Made by a program: the position numbers and the translations under genes. Source: Lachnospiraceae bacterium (GTDB lineage: Bacteria; Bacillota; Clostridia; Lachnospirales; Lachnospiraceae). From it: a DNA stretch of 64,000 bases. The DNA is taken from contig JAQXGF010000045.1 in NCBI GenBank assembly GCA_029006155.1, forward strand, positions 1-64,000, in the 5' to 3' direction. Under the pieces are notes generated by a model, which did not search any database, was not told where the DNA came from, and was given only the letters and a program-made list of their open reading frames with translations. This document shows, in pieces, positions 1-64,000 of the stretch; position 1 is the stretch's first letter, and each line of letters opens with the position of its first letter.

Positions 1-713
1 ATCATGTCCTTGATATGGAATACGTCATTGGCAATCCAGTAGATGACATAGCCATCCGGATCACCATCCTCATTATAGTAAATCGCAGCCATGATGTCGT
101 CCGGATCCCAGAGCCAGTATTCGTTCCAGGCCAGCTCGTCCCGGATGATCGTGCCGTGCGTCCGCTTTGCAAACCGTTCGTAGGCTCTTTTCAGCTCCTC
201 GTCATCCGTACTGACCCGGCGCACGTCGCCACGTACCTGATGGTTCTTCGGCAGCTGATAGTCCTTGATCTCGTAGGAAATCTTATCGGAAATGATCTCC
301 CAGCCTTTCCGTCTGTAATAAGGAATGGAATACGGATACAGGTAGCAGATATACTGCCCGCGCTTCCGCATGTTTTTCAATGCCTGCTCCAGAAGCTTGT
401 GCATCAGTCCCATGTTCGTGTACTCCGGGTAGGTGCCGACACCGGTCAGACCTCCCATCGCATATTGCTGCCCGAAAATCCGCACCTGCATCGGATAGAC
501 GGCACACTGAGAAATGAGATTATCTCCATCGAACCAGCCGATGACGTCCGCTTTCTCCATCGTCGGAAATTTCGCCCGGATAATCTCCTTCTCCTGCCAT
601 CCGATCGCGCTCAACTCCTCATCGGTCACCTGAAACACATAGCGCAAAAGCGCGTTGTACTGTTCCATATATTCACTGCCTACTGAACGCATCTTCAGAT
701 TTTTCTTATTCAT
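1..713 (-). CDS. Eis-like GNAT N-acetyltransferase (C-terminus cut by window edge)
   Basis: The gene is open from an ATG at 713 to the window edge, so about 236 codons are visible and the C-terminus is missing. The start follows a good ribosome site (AGAGGAAGAAAGG, 5 bases before ATG). The protein has the N-terminal acetyl-CoA-binding fold of the Eis/enhanced-intracellular-survival type: GGLTGVGTYPEYTNMGLM matches the beta4/alpha3 pyrophosphate-binding region (about residues 78-95), followed by an aromatic stretch ICYLYPYSIPYYRRKGWE. Eis-type proteins carry two GNAT folds plus an SCP2-like tail, so much of the protein lies outside the window. They acetylate amines; the substrate here is unknown. 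Its own promoter abuts the island junction. The family call is fairly firm, the substrate is not. Confidence 0.8.
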   Translation of the reverse strand, partial: MNKKNLKMRSVGSEYMEQYNALLRYVFQVTDEELSAIGWQEKEIIRAKFPTMEKADVIGWFDGDNLISQCAVYPMQVRIFGQQYAMGGLTGVGTYPEYTNMGLMHKLLEQALKNMRKRGQYICYLYPYSIPYYRRKGWEIISDKISYEIKDYQLPKNHQVRGDVRRVSTDDEELKRAYERFAKRTHGTIIRDELAWNEYWLWDPDDIMAAIYYNEDGDPDGYVIYWIANDVFHIKDM

Positions 714-766
714 ATAAACCTTTCTTCCTCTCCCGGCAAATGCCCTTGTTGTTTCCTGTCGCATTG

Positions 767-795
767 ATTTTACCAGAGAAGTGAACAGATTACAA
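767..795 (-). promoter_or_regulatory. Probable sigma-A promoter of the acetyltransferase gene
   Basis: On the minus strand TTGTAA (790-795) and TAAAAT (767-772) are 17 bases apart, 54 bases upstream of the ATG at 713. The -35 hexamer overlaps the last three bases of the 26-bp island repeat (793-818), so this promoter straddles the island boundary. Confidence 0.5.
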
Positions 796-818
796 CATAT
801 CCTCTATAAAAATCCCAT
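793..818. repeat. Left 26-bp direct repeat of the island (att-like site)
   Basis: This stretch is identical over 26 bases to 8910-8935, in the same orientation, and the bases on either side differ. Read on the minus strand it encodes the end of SpoIVB (GIFIEDML) and is followed at once by a TAA stop. It therefore looks like the displaced original 3' end of spoIVB, left behind at the far edge of the inserted element. Confidence 0.85.
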
Positions 819-823
819 CTATC

Positions 824-2266
824 CTATTTCATTTTATCTGTCAGTATCCATTTACCTTTTCGATTAGAACCTTCACGGATAACTTTACCTTCATGCTGCA
901 TTTTCGTAAGAGTACGCTTAATCGTTGCCGCAGAAACCGCAAGTGCTTCTCCTAATGCTTTATGAGTCAGTTCCGGATTTTTACGAATCAATGCCGATAA
1001 TCGAGTTTCAAGGTCATCTTTGAGGTCATTATGGTCTTTATTGGGGTCATCGAGGTCATGATTTGAATTTTTGACCTCAATGACCTCATTCTGACCTCGA
1101 TAAAGATTAATTCTGAAAGCTACTTCCATGTCAATAAATTCCGGTTCGCGCAATCCATATTCCTGCATGGCTTGCATAAGTTTTGGTATACCGCTTCCCC
1201 AGGCTTCCACAAGATTCATATATACAAAAGCATTGGCGAGTGCACGATTTCGGATTTTTGAAAATCCTTCTTTCATCAAATCAATCGTTACCCCTGGGAG
1301 CAATCCACCTGGAGAAGTAATTTCCAGACGATCATCATAAAGTGCCACCTGAATATTAGAAACCTGGATGTAACTGCAATTCATAACTGCATTGACAATC
1401 AACTCTCGAATGCTATCCGGCGGCAGTTCATAAATATCTTGACGATATACACCTTCCAGTCGGCATCCCATCCGAATATTTCTAAGGACAAACTGTACTG
1501 CTTCATCTACCTGTTCCCACAGCGATCCTTCGTAATTGCGCCGATCAAGAAATACAGAACGGGTCGTTCCCTTAAACACAGCACATTGAATCATGGAACG
1601 CAGTCCACCTTGTCCGGTTAAATAAACATACGCATTCGTTGGATAAATCTTTTCATTTTCATCCCTCTTCAAAATCCCCCAACTGAGCAAAACATTTTTC
1701 GTTACATCTTTTACTGCTGACCGTTGAAGGTTTGACTTGCTGTTGGCAATGGCGACTTCTTTCATTTGCTCACAAAGATTCTCAATATCTTCATCAGTCA
1801 CTTCAATATCTCTGCGAATTACCGAATCAAAAGAACGAGCATCGCATTCATAATATAGTTCTCTTGACATATCACGATCAGCGGGGCGTGTCGTTCCAGA
1901 AACCCGAATATATACGCCATTCTCCAGACCATCTGCTTTAATATAGTATGGTTTCTGACGTCCTGCTCTGATTTCTGCAACAATTACAGGCTTATCATTT
2001 ATATTTTGCAAATAAACATCTGGAATGATCGTCGGCTCACAGCTATCCGAAATAGAATTGGTAATCGCATCAATTTCCTGAAAAACTTTATCCTCCGGAA
2101 CACCGACAACTTCTCTGGTTTTATCATCAATGCCAAATATAATTTGCCCTCCTTTTCCATTGGCAAAGGCAACGACCGTTTTCATGTATTTTATACTCTT
2201 GTCCGGGCGTTGCACCTTGAACTCTACATTCTTAGATTCTCCGGCAAGAATTTCTTCTATTGTCAT
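824..2266 (-). CDS. AlbA_2/Schlafen-type ATP-binding protein with C-terminal winged helix (COG2865-like)
   Basis: 480 residues, starting at an ATG with GGAGGTG five bases upstream; the eleven extra codons upstream include the ribosome site and are not coding. Residues about 3-120 match the AlbA_2 (Schlafen AlbA-like) domain, with ESKNVEFKVQRPDKS and a FANGKGGQIIFGIDD motif. Residues about 280-380 match the HATPase_c_4 module (ELIVNAVMNCSY, EITSPGGLLPG, EAWGSGIPKLMQAM). A charged linker rich in D/N/K (about 405-425) leads to a winged helix (LTHKALGEALAVSAATIKRTL). COG2865-type proteins are usually annotated as putative regulators or helicase-like, and often sit beside restriction systems; their function is not settled. 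Here it is the last gene before the left island boundary, 48 bases after hsdR. The linker DNA carries a palindromic motif array that may be its own operator. Confidence 0.85.
   Translation of the reverse strand: MTIEEILAGESKNVEFKVQRPDKSIKYMKTVVAFANGKGGQIIFGIDDKTREVVGVPEDKVFQEIDAITNSISDSCEPTIIPDVYLQNINDKPVIVAEIRAGRQKPYYIKADGLENGVYIRVSGTTRPADRDMSRELYYECDARSFDSVIRRDIEVTDEDIENLCEQMKEVAIANSKSNLQRSAVKDVTKNVLLSWGILKRDENEKIYPTNAYVYLTGQGGLRSMIQCAVFKGTTRSVFLDRRNYEGSLWEQVDEAVQFVLRNIRMGCRLEGVYRQDIYELPPDSIRELIVNAVMNCSYIQVSNIQVALYDDRLEITSPGGLLPGVTIDLMKEGFSKIRNRALANAFVYMNLVEAWGSGIPKLMQAMQEYGLREPEFIDMEVAFRINLYRGQNEVIEVKNSNHDLDDPNKDHNDLKDDLETRLSALIRKNPELTHKALGEALAVSAATIKRTLTKMQHEGKVIREGSNRKGKWILTDKMK
1010..1098. 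repeat. Array of inverted GAGGTCA motifs inside the AlbA_2 gene
   Basis: The plus strand shows AGGTCA (1011-1016), GAGGTCA (1022-1028), GGGGTCA (1043-1049) and GAGGTCA (1052-1058), then the inverse TGACCTC three times (1072-1078, 1081-1087, 1092-1098). The array is roughly symmetric about position 1065 and lies exactly over the non-conserved linker between the ATPase-like and winged-helix domains. That placement suggests a DNA-level role such as autoregulation, but this is inference. Confidence 0.6.
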
Positions 2267-2314
2267 GTAAACACCTCCATGATTAAGTTTTGCCAACAAT
2301 AAGTCGATTAACTC

Positions 2315-5300
2315 CTATTGTTTACCGTAGGGCACAGGTTCTTCTGCAACTTTGCTTAATTCTGGTTTTAATGAATATGTATACACCTTTGAAGATTTCT
2401 GCGATAATTCCATATCATTATTGTCCGTCCACAACTCACATTGCGTCATAACAGTCTGAACTGCATCATCCATACCTTCCGGTGGGTATCTGTGTTTTTT
2501 CAAAAGCCTTTTTATCATCATTCGCATCCTTGCTCTCGCAGAATCACGCTTTTGCCAGTCAATCGTCCTGTTTCTTCTAAGGGTGTCTGCAAGTTCTTTT
2601 GTAATAGCAATCAATTCTTCATTTTCATAAAAATCCTTAATTGCCTGTGGCTTTGTCAGTGCATCATAAAAAGCCAGCTCATCCGCAGTCAGCCCCAGCT
2701 GATCTCCTTCTTTATGAGCAGCTGCAATTTGTTTCGCAAGATTCAAAAGTTCTTCAATAACCTGCTCATTCGTCAGCATCCCATTCAAATAAGCATTCAT
2801 AGTTCTCTGAATAATTTCACTGAATTTTTCAGACTTCACGACATTGGTATGTCGATATATCTTAACCTGCTCAGCAATCAGTTTTTTCAGTAACTCCACT
2901 GCCAAGTTTTTCTCCTTCATTTTTGAAACTTCTTCAAGAAATTTCGGATCAAAAAGAGAAAACTTCTTGTCTATATCTGAAAAAAGATTGATAACACCAT
3001 CACTTTGTACACTTGCTTTCAAAAGATTGTTAATTCGGGCATTCATCTCCGGTAAAGAAATTTTCTTTCCTTCACCCTGATTCATCAGGCGGGTTACAAG
3101 AACCCGAACAGACTCAAAGAAAGCAGCTTCTACACGCAAATCACGTTCAGCTAAAGAAGCACAAAGAGAGAGTGCCTGCTTTAACAGCAATCCTTCTTTC
3201 AAAAATACTTCTCGGTCATCTGCTTTATCAACTGCCACAATAAAGTTTACAGCACCACTAATTGCCTTGGAGCGCTCTAAATCTGTTCCATTCATAAATT
3301 TTGAATAATCATATCCATGAAATAAATCCCGGCAAACAGATAATTTTTCAAGGAATTTTGGGTATGCTACCTTTGCAACATCTGTGTCACCATAGTTTTT
3401 CTTATCTCTGGCTGTGTAGTCATTCATTGCTTGTTTCAATGCTGCTGCAATGCCTACATAATCAACTACCAGACCGCCTTCTTTATCTCCAAATACCCGG
3501 TTTACTCTGGCAATCGCCTGCATCAAATTATACCCTTGCATCGGCTTATATATATACATGGTTGCCAACGACGGAACATCAAATCCCGTCAACCACATAT
3601 CAACCACAATCGCTATCTTCAAAGGGCTATCATTATCCTTAAACTGCTTTGCCAGTTCATCTTTATGCCGCTTATTCCCGATAATCTTATTCCATTCTTC
3701 TGGGTCTTTATTGCTGCCAGTCATTACAACAGCAATTTTTTCTGTCCAAGATGGGCGAAGTTGCAAAATGCGTTCATAAATTTTCATGGCAATCGGACGA
3801 GAATATGCCACAATCATTGCTTTTCCGGTAAGTAAATTTTCCCGATAATTCTCATAGTGATCCAGTATATCATCAACCAAAGAAGCAATGGTTTTATCAT
3901 TTCCAAGAATTGCTTCCATCTGTCCAAGCTGTTTTTTACTTTTCTCAATAACCTCCGGGTCCGCATTATTTGCCATAATGTCATATTCTTGGTCAATCAG
4001 TTTCAAAGTATGCTCATCCAGCTTTAATTTAATCACACGGCTTTCATAATAAACAGGTCTGGTTGCACCGTCCTCCACAGCCTGAGTCATGTCATAAATA
4101 TCTATGTAATCGCCAAATACTTCCCGTGTATTGCGATCTTTCATAGAAATCGGAGTTCCCGTAAATCCAATATAGGTTGCATTTGGCAGAGTATTACGAA
4201 TAATACGGGCAGTACCAATTTTAATTTCACCTGTCTTGGCATCGACCTTTTCTTTCAAACCATATTGTCCACGATGGGCTTCATCCGCCATAACAATAAT
4301 ATTTCTGCGTTCCGAAAGACATTCAAATGATTCTTCAAACTTCTGCATTGTAGTGAAAATAATACCATTGGCTTTTCTGTCATTTAACCAATCCATAAGA
4401 CCAATAATTGGCTTTTCACCTTTTCTCAGATGTGCATTATATTCTTTATCTTCATCAGACAATTTCCTCTTATCCGCATGGACAGGCTCCTGGCGTAAAA
4501 ATTTACTGCATTTTGCAAACTGTCCGTAAAGCTGATCATCTAAGTCATTACGGTCAGTAATTACAACGATTGTAGGACTATCCAATGCATCCTGCAAACA
4601 ATGAGCATAGAATACCATTGACAATGATTTTCCACTGCCTTGTGTATGCCAGAACACACCACCTTTACCATCTGTTTCTGTTGCGTGTTTTGTAGATAAA
4701 ATCGCTTTATTTACTGCAAAATACTGGTGATATCCTGCCAAGATTTTGACCTGCTTCGATCCTTCATTAGAAAAGCAGATAAAGTTCTTGATAATATCAA
4801 GGAAACGCTCTTTTTCAAACATTCCCTCAAAAAATGTATCAAATTGAGCATACTGTGTGTTTTCATAGTTTCCATCTTTGGTTTTCCATTCCATGAAGCG
4901 ATCTTCGCCAGACGTAATTGTACCTGCTTTAGAAGTTAAATGATCACTCATGACGCAGATACAATTATAAATAAACATGGATGGAATCTCGTGCATATAA
5001 TTTCTGATCTGTGTGTAGGCTTCGGATGCATCTGTTTCTTCCCGTGACGGTGACTTCAATTCTATAAGTACCACTGGCATACCATTCAAAAACAGCAATA
5101 TATCTGGACGCTTGTTGCTATTCTCTATAAATGTCCACTGATTCGCAACAACAAAAGAATTCTTGTCCGGATTTTTATAATCTACCAGATAAACCAGCCC
5201 TGAGCGCTCCTCACCTTTTACAAAATAGCGTACTTCAATTCCATGCTGAATATAATCCATAAAAAGAGCATTCTTCAAAACCAACTCTGCATTTTCAAAA

Positions 5301-5506
5301 TTCTTTAATTTATATAAAGCATCTGTAATCGCATCTTCAGGCATATCAGGGTTAATTCGCCGGATAGAATCGTCCAATTCTTCTTCATATAATGGACTGC
5401 GAAAATCTCTCTCCACATCCGGCGCATAAACATACTGATAACCCATATTTTGGAACAATTCTATGACTGATTTTTCGTAATCTGCTTCCGTATAAAAATC
5501 TGACAT
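2315..5506 (-). CDS. hsdR: Type I restriction endonuclease subunit R
   Basis: 1063 residues. The start ATG at 5506 has AGGAGG nine bases upstream; the ATG six codons earlier overlaps that ribosome site. The N-terminal nuclease domain shows the PD-(D/E)xK signature PDILLFLNGMPVVLIELKSP (about residues 135-155). The SF2 translocase follows: Walker A WHTQGSGKSLS (about 286), MADEAHRGQYG as the DEAH box (about 405), GFTGTP as motif III, and QAIARVNRVF as motif VI (about 680). The protein cuts unmodified DNA after ATP-driven translocation as part of the R2M2S complex. Length and motifs look complete. It is separated from hsdS by about 1 kb that contains the inverted hsdS segment. Confidence 0.97.
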   Translation of the reverse strand: MSDFYTEADYEKSVIELFQNMGYQYVYAPDVERDFRSPLYEEELDDSIRRINPDMPEDAITDALYKLKNFENAELVLKNALFMDYIQHGIEVRYFVKGEERSGLVYLVDYKNPDKNSFVVANQWTFIENSNKRPDILLFLNGMPVVLIELKSPSREETDASEAYTQIRNYMHEIPSMFIYNCICVMSDHLTSKAGTITSGEDRFMEWKTKDGNYENTQYAQFDTFFEGMFEKERFLDIIKNFICFSNEGSKQVKILAGYHQYFAVNKAILSTKHATETDGKGGVFWHTQGSGKSLSMVFYAHCLQDALDSPTIVVITDRNDLDDQLYGQFAKCSKFLRQEPVHADKRKLSDEDKEYNAHLRKGEKPIIGLMDWLNDRKANGIIFTTMQKFEESFECLSERRNIIVMADEAHRGQYGLKEKVDAKTGEIKIGTARIIRNTLPNATYIGFTGTPISMKDRNTREVFGDYIDIYDMTQAVEDGATRPVYYESRVIKLKLDEHTLKLIDQEYDIMANNADPEVIEKSKKQLGQMEAILGNDKTIASLVDDILDHYENYRENLLTGKAMIVAYSRPIAMKIYERILQLRPSWTEKIAVVMTGSNKDPEEWNKIIGNKRHKDELAKQFKDNDSPLKIAIVVDMWLTGFDVPSLATMYIYKPMQGYNLMQAIARVNRVFGDKEGGLVVDYVGIAAALKQAMNDYTARDKKNYGDTDVAKVAYPKFLEKLSVCRDLFHGYDYSKFMNGTDLERSKAISGAVNFIVAVDKADDREVFLKEGLLLKQALSLCASLAERDLRVEAAFFESVRVLVTRLMNQGEGKKISLPEMNARINNLLKASVQSDGVINLFSDIDKKFSLFDPKFLEEVSKMKEKNLAVELLKKLIAEQVKIYRHTNVVKSEKFSEIIQRTMNAYLNGMLTNEQVIEELLNLAKQIAAAHKEGDQLGLTADELAFYDALTKPQAIKDFYENEELIAITKELADTLRRNRTIDWQKRDSARARMRMMIKRLLKKHRYPPEGMDDAVQTVMTQCELWTDNNDMELSQKSSKVYTYSLKPELSKVAEEPVPYGKQ

Positions 5507-5520
5507 CTTTTGTCGCCTCC

Positions 5521-5697
5521 TCATATCAGTCTAAGCTGCTTTTTCATCTGTTTTTCTATATGAGCCTGTGCCACTGCATCGTATAAACACACAATCATTT
5601 GCAATCTGAGGTGTGCTTTCTCTTTTCGCTGATAGCCGCATATAGCTATCTTTGCAAAGAAAAAATAAGCCCCGTTACCAACATATATGCTTTTAAT
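5521..5697 (-). other. Start-less open frame upstream of hsdR, possible gene remnant
   Basis: Between TAG (5698-5700) and TGA (5521-5523) on the minus strand, 58 codons are open and read plausibly as protein, ending AQAHIEKQMKKQLRLI. There is no ATG near the beginning, and the stop lies just ahead of the hsdR ribosome site. I do not recognise the family. It could be the C-terminal stump of a gene deleted between hsdS and hsdR, or chance. Confidence 0.3.
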
Positions 5698-5702
5698 CTA
5701 TG

Positions 5703-5740
5703 ATCAAATAAGTGTTGCTTATTGCTAAGTCTTATTTGAT
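5703..5740. repeat. 10-bp inverted repeat
   Basis: ATCAAATAAG (5703-5712) and CTTATTTGAT (5731-5740) are perfect inverse copies separated by 18 bases. No T-run follows on either strand that would make it a clear terminator. It lies about 100 bp outside the invertible hsdS segment and could be a protein-binding site. Confidence 0.45.
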
Positions 5741-5831
5741 AAACAGACAAGACCAAGCCAGTACAACTGTTAAAGCGGTGAGTATAGACCACCATTTCAG
5801 TCTCTTAGCACATAATATTTCCCCTTTACAA

Positions 5832-6512
5832 ATGTTAAACAAGAATTTACTTCAGCAGGCAATGGCAATTTTTAATAATGTACTAGAACATTCAACGTCT
5901 GTTACTCATGTTGAGTTAGGATCATTGGCTGATGTCAAAGGTGGAAAAAGACTTCCTAAGGGAAAGAATTTGATAGCTGTACCTAATTCACACCCTTATA
6001 TTCGTGTTCGAGACCTCAATGATGTCGTATTTGCCAGTCTTTCAGCAAATTACGAGTACGTTGATGATGAAACTCAGAAGACAATTTCACGTTATATTAC
6101 GACAACTGATGATGTCTTGATATCTATTGTTGGAACAATTGGATTAACAGCAATTGTAGATAAATCATTGAACAAGGCAAATTTAACGGAGAATTGCGTT
6201 AAGGTCACAAACCTGCATGGTATTTCTCCTGAATATCTTCTTTTATATCTTCGCTCTCAACATGGATCTGAAGAAATTAAAAAAGGCACTGTTGGAGCTG
6301 TTCAAGCAAAATTACCAATTAAAAATATTCAGGCGATCAGTGTTCCAGTGCTGCCACAATCCGAATTGCAGTCATTAAATGATACATTAAAAGCACTTTT
6401 TAACCAGCTCTCCATTAATGTTGCAGAATCCAAGTGTTTAGCAGATATTCGAGATTCATTATTACCAAAGCTAATGTCTGGTGAATTGGATGTCTCCAAC
6501 ATCGACTTCTAA
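5832..6512 (+). pseudogene. hsdS: Inverted, silent 3' half of hsdS (second target-recognition domain)
   Basis: The frame encodes NKNLLQQAMAIFNN, the usual end of the HsdS central helical spacer, then a complete second target-recognition domain, then the C-terminal conserved helix ending LADIRDSLLPKLMSGELDV. It lacks the first recognition domain and has no ribosome site before its ATG, so it is probably not translated as it stands. It is on the opposite strand from hsdM, hsdS and hsdR. Its first codons contain one copy of the 15-bp inverted repeat (5836-5850). The reading phase across that repeat matches hsdS on the minus strand, so inverting 5836-6615 would fuse 220 codons from here to the 5' half of hsdS. 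Its stop overlaps the stop of the minus-strand hsdS by a few bases. Confidence 0.85.
5836..5850. repeat. 15-bp inverted repeat, outer copy of the hsdS switch
   Basis: TAAACAAGAATTTAC on the plus strand. Its exact inverse is at 6601-6615, and the flanking bases differ on both sides. It falls in the codons for the conserved N-K-N-L of the HsdS central spacer. Confidence 0.85.
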
Positions 6513-7132
6513 GCCGCCCATAGACTCGAAAACGCCTGCGGCGTTTCCTCGTTACCGCCGCCATACAGTTTTACTATTTGTTCAAGCCTGTGAAGCGGCG
6601 GTAAATTCTTGTTTATCCTATCATTCAGTACAATTTTATCATCAATCAACTTTAGAAATGAACCTATTTTTTCTTGTTCAGCTAACGGTGGAACCTTAAT
6701 TTCAAGATTCTTTACCACATCTGTCTGAACACGCTGCCGTCCAGATGAACCAACCATAGATTTTATTGCCGAATCTCTTACCTCTGGACTGCAAACAAGA
6801 TAGAACAAGTAATCCTTATCAGCAATTCCTTCTTTTGCTCGAAACACAATATATTCAGTAGAGCCAAAGCCAACTTCTCCATCATTTAAGATTAAAACTT
6901 GAGCCGTTTTTCCATTTTCCAAGCAAGGCGTAATTCTCGCCATAATTGTATCGCCATTGCGAAATTTCGTGCCACCAGAAAAACTTTCTTCAGTATAATA
7001 CGGAACATCTCTGCAAAATGGTCTGAGTACATCCATAGAAATTTTCTTGGCAATAGTCCCCTTTTTTATGGTTTCTCTTGGATTAAAATCCGCAATGTCA
7101 GAAAGTTTCTTTTTTATCCATTCAGATTTCAT
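6509..7132 (-). CDS. hsdS: Type I restriction specificity subunit, 5' half only in this orientation
   Basis: 207 residues from an ATG at 7132 that overlaps the hsdM stop by 11 bases. Residues 1-150 form one target-recognition domain; EKIGSFLKLIDDKIVLNDRINKNL (about 154-177) is the start of the central conserved spacer. After that the sequence leaves the family and ends in an unrelated 30-residue tail (PPLHRLEQIVKLYGG and onward). Complete HsdS proteins are about 400 residues with two recognition domains, so this is half a subunit. The break falls exactly at the 15-bp inverted repeat (6601-6615). Inverting 5836-6615 joins residue 177 in frame to the stored 3' half, giving a 397-residue HsdS. 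As it stands the product might be inactive, or act as a half-subunit dimer with altered specificity. Confidence 0.9.
   Translation of the reverse strand: MKSEWIKKKLSDIADFNPRETIKKGTIAKKISMDVLRPFCRDVPYYTEESFSGGTKFRNGDTIMARITPCLENGKTAQVLILNDGEVGFGSTEYIVFRAKEGIADKDYLFYLVCSPEVRDSAIKSMVGSSGRQRVQTDVVKNLEIKVPPLAEQEKIGSFLKLIDDKIVLNDRINKNLPPLHRLEQIVKLYGGGNEETPQAFSSLWAA
6601..6615. repeat. 15-bp inverted repeat, inner copy of the hsdS switch
   Basis: GTAAATTCTTGTTTA on the plus strand, the exact inverse of 5836-5850. It is inside hsdS, in the codons for I-N-K-N-L of the central spacer, and is in the same reading phase as the other copy. Confidence 0.85.
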
Positions 7133-8630
7133 ATCCAATCGCCCCCAGTTTCTTTCTGATCTCATTCTCCAGCTCATGAGATTTTGCAAACATTTCTGAA
7201 AGTTCAGATGTAAGACGAGTCATTTTTTCTTCAAATGGTTCTCCATCATCTTCCTGCTCCTCAATGCCTACATATCGTCCCGGTGTGAGAATATAATCTT
7301 GTTTTTCAATTTCCTGAATATCCGCTACCTTGCAAAATCCGAGAATATCTTCCTGTGTACCATTTTGGAATGCTTCAAAAGTATCAGCCAGTTTTTGAAT
7401 ATCCTCATCCGTAAAATCACGATGTTTCCGATCAACCATGTGTCCCATTTTGCGGGCATCAATAAACAGTGTTTTTCCTTTTTGCTTTTTACCTTTGGTA
7501 ATAAACCACAACGTCACCGGAATTGTTACACTATAAAACAGCTGCGTCGGCATCGCAATAATTCCTTCAATCAAATCGTCCTCTATAATTTTTTTACGAA
7601 TTTCTCCCTCGCCACTGGACTGTGTAGAAAGTGCGCCATTTGCAAGAACAAGACCGATTTTTCCATTCGGTGCAAGATGATGAATCATGTGCTGAATCCA
7701 GGCATAGTTAGCATTACCAGCAGGCGGAAGTCCATATTTCCAACGCTTATCCTCCAGCAGTTTGTCTTGTCCCCATGGATGATAGTTGAAAGGTGGATTT
7801 GCTAAAATAAAATCTGCTTTTAATGTCGGGTGTAAATCACTTGTAAAAGTGTCTGCGTTATACGGACCAAGGTCTGCATCAATACCACGAATTGCCATAT
7901 TCATTTTTGCCATTTTCCAAGTATCTGGGTTGGCTTCCTGACCATAAACAGAAATGGCACCTCTTTTATGACTGTGTGCTTCAATAAACTTCTCACTCTG
8001 CACAAACATACCGCCAGAACCACAGCAACAATCGTATACTCGACAGTTATCAAATGGTCGAAGGATGGAAACCAATGTTTTTACAACACTGGATGGCGTA
8101 TAGAATTCTCCACCGCCAACACCTTCTTTTTCAGCAAACTGAGCAATACAATACTCATAGGTACGTCCAAGAAGATCTTCACTTGCTTCTGTATCGCTCA
8201 TATCAATATTATTTGTGAAGATGTCAACCACATCACCTAAAATTCTTTTATCCAAATCTGGACTTGCATAATTTTTCGGGAGTACATTCTTTAATTTCTT
8301 ATTTTCTGATTCTATCGCTCTCATTGCATTATCAATGATTGTTCCAATTTCCGGTGTATGTGCCTTAGATGCAATATTATTCCAGCGTGCATCTTCTGGG
8401 ACAAAAAATACATTGTCCATTTCATAAGCATCACGATCATCTTCAAAACCATCGCCCTCATCAACGAGTTCTTTGTAACGCTTATCAAATGCTGCTGAAA
8501 TATAACGAAGGAAAATCAATCCTATGATTACTTTTCTATATTCTGCCGCCGGGATATGTCCCCACAAAACACAGGCTGCATCCCAAAGCTGTTTTTCAAA
8601 TCCAATATTGGCGTTTGTCTTTTCTGCCAT
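7122..8630 (-). CDS. hsdM: Type I DNA (adenine-N6) methyltransferase subunit M
   Basis: 502 residues, starting at the ATG at 8630 with GGAGG eight bases upstream; an ATG five codons earlier overlaps that site. An N-terminal helical HsdM_N region (about 10-150) precedes the N6_Mtase domain. YDCCCGSGGMF is the S-adenosylmethionine motif I (about residue 200), and ILANPPF is the catalytic NPPF motif IV (about 280). With HsdS it forms the methylase and with HsdR the full restriction complex. A near-consensus promoter lies 50-77 bases upstream and is probably the main promoter of the island's restriction operon. Confidence 0.97.
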   Translation of the reverse strand: MAEKTNANIGFEKQLWDAACVLWGHIPAAEYRKVIIGLIFLRYISAAFDKRYKELVDEGDGFEDDRDAYEMDNVFFVPEDARWNNIASKAHTPEIGTIIDNAMRAIESENKKLKNVLPKNYASPDLDKRILGDVVDIFTNNIDMSDTEASEDLLGRTYEYCIAQFAEKEGVGGGEFYTPSSVVKTLVSILRPFDNCRVYDCCCGSGGMFVQSEKFIEAHSHKRGAISVYGQEANPDTWKMAKMNMAIRGIDADLGPYNADTFTSDLHPTLKADFILANPPFNYHPWGQDKLLEDKRWKYGLPPAGNANYAWIQHMIHHLAPNGKIGLVLANGALSTQSSGEGEIRKKIIEDDLIEGIIAMPTQLFYSVTIPVTLWFITKGKKQKGKTLFIDARKMGHMVDRKHRDFTDEDIQKLADTFEAFQNGTQEDILGFCKVADIQEIEKQDYILTPGRYVGIEEQEDDGEPFEEKMTRLTSELSEMFAKSHELENEIRKKLGAIGYEI

Positions 8631-8679
8631 TATAATATCCTCCATATCACATTGCCGCTAACTTCTTTCTCTAATATTC

Positions 8680-8707
8680 ATTATAACCTTCGAACTTTTC
8701 TTGTCAA
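8680..8707 (-). promoter_or_regulatory. Strong sigma-A promoter of hsdM
   Basis: TTGACA (8702-8707) and TATAAT (8680-8685) on the minus strand are both exact consensus hexamers, with a 16-base spacer, just upstream of hsdM. The minus-strand interval up to the island's right repeat holds nothing else I can support. Confidence 0.75.
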
Positions 8708-8894
8708 TCTGCCGCCATTGTGAATATGTCTGCTCTATCCAGAGTAAAGAATATATTAGGCAATCTCCGTGGTGAAGAGCTAAATAGAACTGCCCTCCTA
8801 ATTGTATTTTACTGCATAAATAAACAGAGAACAGCAAAACGATTCTGAACAAATATATCATAAAAACCTGATATCTGTCAGAATCGCTTCATTT

Positions 8895-10265
8895 TCAATC
8901 ATCTGTTTTCAACATATCCTCTATAAAAATCCCATACCCTTTCTTCGGATCGTTCACAAATACATGCGTCACGGCTCCGATGAGCTTTCCTCCCTGAATG
9001 ATCGGGCTGCCGCTCATGCCCTGTACGATGCCGCCCGTCTTTGCGAGAAGCGCTTCATCTGTGACTTCCAGGACGATGCCTTTGTTGATGTCCCCTCCGG
9101 TGCGGCGCACCTCTTTGAGTTCCACATCATAAGCCTCGCAGCGCTCACCGATCGTGCAGAGAATTTGAGCCGGGCCGGTCGTCACAGACTGACGGTAAGC
9201 GACCTCGTACTGATCCATTTTATCTGCCAGAAGGGAAAATCCGGAGATCGTCCCGTAAATGCCATTCGGATTGTTTTCTTCTATGACGCCGATCTTGTAA
9301 CCCTCGCTGTAGTGGATCACACCCGCCAGTTCCCCCGGCGCGCCCTCCTGTCCCCGCACGACAGAAACAACGTCCGCATCGTATAAGGTGCCGCCATCGA
9401 TCGCGAGAATTGTTCCGGTATCAATATCACTGATCCCATGTCCCAGTGCACCAAATTGTCCCTCTTCATCCACATACGTCAGCGTCCCAATGCCCTGTGT
9501 ATCATTCCGCACCCAGACGCCTGCCCGGTAAGCACCGGATTCATCGAGCACCGGCACAACGCTGCATTCCAGCAGTTCACCGTCCCGCTCTACCTGCAGC
9601 TGTACCGATTTGCCGCCACTTTTTCCGAGACATTCGATCAGCTCTTCCTTCGTCTCAAGCGCTCTTCCGTCTGCCATCTTGATGTAGTCTCCGGCCTGCA
9701 GCACCGCTCCGGCCGGGCAGCACAGCTCGCCACTCTTCGCGTGGATCGCATCGGTCCCGACGACGAGCACACCGGCCGTGCGCAGATACATCCCGATCGG
9801 TGTCCCACCCGCATAGACCATCTTCGGCGTGGCGACACACGCCTGCACCGTCTTCAGTGGAATTTTGCCAAACAGAGTATATTCGATTTCATAAAACTTG
9901 TCACCTGCGCTTTTTCCGTCCGCATAGCCATCACTGGCTGCTTCACCTGCGGCGGCCTCCACGACTGCTCCGTTTTTACCGTTTTTTACTACCTGTTCTG
10001 CCTGTGTCTGGTCATCTCCTGCTTCTGATTTCCTTGCTGTTGTCGCATCCGTCTTTTTCCGGTCTGGCTTTTCTCCTGCTACCTCACCTGAAATCCACTG
10101 ATCTACCGGTTCCGGAAACAATTCCGGAACCTCTCCGTAGCCGGATACCGTCATCCGGTCGGGAATCCGGCTGCAAAGCAGATGCCACACTGCAAATCCA
10201 AGTAAGCAGATACCAGATACCAGCAGGCAGCACACAAAACATCGGTACTTTCGTCTGATATTCAT
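8895..10265 (-). CDS. spoIVB: SpoIVB serine peptidase (sigma-K checkpoint)
   Basis: 456 residues with an N-terminal membrane anchor (about 8-30), a variable linker rich in A/E/K (about 60-120), a PDZ domain (about 145-235) and the S55 peptidase domain. The likely catalytic histidine is in GALGHGISD (about 273) and the serine in GMSGSPIIQGG (about 418). In Bacillus the secreted enzyme signals from the forespore to activate pro-sigma-K processing by cleaving SpoIVFA. Its last codons lie within and beyond the right 26-bp repeat of the island, so the C-terminal KTDD appears to be supplied by the inserted element. It is the last gene of a long minus-strand run after recN. Confidence 0.95.
   Translation of the reverse strand: MNIRRKYRCFVCCLLVSGICLLGFAVWHLLCSRIPDRMTVSGYGEVPELFPEPVDQWISGEVAGEKPDRKKTDATTARKSEAGDDQTQAEQVVKNGKNGAVVEAAAGEAASDGYADGKSAGDKFYEIEYTLFGKIPLKTVQACVATPKMVYAGGTPIGMYLRTAGVLVVGTDAIHAKSGELCCPAGAVLQAGDYIKMADGRALETKEELIECLGKSGGKSVQLQVERDGELLECSVVPVLDESGAYRAGVWVRNDTQGIGTLTYVDEEGQFGALGHGISDIDTGTILAIDGGTLYDADVVSVVRGQEGAPGELAGVIHYSEGYKIGVIEENNPNGIYGTISGFSLLADKMDQYEVAYRQSVTTGPAQILCTIGERCEAYDVELKEVRRTGGDINKGIVLEVTDEALLAKTGGIVQGMSGSPIIQGGKLIGAVTHVFVNDPKKGYGIFIEDMLKTDD
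8910..8935. repeat. Right 26-bp direct repeat of the island (att-like site)
   Basis: Identical over 26 bases to 793-818. On the minus strand it encodes the last conserved residues of SpoIVB (GIFIEDML). The downstream bases then differ from the left copy: AAAACAGATGATTGA here, TAA at the left junction. Confidence 0.85.
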
Positions 10266-10421
10266 CCTTGGTTCCTCACATTTCTGAATGTTATGGTCTT
10301 TCTTTTTTCCTGTCAGTTTTTTGCCTCTGCATTCAGTATGTGAGTTTTTACAGATCCCAAACTGGGAAATTTTTCATTAAAAACTGTGCAAACAGTTTCC
10401 CATTCACACAGTCCATCTTTT

Positions 10422-12110
10422 TCAATCTTCTTTTTCTTTCGCCCGCGCTGCCAGTTCTTTCATCTCCCGCGCGCTCTCCAGCACGGTCTCGGTGATCTTT
10501 GCACCGCCGAGGATACGCGCCAGCTCATGGATACTCTCATCCGGATCGAGCAGTCCGATGTTCGTCACCGTCTTGCTGTTTGCCGGTTTCTTTTCTATAA
10601 TATAATGCCGGTCCGCCATCGCCGCGATCTGTGCCAGATGCGTAATGCACAGCACCTGATGATTCCGCGCGATGACTGCCATCTTCTCTGAGACTTTTTG
10701 CGCCGTCCGCCCGCTGATTCCGGTATCGATCTCATCAAAGATCAAAGTCTCGACCGCATCCTTGTCCGCCATGACCGCCTTGATCGCGAGCATAATACGC
10801 GACAGCTCTCCGCCAGAAGCCACGCTCGCGAGCGGACGCATCGGAAGCCCCGGATTTGTCGAGATCATGAAGCAGATCTCATCCTTTCCATTTTCCGTCG
10901 GCTCTTCAAGTTCCTCAAATACGATCTCGAACCGCACATCAAGAAAATTCAGGTCGACGAGTGCGGTGCGGATCTTCTCTGAGAGAATTCCCGCATACTG
11001 CTTCCGAATCCCGGAAATCTCCTCCGACAGACGGGAAAATTCCTTCTGGCTGCTCTCATAATCCCGCTGCAGCCGTTCCAGATAGGAATCATAGTCATTC
11101 AAAATATCAATACGCGCCTGCTTTGCCTTCGCATAGTCCAGAATCTCCGGAATGGACTGCCCGTACTTCGTCTTAAGCCGGTTGATGAGATCGAGCCGTT
11201 CCTCGGTCTCGCGCATCTGCTGCTCATCGAAACTGAAGCTGTCCGTGTACTCCGCAAGGCTGCGGTTAAAGTCATCGAGCAACGTCTCGATCTCTTCCAG
11301 CGAGCCGGACAGCTCGGAAAGCGACGGATCATACGCCTGCACCGCGCCGAGGCAGCGCACGGCGCGGCCAATCTCATCACCCGCCCCGGAATAGCCGTTC
11401 GCCCCGGTCAGGCTGCCTGCCTCAGAGAGCGCCTCCATGATCTTCTGCCCGTTCGCCATCATCCGATAAGACGCCTCCAGCTCCTCATCCTCGCCCGGAC
11501 GCAGATGCGCCGCCTCGATCTCCTGCACTTCAAACTGCAGAAAATCAAGCTCTTTGGCCCGGCTTCCGGCATCAGAAGCTGCATCCGCCCACTGCCGCTT
11601 TGCCTGCATGTATTTCCGGTGCAGCCTGCGGCACTTCGCGAGCCGGTCTCCGAGCTCTGCGCGTGCGAAATTATCGAGAATGCCAAGATGATTTTTCTCA
11701 TAGAGCAGCGACTGGTGCTCATGCTGCCCGTGAATATCGATCAGATCACCTGCGAGCTCGCGCACAAAGGAGACCGGCACTGTCTCACCATTGATCTTGC
11801 TCGACGCCCGCCCCCCTTTGTATTTCCGCGTAATGATGATCTCGTGATCCTCAAACGGCAGATCCTGCTTCTGCAGCTTCTCCTCTACCTTTGGATTCTC
11901 CGTGCGGAACACAAGCTCCACGAGCGCATAGTCTGCATCCTCCGGTACATAATCCTTAAAATTACCGGTCCCGAGTGCAATGTTCACGGAACCGATCACA
12001 ATTGACTTTCCGGCACCGGTCTCTCCGGTCATGATGTTCAGTCCTTCTCCGAACTCGACCTCGACCTCCTTGATCAGCGCCATATTTTTTACATGTAAAC
12101 TGACTAACAT
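10422..12110 (-). CDS. recN: DNA repair protein RecN
   Basis: 562 residues, the normal RecN length. It is an SMC-like ATPase: Walker A GETGAGKSIVIGS (about 29-41), a long central coiled coil (about 150-370) and a C-terminal head with the ABC signature VASGGELSRIMLA and Walker B TLIFDEIDTGISG. RecN acts in double-strand-break repair by holding DNA ends. GGAGG lies four bases before the ATG. It sits between argR and spoIVB on the same strand, the usual clostridial order. A 156-bp gap to spoIVB contains a 7-bp stem (AAACTGT/ACAGTTT), so spoIVB may also have its own sporulation promoter there. Confidence 0.97.
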   Translation of the reverse strand: MLVSLHVKNMALIKEVEVEFGEGLNIMTGETGAGKSIVIGSVNIALGTGNFKDYVPEDADYALVELVFRTENPKVEEKLQKQDLPFEDHEIIITRKYKGGRASSKINGETVPVSFVRELAGDLIDIHGQHEHQSLLYEKNHLGILDNFARAELGDRLAKCRRLHRKYMQAKRQWADAASDAGSRAKELDFLQFEVQEIEAAHLRPGEDEELEASYRMMANGQKIMEALSEAGSLTGANGYSGAGDEIGRAVRCLGAVQAYDPSLSELSGSLEEIETLLDDFNRSLAEYTDSFSFDEQQMRETEERLDLINRLKTKYGQSIPEILDYAKAKQARIDILNDYDSYLERLQRDYESSQKEFSRLSEEISGIRKQYAGILSEKIRTALVDLNFLDVRFEIVFEELEEPTENGKDEICFMISTNPGLPMRPLASVASGGELSRIMLAIKAVMADKDAVETLIFDEIDTGISGRTAQKVSEKMAVIARNHQVLCITHLAQIAAMADRHYIIEKKPANSKTVTNIGLLDPDESIHELARILGGAKITETVLESAREMKELAARAKEKED

Positions 12111-12144
12111 CTGTCCTCCGTACTCTCTCCCACGAAGTATACTG

Positions 12145-12600
12145 TTACTTTCTCCCCACGACCCGGCTGATCTTATCCATCACGCGCAGGGTATCATCCA
12201 CGCTGCGCACCGCACACATGATCGTATCATCCCCTGCGATACAGCCTGCCACCTCGGACCAGTGCATCGCATCGATCGCAGCTGCCACCGCCATCGCCAT
12301 GCCAGACACGGTCTTGATCACCAGAATGTTCTGGGCCATGTCCATGGATAAAAAGCCATCCTTCAGGACTCTGAGATATTTTTCATTCATCCCGGTCTGC
12401 TGCGGCTGCATCAGCGCATACTTCTGCCGCCCGTCATTCGTCGCGATCTTGGTCAGCTTCAACTCACGGATATCACGGGAAATCGTCGCCTGTGTCACAC
12501 GATATCCCTCTCTTTTGAGCTGCTCCGCAAGCTCCTCCTGCGTCTCGATGTCATATTTCCCAATCAGATCCACAATCTTGGCATGTCTTCCGATTTTCAT
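12145..12600 (-). CDS. argR: Arginine repressor
   Basis: 151 residues, full length. The N-terminal winged helix includes TQEELAEQLKREGYRVTQATISRDIRELKLTK, with the SRDI recognition-helix motif typical of ArgR. The C-terminal oligomerisation/arginine-binding domain contains SEVAGCIAGDDTIMCA, the GDDT loop that contacts arginine. It represses arginine biosynthesis and can activate catabolism. It is 34 bases upstream of recN, a placement conserved in Firmicutes. No arginine genes occur in this window. Confidence 0.97.
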   Translation of the reverse strand: MKIGRHAKIVDLIGKYDIETQEELAEQLKREGYRVTQATISRDIRELKLTKIATNDGRQKYALMQPQQTGMNEKYLRVLKDGFLSMDMAQNILVIKTVSGMAMAVAAAIDAMHWSEVAGCIAGDDTIMCAVRSVDDTLRVMDKISRVVGRK

Positions 12601-12627
12601 CTTCGCTTCACTCCTCTTCCAGTTCCC

Positions 12628-13488
12628 CTACCTGCTCATTTTTTCGCGAAGAATCTCAAGAAAACTCGTATTCTTCGTCTTGATCATCAGCGCCTCACGG
12701 CTTGACCGGCGGATGACCACGCGATCCCCGGCGTTTAATTTAACCGAAGTATCCCCGTCAAAGGTCGCCTCCGCGCCGTCGATGTCCGTCCCGTGGCTCG
12801 TCCCGATCTCGATCGCGATCTCTACATCATCCGGCAGTACGATCGGCCGGGAATTCAACGTATGCGGCGCGATCGCCGTCAACAGCATCAAAGATGCCTC
12901 CGGCGCGACGATCGGACCTCCCACGGACAGATTGTACCCGGTCGATCCGGTCGGTGTCGAGATGATGATGCCATCCGCCGTGAACGAGCTCAGAAATGCC
13001 CCGTCGACGTAGACGTTGAAGTCTACGACGCGCAGCCGCCCGTTCCGCGTGATGACGATATCATTCAATGCGATGTCTGCCAGCATTTTCCGGCTCTGAT
13101 GACAGGCACTTCCGCAGATCATCATCCGATGCTCGATGCTGTACTCCCCCGCGATCAGCTTTTCGAGCGCCGGACGGATGCTTTTGCGGTCGATTTCCGC
13201 GAGATATCCAAGGGTACCCATATTGATGCCGAGCAGTGGAAGCTGCCGGTCCACCAGATCTCTGGCCGCCTGCAGCAACGTGCCGTCACCCCCGATGACG
13301 AGCACACACTCGACTCCGTCCGGCACCTGGGAGGCGTCTGTATATTTATAGGCACCTCCATTTCCGCCCGGCTCGTTTGACTGAATGTAGCAGGTCTTTC
13401 CCTTTTTCTCCAGATACCGCTGAATCGCCTGCGCCGTCTCCAGCTCCGGATCCTTCTGATAATTCGTAATAATATAAAATGTATCCAT
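12628..13488 (-). CDS. nadK: NAD(+) kinase
   Basis: 286 residues. It has the invariant GGDGT motif (LVIGGDGTLLQAARD, about residue 65), the substrate-binding NDIVITR region (about 140) and the glycine-rich TPTGSTGYNLSVGGP (about 175). It phosphorylates NAD to NADP in the cytoplasm. It is 27 bases from argR and 9 bases from the end of tlyA, which supports co-transcription. Confidence 0.96.
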   Translation of the reverse strand: MDTFYIITNYQKDPELETAQAIQRYLEKKGKTCYIQSNEPGGNGGAYKYTDASQVPDGVECVLVIGGDGTLLQAARDLVDRQLPLLGINMGTLGYLAEIDRKSIRPALEKLIAGEYSIEHRMMICGSACHQSRKMLADIALNDIVITRNGRLRVVDFNVYVDGAFLSSFTADGIIISTPTGSTGYNLSVGGPIVAPEASLMLLTAIAPHTLNSRPIVLPDDVEIAIEIGTSHGTDIDGAEATFDGDTSVKLNAGDRVVIRRSSREALMIKTKNTSFLEILREKMSR

Positions 13489-13497
13489 GACCGATCC

Positions 13498-14307
13498 TTA
13501 TTTATCCAACGTGCCGTGCGCCTGTGCGACTACCTCCTGCACATTCCCCGCAAACGGCTCTACCGACGCTGCATCCGGCTTTTTCAGAAGGTGCAGCAGA
13601 TACTCGATATTTCCCTCCGGCCCTTTGATCGGGGAAAATTCCAGCTCCCGGCTCTCAAGCCCGATCGTCGCTGCAAAATCAATCACCTTCTCAATGACCT
13701 CCTCATGCACCTTCGGGTCACGCACGACGCCCTTCTTGCCGACCTTTTCCCGGCCCGCCTCAAACTGCGGCTTGATCAGGCAGACGATCTCACCGTCCTC
13801 CGTCATCAGATTCCGCACCGGCGGCAGCACCTTCGTCAGAGAAATAAAGGAAACGTCGATCGAGACAAAGGCGGCCGGCTCCTCGATCTGCTCCGGTGTC
13901 ACATAGCGGATGTTCGTCTTTTCCATGCAGACGACGCGCGGATCATTGCGCAGCTTCCAGTCGAGCTGCCCGTGTCCGACGTCCACCGAATAGACTTTTA
14001 CCGCACCATTTTGCAGCATACAGTCGGTAAATCCGCCCGTCGAAGCTCCGACATCCATGCATACCTTTCCGGCAAGCGTCAGGTCAAAATGGCTCATTGC
14101 CTTTTCCAGCTTAAGTCCGCCGCGGCTCACATATTTCAGCTGACCGCCTTTTACAGTGATCTCCGCCTTCACATCAATCATCGTCCCGGCCTTGTCCTCA
14201 CGCTGTCCGTTGACCAGTACATTTCCGGACATAATAATTGCTTTTGCTTTCTCCCTCGAAGCCGCCAGCCCCTGACTGACCAGAAGGACATCCAATCGTT
14301 CTTTCAT
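13498..14307 (-). CDS. tlyA: TlyA-family rRNA 2'-O-methyltransferase
   Basis: 269 residues. An N-terminal S4 RNA-binding domain (about 1-60; RLDVLLVSQGLAASREKAK) is followed by a FtsJ-like methyltransferase domain with the AdoMet motif DVGASTGGFTDCML (about 85-98) and KPQFEAGREKVGKKGVVRD. In mycobacteria TlyA 2'-O-methylates 16S and 23S rRNA and is required for capreomycin sensitivity; a haemolysin role was an early label. AAGGAG lies six bases before the ATG. It lies between dxs and nadK, as in most Clostridia. Confidence 0.94.
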   Translation of the reverse strand: MKERLDVLLVSQGLAASREKAKAIIMSGNVLVNGQREDKAGTMIDVKAEITVKGGQLKYVSRGGLKLEKAMSHFDLTLAGKVCMDVGASTGGFTDCMLQNGAVKVYSVDVGHGQLDWKLRNDPRVVCMEKTNIRYVTPEQIEEPAAFVSIDVSFISLTKVLPPVRNLMTEDGEIVCLIKPQFEAGREKVGKKGVVRDPKVHEEVIEKVIDFAATIGLESRELEFSPIKGPEGNIEYLLHLLKKPDAASVEPFAGNVQEVVAQAHGTLDK

Positions 14308-14318
14308 CCAAAACTCCT

Positions 14319-16184
14319 TTACGCCTGATACCGCGCCACGATCTGCTTGAAGATCGATTCTGCGTCGATGCAGGCTTCCTGTTTCAGCACGTCCACATTG
14401 CCGTGCTCGATATAGTCATCCGGCAGCGCGATCTGCAGCACGTGCACATCTGCTCCCGTCTCGTTGTAGTATTCGAGTACCTTTTCGCCAAAGCCGCCGC
14501 TCTTCACGTTTTCTTCCATCGTGACAATCATGGAATGGTCTGCCGCGAGATAGTGCAGCATTTCCTCATCGACCGGCTTTACAAACCGTCCGTTCACGAC
14601 CGTGCAGCTGTAGCCGATGCCTTTGAGCATCTCCCGCACCTGCAGTGCCGTCTTTACCATGCTGCCGACCGCGATCAGCGCGAGCCCGCACTCATCGTAG
14701 AGCAGCTCGGATTTGCCATATACAATCGGCGCACGGAACTCCTGCAGCCCGTCATATGCCTCGCCTCTCGGATACCGCAGGGCGATCGGCCCCTCATAGT
14801 CGATCGCGTATTTGAGCATGTCCGCCAGCTCCCATTTATTCTTCGGTGCCATGACGCACATGTTCGGAATCATCGAGAGATAGGACAGGTCAAAAATGCC
14901 CTGATGCGTCTCCCCGTCGCTGCCGACGAGTCCCGCACGGTCGATTGCAAAGACGACCGGCAGGTTCTGAATACAGACATCATGGATTACCTGATCGAAG
15001 CCTCTCTGTAAAAAGGAAGAATACACCGCGACAACCGGCTTCATGCCGCCCGCCGCCAGTCCTGCCGCAAACGTCACCGCATGGCCTTCTGCAATGCCCA
15101 CATCAAAAAAGCGGTCGCGGTACATGTTGCGGAAGCGCTTCAGTCCGGTACCGTCCGGCATCGCCGCCGTGATCGCCACAAGCTTCGGATCCCTTGCCCC
15201 CATCTTGCACATCACGGTCGAGAAGACATCCGTGTATCCAGCCTTTTTCTTGCGTGCGACCGGCAGGCCGGTCTCGATATCAAACGGCTCCGCCCCGTGG
15301 AATCGCGACGGCATCCGCTCTGCCGGACCGTATCCTTTGCCTTTCTTTGTGATGACATGCACAAGTACCGCGCCGTTTACCTTTTTCGCATCGTTCAGCA
15401 CGCGGGTCACCTGGCTGATGTTGTGTCCATCGACCGGACCTAAGTAAGTAATTCCCATCTCCTCAAAGAACATGCCCGGCACGAGGAACTGCTTGATGCC
15501 CTGCTTCGTGCTGCGGATCCCTCTGATCAGCTTGTCGCCGTACACCGGGATCTGGCGCAGGGTATTCTCCAGCCCGTTTTTCAGCCCGGTATAGGACTCT
15601 GCAGTCCGTATATTGCTCAGATACGTCGAGATACCGCCGACGTTTTCGGAGATCGACATGTTGTTGTCATTTAAAACGATGATAAAATTCTTTTCCAGCC
15701 GCGCCGCATTGTTCAATGCCTCGTAGGCCATGCCGCCGGTCAGTGCACCGTCGCCGATCACCGAGACGACGGTGTAGTCCTGCTTTTGCAGATCCCGCGC
15801 TTCCACATAGCCAAGTCCTGCGGAGATCGAGGTCGAACTATGTCCGGTGTCAAAAGCGTCGCAGTCGCTCTCCTTGCGCTTCGGGAAGCCGCTCATCCCG
15901 CCATATTTGCGCATCTTATCGAAGCCATCGCGCCTGCCGGTCAGAATTTTATGCGTATACGACTGATGACCGACATCCCAGATCAGCTTATCCTCCGGAA
16001 AATTCAGCACCCGGTGCAGCGCAATCGTCAGCTCCACGACACCGAGATTGGACGCCAGATGACCGCCGTTCTGGCTGATTTTTTCAATGAGAAATGCCCG
16101 GATCTCCGCTGCGAGCTCCGGAAGCTTCTCCTTGTCTATCTTCTTGATATCATTTGCTTTTTCAATCTGCTCTAACAGAATCAA
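14319..16184 (-). CDS. dxs: 1-deoxy-D-xylulose-5-phosphate synthase
   Basis: About 621 residues. It condenses pyruvate and glyceraldehyde 3-phosphate, using thiamine diphosphate, as the first step of the MEP isoprenoid pathway. It shows GHLASNLGVVELTIALH, the thiamine-binding GDGALTGGMAYEALNNA...LNDN region (about 150-182), and the transketolase central domain DRAGLVGSDGETHQG. No ATG is available at the N-terminus. A TTG at 16184 has AGGAAGG at six bases and gives MILLEQIEKANDIKKI; the GTG at 16190 abuts the ribosome site and is less likely. The gene begins a few bases after the ispA stop, so translation is probably coupled. Confidence 0.95.
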   Translation of the reverse strand: MILLEQIEKANDIKKIDKEKLPELAAEIRAFLIEKISQNGGHLASNLGVVELTIALHRVLNFPEDKLIWDVGHQSYTHKILTGRRDGFDKMRKYGGMSGFPKRKESDCDAFDTGHSSTSISAGLGYVEARDLQKQDYTVVSVIGDGALTGGMAYEALNNAARLEKNFIIVLNDNNMSISENVGGISTYLSNIRTAESYTGLKNGLENTLRQIPVYGDKLIRGIRSTKQGIKQFLVPGMFFEEMGITYLGPVDGHNISQVTRVLNDAKKVNGAVLVHVITKKGKGYGPAERMPSRFHGAEPFDIETGLPVARKKKAGYTDVFSTVMCKMGARDPKLVAITAAMPDGTGLKRFRNMYRDRFFDVGIAEGHAVTFAAGLAAGGMKPVVAVYSSFLQRGFDQVIHDVCIQNLPVVFAIDRAGLVGSDGETHQGIFDLSYLSMIPNMCVMAPKNKWELADMLKYAIDYEGPIALRYPRGEAYDGLQEFRAPIVYGKSELLYDECGLALIAVGSMVKTALQVREMLKGIGYSCTVVNGRFVKPVDEEMLHYLAADHSMIVTMEENVKSGGFGEKVLEYYNETGADVHVLQIALPDDYIEHGNVDVLKQEACIDAESIFKQIVARYQA

Positions 16185-16196
16185 CGCCACCCTTCC

Positions 16197-17084
16197 TCAT
16201 GCGTCCCGTGAAATCAGATTCAGAATCAGCTCATGCAGAAACTCATTCTCACACGGAAGCTCTTCCAGCAGCCGGACCGCCTCTTTGGAATAGCGTTCCA
16301 CATCCTTGCGCGCCTGATCCAGTCCTTTCACCGAAACATAGGTAATTTTATGATTTTTCTCATCGCTCTTCGTCGGCTTTCCGAGCACCGCCTCATCACC
16401 GGTCACATCGAGGATGTCATCCTGTATCTGAAATGCCATACCGACGTTTTGCCCGATCTGTCCGATCTTCTCTACCGTATCCGCATCGGCTCCGGCCAGC
16501 ACAGCCCCGATCATCATAGATGCCTCGATCAGTGCGCCGGTCTTCAGCTCGTAAATGAACTGCAGCTGTTCTGCACTTAAAGGACGGTCAACGTACTCCA
16601 CATCCACAGACTGTCCGCCGATCATGCCCGTCATACCAGTCTTCGTCGAGAGGATCTGGAATGCCTTTCCGACTGCCGGATTGCCCGGCTCCAGGTCAAA
16701 TGCCTGCGAAGCCGTCTCATAGGCGAGGTTCAGAAGCGCGTCGCCTGCAAGGATCGCCATCGCTTCTCCGTAGACGACGTGGGTCGTCTTTTTTCCTCTG
16801 CGGTATTCGTCGTTGTCCATCGCCGGGAGGTCGTCGTGGATCAGCGAATGAGTGTGGATCATCTCCATCGCCGCCATGAACGGCTCAATCACCCGTTTAT
16901 GTCCACCAAACATCACGTAGGTCTGCTGCATCAGAAGCGGGCGGAGCTTTTTCCCTCCGACCAGCATGCTGTAGTTCATCGCCTCCAGCAGTGTCTTCTG
17001 AAAGCCTTCCTCCTGCGGAAGATACTTTTCAATGATACTCTTGATCTCTGTCACACGTTTTTTCATCTCATCATTAAAATTCAT
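16197..17084 (-). CDS. ispA: Polyprenyl (farnesyl/geranyl) diphosphate synthase
   Basis: 295 residues from the ATG at 17084. The first aspartate-rich motif is IHDDLPAMDNDEYRRGK (about 77-93) and the second QIQDDILDVTGDE (about 218). The GGKKLRPLL segment (about 44) binds diphosphate. It makes farnesyl-type diphosphate for undecaprenyl and quinone precursors. The start overlaps the end of xseB by 11 bases. An ATG six codons upstream is also in frame but lies further inside xseB. The neighbouring dxs acts earlier in the same pathway. Confidence 0.94.
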   Translation of the reverse strand: MNFNDEMKKRVTEIKSIIEKYLPQEEGFQKTLLEAMNYSMLVGGKKLRPLLMQQTYVMFGGHKRVIEPFMAAMEMIHTHSLIHDDLPAMDNDEYRRGKKTTHVVYGEAMAILAGDALLNLAYETASQAFDLEPGNPAVGKAFQILSTKTGMTGMIGGQSVDVEYVDRPLSAEQLQFIYELKTGALIEASMMIGAVLAGADADTVEKIGQIGQNVGMAFQIQDDILDVTGDEAVLGKPTKSDEKNHKITYVSVKGLDQARKDVERYSKEAVRLLEELPCENEFLHELILNLISRDA

Positions 17085-17295
17085 CAAGACCGCCATCCCC
17101 ATTCATGATCAAAATCTTTTTCTCTACGGTATCTATTTTTTCCCTGCAGCTCTGTACGAGCTTCATGCCCTTCTGATAGAGGGCAAAGGAGTCTTCCAGA
17201 GAGATGTCGTCGCCCTCTAACGTATCCAGAATCGTCTCCAGACGCTCCATGCTCTCTTCGAGCGTCTCCTGTGTTGTGTCATTTGGCTCTTCCAT
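17074..17295 (-). CDS. xseB: Exodeoxyribonuclease VII small subunit
   Basis: 73 residues, typical for XseB. The helical core ESMERLETILDTLEGDDISLEDSFALYQKGMKL is the family signature. It binds XseA to form exonuclease VII, which degrades single-stranded DNA from both ends. AAGGAGG lies seven bases before the ATG. The C-terminal codons overlap the start of ispA. A 139-bp gap separates it from xseA, unusual for this pair, and holds a partial copy of the hairpin repeat family seen near 28.0 kb. Confidence 0.93.
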   Translation of the reverse strand: MEEPNDTTQETLEESMERLETILDTLEGDDISLEDSFALYQKGMKLVQSCREKIDTVEKKILIMNGDGGLDEF

Positions 17296-17434
17296 CTCTT
17301 ATCCTCCTTTTTCTTATGCAAAGTCCCATACACTGCTTTTTGCAATGAATACTGGGAACTTTTACCTGATTCGTTATTTTTTGTTTGCTGCTTATTGCTC
17401 TATGTAGTAGAAGCTGAAAATTCAACTGACTTGG

Positions 17435-18655
17435 TTAAATTTTCCCGCTATCCACTTTGGGTCCTTTCACTTCCTGTACCTGCGCCGTCAGCTGACCATC
17501 TGCCAGATAAATCTGTACCAATTCGCCGGGTGCGACCTGCGATACGGAACGGATTCTCGTCCCATCCTCCGATAAAATGCAGCCGTAGCCGCTCTCCAGC
17601 TTTTCATAAGGAGAGAGCCTGCGCAATCGCTCTTCGATGAGTGCCAGCTGATGGCGCTCCTGTTCCAGACGCACGCGCATCAGGCGCTGCAGCCGATCGG
17701 TATATTCATCCAGCTGCTGTTTTTTCTGCATGAGGCGCTGCTCTGGCTTTGCATAGCGCATCCGCAGCTCATACTCCCGCAGCCGGCTCCGCGCATCTTT
17801 TATGGTGCGCTGCATCATCCGCTGTAACTGAAGTGCATCCTCGTCCAACACCTGCAGCCATGCGGCGACATCCGCCACCGCGAGCTCCGCTGCTGCGGAC
17901 GGGGTCGGTGCCCGCAAGTCTGCCACGAAATCTGCGATCGTCGTATCGGTCTCATGCCCGACTGCCGAGATCACCGGCGTATGACAGGCAAAGATCGCGC
18001 GTGCGACCGTCTCCTCATTGAATGCCCACAGATCCTCGATCGAGCCGCCGCCACGCCCCGCAATAATCACATCAACGCCAAGTGCATCTAAAGCGGCCAG
18101 TCCTGCCGCCACGCTCTCGGCTGCGCCCTCTCCCTGCACCTTCGCCGGGTAGAGGATGATCTGAATGCCCGGATTCCTCCGCGTCGCGATGTTGATGATA
18201 TCGCGGATCGCTGCTCCGGTCGGAGCCGTGACGACACCGAGGCGCCGGACGAACGCCGGGATGGGCTGCTTATACTCGGGTGCAAACATCCCCATCTCTT
18301 CCAGCTCTTCCTTCAGCTCCAGAAATTTCTCATACAGCTCGCCTGCTCCGTCTTGCCGGATCTTCGTCGCATAGAGCTGATATTTGCCGTCGCGCTCGTA
18401 GACATTCACCGCACCGTCCACGACGACCTGCTGTCCGTTGGACATTCGAAAAGCCAGTCCCCCTCTGGCACCGGCAAACATGACACAGGCGATCGCCGCC
18501 GAGGCATCTTTTAACGTAAAATAGATATGCCCGGAGGTATGATATTTCAGATTGGATATCTCACCCCGGACACTGACCCGGTTCAGAACGAAGTCCTGTG
18601 TGAACATATTTCGAATGTAGGTGTTGATCTGTCCGACGGAATATACCTTCTGCAT
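17435..18655 (-). CDS. xseA: Exodeoxyribonuclease VII large subunit
   Basis: 406 residues. The N-terminal OB fold (about 1-100; YSVGQINTYIRNMF, VRGEISNLKYHTSGHIYFTLKD) is followed by the catalytic domain with TAPTGAAIRDIINIATRRNPG, IIAGRGGGSIEDLWAFNEE and SAVGHETDTTIADFVADLRAPTPSAAAEL, then a coiled-coil C-terminus (about 270-380). It is the catalytic chain of exonuclease VII. Its ATG lies only a few bases after the nusB stop, with no good ribosome site, which suggests translational coupling. Confidence 0.97.
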   Translation of the reverse strand: MQKVYSVGQINTYIRNMFTQDFVLNRVSVRGEISNLKYHTSGHIYFTLKDASAAIACVMFAGARGGLAFRMSNGQQVVVDGAVNVYERDGKYQLYATKIRQDGAGELYEKFLELKEELEEMGMFAPEYKQPIPAFVRRLGVVTAPTGAAIRDIINIATRRNPGIQIILYPAKVQGEGAAESVAAGLAALDALGVDVIIAGRGGGSIEDLWAFNEETVARAIFACHTPVISAVGHETDTTIADFVADLRAPTPSAAAELAVADVAAWLQVLDEDALQLQRMMQRTIKDARSRLREYELRMRYAKPEQRLMQKKQQLDEYTDRLQRLMRVRLEQERHQLALIEERLRRLSPYEKLESGYGCILSEDGTRIRSVSQVAPGELVQIYLADGQLTAQVQEVKGPKVDSGKI

Positions 18656-18660
18656 AAAGA

Positions 18661-19053
18661 TTACGCGAGCTTCGCCAGAATGCCGTTGACAAAGGCCGGT
18701 GACTCGTCTCCGCCAAACTTCTTCGCCAGCTCGACTGCCTCATTGATCGCTACCTTTACCGGTACATCTTCGTCATACTTCATCTCATAGACTGCCAGAC
18801 GGAGGATCGCCAGCTCTGCCTTTCCCATACGTCCAGTCTTCCATCCCTTTGCCACCTGATTGATGGCCTCATCGATCTCTGTGATCTTCTCACAGATCCC
18901 TTCGAACTTGGCTGCGATGTAGCTGCGCTCCTGATCGGTGCACTCCACATCTTCCAGATAAGCATTCAGCTGGTCTTCAAGCTCGTTACTCGTATGGAAT
19001 TCCCCGCAAAATACCAGCTTAAAAATATTTTCTCTGATCTCGCTTCTTTTCAT
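18661..19053 (-). CDS. nusB: Transcription antitermination factor NusB
   Basis: 130 residues from the ATG at 19053 (AGGGAG five bases upstream); the 34 codons open upstream of that are not NusB-like. The all-helical fold begins MKRSEIRENIFKLVFCGEF and contains the conserved ELAILRLAVYEMKYDEDVPVKVAINEAVELAKKFGGDESPAFVNGIL block cut here into its family parts. It binds NusE/S10 and boxA RNA to prevent termination in rRNA operons. It lies between asp23 and xseA. Confidence 0.95.
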   Translation of the reverse strand: MKRSEIRENIFKLVFCGEFHTSNELEDQLNAYLEDVECTDQERSYIAAKFEGICEKITEIDEAINQVAKGWKTGRMGKAELAILRLAVYEMKYDEDVPVKVAINEAVELAKKFGGDESPAFVNGILAKLA

Positions 19054-19201
19054 TCTGTCTCCCTTACCGACCTTTCTGTCCTCTAACAAATATCCCTTCG
19101 CCCCACGAATCGCGGCGGAATTATCTGTATAAACAGAAAGCCGCTGCAAATTCATCTGTGGTCGTCCAACCTCATGCCCTGCAGCAGCCTTCCTTCAGGT
19201 C

Positions 19202-19591
19202 TTATTTCGTATTTTCATTGTCCATTGTGACATTTACAATCTTGACATTGACCTCTGCCACGTCAAGTCCGGTCATCGTCTCGATCGCCGTCTTGACCTT
19301 CTCCTGAATCTGCGTGCAGGTCGACGGTACGCTGTAGCCGTAGCGGATGTTGATCGCAAGTGCGACCCGCACGGTATCCTCGTCCATCGTGATCTTGACG
19401 CCCTTGGAAAGGCTCTTCATACCGAGCTTTTCGATCAGGTCTCTCGTCACATTTCCGGCCATGGAGGCAACGCCCTCCACCTCGGAAGCTGCCAGACCTG
19501 CGATGATCGCAACTACCTCATCTGCGATCCGTACCTCGCCGAACTTTTCTTCTGTTTCTATTTTATGTGTATGAACCTCTGCATTTTCCAT
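19202..19591 (-). CDS. Asp23/Gls24-family envelope stress response protein
   Basis: 129 residues, with VRIADEVVAIIAGLAASEVEGVASMAG near the N-terminus and NIRYGYSVPSTCTQIQEKVKTAIETMTGLDVAEVNVKIVNV, shown here in pieces of the standard Asp23 fold. Family members are anchored beside the membrane and linked to cell-wall and alkaline stress. GGAGG lies six bases before the ATG. It is the first gene of the long minus-strand operon: a sigma-A promoter lies just upstream. Confidence 0.93.
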   Translation of the reverse strand: MENAEVHTHKIETEEKFGEVRIADEVVAIIAGLAASEVEGVASMAGNVTRDLIEKLGMKSLSKGVKITMDEDTVRVALAINIRYGYSVPSTCTQIQEKVKTAIETMTGLDVAEVNVKIVNVTMDNENTK

Positions 19592-19682
19592 AGAAAACCT
19601 CCATCTTGTTTGACTGAAAGCAAGTCGCCGCCTCGATCCTCTTTTGCTGGGGAGGATGCGGGAGCTTGCACAACCTGTGGAT

Positions 19683-19711
19683 ATTATAGCAAAAAATGTG
19701 TGGTTTGGAAA
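19683..19711 (-). promoter_or_regulatory. Probable promoter of the asp23-nusB-...-spoIVB run
   Basis: TTTCCA (19706-19711) and an exact TATAAT (19683-19688) on the minus strand, 17 bases apart, about 90 bases upstream of the Asp23-family gene. All eleven genes from here to spoIVB are co-directional with short gaps. Confidence 0.6.
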
Positions 19712-19724
19712 GTATTTTATAGTG

Positions 19725-21311
19725 CTAACGTCCGAACTCTGACAGCACCAGTCCTTCGTTTCGATCCAGCACCATGCCCACTGACCAGCTGTTGATGAAC
19801 AGGAGCAGCGGACGGCCCTTGAGGTCGCGGATCTTCTTCATGTCCGAGGTGCCGACGAGGCGGTTCAGGTCGATGTCCTCGTTCTCGATCCAGCGGATGT
19901 ATTCGTATGGCAGCTCCTCTAAGCGGATATCTACCTTGTACTCATTTTCCAGACGATACTTCAGTACGTCAAACTGCAGCACGCCGACGACGCCGACGAT
20001 GATCTCCTCCATACCGGTGTTGTACTCCTGAAAGATCTGGATCGCACCTTCCTGCGCGATCTCGCTGATGCCCTTGATGAACTGCTTCCGCTTCATCGTG
20101 TCGAGCTGGCGTACCCGTGCGAAGTGCTCCGGCGCGAAGGTCGGAATGCCCTCATAGCGGAACTTCTTGCCCGGCATACAGATCGTATCTCCGATCGAGA
20201 AAATACCCGGATCAAAGACGCCGATGATATCGCCCGCATACGCTTCCGAGATCACCTGACGCTCCGATGCCATCATCTGCTGCGGCTGGGAAAGACGCTG
20301 TTTGCGGTCGCCCTGTACGTGATAGACTTCCATGCCCGCGTCAAATTTACCGGAGCAGATGCGCATAAACGCGATACGGTCGCGATGCGCCCGGTTCATA
20401 TTTGCCTGAATCTTGAATACGAACGCGGAGAAATCTTCGCTCATCGGATCGATGATGCCGCAGTCTGCCTTTCTCGGGAGCGGCGAGGTCGTCATCTGCA
20501 GGAAATGCTTCAGGAAAATCTCGACACCGAAGTTCGTCAGTGCAGAACCGAAGAATACCGGGGAGAGCTCTCCCTTGCTGACAAGCTCCTGATCGAACTC
20601 TGCAGACGCACCGTCGAGCAGTTCAATCTCATCAAGCAGCTGTGCCTTATTCTCCTCACCGATGAACTCCTGCAGCTCCGGCGCATGCACGTCAACTTCC
20701 GTCGCAATACCAAGCTTCGTACCCTTCTGTGTATCGGTGAAGGTCGTCACTTTTCCGGTCGCACGGTCGTAGACACCCTTGAAATTCTTTCCGGAGCCGA
20801 TTGGCCAGTTGATCGGACAGGTCGCGATGCCAAGCTCCTTCTCAATGTCGTCGAGCAGCTCGAACGTATCGTTCGCATCTCGGTCCATCTTATTGATAAA
20901 GGTAAAAATCGGGATGTGGCGCATGACGCAGACCTTGAACAGTTTGCGCGTCTGTGCCTCGACACCCTTGGATGCATCGATGACCATCACGGCCGAATCT
21001 GCCGCCATCAGGGTACGGTATGTGTCCTCCGAGAAATCCTGATGTCCCGGTGTGTCCAGAATATTGATGCAGTAGCCGTCATAATTGAACTGCAGAACCG
21101 AAGACGTGACCGAAATACCACGCTCCTTCTCGATCTCCATCCAGTCCGACACCGCATGCCGTGCAGTCGCCTTTCCCTTTACCGAACCGGCCAGATTGAT
21201 CGCTCCTCCGTACAGCAGGAACTTCTCCGTCAGGGTCGTCTTACCTGCATCCGGGTGGGAAATGATCGCAAACGTCCGGCGCTTCTCTATCTCTTCTCTT
21301 ATATTGCTCAA
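19725..21311 (-). CDS. prfC: Peptide chain release factor 3
   Basis: 528 residues. It is a translational GTPase: P-loop SHPDAGKTTLTEK (about 18-30), switch region GISVTSS, DTPGHQDFSEDTYRT (G3) and NKMDRDAND (G4), followed by domains II and III. RF3 recycles RF1/RF2 from the ribosome after termination. The start is a TTG: AGGAGG lies ten bases upstream and no closer ATG exists. It is separated by a promoter-containing gap from the Asp23-family gene downstream, so it is probably its own unit. Confidence 0.96.
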   Translation of the reverse strand: MSNIREEIEKRRTFAIISHPDAGKTTLTEKFLLYGGAINLAGSVKGKATARHAVSDWMEIEKERGISVTSSVLQFNYDGYCINILDTPGHQDFSEDTYRTLMAADSAVMVIDASKGVEAQTRKLFKVCVMRHIPIFTFINKMDRDANDTFELLDDIEKELGIATCPINWPIGSGKNFKGVYDRATGKVTTFTDTQKGTKLGIATEVDVHAPELQEFIGEENKAQLLDEIELLDGASAEFDQELVSKGELSPVFFGSALTNFGVEIFLKHFLQMTTSPLPRKADCGIIDPMSEDFSAFVFKIQANMNRAHRDRIAFMRICSGKFDAGMEVYHVQGDRKQRLSQPQQMMASERQVISEAYAGDIIGVFDPGIFSIGDTICMPGKKFRYEGIPTFAPEHFARVRQLDTMKRKQFIKGISEIAQEGAIQIFQEYNTGMEEIIVGVVGVLQFDVLKYRLENEYKVDIRLEELPYEYIRWIENEDIDLNRLVGTSDMKKIRDLKGRPLLLFINSWSVGMVLDRNEGLVLSEFGR

Positions 21312-21471
21312 CGTTGTTTCTCCTCCTAAAAACGGTATCTTACCGCAGTCTGTCTCTATTTTATCTCATCCTGCCTATTCTACCAAGGTTGGGAAACACT
21401 GTCAACGACCATTTGCGCGGATTTTGCGTATCCAGTCCGTATAGCGTTACTGCTCACTCCGCAAGGAACCC

Positions 21472-21861
21472 TTAGTGGCTGCAGCTGTCCCCGCGTCCCA
21501 TCTCACTCATCATCGGGTTGCCGTCGAGGCTCTGCGTATTCAACGTCTTTCTGCGGATGCGCTCCTCCTCCGACTGCTTCAGGATATAGTTCTTGATCTC
21601 CTTCGCATGCTTAATGTGCATCAGCCGCAGATCCGGGTCCGTCACATCACCGCTGAAGCAATGGATCGTGCCAAGCCCGAAGATCCGCTCCATCAGCCCG
21701 CTCTCCAGCCGCACATCGACTACTTTATAGAGATAGCAGTCATTCTCCACCCGTCTTAAAAATCCGGAATTTACCGTGATGACCTCATCCGTCACCGTAT
21801 ACGTTGTAAACGTCCACGGCAGTCCAAAAAATGTCCAGCGCTTTTTTTCTGTATAAGTCAT
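21472..21861 (-). CDS. PH-domain (bPH_2, YdbS-like) protein
   Basis: 129 residues. The core YTVTDEVITVNSGFLRRVENDCYLYKVVDVRLESGLMERIFGLGTI matches the bacterial PH domain of the DUF304 type. No membrane segment is seen, unlike most relatives, so it is a stand-alone domain. The C-terminal 30 residues are hydrophilic and end in GDSCSH. GAGGA lies nine bases before the ATG. Its function is unknown. It is divergent from pyrB. Confidence 0.75.
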   Translation of the reverse strand: MTYTEKKRWTFFGLPWTFTTYTVTDEVITVNSGFLRRVENDCYLYKVVDVRLESGLMERIFGLGTIHCFSGDVTDPDLRLMHIKHAKEIKNYILKQSEEERIRRKTLNTQSLDGNPMMSEMGRGDSCSH

Positions 21862-22181
21862 AGATTGATATCCTCACTTTCTTCTGTTCGGCTCGAAAAC
21901 ACTTTGAGATTTCTTTCTCCCGGGCAGTATTCAAGTCGTTCTATTATTTTTATTATAGTCGAATCCTCCGTTTCCGTAAAGCACCCATATACATTCATTC
22001 ACAATAAAAGCAGGGCACTTGCCTTACTCGGACCAAATCTTTATTTTTCTTTCACCACGCTTCCTGAGAAAAAATTTCTGAAAATCGTTCTTGAAATTTT
22101 CCCCCGGATAGTATAAGATGAGTGAAATGCAATCTGACCCGGACCATCCGGGGCGACAGCAGACACAAAAAGGAGGATACT
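21862..22181. other. Divergent intergenic region before pyrB
   Basis: 320 bp between the PH-domain gene and pyrB. It is AT-rich and holds the pyrB promoter (22091-22119). The short leader between that promoter and the pyrB ATG shows no PyrR-type attenuator that I can see. Confidence 0.5.
22091..22119 (+). promoter_or_regulatory. Probable pyrB promoter
   Basis: TTGAAA (22091-22096) and TAAGAT (22114-22119), 17 bases apart, about 60 bases upstream of the pyrB ATG. Confidence 0.5.
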
Positions 22182-23102
22182 ATGAGACATGTAATGAGTC
22201 CATTGGATTTATCCGTGGAAGAGCTTGATCAAATTTTGAATCTCGCGGCTGACATCAAAGCCAATCCGAAAAAATACGCACACGCCTGTGATGGTAAAAA
22301 ATTAGCGACTTTATTTTATGAACCAAGTACACGTACACGACTCAGTTTCGAAGCAGCAATGTTGAATCTGGGTGGTAGCGTACTTGGTTTTTCTTCGGCC
22401 GATTCCAGCTCGGCATCCAAAGGTGAGAGCGTGGCTGACACGATCCGTATCATCTCCAGCTATGCAGATATCTGTGCAATGCGGCATCCAAAGGAAGGTG
22501 CTCCGTATGTAGCCTCCATGTATTCCAAGATCCCGGTCATCAACGCCGGAGACGGCGGACACCAGCATCCGACTCAGACCCTGACCGACCTGATGACGAT
22601 CCGTTCGGAAAAGGGCCGTCTGGATCATTTCACGATCGGCCTGTGTGGCGACCTGAAGTTTGGCCGTACCGTACACTCTCTGATCAAGGCGCTCATCCGC
22701 TATCCGGGTATCCGCTTTGTCCTGATCTCCCCGGAGGAGCTCCGGCTGCCGGACTACATCCGCGATGATGTCTTAAAAGCAAACAATCAGGATTTCCGGG
22801 AAGAGGTACGTCTCGAGGATGCGCTTCCGGATCTGGATCTGCTCTACATGACCCGCGTACAGAAGGAGCGTTTCTTCAACGAAGAAGATTATGTCCGCAT
22901 GAAGGATTTCTACATTCTGGACAAGGCAAAGCTCGCGCTCGCCAAAGACGATATGCTCGTGCTGCATCCGCTTCCGCGTGTCAACGAGATCGCAACCGAA
23001 GTGGACGATGACCCGCGTGCCGTTTATTTCAAACAGGCACAGTACGGTGTCTATGTGCGTATGGCACTGATTCTTACATTGCTGGAGGTAGAGGTATGTT
23101 AA
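22182..23102 (+). CDS. pyrB: Aspartate carbamoyltransferase catalytic subunit
   Basis: 306 residues from the ATG at 22182 with GGAGG five bases upstream; a longer frame to 22122 lacks a ribosome site. Carbamoyl-phosphate-binding [16 protein letters not shown] (about 46-61) and the aspartate-binding HPLPRVNEI (about 264) are intact. It makes carbamoyl-aspartate, the committed step of pyrimidine synthesis. It overlaps pyrI by seven bases, so the two subunits are co-translated as the class B (regulated) enzyme. Confidence 0.97.
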
Positions 23103-23536
23103 ATGTCGGACGTTTAAATGAAGGTGTCGTGCTCGATCACATCGAGGCCGGAAAAAGTATGTCGATCTACAAATATCTGAAGCTCGACAAGATGGACTGC
23201 TGTGTGGCGATCATCAAAAATGCACACAGCAACAAGATGGGCAAAAAGGATATCATCAAGGTCGAGTGCCCGATCGACGAGTTGGATCTGAACGTGCTCG
23301 GCTTCATCGACCATCGTATCACAGTCAATATCATTCAGGACGGAACGATCGTCGCAAAGAAGGAGCTGAACCTTCCGAAGAAGCTCGTGAATATCATCTC
23401 CTGCAAGAACCCACGCTGCATCACCTCGATTGAGCAGGGACTCGATCAGGTCTTCTTTCTCGCCGATGAGGAGCATGAGATCTATCGCTGTCAGTACTGC
23501 GAAGAAAAGTATCAGAGCAGCAAGAAGAAAAAATAA
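23096..23536 (+). CDS. pyrI: Aspartate carbamoyltransferase regulatory subunit
   Basis: 146 residues. The N-terminal allosteric nucleotide-binding domain (about 1-95) is followed by the zinc domain with paired cysteines CKNPRC (about 101-106) and CQYC (about 129-132). It binds CTP/ATP and adjusts PyrB activity. GGAGGTAGAGGT lies just before the ATG, inside pyrB. A hairpin terminator follows at 23550-23583. Confidence 0.96.
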
Positions 23537-23549
23537 ATCAGAAAAAGCA

Positions 23550-23583
23550 ACCGACCGGGAGGATCTGAATCCTTCCGGCCGGT
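23550..23583 (+). terminator. Probable terminator of pyrBI
   Basis: ACCG-CCGG-AGGAT pairs with ATCCT-CCGG-CGGT around a CTGA loop, with two weak positions, and is followed by a T-rich stretch up to 23610. Confidence 0.6.
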
Positions 23584-23680
23584 ATTTATCACATCATTTT
23601 CTTTTTTTGCTTTCGGTTCCGGCAGTTCCTCATACATTGCCTGAAAAAGCCCTCTCAAAACGTTTTATTGAGACTTCTCT

Positions 23681-24196
23681 TCATTTCCGAACCCGCGGCT
23701 TTGCTTCACCCTTCCGCTCATACTTCAGAAACGTATATTCCAGATCAAAGTATGTCTGCTCGTCACTGTCCGCCGTGATCTCCCACTCGCCCGTCTCGTC
23801 GAGATTCGGGAAAAAGGTGTCCGCCTGATAGGTATGGTCGATCTTCGTCACGTGCGCCACATTACAATATGGAAGAAACTCCTCATAAATATGACCGCCA
23901 CCGATGATGAAAATGTCCTCGTCCTCATATCCGGCCAGTTCTTCTAATGCTTCTTCCACCGAGTGCACGATGGTCGCGCCTTTCGCCTTCATCTCCGGAT
24001 TCCGCGTCAGAATAATATTCTTGCGGTTCACGAGCGGAAGCCCGTTTGGAAACGTCGCGAGCGTCTTCCGCCCCAGCACGACGACCTTTCCTTCCGTCAT
24101 CTGGCGGAAAAATTTCATGTCCGAGGGAATGCTCACGAGAAGTTTTCCATTCGCCCCGATCGCCCAGTTCTTATCTGCTGCTACGATAATATTCAA
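23681..24196 (-). CDS. folA: Dihydrofolate reductase
   Basis: 171 residues. MNIIVAADKNWAIGANGKLL is the usual N-terminus with the substrate loop, GKVVVLGRKTLATFP is the NADPH-binding segment (about 36-50), and IFIIGGGHIYEEFLPYC is the second nucleotide-binding motif (about 95-111). It reduces dihydrofolate to tetrahydrofolate. It lies about 100 bases downstream of thyX on the same strand. ThyX itself yields tetrahydrofolate, so the reductase here would serve de novo folate rather than the thymidylate cycle. Confidence 0.95.
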   Translation of the reverse strand: MNIIVAADKNWAIGANGKLLVSIPSDMKFFRQMTEGKVVVLGRKTLATFPNGLPLVNRKNIILTRNPEMKAKGATIVHSVEEALEELAGYEDEDIFIIGGGHIYEEFLPYCNVAHVTKIDHTYQADTFFPNLDETGEWEITADSDEQTYFDLEYTFLKYERKGEAKPRVRK

Positions 24197-24300
24197 ATTC
24201 CTGCTTCCTTTCTATCCGAATCGCTTCCTGCGATTCCTGACACAGATGTTTTTGCCGTTCCAATTGATATTGCGTAGTTTGGTATGCCATTTTTTGATTG

Positions 24301-24969
24301 TCACGCGATATCATCAAAAATGACCGGGATCCGTTCTTTCAGCTCGTTCAGCAGTGCCACCGACACCTCACGGATCTGCGGATGTGCGTCGCTCGCGGTA
24401 CGGAGCCGGAAATAATTTCTCCACTCGCGGTAATTGGCCGTGATCGTGATGTTCGTCTTCGTCGAATTTGGCAGGACGGAACGTGCAATCTGGGCCGTCG
24501 CGCCAAGCTCAATCATTTTCATATAATGCTTCTCCGCATCGAGCATCGCCTGCTCCCACTCATTTAAGATCGCCTCGATCGTCTCTGCCGGCATATCCTG
24601 CATTCTCCGATCCAGCGCGATGCCAGGTGCCAGATCGATCACATTGATCTCACTGCCATATTTATCCTTAGAATAATTGACATAGCGCGTGCTCTCCTGC
24701 GCAAAACTGGCGATTCTGTGGCGCACCATCTCATGCGACACGCCGCGGTCTACCGTAAACATAACCGAGAGCACGCTGTGCTCAATCATCGCCTCATGGT
24801 GCGCATGGATCAGCATCCGCACGAATTTTTTTGCACTCTCGCCATCCTCGGTGATCTTATCTTCCGACTTATAGCAGACTCTTCCGATCCGCTCGATCAT
24901 CTGAAGCTCTTCCTTTCCGCCCTCCGAAATCGGCGTCAGAATCTCATATCCTGCTTTCATAACATTCAT
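24301..24969 (-). CDS. thyX: Flavin-dependent thymidylate synthase
   Basis: 222 residues from the ATG at 24969, eight bases after AAGGAGG; the sixteen open codons upstream are excluded. The ThyX signature RHR-x7-S is present as RHRIASFAQES followed by TRY (about 98-111). It methylates dUMP using methylene-tetrahydrofolate and FADH2. The usual clostridial anaerobic option instead of ThyA. folA follows on the same strand. Confidence 0.96.
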   Translation of the reverse strand: MNVMKAGYEILTPISEGGKEELQMIERIGRVCYKSEDKITEDGESAKKFVRMLIHAHHEAMIEHSVLSVMFTVDRGVSHEMVRHRIASFAQESTRYVNYSKDKYGSEINVIDLAPGIALDRRMQDMPAETIEAILNEWEQAMLDAEKHYMKMIELGATAQIARSVLPNSTKTNITITANYREWRNYFRLRTASDAHPQIREVSVALLNELKERIPVIFDDIA

Positions 24970-25083
24970 CGTCGTTTCCTCCTTGTCGTTATTCTTTCCA
25001 TCTGTTCTGTATCGCATTTAACCGAGTCAGGTACCCTGCGTAAAGCAGATAGCTTGCTCATTTATAAATATTACTTAATAAGA

Positions 25084-26223
25084 TCAGCCCAGCAGCTTCG
25101 CAAGACTTGTATCCTCTGCAAAGCCTGCCACATTATACAAAACTAATACATCCGTGTAGTTGCCTTCCGCGATCAGATCGCTCAGCTTCTGATTATAATA
25201 GCGCAGATCTACCACATCGATCTCGCTGGCGTCCTCGAAGAGGAACGGCAAAAAGCAGTGCGCGTAAGAATCCTGCAGCACCAGAAATCTCCGGTCTGAT
25301 TTTGCGCGTGTGCTGATCTTTACGAGCGCCTGATTGCCACCAAAAAAAACGGCGTATTTGTCCTTCGTATCGAGTGCGCTATAATCATAAATGCTGTAAT
25401 CTACTTCCTCTGACCCATTTTTCTGCACCGTATAAAACGGATCACCCTCTGCCAGATACAGATCGATGGAGTCCTTCACCGTATGGATCCCCAGCTTTGA
25501 CTGGATCGTACCTTCAAACGCATCCGTCACGGTACGGATGTCATAGTGCTCTGCATCCCGCACCGGAAGGTTCTGCGCGTCCGCCCAGGTCTGGTACACA
25601 TAAAACGCCGCCTCCGTCGTCCAGTGATGGTCGGTACGATAGTACAGCTGCGTATCCATATGCTGCCGCAGCACCGCTCCGGCATCCACCCACAGATCAT
25701 CCGCGAGTGCCGCCTTTGCCTTTGCCAGATAGTCCTCCTCATCATACGGGGCCGCAAACGCCGGAAGCTTATCCCTCAGAATATCGACCGCATTTGGTAT
25801 CAGCAGCACCGAACGATGCCCTTCCGGAAACGTATCCTGATACGTGTCAAAGAACTGTGCAAGGCTCTGAATATTCCGTTCCGCCTGCGTCGTCGTAAAG
25901 CTGCCGGTATGTTTTTCGATCAGATAATCATCGTCCGCAAAATAAATATCCTTGCTCTCCTTTTTCAGTGCCAGACGCTCCACATCCGTCTTCAATCCAA
26001 TCCAGGCATCCCGCAAAATAAACTGATCCGTCAGATAGCTCTCATAATCCGATTCAAATGTCCCATCCAGAATATGTTGCCCGGTCAGCTTCGGCATCTG
26101 CGCCAGCGAACGGTTCTCCGTCTCGGAAAAATCATCCGACGGCTTGAGAATCGTCGCCACCGTAAAGCCAAAAATCAGAATGACGAATACAAGAATCGTA
26201 TTCCAAGCCTCTCTTTTTTCCAT
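25084..26223 (-). CDS. DHHW-family protein, AlgX-like, probable polysaccharide O-acylation partner
   Basis: 379 residues from the ATG at 26223 (AGGAG nine bases upstream). A single N-terminal membrane anchor (about 8-27; TILVFVILIFGFTVATI) is followed by an outside domain. The signature YYRTDHHWT (about 200) defines the DHHW family, related to the SGNH-like AlgJ/AlgX acetyltransferases; in AlgX the D-H pair of that motif acts in O-acetyl transfer. FRVLQDSYAHCF-like LQDSYAHCFLPF (about 325) could supply the serine. It is 110 bases downstream of an MBOAT gene on the same strand, the classic pairing for acetylating an exported glycan. Confidence 0.85.
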   Translation of the reverse strand: MEKREAWNTILVFVILIFGFTVATILKPSDDFSETENRSLAQMPKLTGQHILDGTFESDYESYLTDQFILRDAWIGLKTDVERLALKKESKDIYFADDDYLIEKHTGSFTTTQAERNIQSLAQFFDTYQDTFPEGHRSVLLIPNAVDILRDKLPAFAAPYDEEDYLAKAKAALADDLWVDAGAVLRQHMDTQLYYRTDHHWTTEAAFYVYQTWADAQNLPVRDAEHYDIRTVTDAFEGTIQSKLGIHTVKDSIDLYLAEGDPFYTVQKNGSEEVDYSIYDYSALDTKDKYAVFFGGNQALVKISTRAKSDRRFLVLQDSYAHCFLPFLFEDASEIDVVDLRYYNQKLSDLIAEGNYTDVLVLYNVAGFAEDTSLAKLLG

Positions 26224-26314
26224 TCCGTACTTCTCCTTTTTCTGCCTCACGTTTCTTTTCTCTACCTGTCTTCTGTTTGGTATACAACTGTATTCTTATG
26301 TCAGCCCCCTTGCG

Positions 26315-26340
26315 GGGGACTTGCTTGATTCGGTTAAAAG
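26315..26340. repeat. 26-bp direct repeat, copy at the end of the MBOAT gene
   Basis: Identical over 26 bases to 28112-28137 and in the same orientation. It overlaps the MBOAT stop codon (26334-26336). The two copies bracket the MBOAT gene and 360 bp of upstream DNA. It is preceded by a CCCCC-TTGC-GGGGG hairpin. Confidence 0.75.
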
Positions 26341-27755
26341 CGGAAATACAGGAACGGATTGTACGACGCATCGACCAGAAACGCCACGGATAACAGGAAA
26401 ATACCGACATAAAACAGGTTCCGCAGCGTCGTACGTACCACTTCCTGATCCTCCAGCTTCCGGCAGATCCACTGCCCGAGCCGCGCCGGGATGTGCGTGC
26501 TGCCAAGGATCAGCAAAACAAGCAGAACTGCATTGTTGTACAGCAGGTAAATCGTCTCCCGATTTCCAAAGCCCTGTCCGTAAAGTCCGAACAATGCCTT
26601 CAAATAAGCAAGCCCGCTCCCAAAATCTTCGAACACAAACAGATTCCAGCCGAGCATGACAAAAAACATACAGTAAATATGGCGGAACACCCCCGGAAGC
26701 TTTTCGAGCCATTTTCCAAACACAAACTTTTCCAGCAACAGCAAAATGCCGTAGTAGATGCCCCACGCCACAAAATTCCAGCTCGCACCGTGCCAGATGC
26801 CGGTGAGCAGCCATACGACAAGAATGTTGCGCACATGCTTCCAGCGCTTTACCCGGTTGCCGCCAAGCGGAATGTACACATAATCCCGGAACCAGGTGCT
26901 AAGGGAAATATGCCAGCGCCGCCAGAACTCCGTAATACTTTTGGAAATATACGGATAATTAAAATTTTCCAGAAAATGGAATCCGAACATATTTCCAAGT
27001 CCGATCGCCATATCCGAATACGCTGAAAAATCAAAATACAGCTGGAAGGTATAGGCCGCCAGTCCCATCCACGCGGTCAGCACCGGAAGCTCCGTGCAGG
27101 TCATCGCCTGAATCGAGTCCCAGAGCGCCCCTGCATTGTTCGCCAGCAGCACTTTTTTTCCAAGCCCAATCATAAAGCGATGAACACCCTCTGCGAACTG
27201 TTCCGCCGTCTCCCGGCGGGTGCGCAGCTGCTCATCAATCGTCTTATACTGCACGATCGGGCCCGCAATCAGCTGTGGGAACATCGTGACATATGCACCA
27301 AAGGAGATCAGATTCTTCTGTACCTTTGCCTCCCCGCGGTAGACATCAATCGTATAGGACATCGTCTGAAACGTGTAAAATGAAATACCGATCGGCAGTG
27401 ACAGCTTCAGAAGCTCGATCCCGGCCCCGGTCAGGCTGTTCACCGTGCCAATCACAAAATCTGCATATTTGAAAAATCCAAGCAACGACAGGCTCACAAC
27501 CGAAGAACCGATCAATGCCACACGCGCCGATCGTTCACGCCCCTGTCGCAAAAAGCGATCCACGAGAATTCCGCCCGTATAGGAGACGAGGATCGAGACA
27601 AGCATCAGTATGATATAGACGGGCTCTCCCCACGCATAAAACACAAGGCTGAACAGCAGCAGGACCAAATTGCGCCATTTTCTCGGCGCCAGAAAATAAA
27701 AAATCAGAACTGCCGGTAAAAACCGGAACAAAAACAGCAGACTGCTGAAAACCAT
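26334..27755 (-). CDS. MBOAT-family membrane O-acyltransferase (AlgI/DltB-like)
   Basis: 473 residues with about ten hydrophobic segments. Family motifs are RRWHISLSTWFRDYVYIPLGGNRV (about 270-293, shown as its core) and the invariant histidine in GIWHGASWNFVAWG (about 320). Members move an acyl group, usually acetyl, across the membrane to an extracytoplasmic acceptor. AGGAG lies eight bases before the ATG. The DHHW gene follows on the same strand and an SGNH hydrolase gene is divergent, so the three probably decorate one cell-surface polymer. The substrate cannot be read from sequence. Confidence 0.92.
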   Translation of the reverse strand: MVFSSLLFLFRFLPAVLIFYFLAPRKWRNLVLLLFSLVFYAWGEPVYIILMLVSILVSYTGGILVDRFLRQGRERSARVALIGSSVVSLSLLGFFKYADFVIGTVNSLTGAGIELLKLSLPIGISFYTFQTMSYTIDVYRGEAKVQKNLISFGAYVTMFPQLIAGPIVQYKTIDEQLRTRRETAEQFAEGVHRFMIGLGKKVLLANNAGALWDSIQAMTCTELPVLTAWMGLAAYTFQLYFDFSAYSDMAIGLGNMFGFHFLENFNYPYISKSITEFWRRWHISLSTWFRDYVYIPLGGNRVKRWKHVRNILVVWLLTGIWHGASWNFVAWGIYYGILLLLEKFVFGKWLEKLPGVFRHIYCMFFVMLGWNLFVFEDFGSGLAYLKALFGLYGQGFGNRETIYLLYNNAVLLVLLILGSTHIPARLGQWICRKLEDQEVVRTTLRNLFYVGIFLLSVAFLVDASYNPFLYFRF

Positions 27756-28185
27756 CGCAAGTACTCCTTTTTTTCATTTGCACTATTCCGGCCTTTCACA
27801 ATGCCTTTCAAACGCACCCCGGCGCCGGATATGCGTTCCCATTATAGCCTATCCCTGTCAGATAAGCAAACGATTTCCGTAAAATCTTTGTCATTTTTGC
27901 GCGCATTTAATACTTGGAAAATGACGTACTTTGTTATATAATAGGAAATTGCGATATTAGTTTCTACTTATAGTCAAGCGGATATTCGCAATCCGCTTTG
28001 CTACTTGCTCATAACCGAATAGCTGCTTCGCAGCTTATCAGGAGTGGCTTGTACCACTCCTAATACAAGCAAGTCCCAACCCACTGCTTATTGCTTTGCG
28101 CAATTGAAGCAGGGGACTTGCTTGATTCGGTTAAAAGAAACGATGTGAATTACGAAGTTCCACTTTACAGGAGAAAAGAAAATAT
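27756..28185. other. Intergenic region with four clustered hairpins
   Basis: 430 bp between the divergent MBOAT and SGNH genes. From 27976 the DNA is a string of near-perfect palindromes: AAGCGGAT/ATCCGCTT (27976-27998), AGCTGC/GCAGCT (28021-28035), AGGAGTGG/CCACTCCT (28040-28061) and AGCAAGTCCC/GGGACTTGCT (28068-28122). The right part includes the 26-bp repeat 28112-28137. Pieces recur at 43309-43326 (18 bp identical to 27976-27993) and, more diverged, near 17325-17400. It may be a dispersed repeat family or a structured RNA; none of the stems is a plain terminator. Confidence 0.6.
28112..28137. repeat. 26-bp direct repeat, copy upstream of the SGNH gene
   Basis: Identical to 26315-26340. 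Its left half forms the right arm of the 10-bp stem 28068-28077/28113-28122. Confidence 0.75.
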
Positions 28186-29214
28186 ATGGCAAAGACAAAA
28201 CGCAAAAGAAAAAAGCGGCATGATTCGCTGGTACTTCAGCTCATGATATTAGTCGCTGTCGTGCTCGTCGTCTTTGAAGGACGTCTAGTCGTCACAATGG
28301 TCACGCACCGCTCTTCCATGAAAAGTGCCACCGTCACCGACAGCACTGCCGCTGCCTCCGTGCAGGACGGCACCTTGCAGACGCAGACCTCTGCAGCAGC
28401 TACCACCTCAAATGGAGATACGGTACTCGCCGGTCTGCCTACCGTGAAAGCTTCCTCGGCTGCCACTGCTTCTACCCCTGAGACACAGGCGGAAACGCAC
28501 GCGACGACTTCAGATCCTTCGAGTTCTGCCATCGTTCCAAAGGCAGCGACCCCGGTCGATGATTCTTACTTCAAAGATGCTGCCTTTATCGGTGATTCCC
28601 GGATGCAGGGATTCCAGAATGCTTCCGGCATCACACAGGGGACGTTCTTTACAAGCGTTGGCATGTCGCTTTCCACCATGCAGAATGAAGCAGTTATCCG
28701 CACCGCAGAAGGAAATATTACCGTAGCGGCTGCCCTGTCCGGTGGCAAATACGGCAAAGTCTACATCATGCTCGGCGCAAATGACCTCGGCGAGTACGAC
28801 TGGGATTCATTCCACGATGGCTTTACCTCCTGCCTGAAACGCTTTCAGGAGATTCAGCCGGATGCGATTTTCTACATCTGCAGTGTCATCTATGTCGAAG
28901 AATCCAAAGTAGAAGGCGGTTCCTATGTGAACAACACGAATGTGGACAAGATCAATTCGATCCTACTCCAGATATGCGAGGAGCAGGGCTACCATTATCT
29001 GGACCTCAATGAAGTCCTCTCAAACGGCTATGGTTCGCTGATTGAAGGTGCATCCAGCGACGGCGTCCATATTTATGAGAAGTACTGCAAGATGATGCTC
29101 GATTATCTGAAGAACCACTATGTTACCGCCGATGCTTCTGATGCGAAATCAGAAGCTTCCACAGAGGCTGAGACGGAATCCGAGACCGAAACATCCGCTT
29201 CCGGAGCTGCCTGA
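28186..29214 (+). CDS. Membrane-anchored SGNH/GDSL-type hydrolase or acyltransferase
   Basis: 342 residues. A basic N-terminus (KTKRKRKKRHD) and one membrane helix (about 15-35) are followed by a Ser/Thr/Ala-rich linker (about 45-120). The SGNH fold shows FIGDSRMQGF with the likely catalytic serine (about 136), MLGANDLGEYDWDSF with the block III GxND (about 196), and SSDGVHIYEKY with the D-x-x-H pair (about 295). The acidic C-terminal tail is low complexity. Such proteins remove or transfer acetyl groups on surface glycans; the neighbouring MBOAT and DHHW genes support that role. AGGAGA lies eleven bases before the ATG. Confidence 0.85.
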   Translation: MAKTKRKRKKRHDSLVLQLMILVAVVLVVFEGRLVVTMVTHRSSMKSATVTDSTAAASVQDGTLQTQTSAAATTSNGDTVLAGLPTVKASSAATASTPETQAETHATTSDPSSSAIVPKAATPVDDSYFKDAAFIGDSRMQGFQNASGITQGTFFTSVGMSLSTMQNEAVIRTAEGNITVAAALSGGKYGKVYIMLGANDLGEYDWDSFHDGFTSCLKRFQEIQPDAIFYICSVIYVEESKVEGGSYVNNTNVDKINSILLQICEEQGYHYLDLNEVLSNGYGSLIEGASSDGVHIYEKYCKMMLDYLKNHYVTADASDAKSEASTEAETESETETSASGAA

Positions 29215-29294
29215 TCATTATCGTTTTCCAGACAGGATTCCCTGTCAGGTAAATAGCAATAGCAGATCGTCCACAAACTGAAAGGAGTTTACCT

Positions 29295-29768
29295 ATGAAA
29301 AAGTTCAAAAAATTTGCCGCTGTGCTCTGCACCGCACTGATCGCCTTAACACTGACCGCCTGCGGTGGTGGAAAGAGCAAAGATGTCACCATCGATACCG
29401 CCAAGCTCGCAGATGAACTGCTCACGACTGTGACGAGCGACGAGTTAAGCAAAATGAGTGTCGATCCGTCCACGGTATATCTCTACCAATCCGATGATGT
29501 CACTTCCGCGATCGCCTACGCCAGCTCCGGCGCGACAGCATGTGAGGTCGCTGTCATCGAAAGTAAGGATGCATCGAACGCCGAGTCCATGGAAAAGTTG
29601 CTGCAAGACCGCGTCGACAGCCAGAAAGCACTCTACGCTTCCTACGACGCCGCTTCCGCCGGAAAGCTCGATGATGCCATCATCAAGAGCACCGGAAAAT
29701 ACACCGTCCTGTGCGTCTGCGATGATATCGACAAGGCAAATGAGATTTTAAAGAAATATGGATTCTGA
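29295..29768 (+). CDS. DUF4358-type lipoprotein
   Basis: 157 residues. The signal peptide ends in a lipobox, LTLTACGGG (Cys about 22), so the mature protein is lipid-anchored outside the membrane. The remainder resembles the DUF4358 family common in Lachnospiraceae (ELLTTVTSDELSKM, MEKLLQDRVDSQKALY, ILKKYGF); no function is known. AAAGGAG lies seven bases before the ATG. It is 80 bases downstream of the SGNH gene and probably co-transcribed, ending at the terminator 29791-29815. Confidence 0.8.
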   Translation: MKKFKKFAAVLCTALIALTLTACGGGKSKDVTIDTAKLADELLTTVTSDELSKMSVDPSTVYLYQSDDVTSAIAYASSGATACEVAVIESKDASNAESMEKLLQDRVDSQKALYASYDAASAGKLDDAIIKSTGKYTVLCVCDDIDKANEILKKYGF

Positions 29769-29790
29769 TATCTGAAAAGGTGAGATGAGG

Positions 29791-29815
29791 GCCTCCGCGG
29801 ATGCGGGGGCTTTTT
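29791..29815 (+). terminator. Intrinsic terminator after the DUF4358 gene
   Basis: GCCTCCGC and GCGGGGGC pair (one G:T) around GGAT and are followed by TTTTT. Confidence 0.8.
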
Positions 29816-29951
29816 CTGTTGCAGCACTCCTAAACATATATCCCTCACAAGAATTTGCTTTCGGATAAGTGGCACTGTCGCAAGCTCTCATTTTATGATC
29901 GATAAGTATGCTTGCTGGAATAAATTTCATATTCATACAAATATGTGCAGC

Positions 29952-29978
29952 AAAAAAGCCCGTCTGCAACGGGCTTTT
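29952..29978 (-). terminator. Terminator of tRNA-Thr
   Basis: On the minus strand AAAAGCCCGT pairs with ACGGGCTTTT around TGCAG and runs into six T, directly downstream of the tRNA. Confidence 0.85.
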
Positions 29979-29983
29979 CAGTG

Positions 29984-30056
<73 letters not shown>

Positions 30057-30340
30057 ATTGCGGTCTCATCAACCGACTTAATTATTATATACAATTTTAT
30101 CTGATTTGGCAAGTGTTTTTTTCAGATTTTTGAATATTTTTTATTTGAAATCGCTTAACTCAGTTCCATTAGAAATCCGCGATCCTGTTTCGCCTTATTA
30201 GCGTACAGAACCGCGGTTATTTTTATTCACTTGCGAAGCATTTATTTTTACAGGCATCACGCCGCTATACTTTCATTTTTTCCAAATCAAATCATCTCCT
30301 GCTTCAATTACAAAAACAATAAGCGGAGGAGCAACTTCTC

Positions 30341-31327
30341 TTACAGCAGATGTGCTCTCAGCTCTTCTCCACTCATCGCCGAGAGGTAAGCCGGTGCGAT
30401 GTCAAAGACCGTCTTGCAGCCAGATACTCCCTCGTCGGCCAGACGTTTTGCCGCTCTTGCATAAGCGACCAGAATACTGGACGTAAATTCCGGATTGGAA
30501 TCCAGCTTCAGGCGGTACTCGATGATGTGCTTGTTGCTTCCATCACCGGTCGCACCGCTGCGGATGACAAAGCCGCCGTGCGGGATTCCCTTGTGCTTCG
30601 CATCCAGCTCCTCCTGAGAGATGAAATGCACGGTCGTATCATAGTCTGCAAAGTAGTTTGGCATAGTCACGATATCGTGCTCGATCTGCTTCCGATCTGC
30701 GCCCTCTTTCGCCACTACATAGCACTCTCTCGTGTGTTTCTGTCTGGTCGTCAGCTCCGGATTCTCCCCGTTCCGTACTGCTTCTACCGCTGCCTCGACC
30801 GGGACGGTATACTGTCTCGCATCCTGCACGCCTTCTACACGACGGATTGCATCCGAATGTCCCTGACTGACGCCGCGTCCCCAAAACGTATAATCCTTCC
30901 CATCCGGCAGGATCGCATTGCCATAGAGGCGGTTCAGAGAAAACATACCCGGATCCCAGCCGACTGAAATGATGCCGACGTGCCCGCTCTCCTTTGCCGC
31001 TGCATCAACATTTGTAAAATGCTCCGGGATTCTCGCATGTGTGTCAAAGCTGTCTACGACATTGAAAAGCTTCGCCAGCTCCGGTGTCTGCTTCGGCAGG
31101 TCGGTCGCGCTTCCGCCACAGATGATGCAGACGTCGATATCATCCTTATGTGCAGCCAGCTCACTGACCGGATACACCTTTCCACCTTCTGTCGTGATCT
31201 TTACCTTCGCCGGATCACGTCTCGTAAATACACCGGCCATCTCACAGTCCGGATTGTGCCGAATCGCAGCTTCCACACCACGCCCGATATTTCCATATCC
31301 AACAATTCCAATTCTTACTTTATTCAT
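30341..31327 (-). CDS. ddh: meso-Diaminopimelate D-dehydrogenase
   Basis: 328 residues from the ATG at 31327; the 45 upstream codons are not family-like. The Rossmann motif IGIVGYGNIGRGVE (about 6-19) binds NADPH. ISVGWDPGMFSLNR (about 148-161) and RGVSQGHSDAIRRVEGV (about 175) are the diaminopimelate-binding segments of the family. It makes meso-diaminopimelate in one step from tetrahydrodipicolinate, supplying lysine and peptidoglycan. The length matches family members. AAAGGAG lies eleven bases before the ATG, so this start is slightly wide. It stands alone between the tRNA and the metal-sensor gene. Confidence 0.96.
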   Translation of the reverse strand: MNKVRIGIVGYGNIGRGVEAAIRHNPDCEMAGVFTRRDPAKVKITTEGGKVYPVSELAAHKDDIDVCIICGGSATDLPKQTPELAKLFNVVDSFDTHARIPEHFTNVDAAAKESGHVGIISVGWDPGMFSLNRLYGNAILPDGKDYTFWGRGVSQGHSDAIRRVEGVQDARQYTVPVEAAVEAVRNGENPELTTRQKHTRECYVVAKEGADRKQIEHDIVTMPNYFADYDTTVHFISQEELDAKHKGIPHGGFVIRSGATGDGSNKHIIEYRLKLDSNPEFTSSILVAYARAAKRLADEGVSGCKTVFDIAPAYLSAMSGEELRAHLL

Positions 31328-31648
31328 TATTTTTCCGACTCCTTTCGCCAATACAAAACGATCGCTCTCATACAGGTTCATAAATGCAATTTTCTCGCAA
31401 TCCACTATACCTGTTTTAGAAACACATATTATGTTCCTGGCACGCCATCTATGATACCACAAACGTCAGTTAGTTGTAAATTATATCTTTTCCGTGAATC
31501 CACGCGCTATTACAAGTTGCTCAGCAAGGTGTTTTAAGTGGAACCTTACAACATTCGTATCGTAACATTTCATAGTATCAATACAGCTCCGGACAAACAA
31601 GCTTGCCCGGAGCTGTACCTGAATTTTATTTCTATGTGAATCATTGTG
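31328..31648. other. Intergenic region between the metal-sensor gene and ddh
   Basis: 321 bp. It contains the strong hairpin 31582-31617 after the sensor gene; the remainder should hold the ddh promoter, but no clear hexamer pair stands out. Confidence 0.4.
31582..31617 (-). terminator. Hairpin downstream of the CsoR-type gene
   Basis: TACAGCTCCGG and CCGGAGCTGTA are perfect 11-base inverse copies, 31 bases past the stop. Only a short T-poor tail follows on the minus strand, so termination is likely but not textbook. Confidence 0.55.
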
Positions 31649-32221
31649 TTACTTTATAAACCGATCAATCGCCTTATTCAGCTCCTCGATCGTCTCCATA
31701 TCACCGGACTCGATCGCTTCGACGAGACAGTGCTTGATATGATCCTCGAGGATGACCTTACCGGTATTATTGATGGCTGACTTGACTGCGGAGAGCTGGA
31801 TCAGCACCTCGCTGCAGTCCCTCCCATCCTCTACCATACGCTTGATGGACTCCAGATGCCCGATGGCACGCGAGAGACGGTTCAGGACCGCCTTCGTGTT
31901 TTCGTGGTGGTGATAATGTCCATGGCCGTGTGCATGGGTGTGCACCGTACCATCGGAATGTACATGTGCTTCTCCAGCCGCATGGGTATGCATACTCCCA
32001 TCGGAATGCCTATGCACTTCCCCAGTAGCATGCGTGTGGTAAGTAACTGTGCCATCCGGATTTTCATGCTTATGTGGCTTTATTGCATCATCTGGATTCG
32101 CCTGTGTGTGCTCAGATACCACACCACCGACCGTATGCGTATGCTGCCTTTTTTCTGTACTGGTGTCATGTGTATGCTCTACAACCTTGCCATCAATGAC
32201 ATGCGTATGTGTATGTTCCAT
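31649..32221 (-). CDS. CsoR/RcnR-type metal-sensing repressor with a histidine-rich N-terminal extension
   Basis: 190 residues. Residues about 108-190 are a complete CsoR/RcnR (DUF156) domain: VLNRLSRAIGHLESIKRMVEDGRDCSEVLIQLSAVKSAINN then HIKHCLVEAIESGD. It has the family Cys...His...Cys metal ligands (C in GRDC, H and C in IKHC). Ordinary CsoR proteins are about 85-100 residues. Here about 105 extra residues precede the domain and contain roughly 26 histidines in HTH, HSDG and HAHGHGHYHHH repeats. That extension looks like a nickel/copper/zinc-binding store or sensor arm. No metal transporter gene is adjacent; glgB lies 33 bases upstream. AAGATG supplies only a weak ribosome site. Confidence 0.9.
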   Translation of the reverse strand: MEHTHTHVIDGKVVEHTHDTSTEKRQHTHTVGGVVSEHTQANPDDAIKPHKHENPDGTVTYHTHATGEVHRHSDGSMHTHAAGEAHVHSDGTVHTHAHGHGHYHHHENTKAVLNRLSRAIGHLESIKRMVEDGRDCSEVLIQLSAVKSAINNTGKVILEDHIKHCLVEAIESGDMETIEELNKAIDRFIK

Positions 32222-32254
32222 CTTCGCGTTCTGATTCCTTTCTGGACCCGGAGC

Positions 32255-34954
32255 TTATTTTTTCTCATCCACAGCAGCCGCTTCCTTCTTCGCTGCTACC
32301 GTAAGCTTCGTCTCTTTCGGCTCGCGCTTTACTGCTACCTTCGTCTCCTTCGGCTCACGCTTTACCGCCACTTTCGTCTCCTTTGGCTCGCGCTTTACCG
32401 CTACCTTCGTTTCTTTCGGCTCACGCTTTACCGCTACCTTTGTTTCCTTTGGCTCACGTTTTACTGCCACTTTTGTTTCCTTTGGCTCATGTTTTACCGC
32501 TACCTTTGTCTCCTTCGGTTCAGCGACCACTGCGACCTTCGTCTCTGTCGCTTCTGCTGCGGCCTCTTTTTTTCTCCGGCCTCTGCGCTTCGGTGTCGTC
32601 TCCTCTGCCTTTGCAGCAGGCTCAGCCACCTTCGCGGCAGTCTTGCGTGCCGCTTTCTTTACCGGCTTGTCCTCTTTTACTGCCTTTGCAGCTTCCGTCG
32701 TCTTCGCCGCACGTTTGGTCGTATGTCCGGCTGCTGCCTTTTCTGCCGTGCGCGTGCACTGGAATACGGAGATGCCCATCGGCGGTACGAGGATCTGAAT
32801 GGAATCCTCACGGTCATCGCACGGACTCTTCTTCGAACTCTTTGCACGCGGATTGACATTGCCGTCGCCGCCAAACTCCTTGCTGTCACTGTTGAAAATC
32901 TCTTTGTACTTTCCGCTGTACGGAACGCCAATCTTGTGGTTCTCATAGACAAGCGGGGAGAAGTTGCAGACGATCAGCAGATCTTCTTTCTCCTTTGATC
33001 CTCTGCGCATAAATACAAGCATATTTTCATCGGCAGAAATATTGTTGATCCACTCAAAGCCTGCCGGGTCATAATCCTCTTCGTACAGAGCCGGCTGATC
33101 ATGGTAGAGCTTCAGCAGCGCCTTTACATAGCTCTGCAGCTGCTTATGCTCGTCATACTGCAGCAGATCCCACTCGAGGCTCTTCGCCTCACTCCACTCA
33201 GAAAACTGTGCAAAATCCTGTCCCATAAACAGAAGCTTCTTGCCCGGATGAGCAAGCATAAAGCCATAGGCTGCGCGGAGATTTGCAAACTTGAGCTTGC
33301 GCTTGCCCGGCATCTTGCCGATCATCGAGCCCTTGCCATGCACGACCTCATCATGGGAGAGTGTCAGGATGAAGTCCTCACTGTACGCATAGATCATGCT
33401 GAACGTCAGCTCTCCGTGATGATGGGAACGGAAGATCGGATCGAGCTGCATATAATCAAGGAAATCATTCATCCAGCCCATGTTCCACTTATAGTCAAAT
33501 CCGAGGCCGCCCTCCTCTACCGGGGTCGTCACCTTCGGCCATGCGGTCGACTCTTCCGCGATCAGAAGCGCACCGTCCGCATCTTTTTTATAAATCGAAT
33601 TCAGATGTTTGAAAAACTCAACCGCTTCCAGGTTCTCATTGCCGCCGTAAATATTTGCCACCCACTCACCGTCATTCTTGCCATAGTCGAGATACAGCAT
33701 CGAAGCGACCGCATCCATCCGGATACCGTCTGCATGATATACGTTTTTCCAGAACAGCGCATTGGCGATCAGGAAGTTCGATACCTCCGGCCGGCCATAA
33801 TTGTAAATCAGCGTGCCCCAGTGCGGGTGGGAACCCTTGCGCGGATCGAGGTGCTCGTACAGGCAAGTGCCGTCAAATGCACTCAGCCCGAACGTATCGC
33901 GCGGAAAATGAGCCGGTACCCAGTCCAGGATGACTCCGATGCCCTGCTCATGCATGTAATTCATGAAATACATGAAATCCTGCGGTGTGCCATACCGGGC
34001 GGTCGGCGCATAGTAGCCGGTCACCTGATAGCCCCATGAGGCATCAAACGGATGCTCCATGATTGGCAGCAATTCCACGTGCGTATAGCCCATTTCCTTT
34101 ACGTAGTCTGCCAGCATCGGCGCGAGCTCCCGGTAATTGTAGAATTCCCTGCCATCATCCGGCTTCCGCCAGGAGCCGAGGTGCAGCTCATAGATCGCCA
34201 TCGGATCTTTCTTGGACTCCGTCTTTTTCCGGTCTGCCATCCACTTCTCATCAGTCCAGGTAAATTTGGACAGATCTGTGACGATCGATGCCGTATTCGG
34301 GCGAAGCTCCGCCGCATTCGCATACGGGTCTGCCTTCAGATAAGTCAGGCCACCTTTTGCTTTAATCTCATACTTATATAAAGTCCCATCCGGAAGGTTC
34401 GGTACAAACAGCTCGAAAATGCCGGAATCCCACAATCGGCGCATCGGCAGCCGTCTGCCATCCCAGAGGTTAAAATCACCAACCACACTGACACGCAATG
34501 CATTTGGCGCCCACACGGCGAACTCGACACCCGGTACCCCATCGACGGTCATCGGATGTGCGCCAAGCTTTTTATAAATATCATAGCAGATACCTGCATT
34601 AAATTTCTTCGTCTCTTTTTCTGTGATCTGCGGTGCGAAACTGTACGGATCCAGATATTCCTGCTCCGTCCCGTCCTCATAAGTAATATGAAATACGTAC
34701 TCCGGTACACGCTTGCCCGGAATCAGTACTGCGTAATATCCCGCTTCATCTTCCAGGTCCATCGGATACTGCGTCTCTTTCTTTCCACTCTTCACCCTGA
34801 CCACGACTGCCGCCGCACCCGGGAAAAAGCCCTGAATCGTAATTCCCGCCTCTGTCACATGTGCTCCGAGCAAATTTTGCGGATGATCCTCTTCCGAGTA
34901 AACGATCGCTTCCACACCTGCCCAGTCCATTAATTCATACAACTTCTCATCCAT
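32255..34954 (-). CDS. glgB: 1,4-alpha-glucan branching enzyme with a repetitive cationic tail
   Basis: 899 residues from the ATG at 34954 (GGAGGGG six bases upstream). An N-terminal CBM48-like region (about 20-230) precedes the GH13 barrel: DWVPAHFP (about 352), DGIRMDAVASMLYLDY with the nucleophile Asp (about 413), LLIAEESTAWP with the acid Glu (about 465) and LSHDEVVHGKGSM (about 535). It forms alpha-1,6 branches in glycogen. Typical enzymes are about 620-780 residues; the extra C-terminal 150 are rich in Lys/Ala/Glu and end in seven EPKETK units spaced 11 residues apart (about 812-883). No other glycogen gene is in the window. Confidence 0.95.
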   Translation of the reverse strand: MDEKLYELMDWAGVEAIVYSEEDHPQNLLGAHVTEAGITIQGFFPGAAAVVVRVKSGKKETQYPMDLEDEAGYYAVLIPGKRVPEYVFHITYEDGTEQEYLDPYSFAPQITEKETKKFNAGICYDIYKKLGAHPMTVDGVPGVEFAVWAPNALRVSVVGDFNLWDGRRLPMRRLWDSGIFELFVPNLPDGTLYKYEIKAKGGLTYLKADPYANAAELRPNTASIVTDLSKFTWTDEKWMADRKKTESKKDPMAIYELHLGSWRKPDDGREFYNYRELAPMLADYVKEMGYTHVELLPIMEHPFDASWGYQVTGYYAPTARYGTPQDFMYFMNYMHEQGIGVILDWVPAHFPRDTFGLSAFDGTCLYEHLDPRKGSHPHWGTLIYNYGRPEVSNFLIANALFWKNVYHADGIRMDAVASMLYLDYGKNDGEWVANIYGGNENLEAVEFFKHLNSIYKKDADGALLIAEESTAWPKVTTPVEEGGLGFDYKWNMGWMNDFLDYMQLDPIFRSHHHGELTFSMIYAYSEDFILTLSHDEVVHGKGSMIGKMPGKRKLKFANLRAAYGFMLAHPGKKLLFMGQDFAQFSEWSEAKSLEWDLLQYDEHKQLQSYVKALLKLYHDQPALYEEDYDPAGFEWINNISADENMLVFMRRGSKEKEDLLIVCNFSPLVYENHKIGVPYSGKYKEIFNSDSKEFGGDGNVNPRAKSSKKSPCDDREDSIQILVPPMGISVFQCTRTAEKAAAGHTTKRAAKTTEAAKAVKEDKPVKKAARKTAAKVAEPAAKAEETTPKRRGRRKKEAAAEATETKVAVVAEPKETKVAVKHEPKETKVAVKREPKETKVAVKREPKETKVAVKREPKETKVAVKREPKETKVAVKREPKETKLTVAAKKEAAAVDEKK
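32306..32521 (-). repeat. 33-bp tandem repeat in the glgB tail
   Basis: Seven in-frame units of EPKETK, six of them full 11-residue units (EPKETKVAVKR, the first ending KH) and a last partial unit. The 33-bp units differ by silent changes, so the protein sequence is kept more strictly than the DNA. Unit number could vary by slippage or unequal exchange. Confidence 0.9.
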
Positions 34955-35059
34955 ATGGTACCCCTCCAAAGACATTTGAATAATAGTCGCAATTAATTAT
35001 TGATTGCAGATCTAACAGTACCAGTTTACCATCTTATACGGGTAAACTCAAGGAGAAAA

Positions 35060-36313
35060 TCAAAACGCATGGATATAAAGCCCACTTCGCAGCTTCGGTT
35101 CAAACCACGTCGATTTCGGCGGCATGAGCCGCTCTGCATCCGCCACTGCAAACAGTTCCTGTATCGAAGTCGGATACATGGCAAAGGCTGCCGCACAGTC
35201 TTCGTGTACACGTCGTTCCAGCTCCTGATAGCCCCGGATACCGCCGACGAACCCAATGCGCGGATCCGTCTTCGGGTCGCCGATTCCAAGCACCGGATGA
35301 AGAAAGGCATCCTGCAGGATCGAGACATCCAGACCATCCACCGGATCATCCTTTCGATATTCCGGGCGGATCGTCAAATGATACCACTGATTCGCCAGAT
35401 ACAGAAGCAGCTCCCCCTTTCCATGCAGTTCACCATGCAGACATTCCGGATCCCTGTACCCTTCACACGGCCGGATCTCAAATACCTTCTCCGCTTCCTT
35501 TAAAAGCGCCTCCGGCGTCCGGCCGTTCAGATCCTTTACGACGCGGTTATAGTCCAGAATCTGCAGCTCCTCATCCGGAAAGAGTACCGACAGAAAATAA
35601 TTGAATTCCTCCGTTCCGTCATAACCCGGATGCTCTGCCCGGCGCTGCAGCCCGACCCGCACCGCCGATGCCGCCCGGTGATGCCCGTCCGCGATATAGA
35701 TCCGGTCGATGCCTGCAAACGCCTCCCGGATTGCTTTGATCTGCTCCGGATCTGTAATCGACCAGCCCCGGTGCCGGATTCCATCCTCCGCTACAAAATC
35801 AAAGTGTGGAACACCTTCTTTTACCTGTCTGGTAATCTCCTGAATCACCGCATTTTTCCGGTATGCGAGAAAGATCGGACCGGTCTGTGCGCTGCACGCA
35901 TTGATGTGCCGCACACGGTCTTCCTCTTTTTCCGGTCTGGTATTCTCATGCCTGCGGATCACCTGCGTGCAATAGTCATCAATGGATGCGCAGGCCACCA
36001 GCCCCGTCTGCGTCCTGCCATTCATCGTCTGCTCATACAGCGCATATCCACGCTCCGGTTCTCGCACCAGTACGCCATCCTTCAGCCAGCGTTGCAGCAG
36101 TTCGTTTGCTTTTTCGTAAACCTGCGGCGCATACATATCCGCATCCGGCGGAAACTGCGTCTCCGGGCGGTCAATATTTAAAAAAGAAAGCGGATGATCT
36201 GCCGTCAGCTCCGCCGCTTCCTTCCGATTGTAAACATCATAGGGCAGTGCCGCTACCCGCGCCGCATACTCCGGCGCCGGATGAATGCACTGAAATGGTA
36301 CGATCGTTGCCAT
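35060..36313 (-). CDS. DUF1015 family protein
   Basis: 417 residues, full length for DUF1015 (COG4198). Signature pieces are AALPYDVYNRKEAAELTADHPLSFLNIDRPE near the N-terminus (given here only as its family pattern), IYIADGHHRAASA (about 203-215) and MPPKSTWFEPKLRSGLYIH at the end (about 395). The function is not established; the family often neighbours serA. Here it follows serC-serA on the same strand, past a terminator hairpin at 36336-36364, so it may be read through or expressed separately. Confidence 0.9.
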   Translation of the reverse strand: MATIVPFQCIHPAPEYAARVAALPYDVYNRKEAAELTADHPLSFLNIDRPETQFPPDADMYAPQVYEKANELLQRWLKDGVLVREPERGYALYEQTMNGRTQTGLVACASIDDYCTQVIRRHENTRPEKEEDRVRHINACSAQTGPIFLAYRKNAVIQEITRQVKEGVPHFDFVAEDGIRHRGWSITDPEQIKAIREAFAGIDRIYIADGHHRAASAVRVGLQRRAEHPGYDGTEEFNYFLSVLFPDEELQILDYNRVVKDLNGRTPEALLKEAEKVFEIRPCEGYRDPECLHGELHGKGELLLYLANQWYHLTIRPEYRKDDPVDGLDVSILQDAFLHPVLGIGDPKTDPRIGFVGGIRGYQELERRVHEDCAAAFAMYPTSIQELFAVADAERLMPPKSTWFEPKLRSGLYIHAF

Positions 36314-36335
36314 AGTAGCCCCTCCTCTTCGTAAA

Positions 36336-36364
36336 GAAAAAGCTGCCAGCCTTCCGGCGGCAGC
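36336..36364 (-). terminator. Terminator between serA and the DUF1015 gene
   Basis: On the minus strand GCTGCC pairs with GGCAGC across an 11-base loop that itself can pair (GCC/GGC), followed by TTTTTC. Confidence 0.7.
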
Positions 36365-36376
36365 CCTTTCTCTGAT

Positions 36377-37534
36377 TTATTTTACGACTCTTACGCGCAA
36401 TACGCCTTCAATCTTTTTTATTTCCGCCAGCATCTCCTCCGGTACCTTGGAATCCAGGTCCAGAAGCGTGTACGCATAGCTTCCCTTACTTGCATTGCTC
36501 ATGTTGTGAATGTTCGTATCCGAGAGCACATCCGTGAACCGGCTGATCATTCCCTTTACATTGCGATGGCAGATCGCGATACGGGATGCCGACTCGCAAA
36601 CGCCCGGATCGCACGCCGGATAATTGACAGAATGCTTGATCGTACCATTTTCAAGGAAATCCCGGAGCTCTTTGACGGCCATGACTGCACAGTTGTCCTC
36701 CGACTCCACGGTCGATGCGCCAAGATGTGGCGTGACGATCACACCCTTCTTTCCAATGGTCGTCGGATTCGGGAAGTCCGATACATACCGATGTACTTTT
36801 CCGGCCTCAATCGCAGCTACGACAGCCTCCTCATCCACGAGCAGGTCACGCGCAAAGTTCAGGATCACCACATGCTCCTTCATCTTTGCAATCGCATCTG
36901 CATTGATCATCTTCTTCGTCGAATCCAGCAGCGGTACGTGAATGGTGATATAGTCGCACTGACGGTAGATCTCATCCACATCATTGATATGGTGAATCTC
37001 TCTGGAAAGGTTCCATGCGGCATCGACCGAAATATACGGGTCATATCCGTAGACATCCATTCCAAGGTGGATTGCCGTGTTTGCCACTTTTACGCCAATC
37101 GCACCCAGACCGATGATGCCGAGCTTTTTGCCCTGCAGCTCACTGCCTGCAAACTTTTTCTTTTCCTTCTCCGTCGCCGCAGCGACCTCTGCATTGCCAT
37201 CCTGGCTCTGTACCCAGTTTGCGCCGCCGATGATATCACGGGCAGCCAGCAACATCCCTGCAAATACCAGCTCCTTTACGCCATTTGCATTCGCTCCCGG
37301 CGTATTGAATACGACAATTCCCTGCTCCGCACATTTCTCCAGTGGAATATTATTGACACCGGCTCCCGCACGGGCGATGGCACAGAGCGTTTCCGGCAGC
37401 TCCATCTCGTGCATCTTTGCACTCCGCACAAGCAGCGCGTCTGCATCTGCAAGTGTCTCTACTTTTTCATATGTATCATCAAACCCATTTAAGCCGACCT
37501 GTGCGATCGCATTCAGACAAGTATATCGAAACAT
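36377..37534 (-). CDS. serA: D-3-phosphoglycerate dehydrogenase
   Basis: 385 residues. The ATG at 37534 is one base after the serC stop and ten after AAGGAG, so the pair is tightly coupled. The Rossmann motif is KLGIIGLGAIGVKVAN (about 143), with catalytic-domain NFARDLLVDEEAV and the active-site HLGASTVESEDN (about 270). A C-terminal ACT domain (about 315-385; GSYAYTLLDLDSKVPEEML) is present, so serine feedback is possible. It oxidises 3-phosphoglycerate, the first step of serine synthesis. Confidence 0.96.
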   Translation of the reverse strand: MFRYTCLNAIAQVGLNGFDDTYEKVETLADADALLVRSAKMHEMELPETLCAIARAGAGVNNIPLEKCAEQGIVVFNTPGANANGVKELVFAGMLLAARDIIGGANWVQSQDGNAEVAAATEKEKKKFAGSELQGKKLGIIGLGAIGVKVANTAIHLGMDVYGYDPYISVDAAWNLSREIHHINDVDEIYRQCDYITIHVPLLDSTKKMINADAIAKMKEHVVILNFARDLLVDEEAVVAAIEAGKVHRYVSDFPNPTTIGKKGVIVTPHLGASTVESEDNCAVMAVKELRDFLENGTIKHSVNYPACDPGVCESASRIAICHRNVKGMISRFTDVLSDTNIHNMSNASKGSYAYTLLDLDSKVPEEMLAEIKKIEGVLRVRVVK

Positions 37535-37535
37535 C

Positions 37536-38627
37536 TCACACATTCTCCTTTTCAAAGTCTTTCATGAATTCTACGAGCTTCTGTACCCCTTCTACCGGCA
37601 TCGCATTGTAAATACTTGCGCGCATGCCGCCGACGGTCCGGTGTCCCTTGAGGTTCACAAATCCGGCCTCTTCCGCCGCCTTGACAAACTTCGCATCCAG
37701 ATCCTTATCACCGGTGATAAACGGTACGTTCATCAGGGAACGGTCCTCCTTTACGACCGTGCCGTGGAACAGCTTACTCTCATCGAGATAATCGTACAGA
37801 ATCTTTGCCTTTGCCTCGTTGCGCTCTTTCATCGCAGAAAGACCGCCCATTTTCTTGATCCATTTGAAGACTTTGCCGCACATGTAAATGCAGTAGCAGT
37901 TCGGCGTGTTGTACATGGAATTCGCATCCGCATGTGTCTTGAACTTCATCATCGTCGGTGTGAACGGCATCACATCGTCCGTGATCAGATCGTCGCGAAT
38001 GATCGAGATCACCATACCGGCCGGCCCGATATTCTTCTGGACGCCGCCATAGAGAATCCCGTAGTCCGATACATTTACCGGCTCGGATAAAAAGCAGGAG
38101 GATACATCTGACACAAGCAGCTTGCCCTTTGTATTCGGGAGTTTTTTATACTTTGTGCCGTAAATCGTATTATTTTCGCAGATATACACGTAGTCAGCAT
38201 TCTCATCAATCGGCAGATCACTGCAGTCCGGGATGTAGGTAAACGTCTTATCCGCACTGGATGCGATCGCATTCGCAGTACCGTATTTCTGCGCTTCCTG
38301 CCATGCCTTTTTTGCCCACTGGCCAGTGATGATATAATCCGCTACGCCGTGTTTCATCAGATTCATCGGAATCATTGCAAACTGCAGGCTTGCGCCGCCC
38401 TGCATATACAGGATCTTGTAATTGTCCGGAATCTGCATCAGATCACGGAGATCTTCTTCGGTCTCATTGATGAGGTCGTCGAATACCTTTGAGCGATGGC
38501 TCATTTCCATCACGGACTGGCCGCAGCCTCTGTAGTCCATCATTTCTTCCTGAGCTTCCCTCAGAACTTCTTCCGGCAGCACTGCCGGTCCTGCTGAAAA
38601 ATTATAAACTCTGCCCAATTTTTTCAT
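37536..38627 (-). CDS. serC: Phosphoserine aminotransferase
   Basis: About 363 residues. VYNFSAGPAVLPEEVL at the N-terminus, the pyridoxal-phosphate lysine in YGGVQKNIGPAGM (about 193) and GGMRASIYNAMP near the end define SerC. It makes phosphoserine from 3-phosphohydroxypyruvate. The start is uncertain: AGGAGG touches the ATG at 38627, while a TTG at 38618 has nine-base spacing and would give MGRVYNFSAGP, the usual family length. serA follows after one base. Confidence 0.96.
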   Translation of the reverse strand: MKKLGRVYNFSAGPAVLPEEVLREAQEEMMDYRGCGQSVMEMSHRSKVFDDLINETEEDLRDLMQIPDNYKILYMQGGASLQFAMIPMNLMKHGVADYIITGQWAKKAWQEAQKYGTANAIASSADKTFTYIPDCSDLPIDENADYVYICENNTIYGTKYKKLPNTKGKLLVSDVSSCFLSEPVNVSDYGILYGGVQKNIGPAGMVISIIRDDLITDDVMPFTPTMMKFKTHADANSMYNTPNCYCIYMCGKVFKWIKKMGGLSAMKERNEAKAKILYDYLDESKLFHGTVVKEDRSLMNVPFITGDKDLDAKFVKAAEEAGFVNLKGHRTVGGMRASIYNAMPVEGVQKLVEFMKDFEKENV

Positions 38628-38662
38628 CCTCCTCAACTTTTTTCAACGCCGGAACGTCTCTT

Positions 38663-40339
38663 TTATTTTTTCAGGTCGTCCTGATCAAAGACAGTCTCAA
38701 TCGGCTTGCCCGCCGGAACCATCGGGAATACCTTATCGTCGCTGTCGATCTGGCAGTCGATAAGGTAAGGCTTTCCAAGGCGGATGGCATACTGCAGTGC
38801 CTCGTTGAATTCCTCTTTCGTCGTAACGCGACGGCCCTGGACGCCCATAGCCTCTGCCAGCTTCACAAAGTCTACCGCGTCTTCCAGTACCGTCTGGGAG
38901 TAGCGCTCACCGTAGAAGAGATTCTGCCACTGGCGTACCATTCCGAGCACGTGGTTGTTGATGACTACCTCGATGACCGGGATGTTGTATCTGCCAGCCG
39001 TTGCAATCTCATTCATATTCATACGGAAGCAGCCGTCGCCTGCGATATTGATGACGGTCTTTTCCGGACGTCCCATTTTTGCACCAAGTGCCGCGCCAAG
39101 GCCATAGCCCATCGTGCCGAGTCCACCGGATGTCAGCAGGCTGTGCGGCTTCAGGTATTTGTAATACTGTGCGGCCCACATCTGATGCTGGCCGACCTCA
39201 GTAACGATGATCGCATCGCCCTTTGTCTGACGGTCGATCTCCTCGACCACATACGGTCCGGTCAGGACACTGTGGTCATATTTTAACGGATATTTTTCTT
39301 TCAGTGCGCGGATCTCATCGTCCCACGCATCATGGCGCATCTCCGAGAGCCGTGCATTTAACCGGCTGAGTACCTCGCGTACATCACCGATGATGCTGCA
39401 GTCTACCAGAATATTTTTATTGATCTCTGCCGGATCGACGTCGATCTGGATAATCTTTGCATTCTTTGCAAAGCTTCTCGCCTGTCCGATGACACGGTCA
39501 CTGAACCGGGATCCAACGACGATCAGAAGATCACATTTGGTCACGCCCAGGTTCGCCGCTTTCGTACCGTGCATGCCAAGCATTCCACAGTACAGCTCGC
39601 TCGCTCCGCTGTATGCACCTTTTCCCATCAGAGAATCTGCGACCGGAGCGTGCAGCTTGTCTGCCAGCTCTTTGAGCTCCTGATCGGCATCCGAGATCAC
39701 TGCACCACCGCCAACAAAGATAAACGGGCGGGTGCTCTCCTGGATCAGCTTTACTGCTTCTTCCAGATCGCTCTCACGGATGTACTCCGTGCTGCGCTCG
39801 ATCGGCTCCGGCTTCTGCGGCGTGTACTCGGTGGACGCTGCCGTCACATCCTTTGTGATGTCGATCAGGACCGGACCCGGACGTCCTTCCTTTGCAATGC
39901 GGAACGCCCAGCGGATGGTGTCCGCCAGCTCCGTGACATCCTTTACGATAAAGTTGTGCTTTGTAATCGGCATCGTGACGCCGGTGATATCGACCTCCTG
40001 GAAGCTGTCGCGTCCTAAGAGCGGGACGGATACGTTCGCCGTGATCGCAACGATCGGAACGGAATCCATGTAAGCCGTCGCGATACCGGTCACCAGATTC
40101 GTCGCACCCGGTCCGGACGTCGCCATGCAGACGCCGACCTTGCCGGTCGCACGTGCATAGCCGTCTGCCGCATGGGAAGCTCCCTGCTCATGAGACGTCA
40201 GGATATGATGAATTTCATTGCTGTGTTTATATAATTCGTCATAAATGTTCAGGATCGCTCCGCCCGGATATCCGAAAACGGTATCTACACCCTGTTCCTT
40301 TAAGCATTCAATAACAATTTCTGATCCTGTCAGTTTCAT
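38663..40339 (-). CDS. ilvB: Acetolactate synthase large subunit
   Basis: 558 residues. FGYPGGAILNIYDEL (about 23) and SHEQGASHAADGYARATGKVG with the catalytic Glu (about 49) form the active site. GDGCFRMNMNEIATA (about 435) is the thiamine diphosphate motif and NNHVLGMVRQWQ closes it. It condenses pyruvate units for valine, leucine and isoleucine. No small regulatory subunit (ilvN/ilvH) and no ilvC are in the window. AAAGGAT lies eight bases before the ATG. It lies between ilvD and serC on one strand. Confidence 0.96.
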   Translation of the reverse strand: MKLTGSEIVIECLKEQGVDTVFGYPGGAILNIYDELYKHSNEIHHILTSHEQGASHAADGYARATGKVGVCMATSGPGATNLVTGIATAYMDSVPIVAITANVSVPLLGRDSFQEVDITGVTMPITKHNFIVKDVTELADTIRWAFRIAKEGRPGPVLIDITKDVTAASTEYTPQKPEPIERSTEYIRESDLEEAVKLIQESTRPFIFVGGGAVISDADQELKELADKLHAPVADSLMGKGAYSGASELYCGMLGMHGTKAANLGVTKCDLLIVVGSRFSDRVIGQARSFAKNAKIIQIDVDPAEINKNILVDCSIIGDVREVLSRLNARLSEMRHDAWDDEIRALKEKYPLKYDHSVLTGPYVVEEIDRQTKGDAIIVTEVGQHQMWAAQYYKYLKPHSLLTSGGLGTMGYGLGAALGAKMGRPEKTVINIAGDGCFRMNMNEIATAGRYNIPVIEVVINNHVLGMVRQWQNLFYGERYSQTVLEDAVDFVKLAEAMGVQGRRVTTKEEFNEALQYAIRLGKPYLIDCQIDSDDKVFPMVPAGKPIETVFDQDDLKK

Positions 40340-40357
40340 TGGCGTATATCCTTTCTC

Positions 40358-42034
40358 TTATTTCTCTTTTCCCGGAACCTCAAGGATCGCTCCACGGTTG
40401 CCGGAGGTGACAAGCGATGCATAGCGCGCCAGATAGCCGGTCGTAATCTTCGGCTCTCTCGGCTGCCATTTGCTTCTCCGCTTTGCCAGCTCTTCGTCGC
40501 TGACATCCAGATTCAACGTGCACTCCGGAATGTTGATCTTGATGATATCGCCTTCCTCGACAAGTGCGATCGGGCCGCCGACCGCTGCCTCCGGAGATAC
40601 GTGCCCGATCGAAGCGCCGCGGGATGCACCGCTGAACCGTCCGTCTGTGATCAGCGCTACGGAACTGCCAAGTCCCATACCTGCAATCGCGGAGGTCGGG
40701 TTGAGCATCTCACGCATGCCCGGTCCGCCCTTCGGTCCCTCGTAACGGATGACGACGACATCACCCGGATGGATCTTGCCTCCGAGGATCGCTGCAATCG
40801 CATCTTCCTCACAGTCGAACACTCTTGCCGGCCCTTCATGTACCATCATCTCCGGAACGACTGCGGAACGCTTTACGACTCCGGAATCCGGTGCCAGATT
40901 GCCCTTCAGGATCGCAAGACCACCGGTCGTGCTGTACGGATTGTCAAGCGGACGGATGACTTCCGGATTCAGGTTCTTGCAGCCCTTGATATTTTCGCCA
41001 ACGGTCTTTCCGGTGACGGTCATGCAGTCAAGGTTCAGCAGATTCTTCTCAGAAAGTTCATTCATCACGGCATATACACCGCCTGCCTCGTTGAGGTCCT
41101 CCATGTAAGTCGGGCCTGCCGGAGCCAGATGACATACGTTCGGGGTACGTGCGCTGATCTCATTTGCGATGTCCACATTCAGCTCTACGCCTGCCTCATG
41201 TGCGATCGCCGGAAGATGCAGCATGCTGTTCGTCGAGCAGCCAAGCGCCATATCGACGGTCAGGGCATTCATAAACGCATCCTTTGTCATGATGTCACGC
41301 GGACGGATATTTTTCTTCAAAAGCTCCATGATCTGCATACCGGCCATCTTTGCCAGACGGATACGCTCGGAATAAACAGCCGGGATCGTGCCGTTGCCCT
41401 TTAAGCCCATGCCGAGTACTTCGGTCAGGCAGTTCATGCTGTTCGCCGTGTACATACCGGAACAGGATCCGCAGGTCGGGCAGACCTTGTTCTCGTACTC
41501 TACGACTTCTTCGTCACTCATCTTGCCTGCCGCATGCTCACCGACTGCCTCGAACATAGAGGAAAGGCTGCGCTTTCTTCCGTGTACATGGCCAGCCAGC
41601 ATCGGGCCGCCGCTGACGAAGATCGTCGGAATATTCAGACGTGCCGCTGCCATCAGAAGGCCCGGAACGTTTTTGTCACAGTTCGGGATCATGACGAGCG
41701 CATCAAACTGATGTGCAATCGCCATACACTCCGTTGAATCTGCGATCAGGTCACGGGTCACGAGGGAATACTTCATGCCGACATGTCCCATCGCGATACC
41801 ATCGCAGACCGCGATCGCCGGGAATACACGCGGTACGCCTCCTGCCATGGCAACGCCCATCTTGACCGCCTCTGTGATCTTATCCAGATTCATATGCCCC
41901 GGTACGATCTCGTTATAGGAATTGACAATTCCGATCAGCGGGCGCTTCATCTCTTCTTCGGTCAGTCCAAGTGCATTGAACAGTGACCGGTGCGGTGCCT
42001 GCTGAATTCCTTTTTTTACTGCATCACTTTTCAT
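40358..42034 (-). CDS. ilvD: Dihydroxy-acid dehydratase
   Basis: 558 residues from the ATG at 42034; the earlier in-frame ATG lacks a ribosome site. Cysteines of the iron-sulphur cluster lie in NCDKNVPG (about 115) and [18 protein letters not shown] (about 183). [19 protein letters not shown] (about 463) is the C-terminal signature. It dehydrates dihydroxy-acids in the valine/isoleucine pathway. It sits between leuB and ilvB, 19 bases before ilvB. Confidence 0.97.
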
Positions 42035-42108
42035 AATATGATACTCCTCCTGTATGATACTATCCATGTTCCGGATTTCTTTCTAAATGTCTCTCACGCA
42101 ATCCGGCA

Positions 42109-43194
42109 TTACCGGATCCGCTCTGCGATCCGCGCACCCATCTCCTCAGTGCCGACCTGTGTGCAGCCCTCGGACATGATGTCCACCGTGCGGTATCCAT
42201 CCTTTAATACCTGCTTGACGGCTGCCTCGATCGCATCTGCAGCAGCATCCTGATCCAGTGAGTAGCGCAGCAGCATTGCTGCGGAGAGGATCGTCGCGAT
42301 CGGGTTCGCAATGTTTTGTCCTGCGATGTCCGGTGCGGAGCCGTGGCTCGGCTCATACAGCCCGAACTTCGTCTCATTTAAGGAAGCGGACGAGAGCATT
42401 CCGATCGAACCGGTCACCATGCTCGCCTCATCGGAGAGGATATCACCAAACATATTTTCGGTCAGGATCACGTCAAACTGTGCCGGGTTCTTTACGAGCT
42501 GCATCGCACAGTTGTCGACGAGCATATGGGACAGCTCGACATCCGGGTAATCCTTTGCCACATCCTCGACCACGCTTCTCCACAGTCTGGAAGAATCGAG
42601 TACGTTCGCCTTATCGACGCTGCACACCTTTTTGCGGCGCTTGCGTGCGATATCAAAGCCCTTGATTGCAATGCGGCGAATCTCATTTTCATTGTAAACG
42701 AGTGTATCTGTCGCCTCACGCACCCCGTTTTCTACGACGGTCTTGCGCGCTCCGAAATACAGTCCGCCGGTCAGCTCCCGCATGATCAGCATATCGAAGC
42801 CGTCGCCGATGATCTCATCACGCAGCGGGCATGCCGCCTTGAGTTCCTCATACAGATAAGCCGGACGGAGGTTTGCAAATAAGTTCAGAGACTTACGCAG
42901 CTTTAAAAGTCCTGCCTCCGGGCGCTTTTCCGGCGGAAGCTGATACCACGGGGAAGTCTTTACGTCGCCGCCGATGGATCCCATCAGCACGGCATCCTTC
43001 GCCTTCGCCTCCGCGATCGTCTCGTCGGTAAGCGGTACCCCGTGTACGTCGATGGACGCGCCGCCCATCAGAAGCTCGGTATACTCCAGGGAAAATCCAT
43101 ATTTTTCAGCAGCCGTATCCAGCACACGGCGCGCTTCTTTTACAATCTCCGGTCCGATTCCGTCGCCCGGAATCACTCCAATTTTATAATTCAT
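42109..43194 (-). CDS. leuB: 3-Isopropylmalate dehydrogenase
   Basis: 361 residues. [20 protein letters not shown] at the N-terminus, [15 protein letters not shown] (about 195), and [20 protein letters not shown] (about 275) are the isocitrate/isopropylmalate dehydrogenase motifs with the NAD site. It oxidises 3-isopropylmalate for leucine. It is the first gene of leuB-ilvD-ilvB-serC-serA, behind a 350-base leader with a possible attenuator. leuACD are not in the window. Confidence 0.95.
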
Positions 43195-43398
43195 CTTCTG
43201 TCATCCTTTCTGCCAGCGTATCTTTCTTTCCTTCTTTGCCACTTGATGTAACCGAACGCCTGTGATGTTCCCGACATTCTTTTCGCCGAAACACGTTCAT
43301 TCGGATCAAAGCGGATATTCGCAATCTATCCCTGCAGATCATCCCTGCAGCTTTGCTGCGGAGCCACTGCTGACGGGGCCTAGCTTCGCTACTCGGTT

Positions 43399-43425
43399 AA
43401 AAATGGCAGCCCTCTGATTCTGCCA
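43399..43425 (-). terminator. Terminator-like stem inside the leuB leader
   Basis: On the minus strand TGGCAG pairs with CTGCCA around a 10-base loop and runs into TTTTTAA, about 130 bases after the predicted transcription start and 205 before the leuB ATG. That position is typical of an attenuator. Confidence 0.45.
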
Positions 43426-43558
43426 GAAGCCTGCCGCATTTTCTTCTGAATACTGCACCCTTGCAGCCTGCTTTCTGATCGGGCTGTATCTCTACGCCAG
43501 CCAACCGTTTCTGTCACGCGGACGATTCTCAGTCACGCCTGCCAAAAGCTTTCCCACT

Positions 43559-43587
43559 ATCATAAAGCATTTTTCGAAAGATTTCAA
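43559..43587 (-). promoter_or_regulatory. Promoter of the leuB-ilvD-ilvB-serC-serA operon
   Basis: TTGAAA (43582-43587) and TATGAT (43559-43564) on the minus strand with a 17-base spacer, about 365 bases upstream of the leuB ATG. Confidence 0.65.
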
Positions 43588-43624
43588 CCAATTTTAGCAA
43601 TTTCATGTGGTAAAACGTTAAAAA

Positions 43625-43662
43625 CAGAAAAAACACCGGTCGCTGTCCATCAGCTCCCGGCG
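43625..43662 (-). terminator. Terminator of tgt-yajC
   Basis: On the minus strand ACGCCGG pairs with CCGGTGT (one G:T) and runs into six T, just downstream of yajC. Confidence 0.65.
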
Positions 43663-43678
43663 TCCTTCTCCTGTGCAT

Positions 43679-43993
43679 TTATGCTTCGCCCGGCTTCTCC
43701 ACCTCGGCGATTGCGCTCTTTTTCATCGGAATTCGGCAGTTCTTATTGCTTCCGAACTCTACGATACAGTCTTCATCCGTGATGTCGATCACCACACCAT
43801 AAAAACCGCTCGTTGTCACAACGGTATCTCCGATCTCAAGGGCAGAAAGCATTGCGGTCATTCTCTTCTGCTCCTTCTTCTGAGGACGGATTGCGAAAAA
43901 GTACATCGCAGCACCAATGATCACAATGTAGATCACCATCAGTGCAATTCCACCGCCTGCCGATGCAGCAGACTCTGTTAAAAGATTCATCAT
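43679..43993 (-). CDS. yajC: Preprotein translocase subunit YajC
   Basis: 104 residues. One N-terminal membrane helix (about 14-36; GIALMVIYIVIIGAAMYFFAI) is followed by RPQKKEQKR and an SH3-like domain GDTVVTTSGFYGVVIDITDEDCIVEFG. YajC accompanies SecDF in protein export; secD and secF are not here. GGAGG lies nine bases before the first of two adjacent ATGs. It follows tgt as in most bacteria. Confidence 0.95.
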   Translation of the reverse strand: MMNLLTESAASAGGGIALMVIYIVIIGAAMYFFAIRPQKKEQKRMTAMLSALEIGDTVVTTSGFYGVVIDITDEDCIVEFGSNKNCRIPMKKSAIAEVEKPGEA

Positions 43994-44110
43994 GCTTCAG
44001 TTCCTCCTTGTTTCTGCACGTATCCCTACTATAATACACAATCTGTTTTCATTGGGCAAGTCTTTTTTGCAATTTCCACCCATTTTCCGAGCAGTCTCCC
44101 CGAATTGCCT

Positions 44111-45247
44111 TTACGCGCCCTGCGTATACCGGTCCACGCGCTCCTTCTTGAACGCCTGATAGCGCCCTTCATCGATCGCATCGCGGATGTCCTCCATCAG
44201 ATGGTTGTAGAAATAAAGGTTGTGCAATACGCACAGACGCATGCCGAGCATCTCCTTCGCCTTGAGCAGATGGCGGATGTACGCCCTGCTGTAGTTGCGG
44301 CAGGCCGGACACTGGCAACCCTCCTCGATCGGACGGTCATCCAGCTCATACTTTGCATTAAAGAGATTCAGCTTGCCATCTTTTGTATAGACATGTCCGT
44401 GACGGCCATTTCTGGACGGGTAAACGCAGTCAAAGAAATCCACACCGCGGTCAACAGACTCCAGAATATTCAGCGGAGTGCCAACGCCCATCAGATAGAC
44501 CGGCTTCTCCTGCGGGAGGTACGGAACGACCTCATCCAGGATATGGTACATCTGCTCATGGGTCTCACCGACAGCCAGTCCGCCTACCGCATAGCCGTCC
44601 AGATCCATCTCCCGGATCTGCTTTGCATGCTCGATACGGATGTCCTCATAAATCGCACCCTGGTTGATTCCGAACAGCAGCTGATGCGGGTTCACCGTAT
44701 CTTCCAGGCTGTTCAACCGTGCCATCTCCGCCTTGCAGCGCGCCAGCCAGCGCGTCGTGCGCTCCACCGAACGCTGTACATACGTGCGGTCTGCCACGCT
44801 GGACGGGCACTCATCAAATGCCATCGCGATCGTGGAACCCAAATTGGACTGGATCTGCATGCTCTCTTCCGGCCCCATGAAAATCTTCCGCCCGTCAATG
44901 TGGGACTGGAAGTATACGCCTTCCTCCTTGATTTTCCGAAGGCTCGCAAGGGAAAATACCTGAAATCCGCCGGAATCCGTCAGGATCGGACGATCCCAGT
45001 TCATAAACCGATGCAGTCCGCCAAGCTTCTTTACGACCTCGTCTCCCGGACGCACATGCAAATGATACGTATTCGACAGCTCGATCTGCGTGCCGATCTC
45101 CTTCAGGTCTGTCGTTGCCACTGCGCCTTTGATCGCAGCTACCGTACCGACATTCATAAACACCGGTGTCTGCACCGTGCCGTGTACGGTCTTAAATTCG
45201 GCGCGTTTTGCGCGCCCGTCTGTTTTCAGTACTTTGTACTCTGCCAT
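44111..45247 (-). CDS. tgt: Queuine tRNA-ribosyltransferase
   Basis: 378 residues. LTDSGGFQVFSLA (about 90) and FFDCVYPSRNGRHGHVYT with the nucleophilic Asp (about 262) are the active site; the zinc ligands are CQCPAC (about 304-309) and a later His (CVLHNLY). It exchanges guanine for preQ1 at position 34 of GUN-anticodon tRNAs. GGAGGAG lies three bases before the ATG. yajC follows after 117 bases. Confidence 0.97.
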   Translation of the reverse strand: MAEYKVLKTDGRAKRAEFKTVHGTVQTPVFMNVGTVAAIKGAVATTDLKEIGTQIELSNTYHLHVRPGDEVVKKLGGLHRFMNWDRPILTDSGGFQVFSLASLRKIKEEGVYFQSHIDGRKIFMGPEESMQIQSNLGSTIAMAFDECPSSVADRTYVQRSVERTTRWLARCKAEMARLNSLEDTVNPHQLLFGINQGAIYEDIRIEHAKQIREMDLDGYAVGGLAVGETHEQMYHILDEVVPYLPQEKPVYLMGVGTPLNILESVDRGVDFFDCVYPSRNGRHGHVYTKDGKLNLFNAKYELDDRPIEEGCQCPACRNYSRAYIRHLLKAKEMLGMRLCVLHNLYFYNHLMEDIRDAIDEGRYQAFKKERVDRYTQGA

Positions 45248-45534
45248 AGTCTCCTCCTCCGTGCGGCCGCATCTTCCCCTCAGCTCCGGTCTAGACGCTC
45301 TGACCTGTCTGATCTTCCGCCGCCCGTCTGTTCTTAACGTTTTTTTAACAAAGATATTTTCTTTTAAGATTCTGCTAAAAAATCGTCAGTTTTCCGATCA
45401 TCACTCCGGATTTTGTCCGGAATTTGTTCACAATCACTTTGATCGGCGCTCCATTTCCGGCTCCCCGCCCCCTTTTCAAAGGAAAGGACCCGGAACTATT
45501 AGTATATATGGAAACAAAACAGAATGCAAGCAAT

Positions 45535-45563
45535 TTGACCCTTCAAAAAAAATGTCGTATAAT
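45535..45563 (+). promoter_or_regulatory. Strong promoter of the activase leader
   Basis: TTGACC (45535-45540) and exact TATAAT (45558-45563), 17 bases apart. It predicts a start near 45570 and a leader of about 220 nt. The DNA from 45248 to 45534, between tgt and this promoter, shows nothing else I can support. Confidence 0.75.
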
Positions 45564-45588
45564 TTGCCAGTACCAGTTTAGCGCGTCT

Positions 45589-45722
45589 AAAATGCGAAGA
45601 CAGATCTCAGCAAATTTATTTGCTGGGGGCTGTATTTGCATTTTGATGGGCGGAACGCCCATCAGCCACAGACAGGAGCTGCGAATGCAGCGGATAGTTT
45701 GCGAAGCAAACGGGTCTGTGGC
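45589..45722 (+). ncRNA. Highly structured 5' leader of unknown class
   Basis: Three consecutive folded units are evident. Unit 1: AAAATGC (45589-45595) with GCATTTT (45638-45644), enclosing ACAG/CTGT and the hairpin CAGCAAA/TTTGCTG (45608-45625). Unit 2: GATGGGCG-GAA-CGCCCATC (45645-45663). Unit 3: a three-way junction closed by nine pairs, GCCACAGAC (45665-45673) with GTCTGTGGC (45714-45722), holding two hairpins GCTGC-GAAT-GCAGC (45678-45691) and GTTTGC-GAA-GCAAAC (45697-45711). It lies between a strong promoter and the activase gene. It matches no riboswitch I recognise; it could be a riboswitch, a stability element or an inserted hairpin repeat. Confidence 0.55.
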
Positions 45723-45754
45723 CGGTGCACTGAACGTCGCAAAACATAGTATAC

Positions 45755-45778
45755 AAAGGAGGCGCAGGGAATCCCTGC
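45755..45778 (+). promoter_or_regulatory. Ribosome site separated from the start codon by a hairpin
   Basis: AAAGGAGG (45755-45762) is 26 bases before the ATG at 45789, too far for direct use. The perfect stem GCAGGG-AAT-CCCTGC (45764-45778) lies between them. If folded, it leaves an effective spacing of about 11 bases. Confidence 0.55.
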
Positions 45779-45788
45779 TATTACTTAT

Positions 45789-48700
45789 ATGTCATCTACA
45801 CCAATACATACCCTTGGCATTGACATCGGTTCCACGACCGTCAAGGTCGCCGTTCTGAGCCCCGATAAGGAGCTCCTTTTTTCGGATTACCGGCGTCATT
45901 ATGCCAATATTCAGGAAACACTTTCTGCTCTGATCGTAGAAGCGACGGAGCAGCTCGGTGAGCTTTCCGTCTCCCCGGTCATCACCGGTTCCGGCGGACT
46001 GACGCTCGCCAATCATCTGGAGATCCCGTTCGTACAGGAGGTCATCGCCGTCGCATCCTCTCTGGAGCACTTTGTTCCGCAGACCGACGTCGCGATCGAG
46101 CTCGGCGGCGAAGATGCCAAGATCATCTACTTTGAAGGCGGCAACGTCGAACAGCGTATGAACGGCATCTGTGCAGGCGGCACCGGCTCTTTCATCGACC
46201 AGATGGCTTCTCTTTTACAGACGGATGCCACCGGATTAAATGAGTATGCGAAAAATTATCAGTCACTCTACTCCATCGCAGCCCGCTGTGGTGTATTTGC
46301 AAAGTCCGATATCCAGCCGCTGATCAACGAGGGTGCGACGAAGGAAGATCTTTCTGCTTCCATTTTTCAGGCAGTCGTCAACCAGACGATCTCCGGTCTT
46401 GCCTGCGGCAAGCCGATCCGTGGCCATGTGGCTTTCCTTGGCGGCCCGCTGCATTTCCTCTCCGAGCTGCGCGAGGCATTTATCCGCACCTTAAAGCTCG
46501 ATGAAGAACATGCCATCGTCCCGGAAAATTCACACCTGTTCGCAGCGATCGGTTCTGCCTTAAATGCAAAAGAGACGACGGTAACGACGCTCTCCGCATT
46601 AAAGGAGCGCCTGTCCAAACCGATCCATCTGGAATTTGAGGTTGCCCGCATGGAGCCGCTCTTCCGCACCGAGGAGGACTATGACCTCTTCTTGCAGCGT
46701 CAGAGCCGCAATCAGGTAAAGACTGCGCCACTTGGCACGTACAAAGGCAACTGTTTCCTCGGCATCGACGCCGGATCGACGACGACAAAGGCCGCGCTCG
46801 TCGGTGAGGACGGTTCCCTTCTGTATTCGTTCTACAGCAACAACAATGGCAGCCCGCTGCGCACCGCGATCCATGCAGTACAGGACATCTACAGCAAGTT
46901 GCCGGATACCGCGAAGATCGCATGGTCCTGCTCGACCGGGTACGGCGAGGCACTGATCAAATCGGCACTCATGCTCGACGAAGGCGAGGTCGAGACCGTA
47001 TCACACTACTATGCCGCTTCTTTCTTTGATCCGGAAGTAGACTGCATCCTCGACATCGGCGGTCAGGATATGAAGTGCATCAAGATCAAGAACGGCACCG
47101 TCGACAGCGTCCAGCTGAACGAAGCCTGCTCGTCGGGCTGCGGTTCCTTCATCGAGACGTTCGCCAAGTCCCTGAACTACTCGGTTCAGGACTTCGCAAA
47201 GGCGGCGCTTTTTGCAAAGCATCCGATTGATCTTGGTACCCGCTGCACCGTATTTATGAATTCCAAAGTAAAGCAGGCACAAAAAGAAGGCGCAGAAGTC
47301 TCCGATATCTCGGCCGGTCTTGCCTACTCTGTTATCAAAAATGCATTGTATAAAGTCATCAAAGTCTCCGATGCGACACAGCTCGGCCGACACATTGTCG
47401 TACAGGGCGGTACATTCTACAACGACGCTGTCTTGCGCAGCTTCGAGCGCATCGCAAACTGCGAGGCGATCCGTCCGGACATTGCCGGTATCATGGGTGC
47501 CTTCGGCGCGGCGCTTGTCGCAAGAGAGCGCTTCCATGCCGATCAGGAGACGACGATGCTCTCCATCGACCGCATCAACGCACTGACTTTTACGACCTCG
47601 ATGGCAAAGTGCAAAGGCTGTACGAACCAGTGCCGCCTGACGATCAACCGCTTCTCCGGCGGACGCCAGTTCATCAGCGGCAACCGCTGTGAGCGCGGCA
47701 TCGGCAAGGAGCGCAACAAAGATCACGTACCGAACCTGTTTGAATTTAAAAATAAACTGCTGTTCTCCTACGAGCCGCTCCCGGAAGATGAAGCGACGCG
47801 TGGCATCGTCGGCATCCCGCGCGTGCTGAACATGTATGAGAATTACCCGTTCTGGTTCCGCTTCTTCACGAACCTGAAATACCGGGTAGTCCTCTCTCCG
47901 GCTTCCACACGGAAAATCTACGAGCTCGGCATCGAGTCCATTCCGAGTGAGTCGGAATGCTATCCGGCCAAGCTCGCACACGGGCATGTCGAATGGCTGG
48001 TCAAGAAAGGGATCCAGTACATTTTCTACCCGTGTATCCCGTATGAGCGCACCGAGTTCCCGGAGGCTGGCAATCACTACAACTGCCCGATCGTCACCTC
48101 CTACGCGGAGAACATTAAAAATAACGTCGAGAGCCTGCGCACCGGACACGTCCGCTTCGACAATCCGTTTATCGCCTTCACGAACCTCGACACGGTGACG
48201 AGCGGACTGAAAAAAGCATTTCCGGACATCCCGGCTTCCGAAGTAGAGGCCGCAGCCAAAGCCGGATGGGAAGAACTGGCTCACACAAGACAGGCAATGT
48301 ATGAAAAGGGCCAGGAGACTCTGAAATATCTGGAGGAGACCGGACGGCATGGCATCGTGCTCGCCGGACGCCCGTACCACATCGACTCGGAGATCAACCA
48401 CGGCATCCCGGAGCTGATCAACTCCTACGGACTCGCCGTACTCACCGAGGACTCGGTCTCGAACCTGAATCCGGTCGAGCGTCCGCTGATCGTCCTCGAC
48501 CAGTGGATGTACCACAGCCGGCTCTATGCGGCAGCAAATTTTGTAAAAACGCGCGACGATCTCGATCTGATTCAGCTGAACTCGTTCGGCTGCGGACTCG
48601 ACGCCGTCACAACCGACCAGGTAAACGACATCCTCTCGAACTCCGACAAGATCTACACCTGCCTGAAGATCGATGAGGTCAACAACTTAGGTGCGGCCCG

Positions 48701-50021
48701 CATCCGTGTCCGCTCCCTGATCTCTGCGATCCGGGTACGCAAAGAGCGCACACACGGCGAACGGAAGATCGTTCCATCGAGCACCGAGCGCGTCATCTTT
48801 ACAAAGGAAATGCGCAAGACGTACACGATCCTCTGCCCGCAGATGTCACCGATCCATTTTAAAATGCTCGAAGCGGCATTCAACGCATCGGATTACAATC
48901 TGGTCGTCCTGCCAAACGACAATAAAAAGTCCGTCGACGTCGGATTAAAATACGTCAACAACGACGCCTGCTACCCTTCTTTGATGGTCGTCGGCCAGGT
49001 CATGGAGGCGCTGCTCTCCGGCAAATATGACCTCAACCACACCGCCGTTTTGATGTCTCAGACGGGCGGTGGCTGCCGTGCGTCAAACTACGTCGGCTTT
49101 ATCCGCCGTGCGTTAAAGAAGGCCGGCATGGAGCAGATCCCGGTCATCTCGATCAACTTAAGCGGTCTTGAGTCCAATCCGGGCTTCTCGATCAGCTACT
49201 ACCTGGTCAAGCGTGGCATGTTCGCCGTCGTCTTCGGCGATCTCTTCATGCGCTGTCTCTACCGGATGCGTCCATATGAAAAGGTACCGGGCTCCGCAAA
49301 TGAGCTGCACCGCAAGTGGGAAGAGCGCTGCTGCAAATTTGTATCTGGAAAGCCGACTTACCGCGAGTTCAAAAAGCTCTGCCGCGAGATCGTACACGAC
49401 TTCGATACGCTTCCGATCACCGATGAGAAGAAGCCGAAGGTCGGCGTCGTCGGCGAGATCCTCGTAAAATTCCTGCCGGCAGCGAACAATTATCTGGTCG
49501 ACCTGCTCGAATCAGAAGGTGCTCAGGCAGTTGTGCCGGATCTGATGGATTTCCTGCTCTACTGCTTCTACAACCAGAACTTCAAGGCCGAGCACCTCGG
49601 CACAAAGAAGAGCTCCGCGACGATCGCAAACTTCGGAATCGCATTTCTGGAGAAGCTGCGCGGCACGGCAGCAAAAGCACTGGCGGAAAGTGAGCATTTT
49701 GATCCGCCTGCCCACATTGAAGATCTGGCGAAGATGGCGACCGACATCGTCTCCTGCGGCAATCAGACCGGCGAGGGCTGGTTCCTGACCGGAGAGATGC
49801 TCGAGCTGATCCATTCCGGCGTCAACAACATCGTCTGCACGCAGCCGTTTGCCTGCCTGCCGAACCACGTCGTCGGGAAGGGCGTCATCAAAGAACTGCG
49901 CAGACAGTATCCGTCGTCCAACATTGTCGCGATCGACTACGATCCGGGTGCCAGCGAGGTCAACCAGCTGAATCGGATCAAGCTGATGCTCTCGACCGCC
50001 GTCAAGAATCTGAACAAATAA
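45789..50021 (+). CDS. Large acyl-CoA dehydratase activase-type protein (BcrAD/BadFG ATPase plus HgdB-like region)
   Basis: 1410 residues. Two ASKHA ATPase modules lie in tandem: [13 protein letters not shown] (about 10) with [12 protein letters not shown] (about 128), and [14 protein letters not shown] (about 323) with [13 protein letters not shown] (about 447), whose cysteines correspond to the iron-sulphur ligands of HgdC-type activators. KCKGCTNQC (about 605) adds another cysteine cluster. The rest (about 650-1400) resembles the DUF2229/2-hydroxyacyl-CoA dehydratase region. HgdC activators use ATP to drive one electron into their dehydratase. In this fused form, common in Clostridia, the substrate is unknown. 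No acyl-CoA enzyme is nearby. It is preceded by a strong promoter and a structured leader. Confidence 0.9.
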
Positions 50022-50024
50022 CTT

Positions 50025-50053
50025 TTGACCAGACATAGAGAATATGGTAAATT
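50025..50053 (+). promoter_or_regulatory. Possible promoter of hisHF
   Basis: TTGACC (50025-50030) and TAAATT (50048-50053), 17 bases apart, starting just after the activase stop. Confidence 0.4.
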
Positions 50054-50056
50054 ATA

Positions 50057-50081
50057 GGGGAATGCCGGATGGGCATTCCCC
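50057..50081 (+). terminator. Hairpin between the activase gene and hisH
   Basis: GGGGAATGCC (50057-50066) and GGCATTCCCC (50072-50081) are perfect 10-base inverse copies, followed by TTATTTAT. It can end the activase transcript, or form a 5' hairpin on a hisHF transcript from 50025-50053. Confidence 0.65.
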
Positions 50082-50109
50082 TTATTTATGCAAAGGAGGA
50101 ATCAGCTTT

Positions 50110-50748
50110 ATGCTTGCAATCATTGATTACGATGCCGGAAATCTGCGCAGCGTCGCCAAAGCACTGGAAAAGCTTGGTGAGACGCCTGTGATCACACGAA
50201 ATCCGGCTGAAATTTTATCTGCGGACCATATCATTCTTCCGGGCGTCGGCTCCTTTGGAGACGCGATGAGCCGCCTGCACCAGTACGGACTCGTCGATGT
50301 CATCCGCGAGGCCGCCGCATCCCATACTCCGTTTCTTGGCATCTGCCTCGGCCTGCAGCTGCTCTTCGCGTCGAGTGAGGAGACACCGGGTGTCGAAGGG
50401 CTCGGCATCTGCCCCGGAAAAATCCTGCGCATCCCGGATACCAAAGGGCTGAAAATTCCGCACATGGGCTGGAACTCTCTCTCCTATCATAAAGAGCCGG
50501 GGGAAAATCCACACGGACGCCTCTTTACCGGAATCCCGGAGGACTCCTACGTGTACTTCGTACATTCCTACTATTTAAAAGCAGATGATCCTGCGATCGT
50601 CACCGCCACGACCGAATATGGTACGCACATCCATGCGTCCATCGAGCAGGGCAATGTATTTGGCTGTCAGTTCCATCCGGAAAAAAGCAGCAGCACCGGC
50701 CTCGCTATTTTAAAGAATTTTCTTTCCATCCGAAAGGAGGACTTCTGA
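50110..50748 (+). CDS. hisH: Imidazole glycerol phosphate synthase, glutaminase subunit
   Basis: 212 residues from the ATG at 50110 (AAAGGAGG ten bases upstream). Class I glutaminase: [18 protein letters not shown] at the N-terminus, nucleophile Cys in [12 protein letters not shown] (about 80), and the His/Glu pair in [14 protein letters not shown] (about 187). It feeds ammonia to HisF for the imidazole ring of histidine. It shares one base with the start of hisF. No other his genes are in the window. Confidence 0.96.
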
Positions 50749-51509
50749 TGTTTACAAAGCGAATCATTCCCTGTCTCGATGTGAAAAATGGACGGGTCGT
50801 AAAGGGTGTCAACTTCGTCAATCTGCGGGATGCCGGAGATCCGGTCGAGATCGCAGCCGCTTATGACGCAGCAGGCGCAGACGAACTCGTCTTTCTCGAT
50901 ATCACCGCCTCCTCGGATGCCCGGAATACCGTCGTCGACATGGTGCGCCGCGTCGCTGAGACGGTCTTTATCCCATTCACCGTCGGCGGCGGCATCCGCA
51001 CGGTCGAGGACTTCCGTACACTGCTGCGCGAGGGCGCAGATAAGATCTCGATCAATTCCGCTGCGATCCAGAACCCGTCGCTCATCCATGATGCCGCCGA
51101 AAAATTCGGACGTCAGTGCGTCGTCGTCGCGATCGATGCCAGACGCCGCGCCGATGGCTCCGGCTGGAATATCTACCGCAATGGCGGACGGATCGACACC
51201 GGTATCGACGCCATCGAGTGGGCCGAGCGCTGCGACGCACTCGGAGCCGGCGAGATATTGCTCACAAGCATGGACTGTGACGGCACAAAGGCCGGCTATG
51301 ATCTTGAGCTAACCCGCACGATCGCCAAACACGTCTCCGTCCCGGTCATCGCTTCCGGCGGCGCCGGTACGAAGGAACATTTCTATGAAGCACTGACCGA
51401 CGGCTGTGCGGACGCCGCGCTTGCGGCCTCTCTCTTCCATTATAAAGAACTGGAGATCCGGGAAGTGAAAGAGTATTTGAGGGAGAAGGGCGTATCGGTA
51501 CGGATGTAA
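50748..51509 (+). CDS. hisF: Imidazole glycerol phosphate synthase, cyclase subunit
   Basis: 253 residues. (beta-alpha)8 barrel: [19 protein letters not shown] with the catalytic Asp (about 11), [22 protein letters not shown] with the second Asp (about 128), and [11 protein letters not shown] (about 204). It joins ammonia from HisH to PRFAR. The stop of hisH overlaps its ATG (TGATG), so the two are coupled. Confidence 0.97.
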
Positions 51510-51544
51510 TTTAATAAAAATTTTTAAGAAAGGACTACACCATC

Positions 51545-52219
51545 ATGCCTCCGATTTCCAATGACTGGCTGGCTCCGCTCAAGCCGGAGTTTTCCAAACC
51601 CTATTATGCAAAGCTCTATAAAACCATCAACGAGGAATACCGCACGCGGACGATTTATCCACCGGCCGACGATATTTTCAATGCATTTGCGTTCACACCG
51701 CTCTCCAAAGTCAAGGTCGTGATCCTCGGACAGGATCCGTACCACGAGGAAGGGCAGGCGCATGGCCTCTGCTTTTCCGTCAAGCCGGATGTGCAGATCC
51801 CGCCATCCCTTGTGAACATTTATCAGGAACTGCACGAGGACTGCGGCTGCTATATTCCGAACAACGGCTGTCTGACCAAATGGGCCGATCAGGGCGTACT
51901 GCTGCTGAACACCGTGCTCACCGTGCGTGCTCACCAGGCAAACTCCCATAAAAATATCGGCTGGGAGGAATTCACCGACGCTGCGATCCGGATCTTAAAT
52001 GACATCGACCGTCCGATCGTCTTCCTGCTCTGGGGCCGCCCTGCTCAGATGAAAAAGAGCATGCTCACGAATCCGAATCATCTGATTCTCGAATCCCCGC
52101 ATCCGAGTCCCCTCTCCGCGTATCGTGGCTTCTTCGGCAGCCGTCCGTTCAGCCGCACGAACAAGTTTCTGAAAGAGCACGGTCTGGAACCGATTGACTG
52201 GCAGATTGAAAATGTATAA
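51545..52219 (+). CDS. ung: Uracil-DNA glycosylase
   Basis: 224 residues, family 1. GQDPYH with the catalytic Asp (about 61-66), [10 protein letters not shown] (about 118) and [13 protein letters not shown] with the catalytic His (about 185) are intact. It removes uracil from DNA. AAAGGAC supplies the ribosome site. A strong shared terminator follows. Confidence 0.96.
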
Positions 52220-52221
52220 GA

Positions 52222-52242
52222 AAAGGGGCCCAAGGCCCCTTT
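52222..52242. terminator. Bidirectional terminator between ung and the PRTase-like gene
   Basis: AAAGGGGCC and GGCCCCTTT are perfect 9-base inverse copies around CAA. A-rich and T-rich flanks serve both converging genes. Confidence 0.85.
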
Positions 52243-52244
52243 CT

Positions 52245-52886
52245 TTACAGCTGTGAATACCCGTAACTGTTTACAATTGCGTCGATCTTCACCTTCTTCG
52301 CACAGAGCGGACACTGATCTACATCGTAAGTCTGGTAGTTCGGAATGTCATCTTTGCCGAAAATGTAGTTGATATCCATATCACAGACGCGGTCGCTCGC
52401 ACTGAAGATCGCAGATACGCCTTCCATAATACCTCCATAATACTGAATACACTCCAGGGCACGCGCTACCGTCCGACCGGTCGTCGCAGAGGCGAGCAGC
52501 AGCAGGCAATGCTTGCCGCGGATCATCATCTGCATATTGTCCCGGAAAATGAGCTGTCCGCCCGGATTCATCTCCGGCGACACGACATACATCGTCTGGT
52601 GCTGATTCAGCGACATGATCCCGGACTTCGTCAGCTCGTCCGCCAGATACGCGCCGATGACCTCACAGCCATCCATACAGATAATCGTATCGATATAAGT
52701 ACTGGTACTGTATTTTCTCGCCAGCACCGAAGCGGCCGCTTCTGCCTCACTTTTTCGGGACTTCATGATCGTCATATCTACATAATAGTTGATATGCGAA
52801 TGCGTCGTCGCAAAATGCCCGGGAATTACACGAATGATCGCATTCTTGTTCACATCTGAGTAAATCTTTGTCGCTCTGCTCTCCAT
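52245..52886 (-). CDS. Phosphoribosyltransferase-like protein, orotate-type, with altered PRPP motif
   Basis: 213 residues. The core resembles a type I phosphoribosyltransferase: DTIICMDGCEVIGAYLADEL (about 65-84) and HCLLLLASATTGRTVARALECIQYYGG (about 125-150 overall). The usual PRPP loop has two acidic residues before TTGxT; here they are Ala-Ser (LLLLASATTGRTV), so catalysis by the standard mechanism is doubtful. The C-terminus carries CPLC (about 193-196), perhaps half of a zinc site. It may be a binding or regulatory protein. GGGAGG lies seven bases before the ATG. Upstream is a very A-rich leader on its strand. Confidence 0.7.
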   Translation of the reverse strand: MESRATKIYSDVNKNAIIRVIPGHFATTHSHINYYVDMTIMKSRKSEAEAAASVLARKYSTSTYIDTIICMDGCEVIGAYLADELTKSGIMSLNQHQTMYVVSPEMNPGGQLIFRDNMQMMIRGKHCLLLLASATTGRTVARALECIQYYGGIMEGVSAIFSASDRVCDMDINYIFGKDDIPNYQTYDVDQCPLCAKKVKIDAIVNSYGYSQL

Positions 52887-53430
52887 ACAGTTACCTCCCT
52901 GTGATATTATTTATTTTTCATTACATTTATCATGCAATATACACATCCGAATCCTGCCATTTTGTGCCATGTCCCGCACACAGTTCTTTTTTCGTTTTTA
53001 CTTTGTTTGTTTTTTATGTTTTTTCGCTCTTTTTTTAATTGTTTTTATCTGTTTTTTGTTTATTTTCCACGTGCGTTTGTTTTTATGTTTACACTATACA
53101 TATTCTTATCATGTTTTTCAAGTATATTTTTATACATTTTATCTACTATCTCATTCTATGATTCATTCTTTCTCGCTTACCCATTACCATTTATTTTCTC
53201 ATCTCAATGCATCTATCTGCTTATACTTTTCTAACCTCATTATAATCAATTCTTCCATTTGAACGTATTCACGGCAAATTCCTTACACAAACGTATGGTA
53301 TCACCGTTGCGTTATACTGCATAAAGCCAACAAAAAAATGGTGCCTGGTATCAAACCAAACACCACTTTAGCAAGCATTCGCAGCTCCTATCTTCGACTT
53401 TTCCATGGGCCGCTGCGAGGCTCCCGACTC
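52887..53430. other. T-rich, probably non-coding region
   Basis: 544 bp. From about 52979 to 53260 the plus strand is dominated by T, including long runs of six or more, in sharp contrast to the neighbouring genes. Overlapping plus-strand frames there read as strings of F/L/I/S and look like a compositional artefact. On the minus strand it is an A-rich stretch upstream of the PRTase-like gene. The far end holds the terminator 53332-53365. Confidence 0.5.
53332..53365 (-). terminator. Terminator of the Sir2-like gene
   Basis: On the minus strand TGGTG..TGGT pairs with ACCA..CACCA around TTGAT and runs into seven T. Confidence 0.75.
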
Positions 53431-54258
53431 TTACTTTAACAACATCTCTACCGGCGACTCAGCCACCGAAATCGCCCGTCCTTCCGCCGCCAGCTCTGCT
53501 TCCAGCTGCGGGAAACGGCTGTTTACGCGGACGAAGGTCGCTTTCTTGTTATAGAAGGCCGTCTTCTCAAACGGGAACCGGATGACCTGCGGAAATGTAA
53601 AATCCACGCCGAGCTCCAGAATGCAGAGTTTCTTATTCAAAGTCGCTGTCAGCCATTTTTTGTAGTGCTCCCACTGTGGAAGATAGCCACTCTCCAGATA
53701 ATCTGGATTCGCGATCGTGTGGAACGCCAGCGGTGCACCACAGGTCGGGCAGACGGCATATTTCGAAAGCAGAGCCTCGGCTGTGCTCACATCGGTTTCC
53801 ATATTTTTATCCTTCTTATTTATCTGCTCCGACCGACGATTTGCCTCATCAGATGAGATATCTTCCTCCTCTAGCTCAACGCTATGCGCGTCCTCCCACG
53901 CCCGCAACATCTGCTCCCGGATCGGCGCTGCCTCGATGATATGCTCCTTGCACTGCAGCTTGCTCATGCTGCCACACGGAGCCACGATCTGCTCGGCCTC
54001 AAACTCGGACCGGTAAATCAGATCATCGGTATTTAACGTCACGACAAAATACGGTTTCTTCCCGATCTGGCGGCGCAACGCATTGTACGCCTGAATCACC
54101 GCATCATCAGACGGAAGATTTGCATAAAAACGGCTCTCCTCATACGGTGCCAGGCACTCCACTTTGCTTTCTTCCGGAATCTTTTCCGTAAATTCGCGTC
54201 CGATCCCGACGAGCACGATATCTGATTGTTCGATTGCTTCTGCTACTTGTTTATTCAC
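53431..54258 (-). CDS. Atypical Sir2-like protein
   Basis: 275 residues, starting at a GTG with AAAGGAG seven bases upstream. The overall layout recalls Sir2: an N-terminal nucleotide-like strand IVLVGIGREF (about 15), VVTLNTDDLIYRSEF (about 73), paired cysteines around 94-103 (CGSMSKLQC) and CPTCGAPL (about 172), and a late LELGVDFTFPQVIRFPFE (about 215) like the end of the Rossmann fold. The hallmark GAG-S-SGIPDFR loop and a clear catalytic His are missing, so it is probably a divergent or non-catalytic member. It stands alone. Confidence 0.6.
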   Translation of the reverse strand: MNKQVAEAIEQSDIVLVGIGREFTEKIPEESKVECLAPYEESRFYANLPSDDAVIQAYNALRRQIGKKPYFVVTLNTDDLIYRSEFEAEQIVAPCGSMSKLQCKEHIIEAAPIREQMLRAWEDAHSVELEEEDISSDEANRRSEQINKKDKNMETDVSTAEALLSKYAVCPTCGAPLAFHTIANPDYLESGYLPQWEHYKKWLTATLNKKLCILELGVDFTFPQVIRFPFEKTAFYNKKATFVRVNSRFPQLEAELAAEGRAISVAESPVEMLLK

Positions 54259-54417
54259 GTGTTTTCTCCTTTTTCTGTATTGTAAACATTTTTAGTCTGA
54301 ATCTCTAAAATCACACAACATCTGATTTTAACTTTTAATCTATAAATGAATTTATCACAACCTATATCATTTTTGTCCTTCTTCTCTTAACTGGTTCGTC
54401 GCTGAGTTGCTCTCCGA

Positions 54418-55575
54418 TCACTCTCCCAGCAGATCCTTCAAAATCGCCTTCGCACTCTTATTCCGGTATCCGTCCGGATCACTCATGACCTTGGTCCCGG
54501 TGAGATCCCAGCGCATCTGTGCATAATGGCTCAGATAGGAGCTTCCCTTCGCACAGTTCGGGTATTTTTTGTACCATGCCGGAAAATATTTTTTCATATA
54601 GTAGGTCGCCAGCTTGACTGCCTCGCTGTTCGCCTTTCCACTCTTCGACGGCGTCCCGGAGAGCTGTACGCCCGGTGGCGACGCATGAAGAATCACCACA
54701 CTTCCATCACTACACGAACCGACCACGATCCACACATGCCCGCAGTCCGAACAGGTCGAGCTCATAATATCCCCGGCCCGGTAATTTTTCACTGCACCGC
54801 GTGCCGTATAGCTGCCCCATCCTCTGGATGCAAAATTCTTCGCCATCTTCTGTGCCAGCATCACATAGCCGGCCTTGCCATTCGTCGTATTTAAAATATT
54901 GTAGACACACCAGCCTACATATCCGGAGCAGTCCAGTCCGTTCGAAATCTGATATTTCGTCGTCCGGTAATCATAGGCCGCGGTCTGCTTCTGGAAAAAC
55001 TGCTTCCACTTCGGGCTCACCCCGATCGTCCTTGCTTCTGTTCCCGCTCCGGTATCCGCCTTATTCCAGCCGCCGCCCCACACGTACATCGTCGACCCGA
55101 CCGGCTTTAATGCGGTCTGCAGAAATTTTTTCAGCGTGGATTTCGATATCGTCGTAGTTTCCTGCGTTTTGGACTTTGGTACAGTTACTTTCACGATTTT
55201 GCTAAACGACGTGTACTCTGTCTTTCCTTTCACCTTCCGGTATCCCCTCACCCGATAATAATACGTCTTTCCTCTGTACAGCCCGGTCCGTACGCAGCTC
55301 GTCCCCTTTAACGTCCGCAGCAGCTTTTTCCCTCCGCCGGACGCATTCGTGCCATAGACCTGATAGCCAACCACACCGCTTCGCCTGTTCCAGCTCAACG
55401 TCACCGATCTCCCGTCCAGTTTCGCCTTTACCACCGGCGCGGTCTTTGAAAAAGATGCCGCCTGCACCGGAAGCCCCATCCAGAGTGTCAGCAGCCAGAC
55501 ACTCACTGCAAAAATCAATGCGCCACGCCAGCCTGTGTTTTGCCTTCCACCATATGTTTTCTTTTCAGATTCCAT
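54418..55575 (-). CDS. Secreted protein with Fn3-like domain and NlpC/P60-type hydrolase domain
   Basis: 385 residues from the ATG at 55575. A signal segment (about 13-38; LIFAVSVWLLTLWMGLPVQA) ends in an AxA cleavage site. A fibronectin-III-like domain follows (about 45-130; VTLSWNRRSGVVGYQVYGTN, YYYRVRGYRKV). The C-terminal domain has LDCSGYVGWCVYN (about 215), GHVWIVVGS (about 280) and HASPPGVQLSG (about 298), in the Cys-His-His order of NlpC/P60 peptidases. It probably cleaves peptidoglycan outside the cell. The weak ribosome site GAGAGGG lies close to the ATG. The next gene is divergent. Confidence 0.8.
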   Translation of the reverse strand: MESEKKTYGGRQNTGWRGALIFAVSVWLLTLWMGLPVQAASFSKTAPVVKAKLDGRSVTLSWNRRSGVVGYQVYGTNASGGGKKLLRTLKGTSCVRTGLYRGKTYYYRVRGYRKVKGKTEYTSFSKIVKVTVPKSKTQETTTISKSTLKKFLQTALKPVGSTMYVWGGGWNKADTGAGTEARTIGVSPKWKQFFQKQTAAYDYRTTKYQISNGLDCSGYVGWCVYNILNTTNGKAGYVMLAQKMAKNFASRGWGSYTARGAVKNYRAGDIMSSTCSDCGHVWIVVGSCSDGSVVILHASPPGVQLSGTPSKSGKANSEAVKLATYYMKKYFPAWYKKYPNCAKGSSYLSHYAQMRWDLTGTKVMSDPDGYRNKSAKAILKDLLGE

Positions 55576-55843
55576 TATCCCTCTCACCTTTTTCACCAAA
55601 GCAGATACTCCCTGCCTGCTTATCATCCATTTCCATCCATAACTGCTGACAGCTTTGCCTGCCTTTCAGTAAATACATTCTTTATTTTCCTTCACCTCAC
55701 CGCTTCTGTCAACGCTTTTTTCCTAACTGTTACAGGAATATTGCATGCGCATGCAAAACCTTAATAATTTGTTTCGTTGTTGTTTCCAGGACTCTGTGAT
55801 ACACTAGAAACAGACAATCGATAACCAGAGGGGGAATACACAT

Positions 55844-57403
55844 ATGAGTTCACAATTTGATGATTACGACTATGAGCGGGCCGCCGAGCTGCGTCGTCTG
55901 CGCCGTCAGAAGCGTCGACGCAAGGTCATGATCATGCGGGCCGTCTTTTTTCTTGTGCTGCTTCTGATCGTGGCCGGCGGCGGTTTTGCCATCTCCAGGA
56001 TCGTATTAAAAAAGAACAGCTCATCTTCCGGCAATTCCGGAAATAACGGCACAAACACCGTTCAGAATGTCACGGTGACCGAGGCACCCAATCAGGCGGA
56101 TGCACAGCCGGCCGCGACCGAAGCTGGACCGGCTGAGACGGAAGCTCCTGCAGCCACTTCTGATCTGCAGTCTACGCTCGATCAGGCTGCACTGCTCGCT
56201 GCCGGATACGATTATGACGGGGCGATCGCACTGCTTCAGCAGCTTCCGGACTATGCGAATAACACTCAGGTGACACAGGCCATCTCCGACTATGAGGCGA
56301 CCAAAGCGACCTGCACGGCGGTCGATGTCACGACCGTTCCGCACATTTTCTACCACTCGCTCGTAAATAACACGGACGCAGCATTCAATGCCTCCGTGCT
56401 CGGCCAGGGACAGGCTGACGGCATGAACGCCTGGATGACCACGGTCGAAGAATTTGACAAGATCACCCAGCAGATGTACGACAACGGCTATGTATTCATC
56501 CGGCTGCACGACCTTGTGACCGAGACGACCGATGCCGACGGCACCATACATTTTTCACCGAACACGAACCTGATGCTCCCGCCGGGAAAAAAGGCAGTCG
56601 TGCTCTCTGTCGATGACCTAAGCTATTATCATTCCTATGAGCCGGCCAGCTTCCCAGACAAGCTCGTGCTCGACGAGAACGGCGATGTCAAATGTCATTA
56701 TGTCAAGACGGACGGTTCCGAAGAGGTCGGCGACTTTGATGTCGTACCCCGCCTGAACACCTTCTTAAAGGAGCACCCGGACGGAGCCTACAAGGGCGCA
56801 CGCGGCACGATCGCTCTGACCGGCTACAATGGCGTATTCGGCTACCGCACCGACTCCGACTACCAGACGAAGCAGCATCTCACGGAAGACCAGCAGAAAT
56901 GGCTCGATGAGCATCCGGACTTCGACTATGATGCCGATATCGCAGGTGCAAAACAGATCGCGGAGGCATTAAAAGAAGAAGGATGGGATTTCGCCAGCCA
57001 TACGTGGGGACACTTAAGCGTCACCGGCAAGACCGTCGATCAGCTGCGTACCGACAATGAAAAATGGATGAACAACGTAGCCAACATCGTCGGCGCTACC
57101 GACACGATCATCTTTGCCCACGGAAACGACATCGGATCCTGGGAGGGCTATTCCGCCGACAACGAAGTATACCAGTACTTCAAGAGCGCAGGCTACAATT
57201 TCTACTGCAACGTGGACGGCTCCCAGCCTTACTGGGTACAGATCACCGACCAGTACGTACGTCAGGGCCGCATCGATCTCGACGGCTACATGCTCTACCG
57301 CGCTTCCACCGGACAGACGACCGTGCTAGACAATATGTTCAATGCATCCGAAGTCTTTGACCAGAGACGTCCGACCCCGGTCATTGCAAACGGAGAGTCG
57401 TGA
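55844..57403 (+). CDS. Membrane-anchored polysaccharide deacetylase-like protein
   Basis: 519 residues. A basic N-terminus (RRLRRQKRRRKV) and one membrane helix (about 31-50) precede a Ser/Asn/Ala/Glu linker (about 55-110) and the catalytic region. VVLSVDDLSYY (about 262) corresponds to the NodB motif 1 Asp pair, and FASHTWGHLS (about 383) to the H-x3-H metal motif 2. The segment between them is longer than usual and is predicted to be an insert. A weak promoter (TTGTTG/TACACT) lies just upstream. It probably removes acetyl or similar groups from a surface glycan. A terminator follows. Confidence 0.8.
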   Translation: MSSQFDDYDYERAAELRRLRRQKRRRKVMIMRAVFFLVLLLIVAGGGFAISRIVLKKNSSSSGNSGNNGTNTVQNVTVTEAPNQADAQPAATEAGPAETEAPAATSDLQSTLDQAALLAAGYDYDGAIALLQQLPDYANNTQVTQAISDYEATKATCTAVDVTTVPHIFYHSLVNNTDAAFNASVLGQGQADGMNAWMTTVEEFDKITQQMYDNGYVFIRLHDLVTETTDADGTIHFSPNTNLMLPPGKKAVVLSVDDLSYYHSYEPASFPDKLVLDENGDVKCHYVKTDGSEEVGDFDVVPRLNTFLKEHPDGAYKGARGTIALTGYNGVFGYRTDSDYQTKQHLTEDQQKWLDEHPDFDYDADIAGAKQIAEALKEEGWDFASHTWGHLSVTGKTVDQLRTDNEKWMNNVANIVGATDTIIFAHGNDIGSWEGYSADNEVYQYFKSAGYNFYCNVDGSQPYWVQITDQYVRQGRIDLDGYMLYRASTGQTTVLDNMFNASEVFDQRRPTPVIANGES

Positions 57404-57449
57404 TTCGCTCCATCGACAAAACTATACCGTTTCATAAGCACAACATTTT

Positions 57450-57478
57450 GGCTCTACACGGTTTTCCCGTGCAGAGCC
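57450..57478 (+). terminator. Terminator of the deacetylase-like gene
   Basis: GGCTCT-A-CACGG pairs with CCGTG-C-AGAGCC around TTTTC and is followed by ATTTCTGTT; the stem is good and the tail moderate. The converging GerA gene ends 24 bases later. Confidence 0.65.
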
Positions 57479-57502
57479 ATTTCTGTTCTACAGGATCTTT
57501 CC

Positions 57503-58927
57503 TCAGTTCTTCTTCACATTCAGATAACTCCGTCCCGACAGTGTCTTATTCGTCGACAGCAGCAAAATCAGAATGACACATCCAATTCCGAACCCGACCC
57601 AGTCCAGTGCTGCCGTCAGGATGAGCAGCATGATCCGCATAAATTTTACCGCATAGCCCAGCTCAAAATTCGGCTGTGTATAGTTTGCCACCGCGACAAA
57701 CGCCATGTACAGCATGACCTCGCTGTTGAACCAGCCGGAATTGACCGAAAATTCTCCGAGCACGAGTCCGGCAAAGATGCTCAGTGGCGTGCTCAGCATA
57801 TTCGGAGTATTTAAAGCCGCGAGACGCAGTCCGTCGATCACCAGCTCCAGAATGAGCAGCTGATACACGAGCGGAATATTCACGACATCCCGCACCGAGA
57901 TAAACGCAAGTCCCGGCGGAATCCACTGTGGATTCTGCATCAAAAGCACGAACAGTGGCGTCATAAACACCGTGAGCAGCAAAATGAGCACACGGGTGAA
58001 TTTCAGGTACAGCGCCGTCCACGCCGGAAAATAATAATCGTTTGCCTCCTCGATCATATCAAAAATCGACGTTGGAAGGATCATCGCGGAAGGTGCATTG
58101 TCCACGAGAATGACGACCTTCCCTTCCATCACACACGCCGCTGCCGTATCCGGGCGCTCGGTAAATTTAAATTTCGGAAACGGATTGTACCAGCGCGTGC
58201 CGATCAGCGCCTCCGCCAGGCTCTGCTGATTCATACACAGATCCGGTGTCACGACCGCCTGTATCTTCTTCCTCAGATTTGCGACCAGCTCCGGCTTCGC
58301 CAGATTCTTCATATAGCAAAGCACGACATCCGAACGCGACGAAGTCCCTACCTCCAGCATCTCCATCACGAGCTGTGGATCCCGGATCCTGCGCCGGATC
58401 AGCGCCGTATCGAATACGACCGTCTCTACAAATCCGTCTCTGGACCCGCGTAAGGACTTATCCTGCGCCGGTTCCTCGACACTGCGCGCCGGATACGTCC
58501 GGCAGTCCAGCACGATACAGGCTTCATATCCGTCGATAAAGAGCGCGATCGCCCCGGAGAGCACATTTCGCACGATCGTATCAAATGCATCGTAAATATC
58601 GACCTCTACATAGGGCATGCAGCACCTGGAAAATCCCGTCGCATCCTCCGGCATCTTATCCGCCGTGATTCCGAGCAGCTGACCGAGAATCTTGACCATC
58701 GACTCATCTTTGATCATCCCGTCCACGAAATAAAATGCCGCTGATCTTCCTCCGATCTGAAGCTCCCGGCAGATCAGGTCAAAGCTCTCCCCGATCGGAA
58801 GCAATGCAGACATGACCGCTTCATTTTGCTTCACATCCCTGCAGACCTGCCCGGCCATTTCGTCCCGTATTCCATCCTCCGGCACCTGCCTGCCGTTTTT
58901 CTGCCCTGTACCCGCTTCTTGTCTCAT
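57503..58927 (-). CDS. GerA-family spore germination protein (A subunit/SpoVAF type)
   Basis: 474 residues from the ATG at 58927, five bases after GGGAGGG; 41 upstream codons lack a ribosome site for their own start. A hydrophilic N-terminal half (FVETVVFDTALIRRRIRDPQLVMEM, RSDVVLCYMKNLA) is followed by about five membrane segments from residue 300 on. In Bacillus such proteins are the A subunit of nutrient receptors or SpoVAF in the inner spore membrane. gerB and gerC partners are not adjacent, which favours the SpoVAF-like type. Confidence 0.88.
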   Translation of the reverse strand: MRQEAGTGQKNGRQVPEDGIRDEMAGQVCRDVKQNEAVMSALLPIGESFDLICRELQIGGRSAAFYFVDGMIKDESMVKILGQLLGITADKMPEDATGFSRCCMPYVEVDIYDAFDTIVRNVLSGAIALFIDGYEACIVLDCRTYPARSVEEPAQDKSLRGSRDGFVETVVFDTALIRRRIRDPQLVMEMLEVGTSSRSDVVLCYMKNLAKPELVANLRKKIQAVVTPDLCMNQQSLAEALIGTRWYNPFPKFKFTERPDTAAACVMEGKVVILVDNAPSAMILPTSIFDMIEEANDYYFPAWTALYLKFTRVLILLLTVFMTPLFVLLMQNPQWIPPGLAFISVRDVVNIPLVYQLLILELVIDGLRLAALNTPNMLSTPLSIFAGLVLGEFSVNSGWFNSEVMLYMAFVAVANYTQPNFELGYAVKFMRIMLLILTAALDWVGFGIGCVILILLLSTNKTLSGRSYLNVKKN

Positions 58928-59154
58928 ACCACCCTCCCATTTCCACACTTCCGGTGTTTTCATGGAGGAAGTATCCCCGATTTTCACAGAACTTATACGA
59001 GACAATTTACTTTTTTCACAGGAACTGCTATCATAGAAGCAGATTTCCACATATTCCCTTTGAGCAAATTTTAGTGATCCCTGAAACGTGTTTGAAAAGG
59101 TGAAATTTATGATTTTTTACACACTTTCACGTATTTTTTATAAGGAGGACTTGC

Positions 59155-60603
59155 ATGAACCAAAAAACAACCACCCAAAAATCTCGAAGCATACTCACAT
59201 TTTTCTTTATGCTTCTCACTGTTTGCCTGCTCTCCGGCATACCCGCGCAGGCTGCAGGACTCTCGATGTCTGATGTCACCGCGACTTCCGGTGGTAACTT
59301 TGTAAAAAAAGACGGGAAATGGATGTACCGTCAGAAAGACGGCTCTTACGCCAAAGACTGTCTGCTGAAAATCAATGGAAAGACCTACTACTTTTCCAAA
59401 AATGGCTACCGGCAGTCCGGCTGGAAGAAACTCGAAGGGGATTCTTATTACTTCGGAAAGCAGTCCGAAGGGTATCTCTATCAGCTGCGCTGGCTGAAAC
59501 TCGGCAATCAGACTTATTTTCTGAAAAAAAGCGGCAAACGTGCGACTGGCTGGCTGACCTGGCAGGGAAAGAAATACTACTTTAATCAAAACGGGCAGCG
59601 CCTGTCCGGCTGGCAGACGATCCAGAAGAAAAAATACTACTTTGGTACAGCATCTCAGGGCTATCTCTACCGCAATCGCCTGCTTACTTACAAAAAATAT
59701 ACCTTTTACCTGCAGGATAACGGTGCCGTCGCGACCGGCTGGAAGACCGTCTCCGGCAACCGCTACTACTTTCTGGCGAACGGACGGGCGGCGACCGGAA
59801 AGCGCACCATCAACGGTGAGACATGCTACTTCAACACCAAAGGCGTTCTGCAGCATACCGGCGCGAACCTGAACATCGCTTCTAAATGTGCAATCCTGAT
59901 CGATGCCAATACCGGCAAAGTGCTTTACTCGAAAAATGCGACGCAAAAACATGCCAACGCGAGCACGACCAAGATCCTGACCTGCATTCTGGCGCTGGAA
60001 AATGCCTCCTTAACGGACCGCGTATCCATCTCCGCCAATGCCGCCTCACAGGAACCGTCCAAGCTGTACATGACCGCAGGCGATTCCTTTGTCCTGAAAG
60101 ATCTGCTCTACTCGCTCATGCTGCCATCACACAACGATACAGCAGTCGCGATCGCCGAGCATGTCAGCGGTTCCACTTCCGCCTTTGCAAAGAAAATGAA
60201 TGAAAAGGCGAAGCAGATCGGCTGCACCTCGACACACTTTGTGACACCGAATGGACTCGATGCCGGACTGAACCACTATACGACCGCAAAAGATCTGGCA
60301 AAAATCGCCCAGTACGCATGGAAAAATGCCACCTTCCGCAAGATCGTCGGGACATCCACCTGGCGCTTCTCCAGCAAGCAGGGCCGCTCCTACTCCGTCG
60401 CCACGACCAACGCACTGCTCGGAACGATGAAAGGCGTCACCGGCATGAAGACCGGCTTTACAAATAAAGCGGGCTATTGCTTTGTCGGTGTCGTAAAAGC
60501 AAAGAGCGGAAAGCAGTACATCTCCGTCACTTTAGGCGCCGGAAACAGTACCGCACGGTGGCAGGACGCACGGACACTGCTCGCTTATGCTTATAAACAT
60601 TGA
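59155..60603 (+). CDS. D-alanyl-D-alanine carboxypeptidase with cell-wall-binding repeats
   Basis: 482 residues. A signal peptide (about 13-34, cleavage near AQA-A) is followed by about eight choline-binding-type repeats (about 48-235; GWxTxxGxxYYF-like units such as TGWLTWQGKKYYFNQNGQ). The serine DD-peptidase domain has S-x-x-K in ASTTKIL (about 268), S-x-N in PSHNDT (about 324) and KTG in MKTGFTNKAG (about 432). It trims pentapeptides in peptidoglycan, and the repeats hold it on the wall. AAGGAGG lies six bases before the ATG. The order, repeats first and enzyme last, is notable. Confidence 0.93.
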   Translation: MNQKTTTQKSRSILTFFFMLLTVCLLSGIPAQAAGLSMSDVTATSGGNFVKKDGKWMYRQKDGSYAKDCLLKINGKTYYFSKNGYRQSGWKKLEGDSYYFGKQSEGYLYQLRWLKLGNQTYFLKKSGKRATGWLTWQGKKYYFNQNGQRLSGWQTIQKKKYYFGTASQGYLYRNRLLTYKKYTFYLQDNGAVATGWKTVSGNRYYFLANGRAATGKRTINGETCYFNTKGVLQHTGANLNIASKCAILIDANTGKVLYSKNATQKHANASTTKILTCILALENASLTDRVSISANAASQEPSKLYMTAGDSFVLKDLLYSLMLPSHNDTAVAIAEHVSGSTSAFAKKMNEKAKQIGCTSTHFVTPNGLDAGLNHYTTAKDLAKIAQYAWKNATFRKIVGTSTWRFSSKQGRSYSVATTNALLGTMKGVTGMKTGFTNKAGYCFVGVVKAKSGKQYISVTLGAGNSTARWQDARTLLAYAYKH

Positions 60604-60606
60604 TGC

Positions 60607-60656
60607 AAAAAATCCTCTGTTTTCCCATTTAAGCAATAGGAAAGCAGAGGATTTTT
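60607..60656. terminator. Bidirectional terminator
   Basis: AAAAATCCTCTG pairs with CAGAGGATTTTT, extended inward by TTTTCC/GGAAAG, between the converging carboxypeptidase and radical SAM genes. Confidence 0.85.
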
Positions 60657-60667
60657 CTATATGCCGC

Positions 60668-61291
60668 TCAATCTTCCCACGGACGAATCCGATACTTCAC
60701 ACCAAGCTCATCACAGATCTTCTGACAGGCTGCCTCGTCCTCGTGAGAGATCGTCGTATCCACCGTCGTCATCACGACGTGCGGAACGTATTTGGTGCAT
60801 TCTTTTGCAAATTGTAGCATTGCATCAAACGACCGATCACCAAATTTGCTGCGCACAAGCTTGTGATACTCTTCGGCATTCGGTGTATTCAGGCTGATCG
60901 AGACGGTATCGATCAATCCTGCAAGCTTCGGTGCGATGTCCTCGCCATTGATCAGACTGCCAAGCCCGTTCGTATTGACGCGTATCGGTTTGTGGTAGTG
61001 CTCTTTGATGTAGGCCGCGCCCCGAAGCAGGACATCCAACGCCTCCATCGGCTCTCCAAATCCACAGAACACGACTTCCTGATAGCCAGCCATCGTCGCC
61101 GCATTTACCTGCTGCAGCGCTTCTACGAGCTCCTCATAGGTCGTATCGTGCTCCAGCCACAGACTGTCTGATTCCTCCATGTGATCCCGCGTCTGACGCA
61201 GGCAGAACGTACAGGCACACGGACATTTATTGGTCAGATTGACATACAGGTTGCCATGTACCTCATATAAAATCGTCATTGCTTTTTTCAT
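60668..61291 (-). CDS. Radical SAM protein, TatD-associated type
   Basis: 207 residues. The iron-sulphur motif C-x3-C-x2-C is CPCACTFC (about 23-30). EVVFCGFGEPMEALDVL (about 75) is the GGEP-like AdoMet-binding motif. The short length and the VNLTNKCPC start match the TatD-linked family of unknown function. No tatD gene is nearby. GAGGAG lies six bases before the ATG. Confidence 0.85.
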   Translation of the reverse strand: MKKAMTILYEVHGNLYVNLTNKCPCACTFCLRQTRDHMEESDSLWLEHDTTYEELVEALQQVNAATMAGYQEVVFCGFGEPMEALDVLLRGAAYIKEHYHKPIRVNTNGLGSLINGEDIAPKLAGLIDTVSISLNTPNAEEYHKLVRSKFGDRSFDAMLQFAKECTKYVPHVVMTTVDTTISHEDEAACQKICDELGVKYRIRPWED

Positions 61292-61394
61292 GTTCTTCTC
61301 CTCTTTTCTGATCCGTCTTAGCGTATTTGTAAACTTCCCGGAAAGATTCTGCTACGCAATTACTCCGGGAATCTGCCAGCGAGGCCGGAATTTC

Positions 61395-62222
61395 TCACCG
61401 CAGCGTTCCGAGCACTTCCTCGAAGCACACGCCATCCGTCACCGGGATCTCCAGCTCAAGCGAGCGCTGAATACATTTTTTAATAAAACGGGATGCCTTT
61501 TTTACCGACTCATGGAACGGCACATGATTTACCGCATCGGCCGCAATGATCGCAGTAAAAATATCCCCGGTACCGGAGCGCTGTGTCCCGACCTTATGTG
61601 AGCGCAGCACATGCGGCTCTTCTCCCCGCTCATAGCAGTAGTTCGCGATAAAATCGCCCTGCACGATGCCTGTGATCACGACCTTCTTCGGTCCTTTCTC
61701 CGAGAGCTGCTCCGCCATCCGCTCATACTCCTGCATCCGGAATTTCTCCCGGTACGGCGTATCCGTCAGAATACATGCTTCCGTGACATTCGGCGTCAGG
61801 ATATCTGCATAGCTGACCAGCTTCTTCATCTCCTCGCACATCTGCGGCGTGTAGGTCGAATACGTCTTACCATAATCGCCCATCACCGGATCCACGATGA
61901 TGCAGTTCTCTTCCGTCTTGAAATCCAAAAAGAACTGCTGGACGATCCGGATCTGCTCCTTCGATCCGAGAAAGCCAGAACAGATGCCGTCAAACTGAAG
62001 CCCCAGCTTCTTCCACTGGGCGATATACGGCGTCATCTTTTCTGTGTAATCATCAAAGAAAAAGCTCTCAAACCCCGTATGGTTCGACAGCACCGACGTC
62101 GGCAGCGGACAGCACTGCACCTTCAGCATAGAAATGACAGGAAGGGCGACTGCTATCGAACAGCGCCCAAATCCTGTGAAATCATTAATTAAAGCTATTT
62201 TTTTCTGATTGTTATGTGACAT
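61395..62222 (-). CDS. Pyridoxal/pyridoxamine kinase-like protein (PdxK/PdxY type)
   Basis: 275 residues, ribokinase superfamily. INDFTGFGRCSIAVALP (about 12-28) and the late VGTQRSGTGDIFTAII with the GTGD catalytic Asp (about 216-231) are the family motifs; VDPVMGDYGKTYSTYT (about 111) is the ATP/substrate region typical of pyridoxal kinases. It probably phosphorylates vitamin B6 forms. It follows an ECF transporter S component by 24 bases, which suggests uptake plus trapping of the vitamin. Confidence 0.88.
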   Translation of the reverse strand: MSHNNQKKIALINDFTGFGRCSIAVALPVISMLKVQCCPLPTSVLSNHTGFESFFFDDYTEKMTPYIAQWKKLGLQFDGICSGFLGSKEQIRIVQQFFLDFKTEENCIIVDPVMGDYGKTYSTYTPQMCEEMKKLVSYADILTPNVTEACILTDTPYREKFRMQEYERMAEQLSEKGPKKVVITGIVQGDFIANYCYERGEEPHVLRSHKVGTQRSGTGDIFTAIIAADAVNHVPFHESVKKASRFIKKCIQRSLELEIPVTDGVCFEEVLGTLR

Positions 62223-62246
62223 TTTATAATTTCCTATCTTTGAATG

Positions 62247-62771
62247 TCAGGCATTTTTCTGAAACAGCCGCGGAAGCTTCGCCGCCTCAAATGCAAAGCC
62301 TACCACATAGAACAGTACGATCCCGAGCACACCCTCCATCGTCAGTCCCGGCACCTGTGCCAGACCGGAAGCTACACTTCCATATAAAATCGCACCCGCT
62401 ACCGTATAGCCTGCGATCATGATGAGGATGCCGACTACCGATGCCAGCAGCGTCCGCCAGGAAGCCATGCGAACCGAACCGTCCTTATCCTTGGAAAGCG
62501 CCGCGATGGCATAGCCCATGATCCCTTTGATGATCAGCGTCGGCAGAATCCACTGCGGATAACCGCTCAAAAGATCTGCCAGACACGAGCCGACGCCGCC
62601 TGCAAGCGTCCCGATCGTTCTGCTGAAGAACACTCCAAACAGCAGAATGCAGCAGTTTCCAAGATGCATATAGCCAAGCGGAATCGGAATCTGAATTACC
62701 ATTGTCGATACGCATACGACTGCAATCGCAAGTGCAGCCAGCGTGATCTGTTTTGCGTCCATTTTTTTCAT
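62247..62771 (-). CDS. ECF transporter S component, probably for vitamin B6 or a related pyrimidine
   Basis: 174 residues from the ATG at 62771 (GAGGAG eight bases upstream). About five to six hydrophobic segments, with the N-terminal ITLAALAIAVVCVSTMVIQIP and a conserved GYMHLGNCCILLFG (about 33-46) typical of ECF-S proteins. It binds a vitamin and works with the shared EcfAA'T module, which is not in the window. The pyridoxal-kinase-like gene is immediately downstream, so pyridoxine-type substrates are favoured. Confidence 0.85.
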   Translation of the reverse strand: MKKMDAKQITLAALAIAVVCVSTMVIQIPIPLGYMHLGNCCILLFGVFFSRTIGTLAGGVGSCLADLLSGYPQWILPTLIIKGIMGYAIAALSKDKDGSVRMASWRTLLASVVGILIMIAGYTVAGAILYGSVASGLAQVPGLTMEGVLGIVLFYVVGFAFEAAKLPRLFQKNA

Positions 62772-62917
62772 GTCCATCTCTCCTCTTCAGTACTTCTTCA
62801 TTCACTTAGCTAAGTATGGACGTATTATAGGCAAAAACTGACATGAAATAAATAGCCATTTTCTTTTATTTTAACCAGACCAGTTTACTACAAGAGTGAT
62901 TGCGAATTGCCGCTCCG

Positions 62918-63481
62918 CTACTTGTCTGTCCCGGCTAGATATTCCTCACTGCTCATCACCAGCGTGTGCAGCGGCGCAAAGCTCTCCGCGATCTTTTTGA
63001 TCGCCTGCTCATTCGCCTCCGTCTGCCCGGAAATGCAGTCATAGAGATAGATCACCGAATGCCCCTGATCGATCGCCTCCATCATCGTCGAGAGCACACA
63101 GCACTCCGCCACGACACCTGTGAGCACGATATGCTCAGCCGCCTTTGCCCGCGCCACAAGCTCCGGAATCTTCATTGACGAATATACGGACTTATTGAGC
63201 ACCGGATAGCGTTTCGCATATGGCTGCAGCTCTTCTACCAGCTCATTCAGCCATGGATCCGCATTGACGGCTGCATTTTCCACATTATAATCTTTCCATG
63301 TCCCGGCCGGGTCTTCCGGTGCGACAAAGCGCGTGAGCACGGTATCACCTACTTTTTCTGCATCAAGCAGCGCACGAATGTTTCGAATGGCGTCCGGCAT
63401 CGACGGACATGCCCACTCCTGCCCCGGCAGATACACATTCTGCATATCGATCACGAGCAGTAAATCTCTGTTCTTTTCCAT
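62918..63481 (-). CDS. Isochorismatase-family cysteine hydrolase
   Basis: 187 residues. The Asp-Lys-Cys triad of the family is in LLVIDMQNVYL (about 11), NKSVYSS (about 97) and LTGVVAECCVLST (about 126). The family includes nicotinamidases and biuret/urea-type hydrolases; the substrate here cannot be assigned. GGGAGG lies seven bases before the ATG. Confidence 0.85.
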   Translation of the reverse strand: MEKNRDLLLVIDMQNVYLPGQEWACPSMPDAIRNIRALLDAEKVGDTVLTRFVAPEDPAGTWKDYNVENAAVNADPWLNELVEELQPYAKRYPVLNKSVYSSMKIPELVARAKAAEHIVLTGVVAECCVLSTMMEAIDQGHSVIYLYDCISGQTEANEQAIKKIAESFAPLHTLVMSSEEYLAGTDK

Positions 63482-63722
63482 CTGATTTCCTCCCTATAGA
63501 GCGGTCCATCCATGCAATTCATCCTCATGTTTATTCCAACCACCAAGCCGACTGGCTGCACACAACCTTATCCAACTCGTTGCTCAACAGAGGCAGACAG
63601 GCACCGCTCTCTTTCACATTCTTTATCACTTCCATTGTACCCCACCCTGCCATATCCTGCAATGACTACCTGCCTTCATATTTTCTGCATAAATCCTGAA
63701 TTTTTTATCTTTTTGAGAAGGA

Positions 63723-63751
63723 TTGACTTTCATTTTCCAGCATGGTAGGCT
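63723..63751 (+). promoter_or_regulatory. Possible promoter of the nucleoside phosphorylase gene
   Basis: TTGACT (63723-63728) and TAGGCT (63746-63751), 17 bases apart, 29 bases upstream of the ATG. The -10 match is weak. Confidence 0.4.
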
Positions 63752-63780
63752 GTAGGCAATCAGAAAGGAGCGATACTGCT

Positions 63781-64000
63781 ATGTCAAATACAGAACCAAC
63801 CACCGAAAAAATGCCCCATATCCAGCTCGACGCTTCTATAAATGCGACCGCCGCCATCCTGCCCGGCGATCCGGCACGGGTCGATGCGATCGCCGCATTT
63901 CTCACGGATGTCCATGAGGAGGGTTTCAACCGCGAATACAAAAGCATCACCGGCACCTACAAAGGGCGCCGGATCCTCGCCATTTCCACCGGTATGGGCG
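63781..64000 (+). CDS. Nucleoside phosphorylase (uridine/purine type), cut by window edge
   Basis: The first 73 codons of the PNP_UDP_1 family: AAILPGDPARVDAIAAFL (about 24-41) is the phosphate-binding motif and GRRILAISTGMG the start of the nucleoside-binding region. AAAGGAG lies ten bases before the ATG. The visible part cannot separate uridine from purine nucleoside phosphorylase. Confidence 0.85.
   Translation, partial: MSNTEPTTEKMPHIQLDASINATAAILPGDPARVDAIAAFLTDVHEEGFNREYKSITGTYKGRRILAISTGMG

Follow-up and report, generated by a model that had tools for sequence, protein, structure and literature searches.

The closest described counterparts of the locus analysed here are hsdS genes whose parts are exchanged by recombination. 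For SpnD39III/cod-ivr of Streptococcus pneumoniae, with its recombinase PsrA, and for the loci surveyed by Atack et al. (2020), the published accounts describe a 15-bp inverted repeat, a tyrosine recombinase and exchange of TRDs (PMC7096588, PMC7394358, PMC4948785), features shared with the family considered below. The hsdS of SpnD39III/cod-ivr is duplicated, whereas the present locus has one hsdS and no recombinase, and a flip between its two sites would toggle between a full and a half S subunit. In tvr/SpnIV of S. pneumoniae the recombinase is described as driving the excision of recombinase and TRD segments, and the shortened hsdM, hsdR, hsdS locus remaining after loss of the circle was detected by PCR (PMC6265443). 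tvr uses direct repeats, whereas the sites of the present family alternate in orientation, and a residue can be split. The hsd locus of Listeria monocytogenes ST8 is similar in having hsdR, hsdM, two hsdS genes, an integrase and hsdS inversions (as described in PMC4783014), but its repeats have other sequences and its two hsdS genes are oppositely oriented, unlike the arrangement found here. Inverton group 145 of hCom2 (Firmicutes_A and Bacteroidota) is described as comprising invertons that overlap genes for restriction subunit S, close to tyrosine recombinases (PMC11892184); the likeness is one of description. Within the limits of the literature searched, no description of a two-site, recombinase-less split hsdS was found.

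The window is the whole stretch of 64,000 nucleotides that was analysed. It belongs to a 3.32-Mb assembly (G000; 150 contigs, 89.74% complete), in which the type I locus is located on contig C45. The genes hsdM, hsdS and hsdR lie together with their family domains, in the order hsdM (minus), half hsdS (minus), inverted half hsdS (plus) and hsdR (minus). The features are as follows.

2315..5524, minus strand: hsdR, 1069 aa, intact open frame (Pfam SWI2_SNF2, HSDR_N, T1RH-like_C)
5703..5740: hairpin-like repeat ATCAAATAAG...CTTATTTGAT, within the gap of 311 bp that precedes hsdR
5832..6512, plus strand: inverted half hsdS with TRD2 and the C-terminal conserved region; 226 aa when read from the ATG at 5832 (Methylase_S)
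5836..6615: segment that, once inverted, would again encode a complete HsdS of 397 aa (in-silico inversion)
5837..5849, plus strand: outer recombination site AAACAAGAATTTA, inverted relative to the inner site, with the identical core CAAGA
6512..6601, minus strand: 90-bp cassette between the site and the end of S, read as the 30-aa tail PPLHRLEQIVKLYGGGNEETPQAFSSLWAA of the half S
6602..6614, minus strand: inner recombination site AAACAAGAATTTA, where hsdS encodes NKNL
6509..7132, minus strand: half hsdS of 207 aa, in which TRD1 and the central conserved region are followed by a foreign tail (Methylase_S, translation)
7122..8645, minus strand: hsdM, 507 aa, intact open frame (Pfam N6_Mtase, E = 4.4e-108; HsdM_N)

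The minus-strand half S starts with the ATG at 7132, overlapping the end of hsdM, and its CR1 motif stops at the site. Both halves match Methylase_S in Pfam (E = 1.5e-16 for the minus and 7.1e-13 for the plus half); by sequence, the first half is nearest to the solved S subunits 1yf2, 5ybb and 3okg, and the second to 7vru. As the locus stands there is no full bipartite S, only the 207-aa half S behind hsdM. There is no second hsdS at the locus, which has one gene in two pieces, and the remaining Methylase_S matches of the genome fall on contig C27. There, at 58000-72000, a second hsdS locus with an hsdM-like gene (by eye) has two hsdS genes in opposite orientations flanking a 269-aa tyrosine recombinase, with 105-nt arms that are 91% complementary. 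Around the hairpin-like repeat, 5676-5738 and 5693-5740 match the gaps between the S and R genes of loci L080 and L097 at 83% (blastn), and a search of Rfam at gathering cut-offs over 1-16000 of the window gave no match.

The first-pass annotation described hsdS as split by a perfect 15-bp inverted repeat, and this is what is found. The arms TAAACAAGAATTTAC at 5836-5850 (plus) and 6601-6615 (minus) are 100% complementary, lie 750 nt apart and occur nowhere else in the 3.32-Mb assembly. Inverted repeats inside hsdS are a feature that the locus shares with shuffling type I loci. The repeat is unlikely to have arisen by chance; perfect inverted repeats of at least 15 bp at a spacing of 300-4500 occurred in 4 of 1000 dinucleotide shuffles of 5524-7132, and in 11 of 300 such shuffles of 2315-8645. 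The minus half loses its resemblance to S at the repeat, as the annotation had it, and continues into the 30-aa foreign tail. Scripted inversion of 5836-6615 reproduced the predicted single protein of 397 aa, in phase. Residues 6-396 of this product share 45% identity (E = 3e-115) with an HsdS of 410 aa from a relative in the same genus. The inverted half thus belongs to one S family with the other half, and membership in a different hsdS family, which the first-pass annotation had named as a refutation, is not what is found. The claim that the plus half has no start holds in part: an in-frame ATG is present at 5832, two codons ahead of the AAC codon of the site, but no Shine-Dalgarno sequence is seen before it by eye.

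The locus was compared with its relatives in a survey of 84 loci, comprising the window, 80 hsdM relatives (the best 80 of 445 stretches confirmed as relatives, with HsdM 83-95% identical) and three same-genus relatives found by DNA search (L037 in genome G035, L038 in G040 and L036 in G046). In these loci a 13-bp core site, AAAC[G/A]A[T/G]AATTTA, is located where the central conserved region of hsdS encodes INxNL, with a second copy inverted directly behind the hsdS stop. Sites on both strands are present in 51 loci, and in 48 of these all the sites of the locus share one 5-nt core, compared with a mean of 5.4 and a maximum of 16 loci in 10,000 shuffles. The exceptions are L070, L095 and L118. 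The agreement extends to all 13 both-strand-site loci that have hsdR and no local recombinase. The core type nevertheless changes at least 17 times on the HsdM tree of the 51 loci (shuffle mean 30), and because the cores agree despite these shifts, the sites of a locus tend to change together. Joint change of this kind is the behaviour expected of recombination partners. Shared coding for NKNL does not explain the likeness of the two arms: the outer arm encodes nothing where it follows a whole S gene, and the arms have locus-specific cores in common. Recombination between two site flavours with like flanks received little support; same-flank extension was barely greater within loci than between them (3.0 versus 2.3 and 7.85 versus 4.67 nt). 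In L095 the sites at 514, 1186, 3848 and 4529 past hsdM have cores CGATT, CGATT, CGATA and CGATA, and adjacent sites share a core (1 with 2, 3 with 4), as if site 1 had exchanged with site 2. Many recombinase-bearing loci have variants of a hairpin, CTCTCGCCGTTGGTGAGAG, beside a site (L040, L043, L047, L051, L054, L060, L066, L080, L102, L114 and others), which is possibly an attenuator or a terminator.

Neither a recombinase nor hsdR falls within the sequence compared in 35 of the 84 loci, and these open loci were left outside the recombinase count. In 32 of the 49 loci that can be judged, a XerA-like tyrosine recombinase is encoded downstream of hsdM (that of L038 matches NF040815 with E = 4.2e-71), and the other 17 have hsdR without a recombinase. 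The recombinase gene has the orientation of hsdM in 31 of 33 gene matches. Adjoining the recombinase within the shufflon of L038, at 9173-9819, are MntA-like and HepT-like genes scoring below the curated cut-offs, a pair reminiscent of the Phd/Doc homologues of pneumococcal tvr.

In 21 of the 84 loci, two hsdS genes are accompanied by four sites. Starting from hsdM the plan is TRD1a, site 1, TRD2, site 2 and the recombinase region, and then TRD1b, site 3, TRD2, site 4 and hsdR. L055 was excluded from scoring as it has Ns in its first hsdS. Every one of the 20 scorable loci has a single whole S gene beside a split one, either gene being the whole one in 10, and which of the two is whole changes at least seven times on a quick HsdM tree. 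The lone flipping of an adjacent pair of sites is thus not the usual event. A single divided gene, in place of a complete gene accompanied by a spare, had been taken as distinctive of the window locus; one S is likewise split in each of the 20 four-site loci, and this claim falls. Outside the 20, the three-site loci L040, L059, L066 and L104 obey the one-whole-S rule as far as can be seen, while L070 (with a recombinase frame of 169 aa and mixed cores) and L118 (mixed cores) break it. L046, whose second S has no TRD2, and L082, with two forward sites and no local recombinase, were left unscored.

Direct evidence of REARRANGEMENT comes from plasmid loci of the same family, 12 of which were examined outside the 84-locus survey. 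In Lactococcus, pJM2A and pUC073A are arranged X-forward ... Y-inverted, pUCCL627F is Y-forward ... X-inverted and pJM1A is X-inverted ... X-forward. Pieces of more than 600 bp are 98-100% identical between these four plasmids, and the breaks fall at the sites. A 663-bp TRD2 block, X, is present between sites 1 and 2 in opposite orientations in pJM2A and pJM1A with 100% identity. This is a flip of the sort put forward in the first-pass annotation, but it is accompanied by a change at the second hsdS. Rearrangement in the family is therefore real, as near-identical plasmids carry one block both ways between the same sites. Both orientations are known in this way from plasmid relatives of the window locus, which is itself represented by a single genome of its species. 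Pure excision and reintegration was considered as the origin of the one-whole-S rule and is insufficient, because the difference between pJM2A and pUCCL627F requires inversions. The rule is not absolute; in L179, on a plasmid of Ligilactobacillus (L.) salivarius BNS11, both hsdS genes are split and no S is whole, with a full-length recombinase annotated. One whole and one split S, judged by sites or annotated genes, are found in L173-L177 save for the exceptions noted, L180 and L182, while in L172 and L178 the S is full and a recombinase is absent, and L181 and L183 are arranged otherwise. The same HsdM accession occurs on two further L. salivarius plasmids, pR1, which has a recombinase, and ZLp4b, for which none is annotated in the interval from hsdM to hsdR.

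The 17 loci with hsdR and no local recombinase comprise seven full two-site loci (L037, L053, L086, L091, L099, L100 and L109), four split two-site loci (the window, L036, L039 and L083), L113 and five others. Comparison with recombinase-bearing loci locates what differs. The match of L053 to L051 extends through site 2, breaks off and is taken up again at site 4 (1156 versus 3478, 89-93% identity). For L099 and L109 the match is to L104 as far as site 2 of that locus, and thereafter to L102 or L098, beginning one base ahead of site 4. L037 matches L038 (HsdM 99%) to the end of site 1 and resumes at the S C-terminus, and the match of L100 to L117 ends at site 1 and returns only at hsdR. L076 versus L078, and the window versus L055, match outside the S region only, besides short pieces. 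Among the six recombinase-less loci other than the window, both breakpoints are thus at sites in L053, L099 and L109, and not in L037, L076 and L100. No close four-site sister of the window locus was found among the compared loci. The footprints of L053, L099 and L109 would be the expected product of exchange between directly repeated sites, although integration of a circle leaves the same. Presence of the recombinase changes 14 times on the HsdM tree, a scattered pattern close to the mean of 14.3 in 200 shuffles, and the full or split state is distributed nearly at random (13 changes versus 15.9, with 15 of 200 shuffles as low). The two-site loci could be ancestors instead, as the circle footprint is identical and the tree gives no direction.

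The best explanation, to which we assign a probability of about 0.6, is that the window locus represents a tyrosine-recombinase hsdS shufflon in a form with two sites and no recombinase, in split orientation, probably locked, with a half S that may dimerise. Comparison of the loci suggests that the XerA-like recombinase would act at the 13-bp core site in the INxNL codons and at the inverted copy behind the stop. Exchanges between sites would swap TRD2 blocks between the two hsdS genes, and an exchange at directly repeated sites would remove the recombinase and the second hsdS. The residue would consist of hsdM, hsdS, one outer site and hsdR, with TRD2 either forward, giving a full HsdS, or backward, giving a half HsdS. 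The window locus matches the backward product. Origin in the recombinase shufflon family is well supported; the window copy itself probably arose in this way.

Contig C45 has no match to Phage_integrase in a profile search. No member of the 329-aa recombinase family is found at E<=1e-25 in the G000 assembly, where the best match has 24% identity, nor in G035, which is 97% complete and has its locus in the full orientation. The window locus is therefore probably locked in the split state, although the family recombinase could be absent from the assembly only, as G000 is 89.74% complete. The alternative is that the locus is an active two-state switch, in which 5836-6615 is flipped, so that full and half HsdS alternate, by a recombinase that either acts in trans or lies in the tenth of the genome missing from the assembly. 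The in-phase 397-aa product and the identical cores in both arms would suit such a switch, as would the flipping of TRD2 blocks in relatives (pJM2A versus pJM1A), though there the second hsdS changes too, and the cores of L095, which match by adjacent pair as adjacent exchange would give. Full two-site loci also exist (7 of the 17), and a member of the recombinase family is encoded elsewhere in 6 of 19 genomes with recombinase-less loci, in three of them at 60-67% identity. In the flanks (about 1.5 kb, loosened pattern) of nine recombinases located elsewhere, an inverted site pair with core TGATA is found in L159, one loose match in L160 and no site in the remaining seven. The failure to find the recombinase in G000 and in G035 argues against the switch, and the 20 of 20 loci with one whole S counter independent flipping of an adjacent pair. 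Published statements on the pneumococcus point both ways: spnIII recombination independent of known site-specific recombinases is reported in PMC6620402, whereas in PMC7096588 inversion at the 15-bp IR1 is stated to be strictly PsrA-dependent. On this balance an active switch is unlikely. The comparison supports the repeat as a recombination site of a kind already known, and of the two states in the first-pass annotation, full and half HsdS, each does occur among related loci; what was not borne out is the window locus itself as a working switch between them.

Selection has acted on both halves. The S halves of the window and of L036, which is also split, have 90% protein identity, and dN/dS between them is 0.08 for TRD1 (bootstrap 0.04-0.12) and 0.16 for TRD2 (0.09-0.29). 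Purifying selection on the inverted half is a further point in favour of an active switch; the value of 0.16 implies that the block has been in use, and so a lock would need to be recent or the block used otherwise. There is, however, a step in identity at the site, from 85% nt on the TRD1 side to 90.5% in TRD2, which suggests that the TRD2 block was exchanged after TRD1 had diverged. Selection on TRD2 is then weaker as an argument against a lock, and is no argument for switching today. A search for the TRD2 family of the window found it in 4 of 396 genomes besides the window (E<=1e-20) at 29-36% identity, too distant to compare orientation.

Use of the inverted block in its present position would be possible if the two halves were expressed as separate convergent genes and assembled into one bipartite S, in a fixed split state. 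The dN/dS of the plus half is in keeping with this, as is an in-frame start two codons before the AAC codon of the site in the window (ATG), L036 (ATG) and L039 (GTG). None of these three starts is preceded by a Shine-Dalgarno sequence by eye, however, and that of L036 is about 26 bp from the divergent hsdR frame. Over all loci, upstream in-frame starts are not richer at inverted halves (13 of 38, versus 14 of 37 stop-side sites); starts within two codons are commoner at inverted halves, 7 versus 1, in a post hoc count. We regard assembly from separate halves as improbable. Slightly more improbable still is a dead locus, in which modification and restriction were lost through the split and the genes left behind are in decay. 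Truncated pneumococcal hsdS alleles are reported to have no methylation signal (PMC4948785), and the N-terminal half of Staphylococcus (S.) xylosus HsdS alone is reported to give no modification (PMC10030836), as expected of such a locus. Against it, the frames of hsdM, hsdR and both S halves are open, L036 and L039 retain open frames while split, and both halves are under selection.

In L036, window-like S halves lie beside a distant hsdM (73% to the nearest in the set); a 325-aa gene that looks PIN-like by eye is situated between hsdM and the half S, at 10008-10985. L113 combines hsdM with a half-S frame of 181 aa, two sites separated by 77 bp and an hsdR frame of 1054 aa. Since it keeps a half S with open hsdM and hsdR frames, a half-S-only locus can persist. 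The sites of L113 have the variant core CAACA, and the region covers 52 bases before to 1400 past the end of hsdM; on reading the sequences, a nucleotidyltransferase-like and HEPN-like gene pair is seen between hsdM and the half S.

The half S of other loci usually ends two codons past the site (NLAA*), whereas that of the window runs 30 aa further, through the 90-bp cassette. This cassette, CCGCCG...GGCGGCT with variable ends, is present in four species, in the window, L082, L116 and L041 (there partial, at a contig end), and is missing as an alignment gap in L036. It is not a genomic repeat, being single copy in G000 with weak matches in 9 of 46 other genomes of the genus. Nor does the tail appear to be a selected peptide; 13-15 of 30 aa are identical and the differences are spread about evenly over codon positions (12/11/9, 15/8/13, 12/7/12).

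Returning to the locked two-site residue, the cell would make HsdM, HsdR and the 207-aa half HsdS, a dimer of which may give symmetric specificity. This is plausible by analogy with NgoAV and EcoDXXI deltaC, described as having one-TRD S subunits and symmetric recognition (PMC3874165, PMC10030836), and is at odds with the silent truncated alleles of the pneumococcus (PMC4948785). The half S of those systems arises by truncation or deletion, whereas that of the window would result from an inverted segment. Tentatively, the shufflon may freeze itself, as excision would delete its own recombinase and leave either a full or a half S fixed, with the half-S homodimer reading a symmetric sequence. 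Under this somewhat speculative reading the window, L036, L039 and L113 would be candidates for stable half-S end states in gut Clostridia.

Split hsdS genes in genomes and MAGs are readily taken for switches or for pseudogenes. The 13-bp site with its locus-specific core, in the CR1 codons and behind the stop, provides a sequence rule that separates shuffling loci from recombinase-less residues. The family also offers natural half-S loci with open hsdM and hsdR frames in which symmetric recognition by a half S may be studied.
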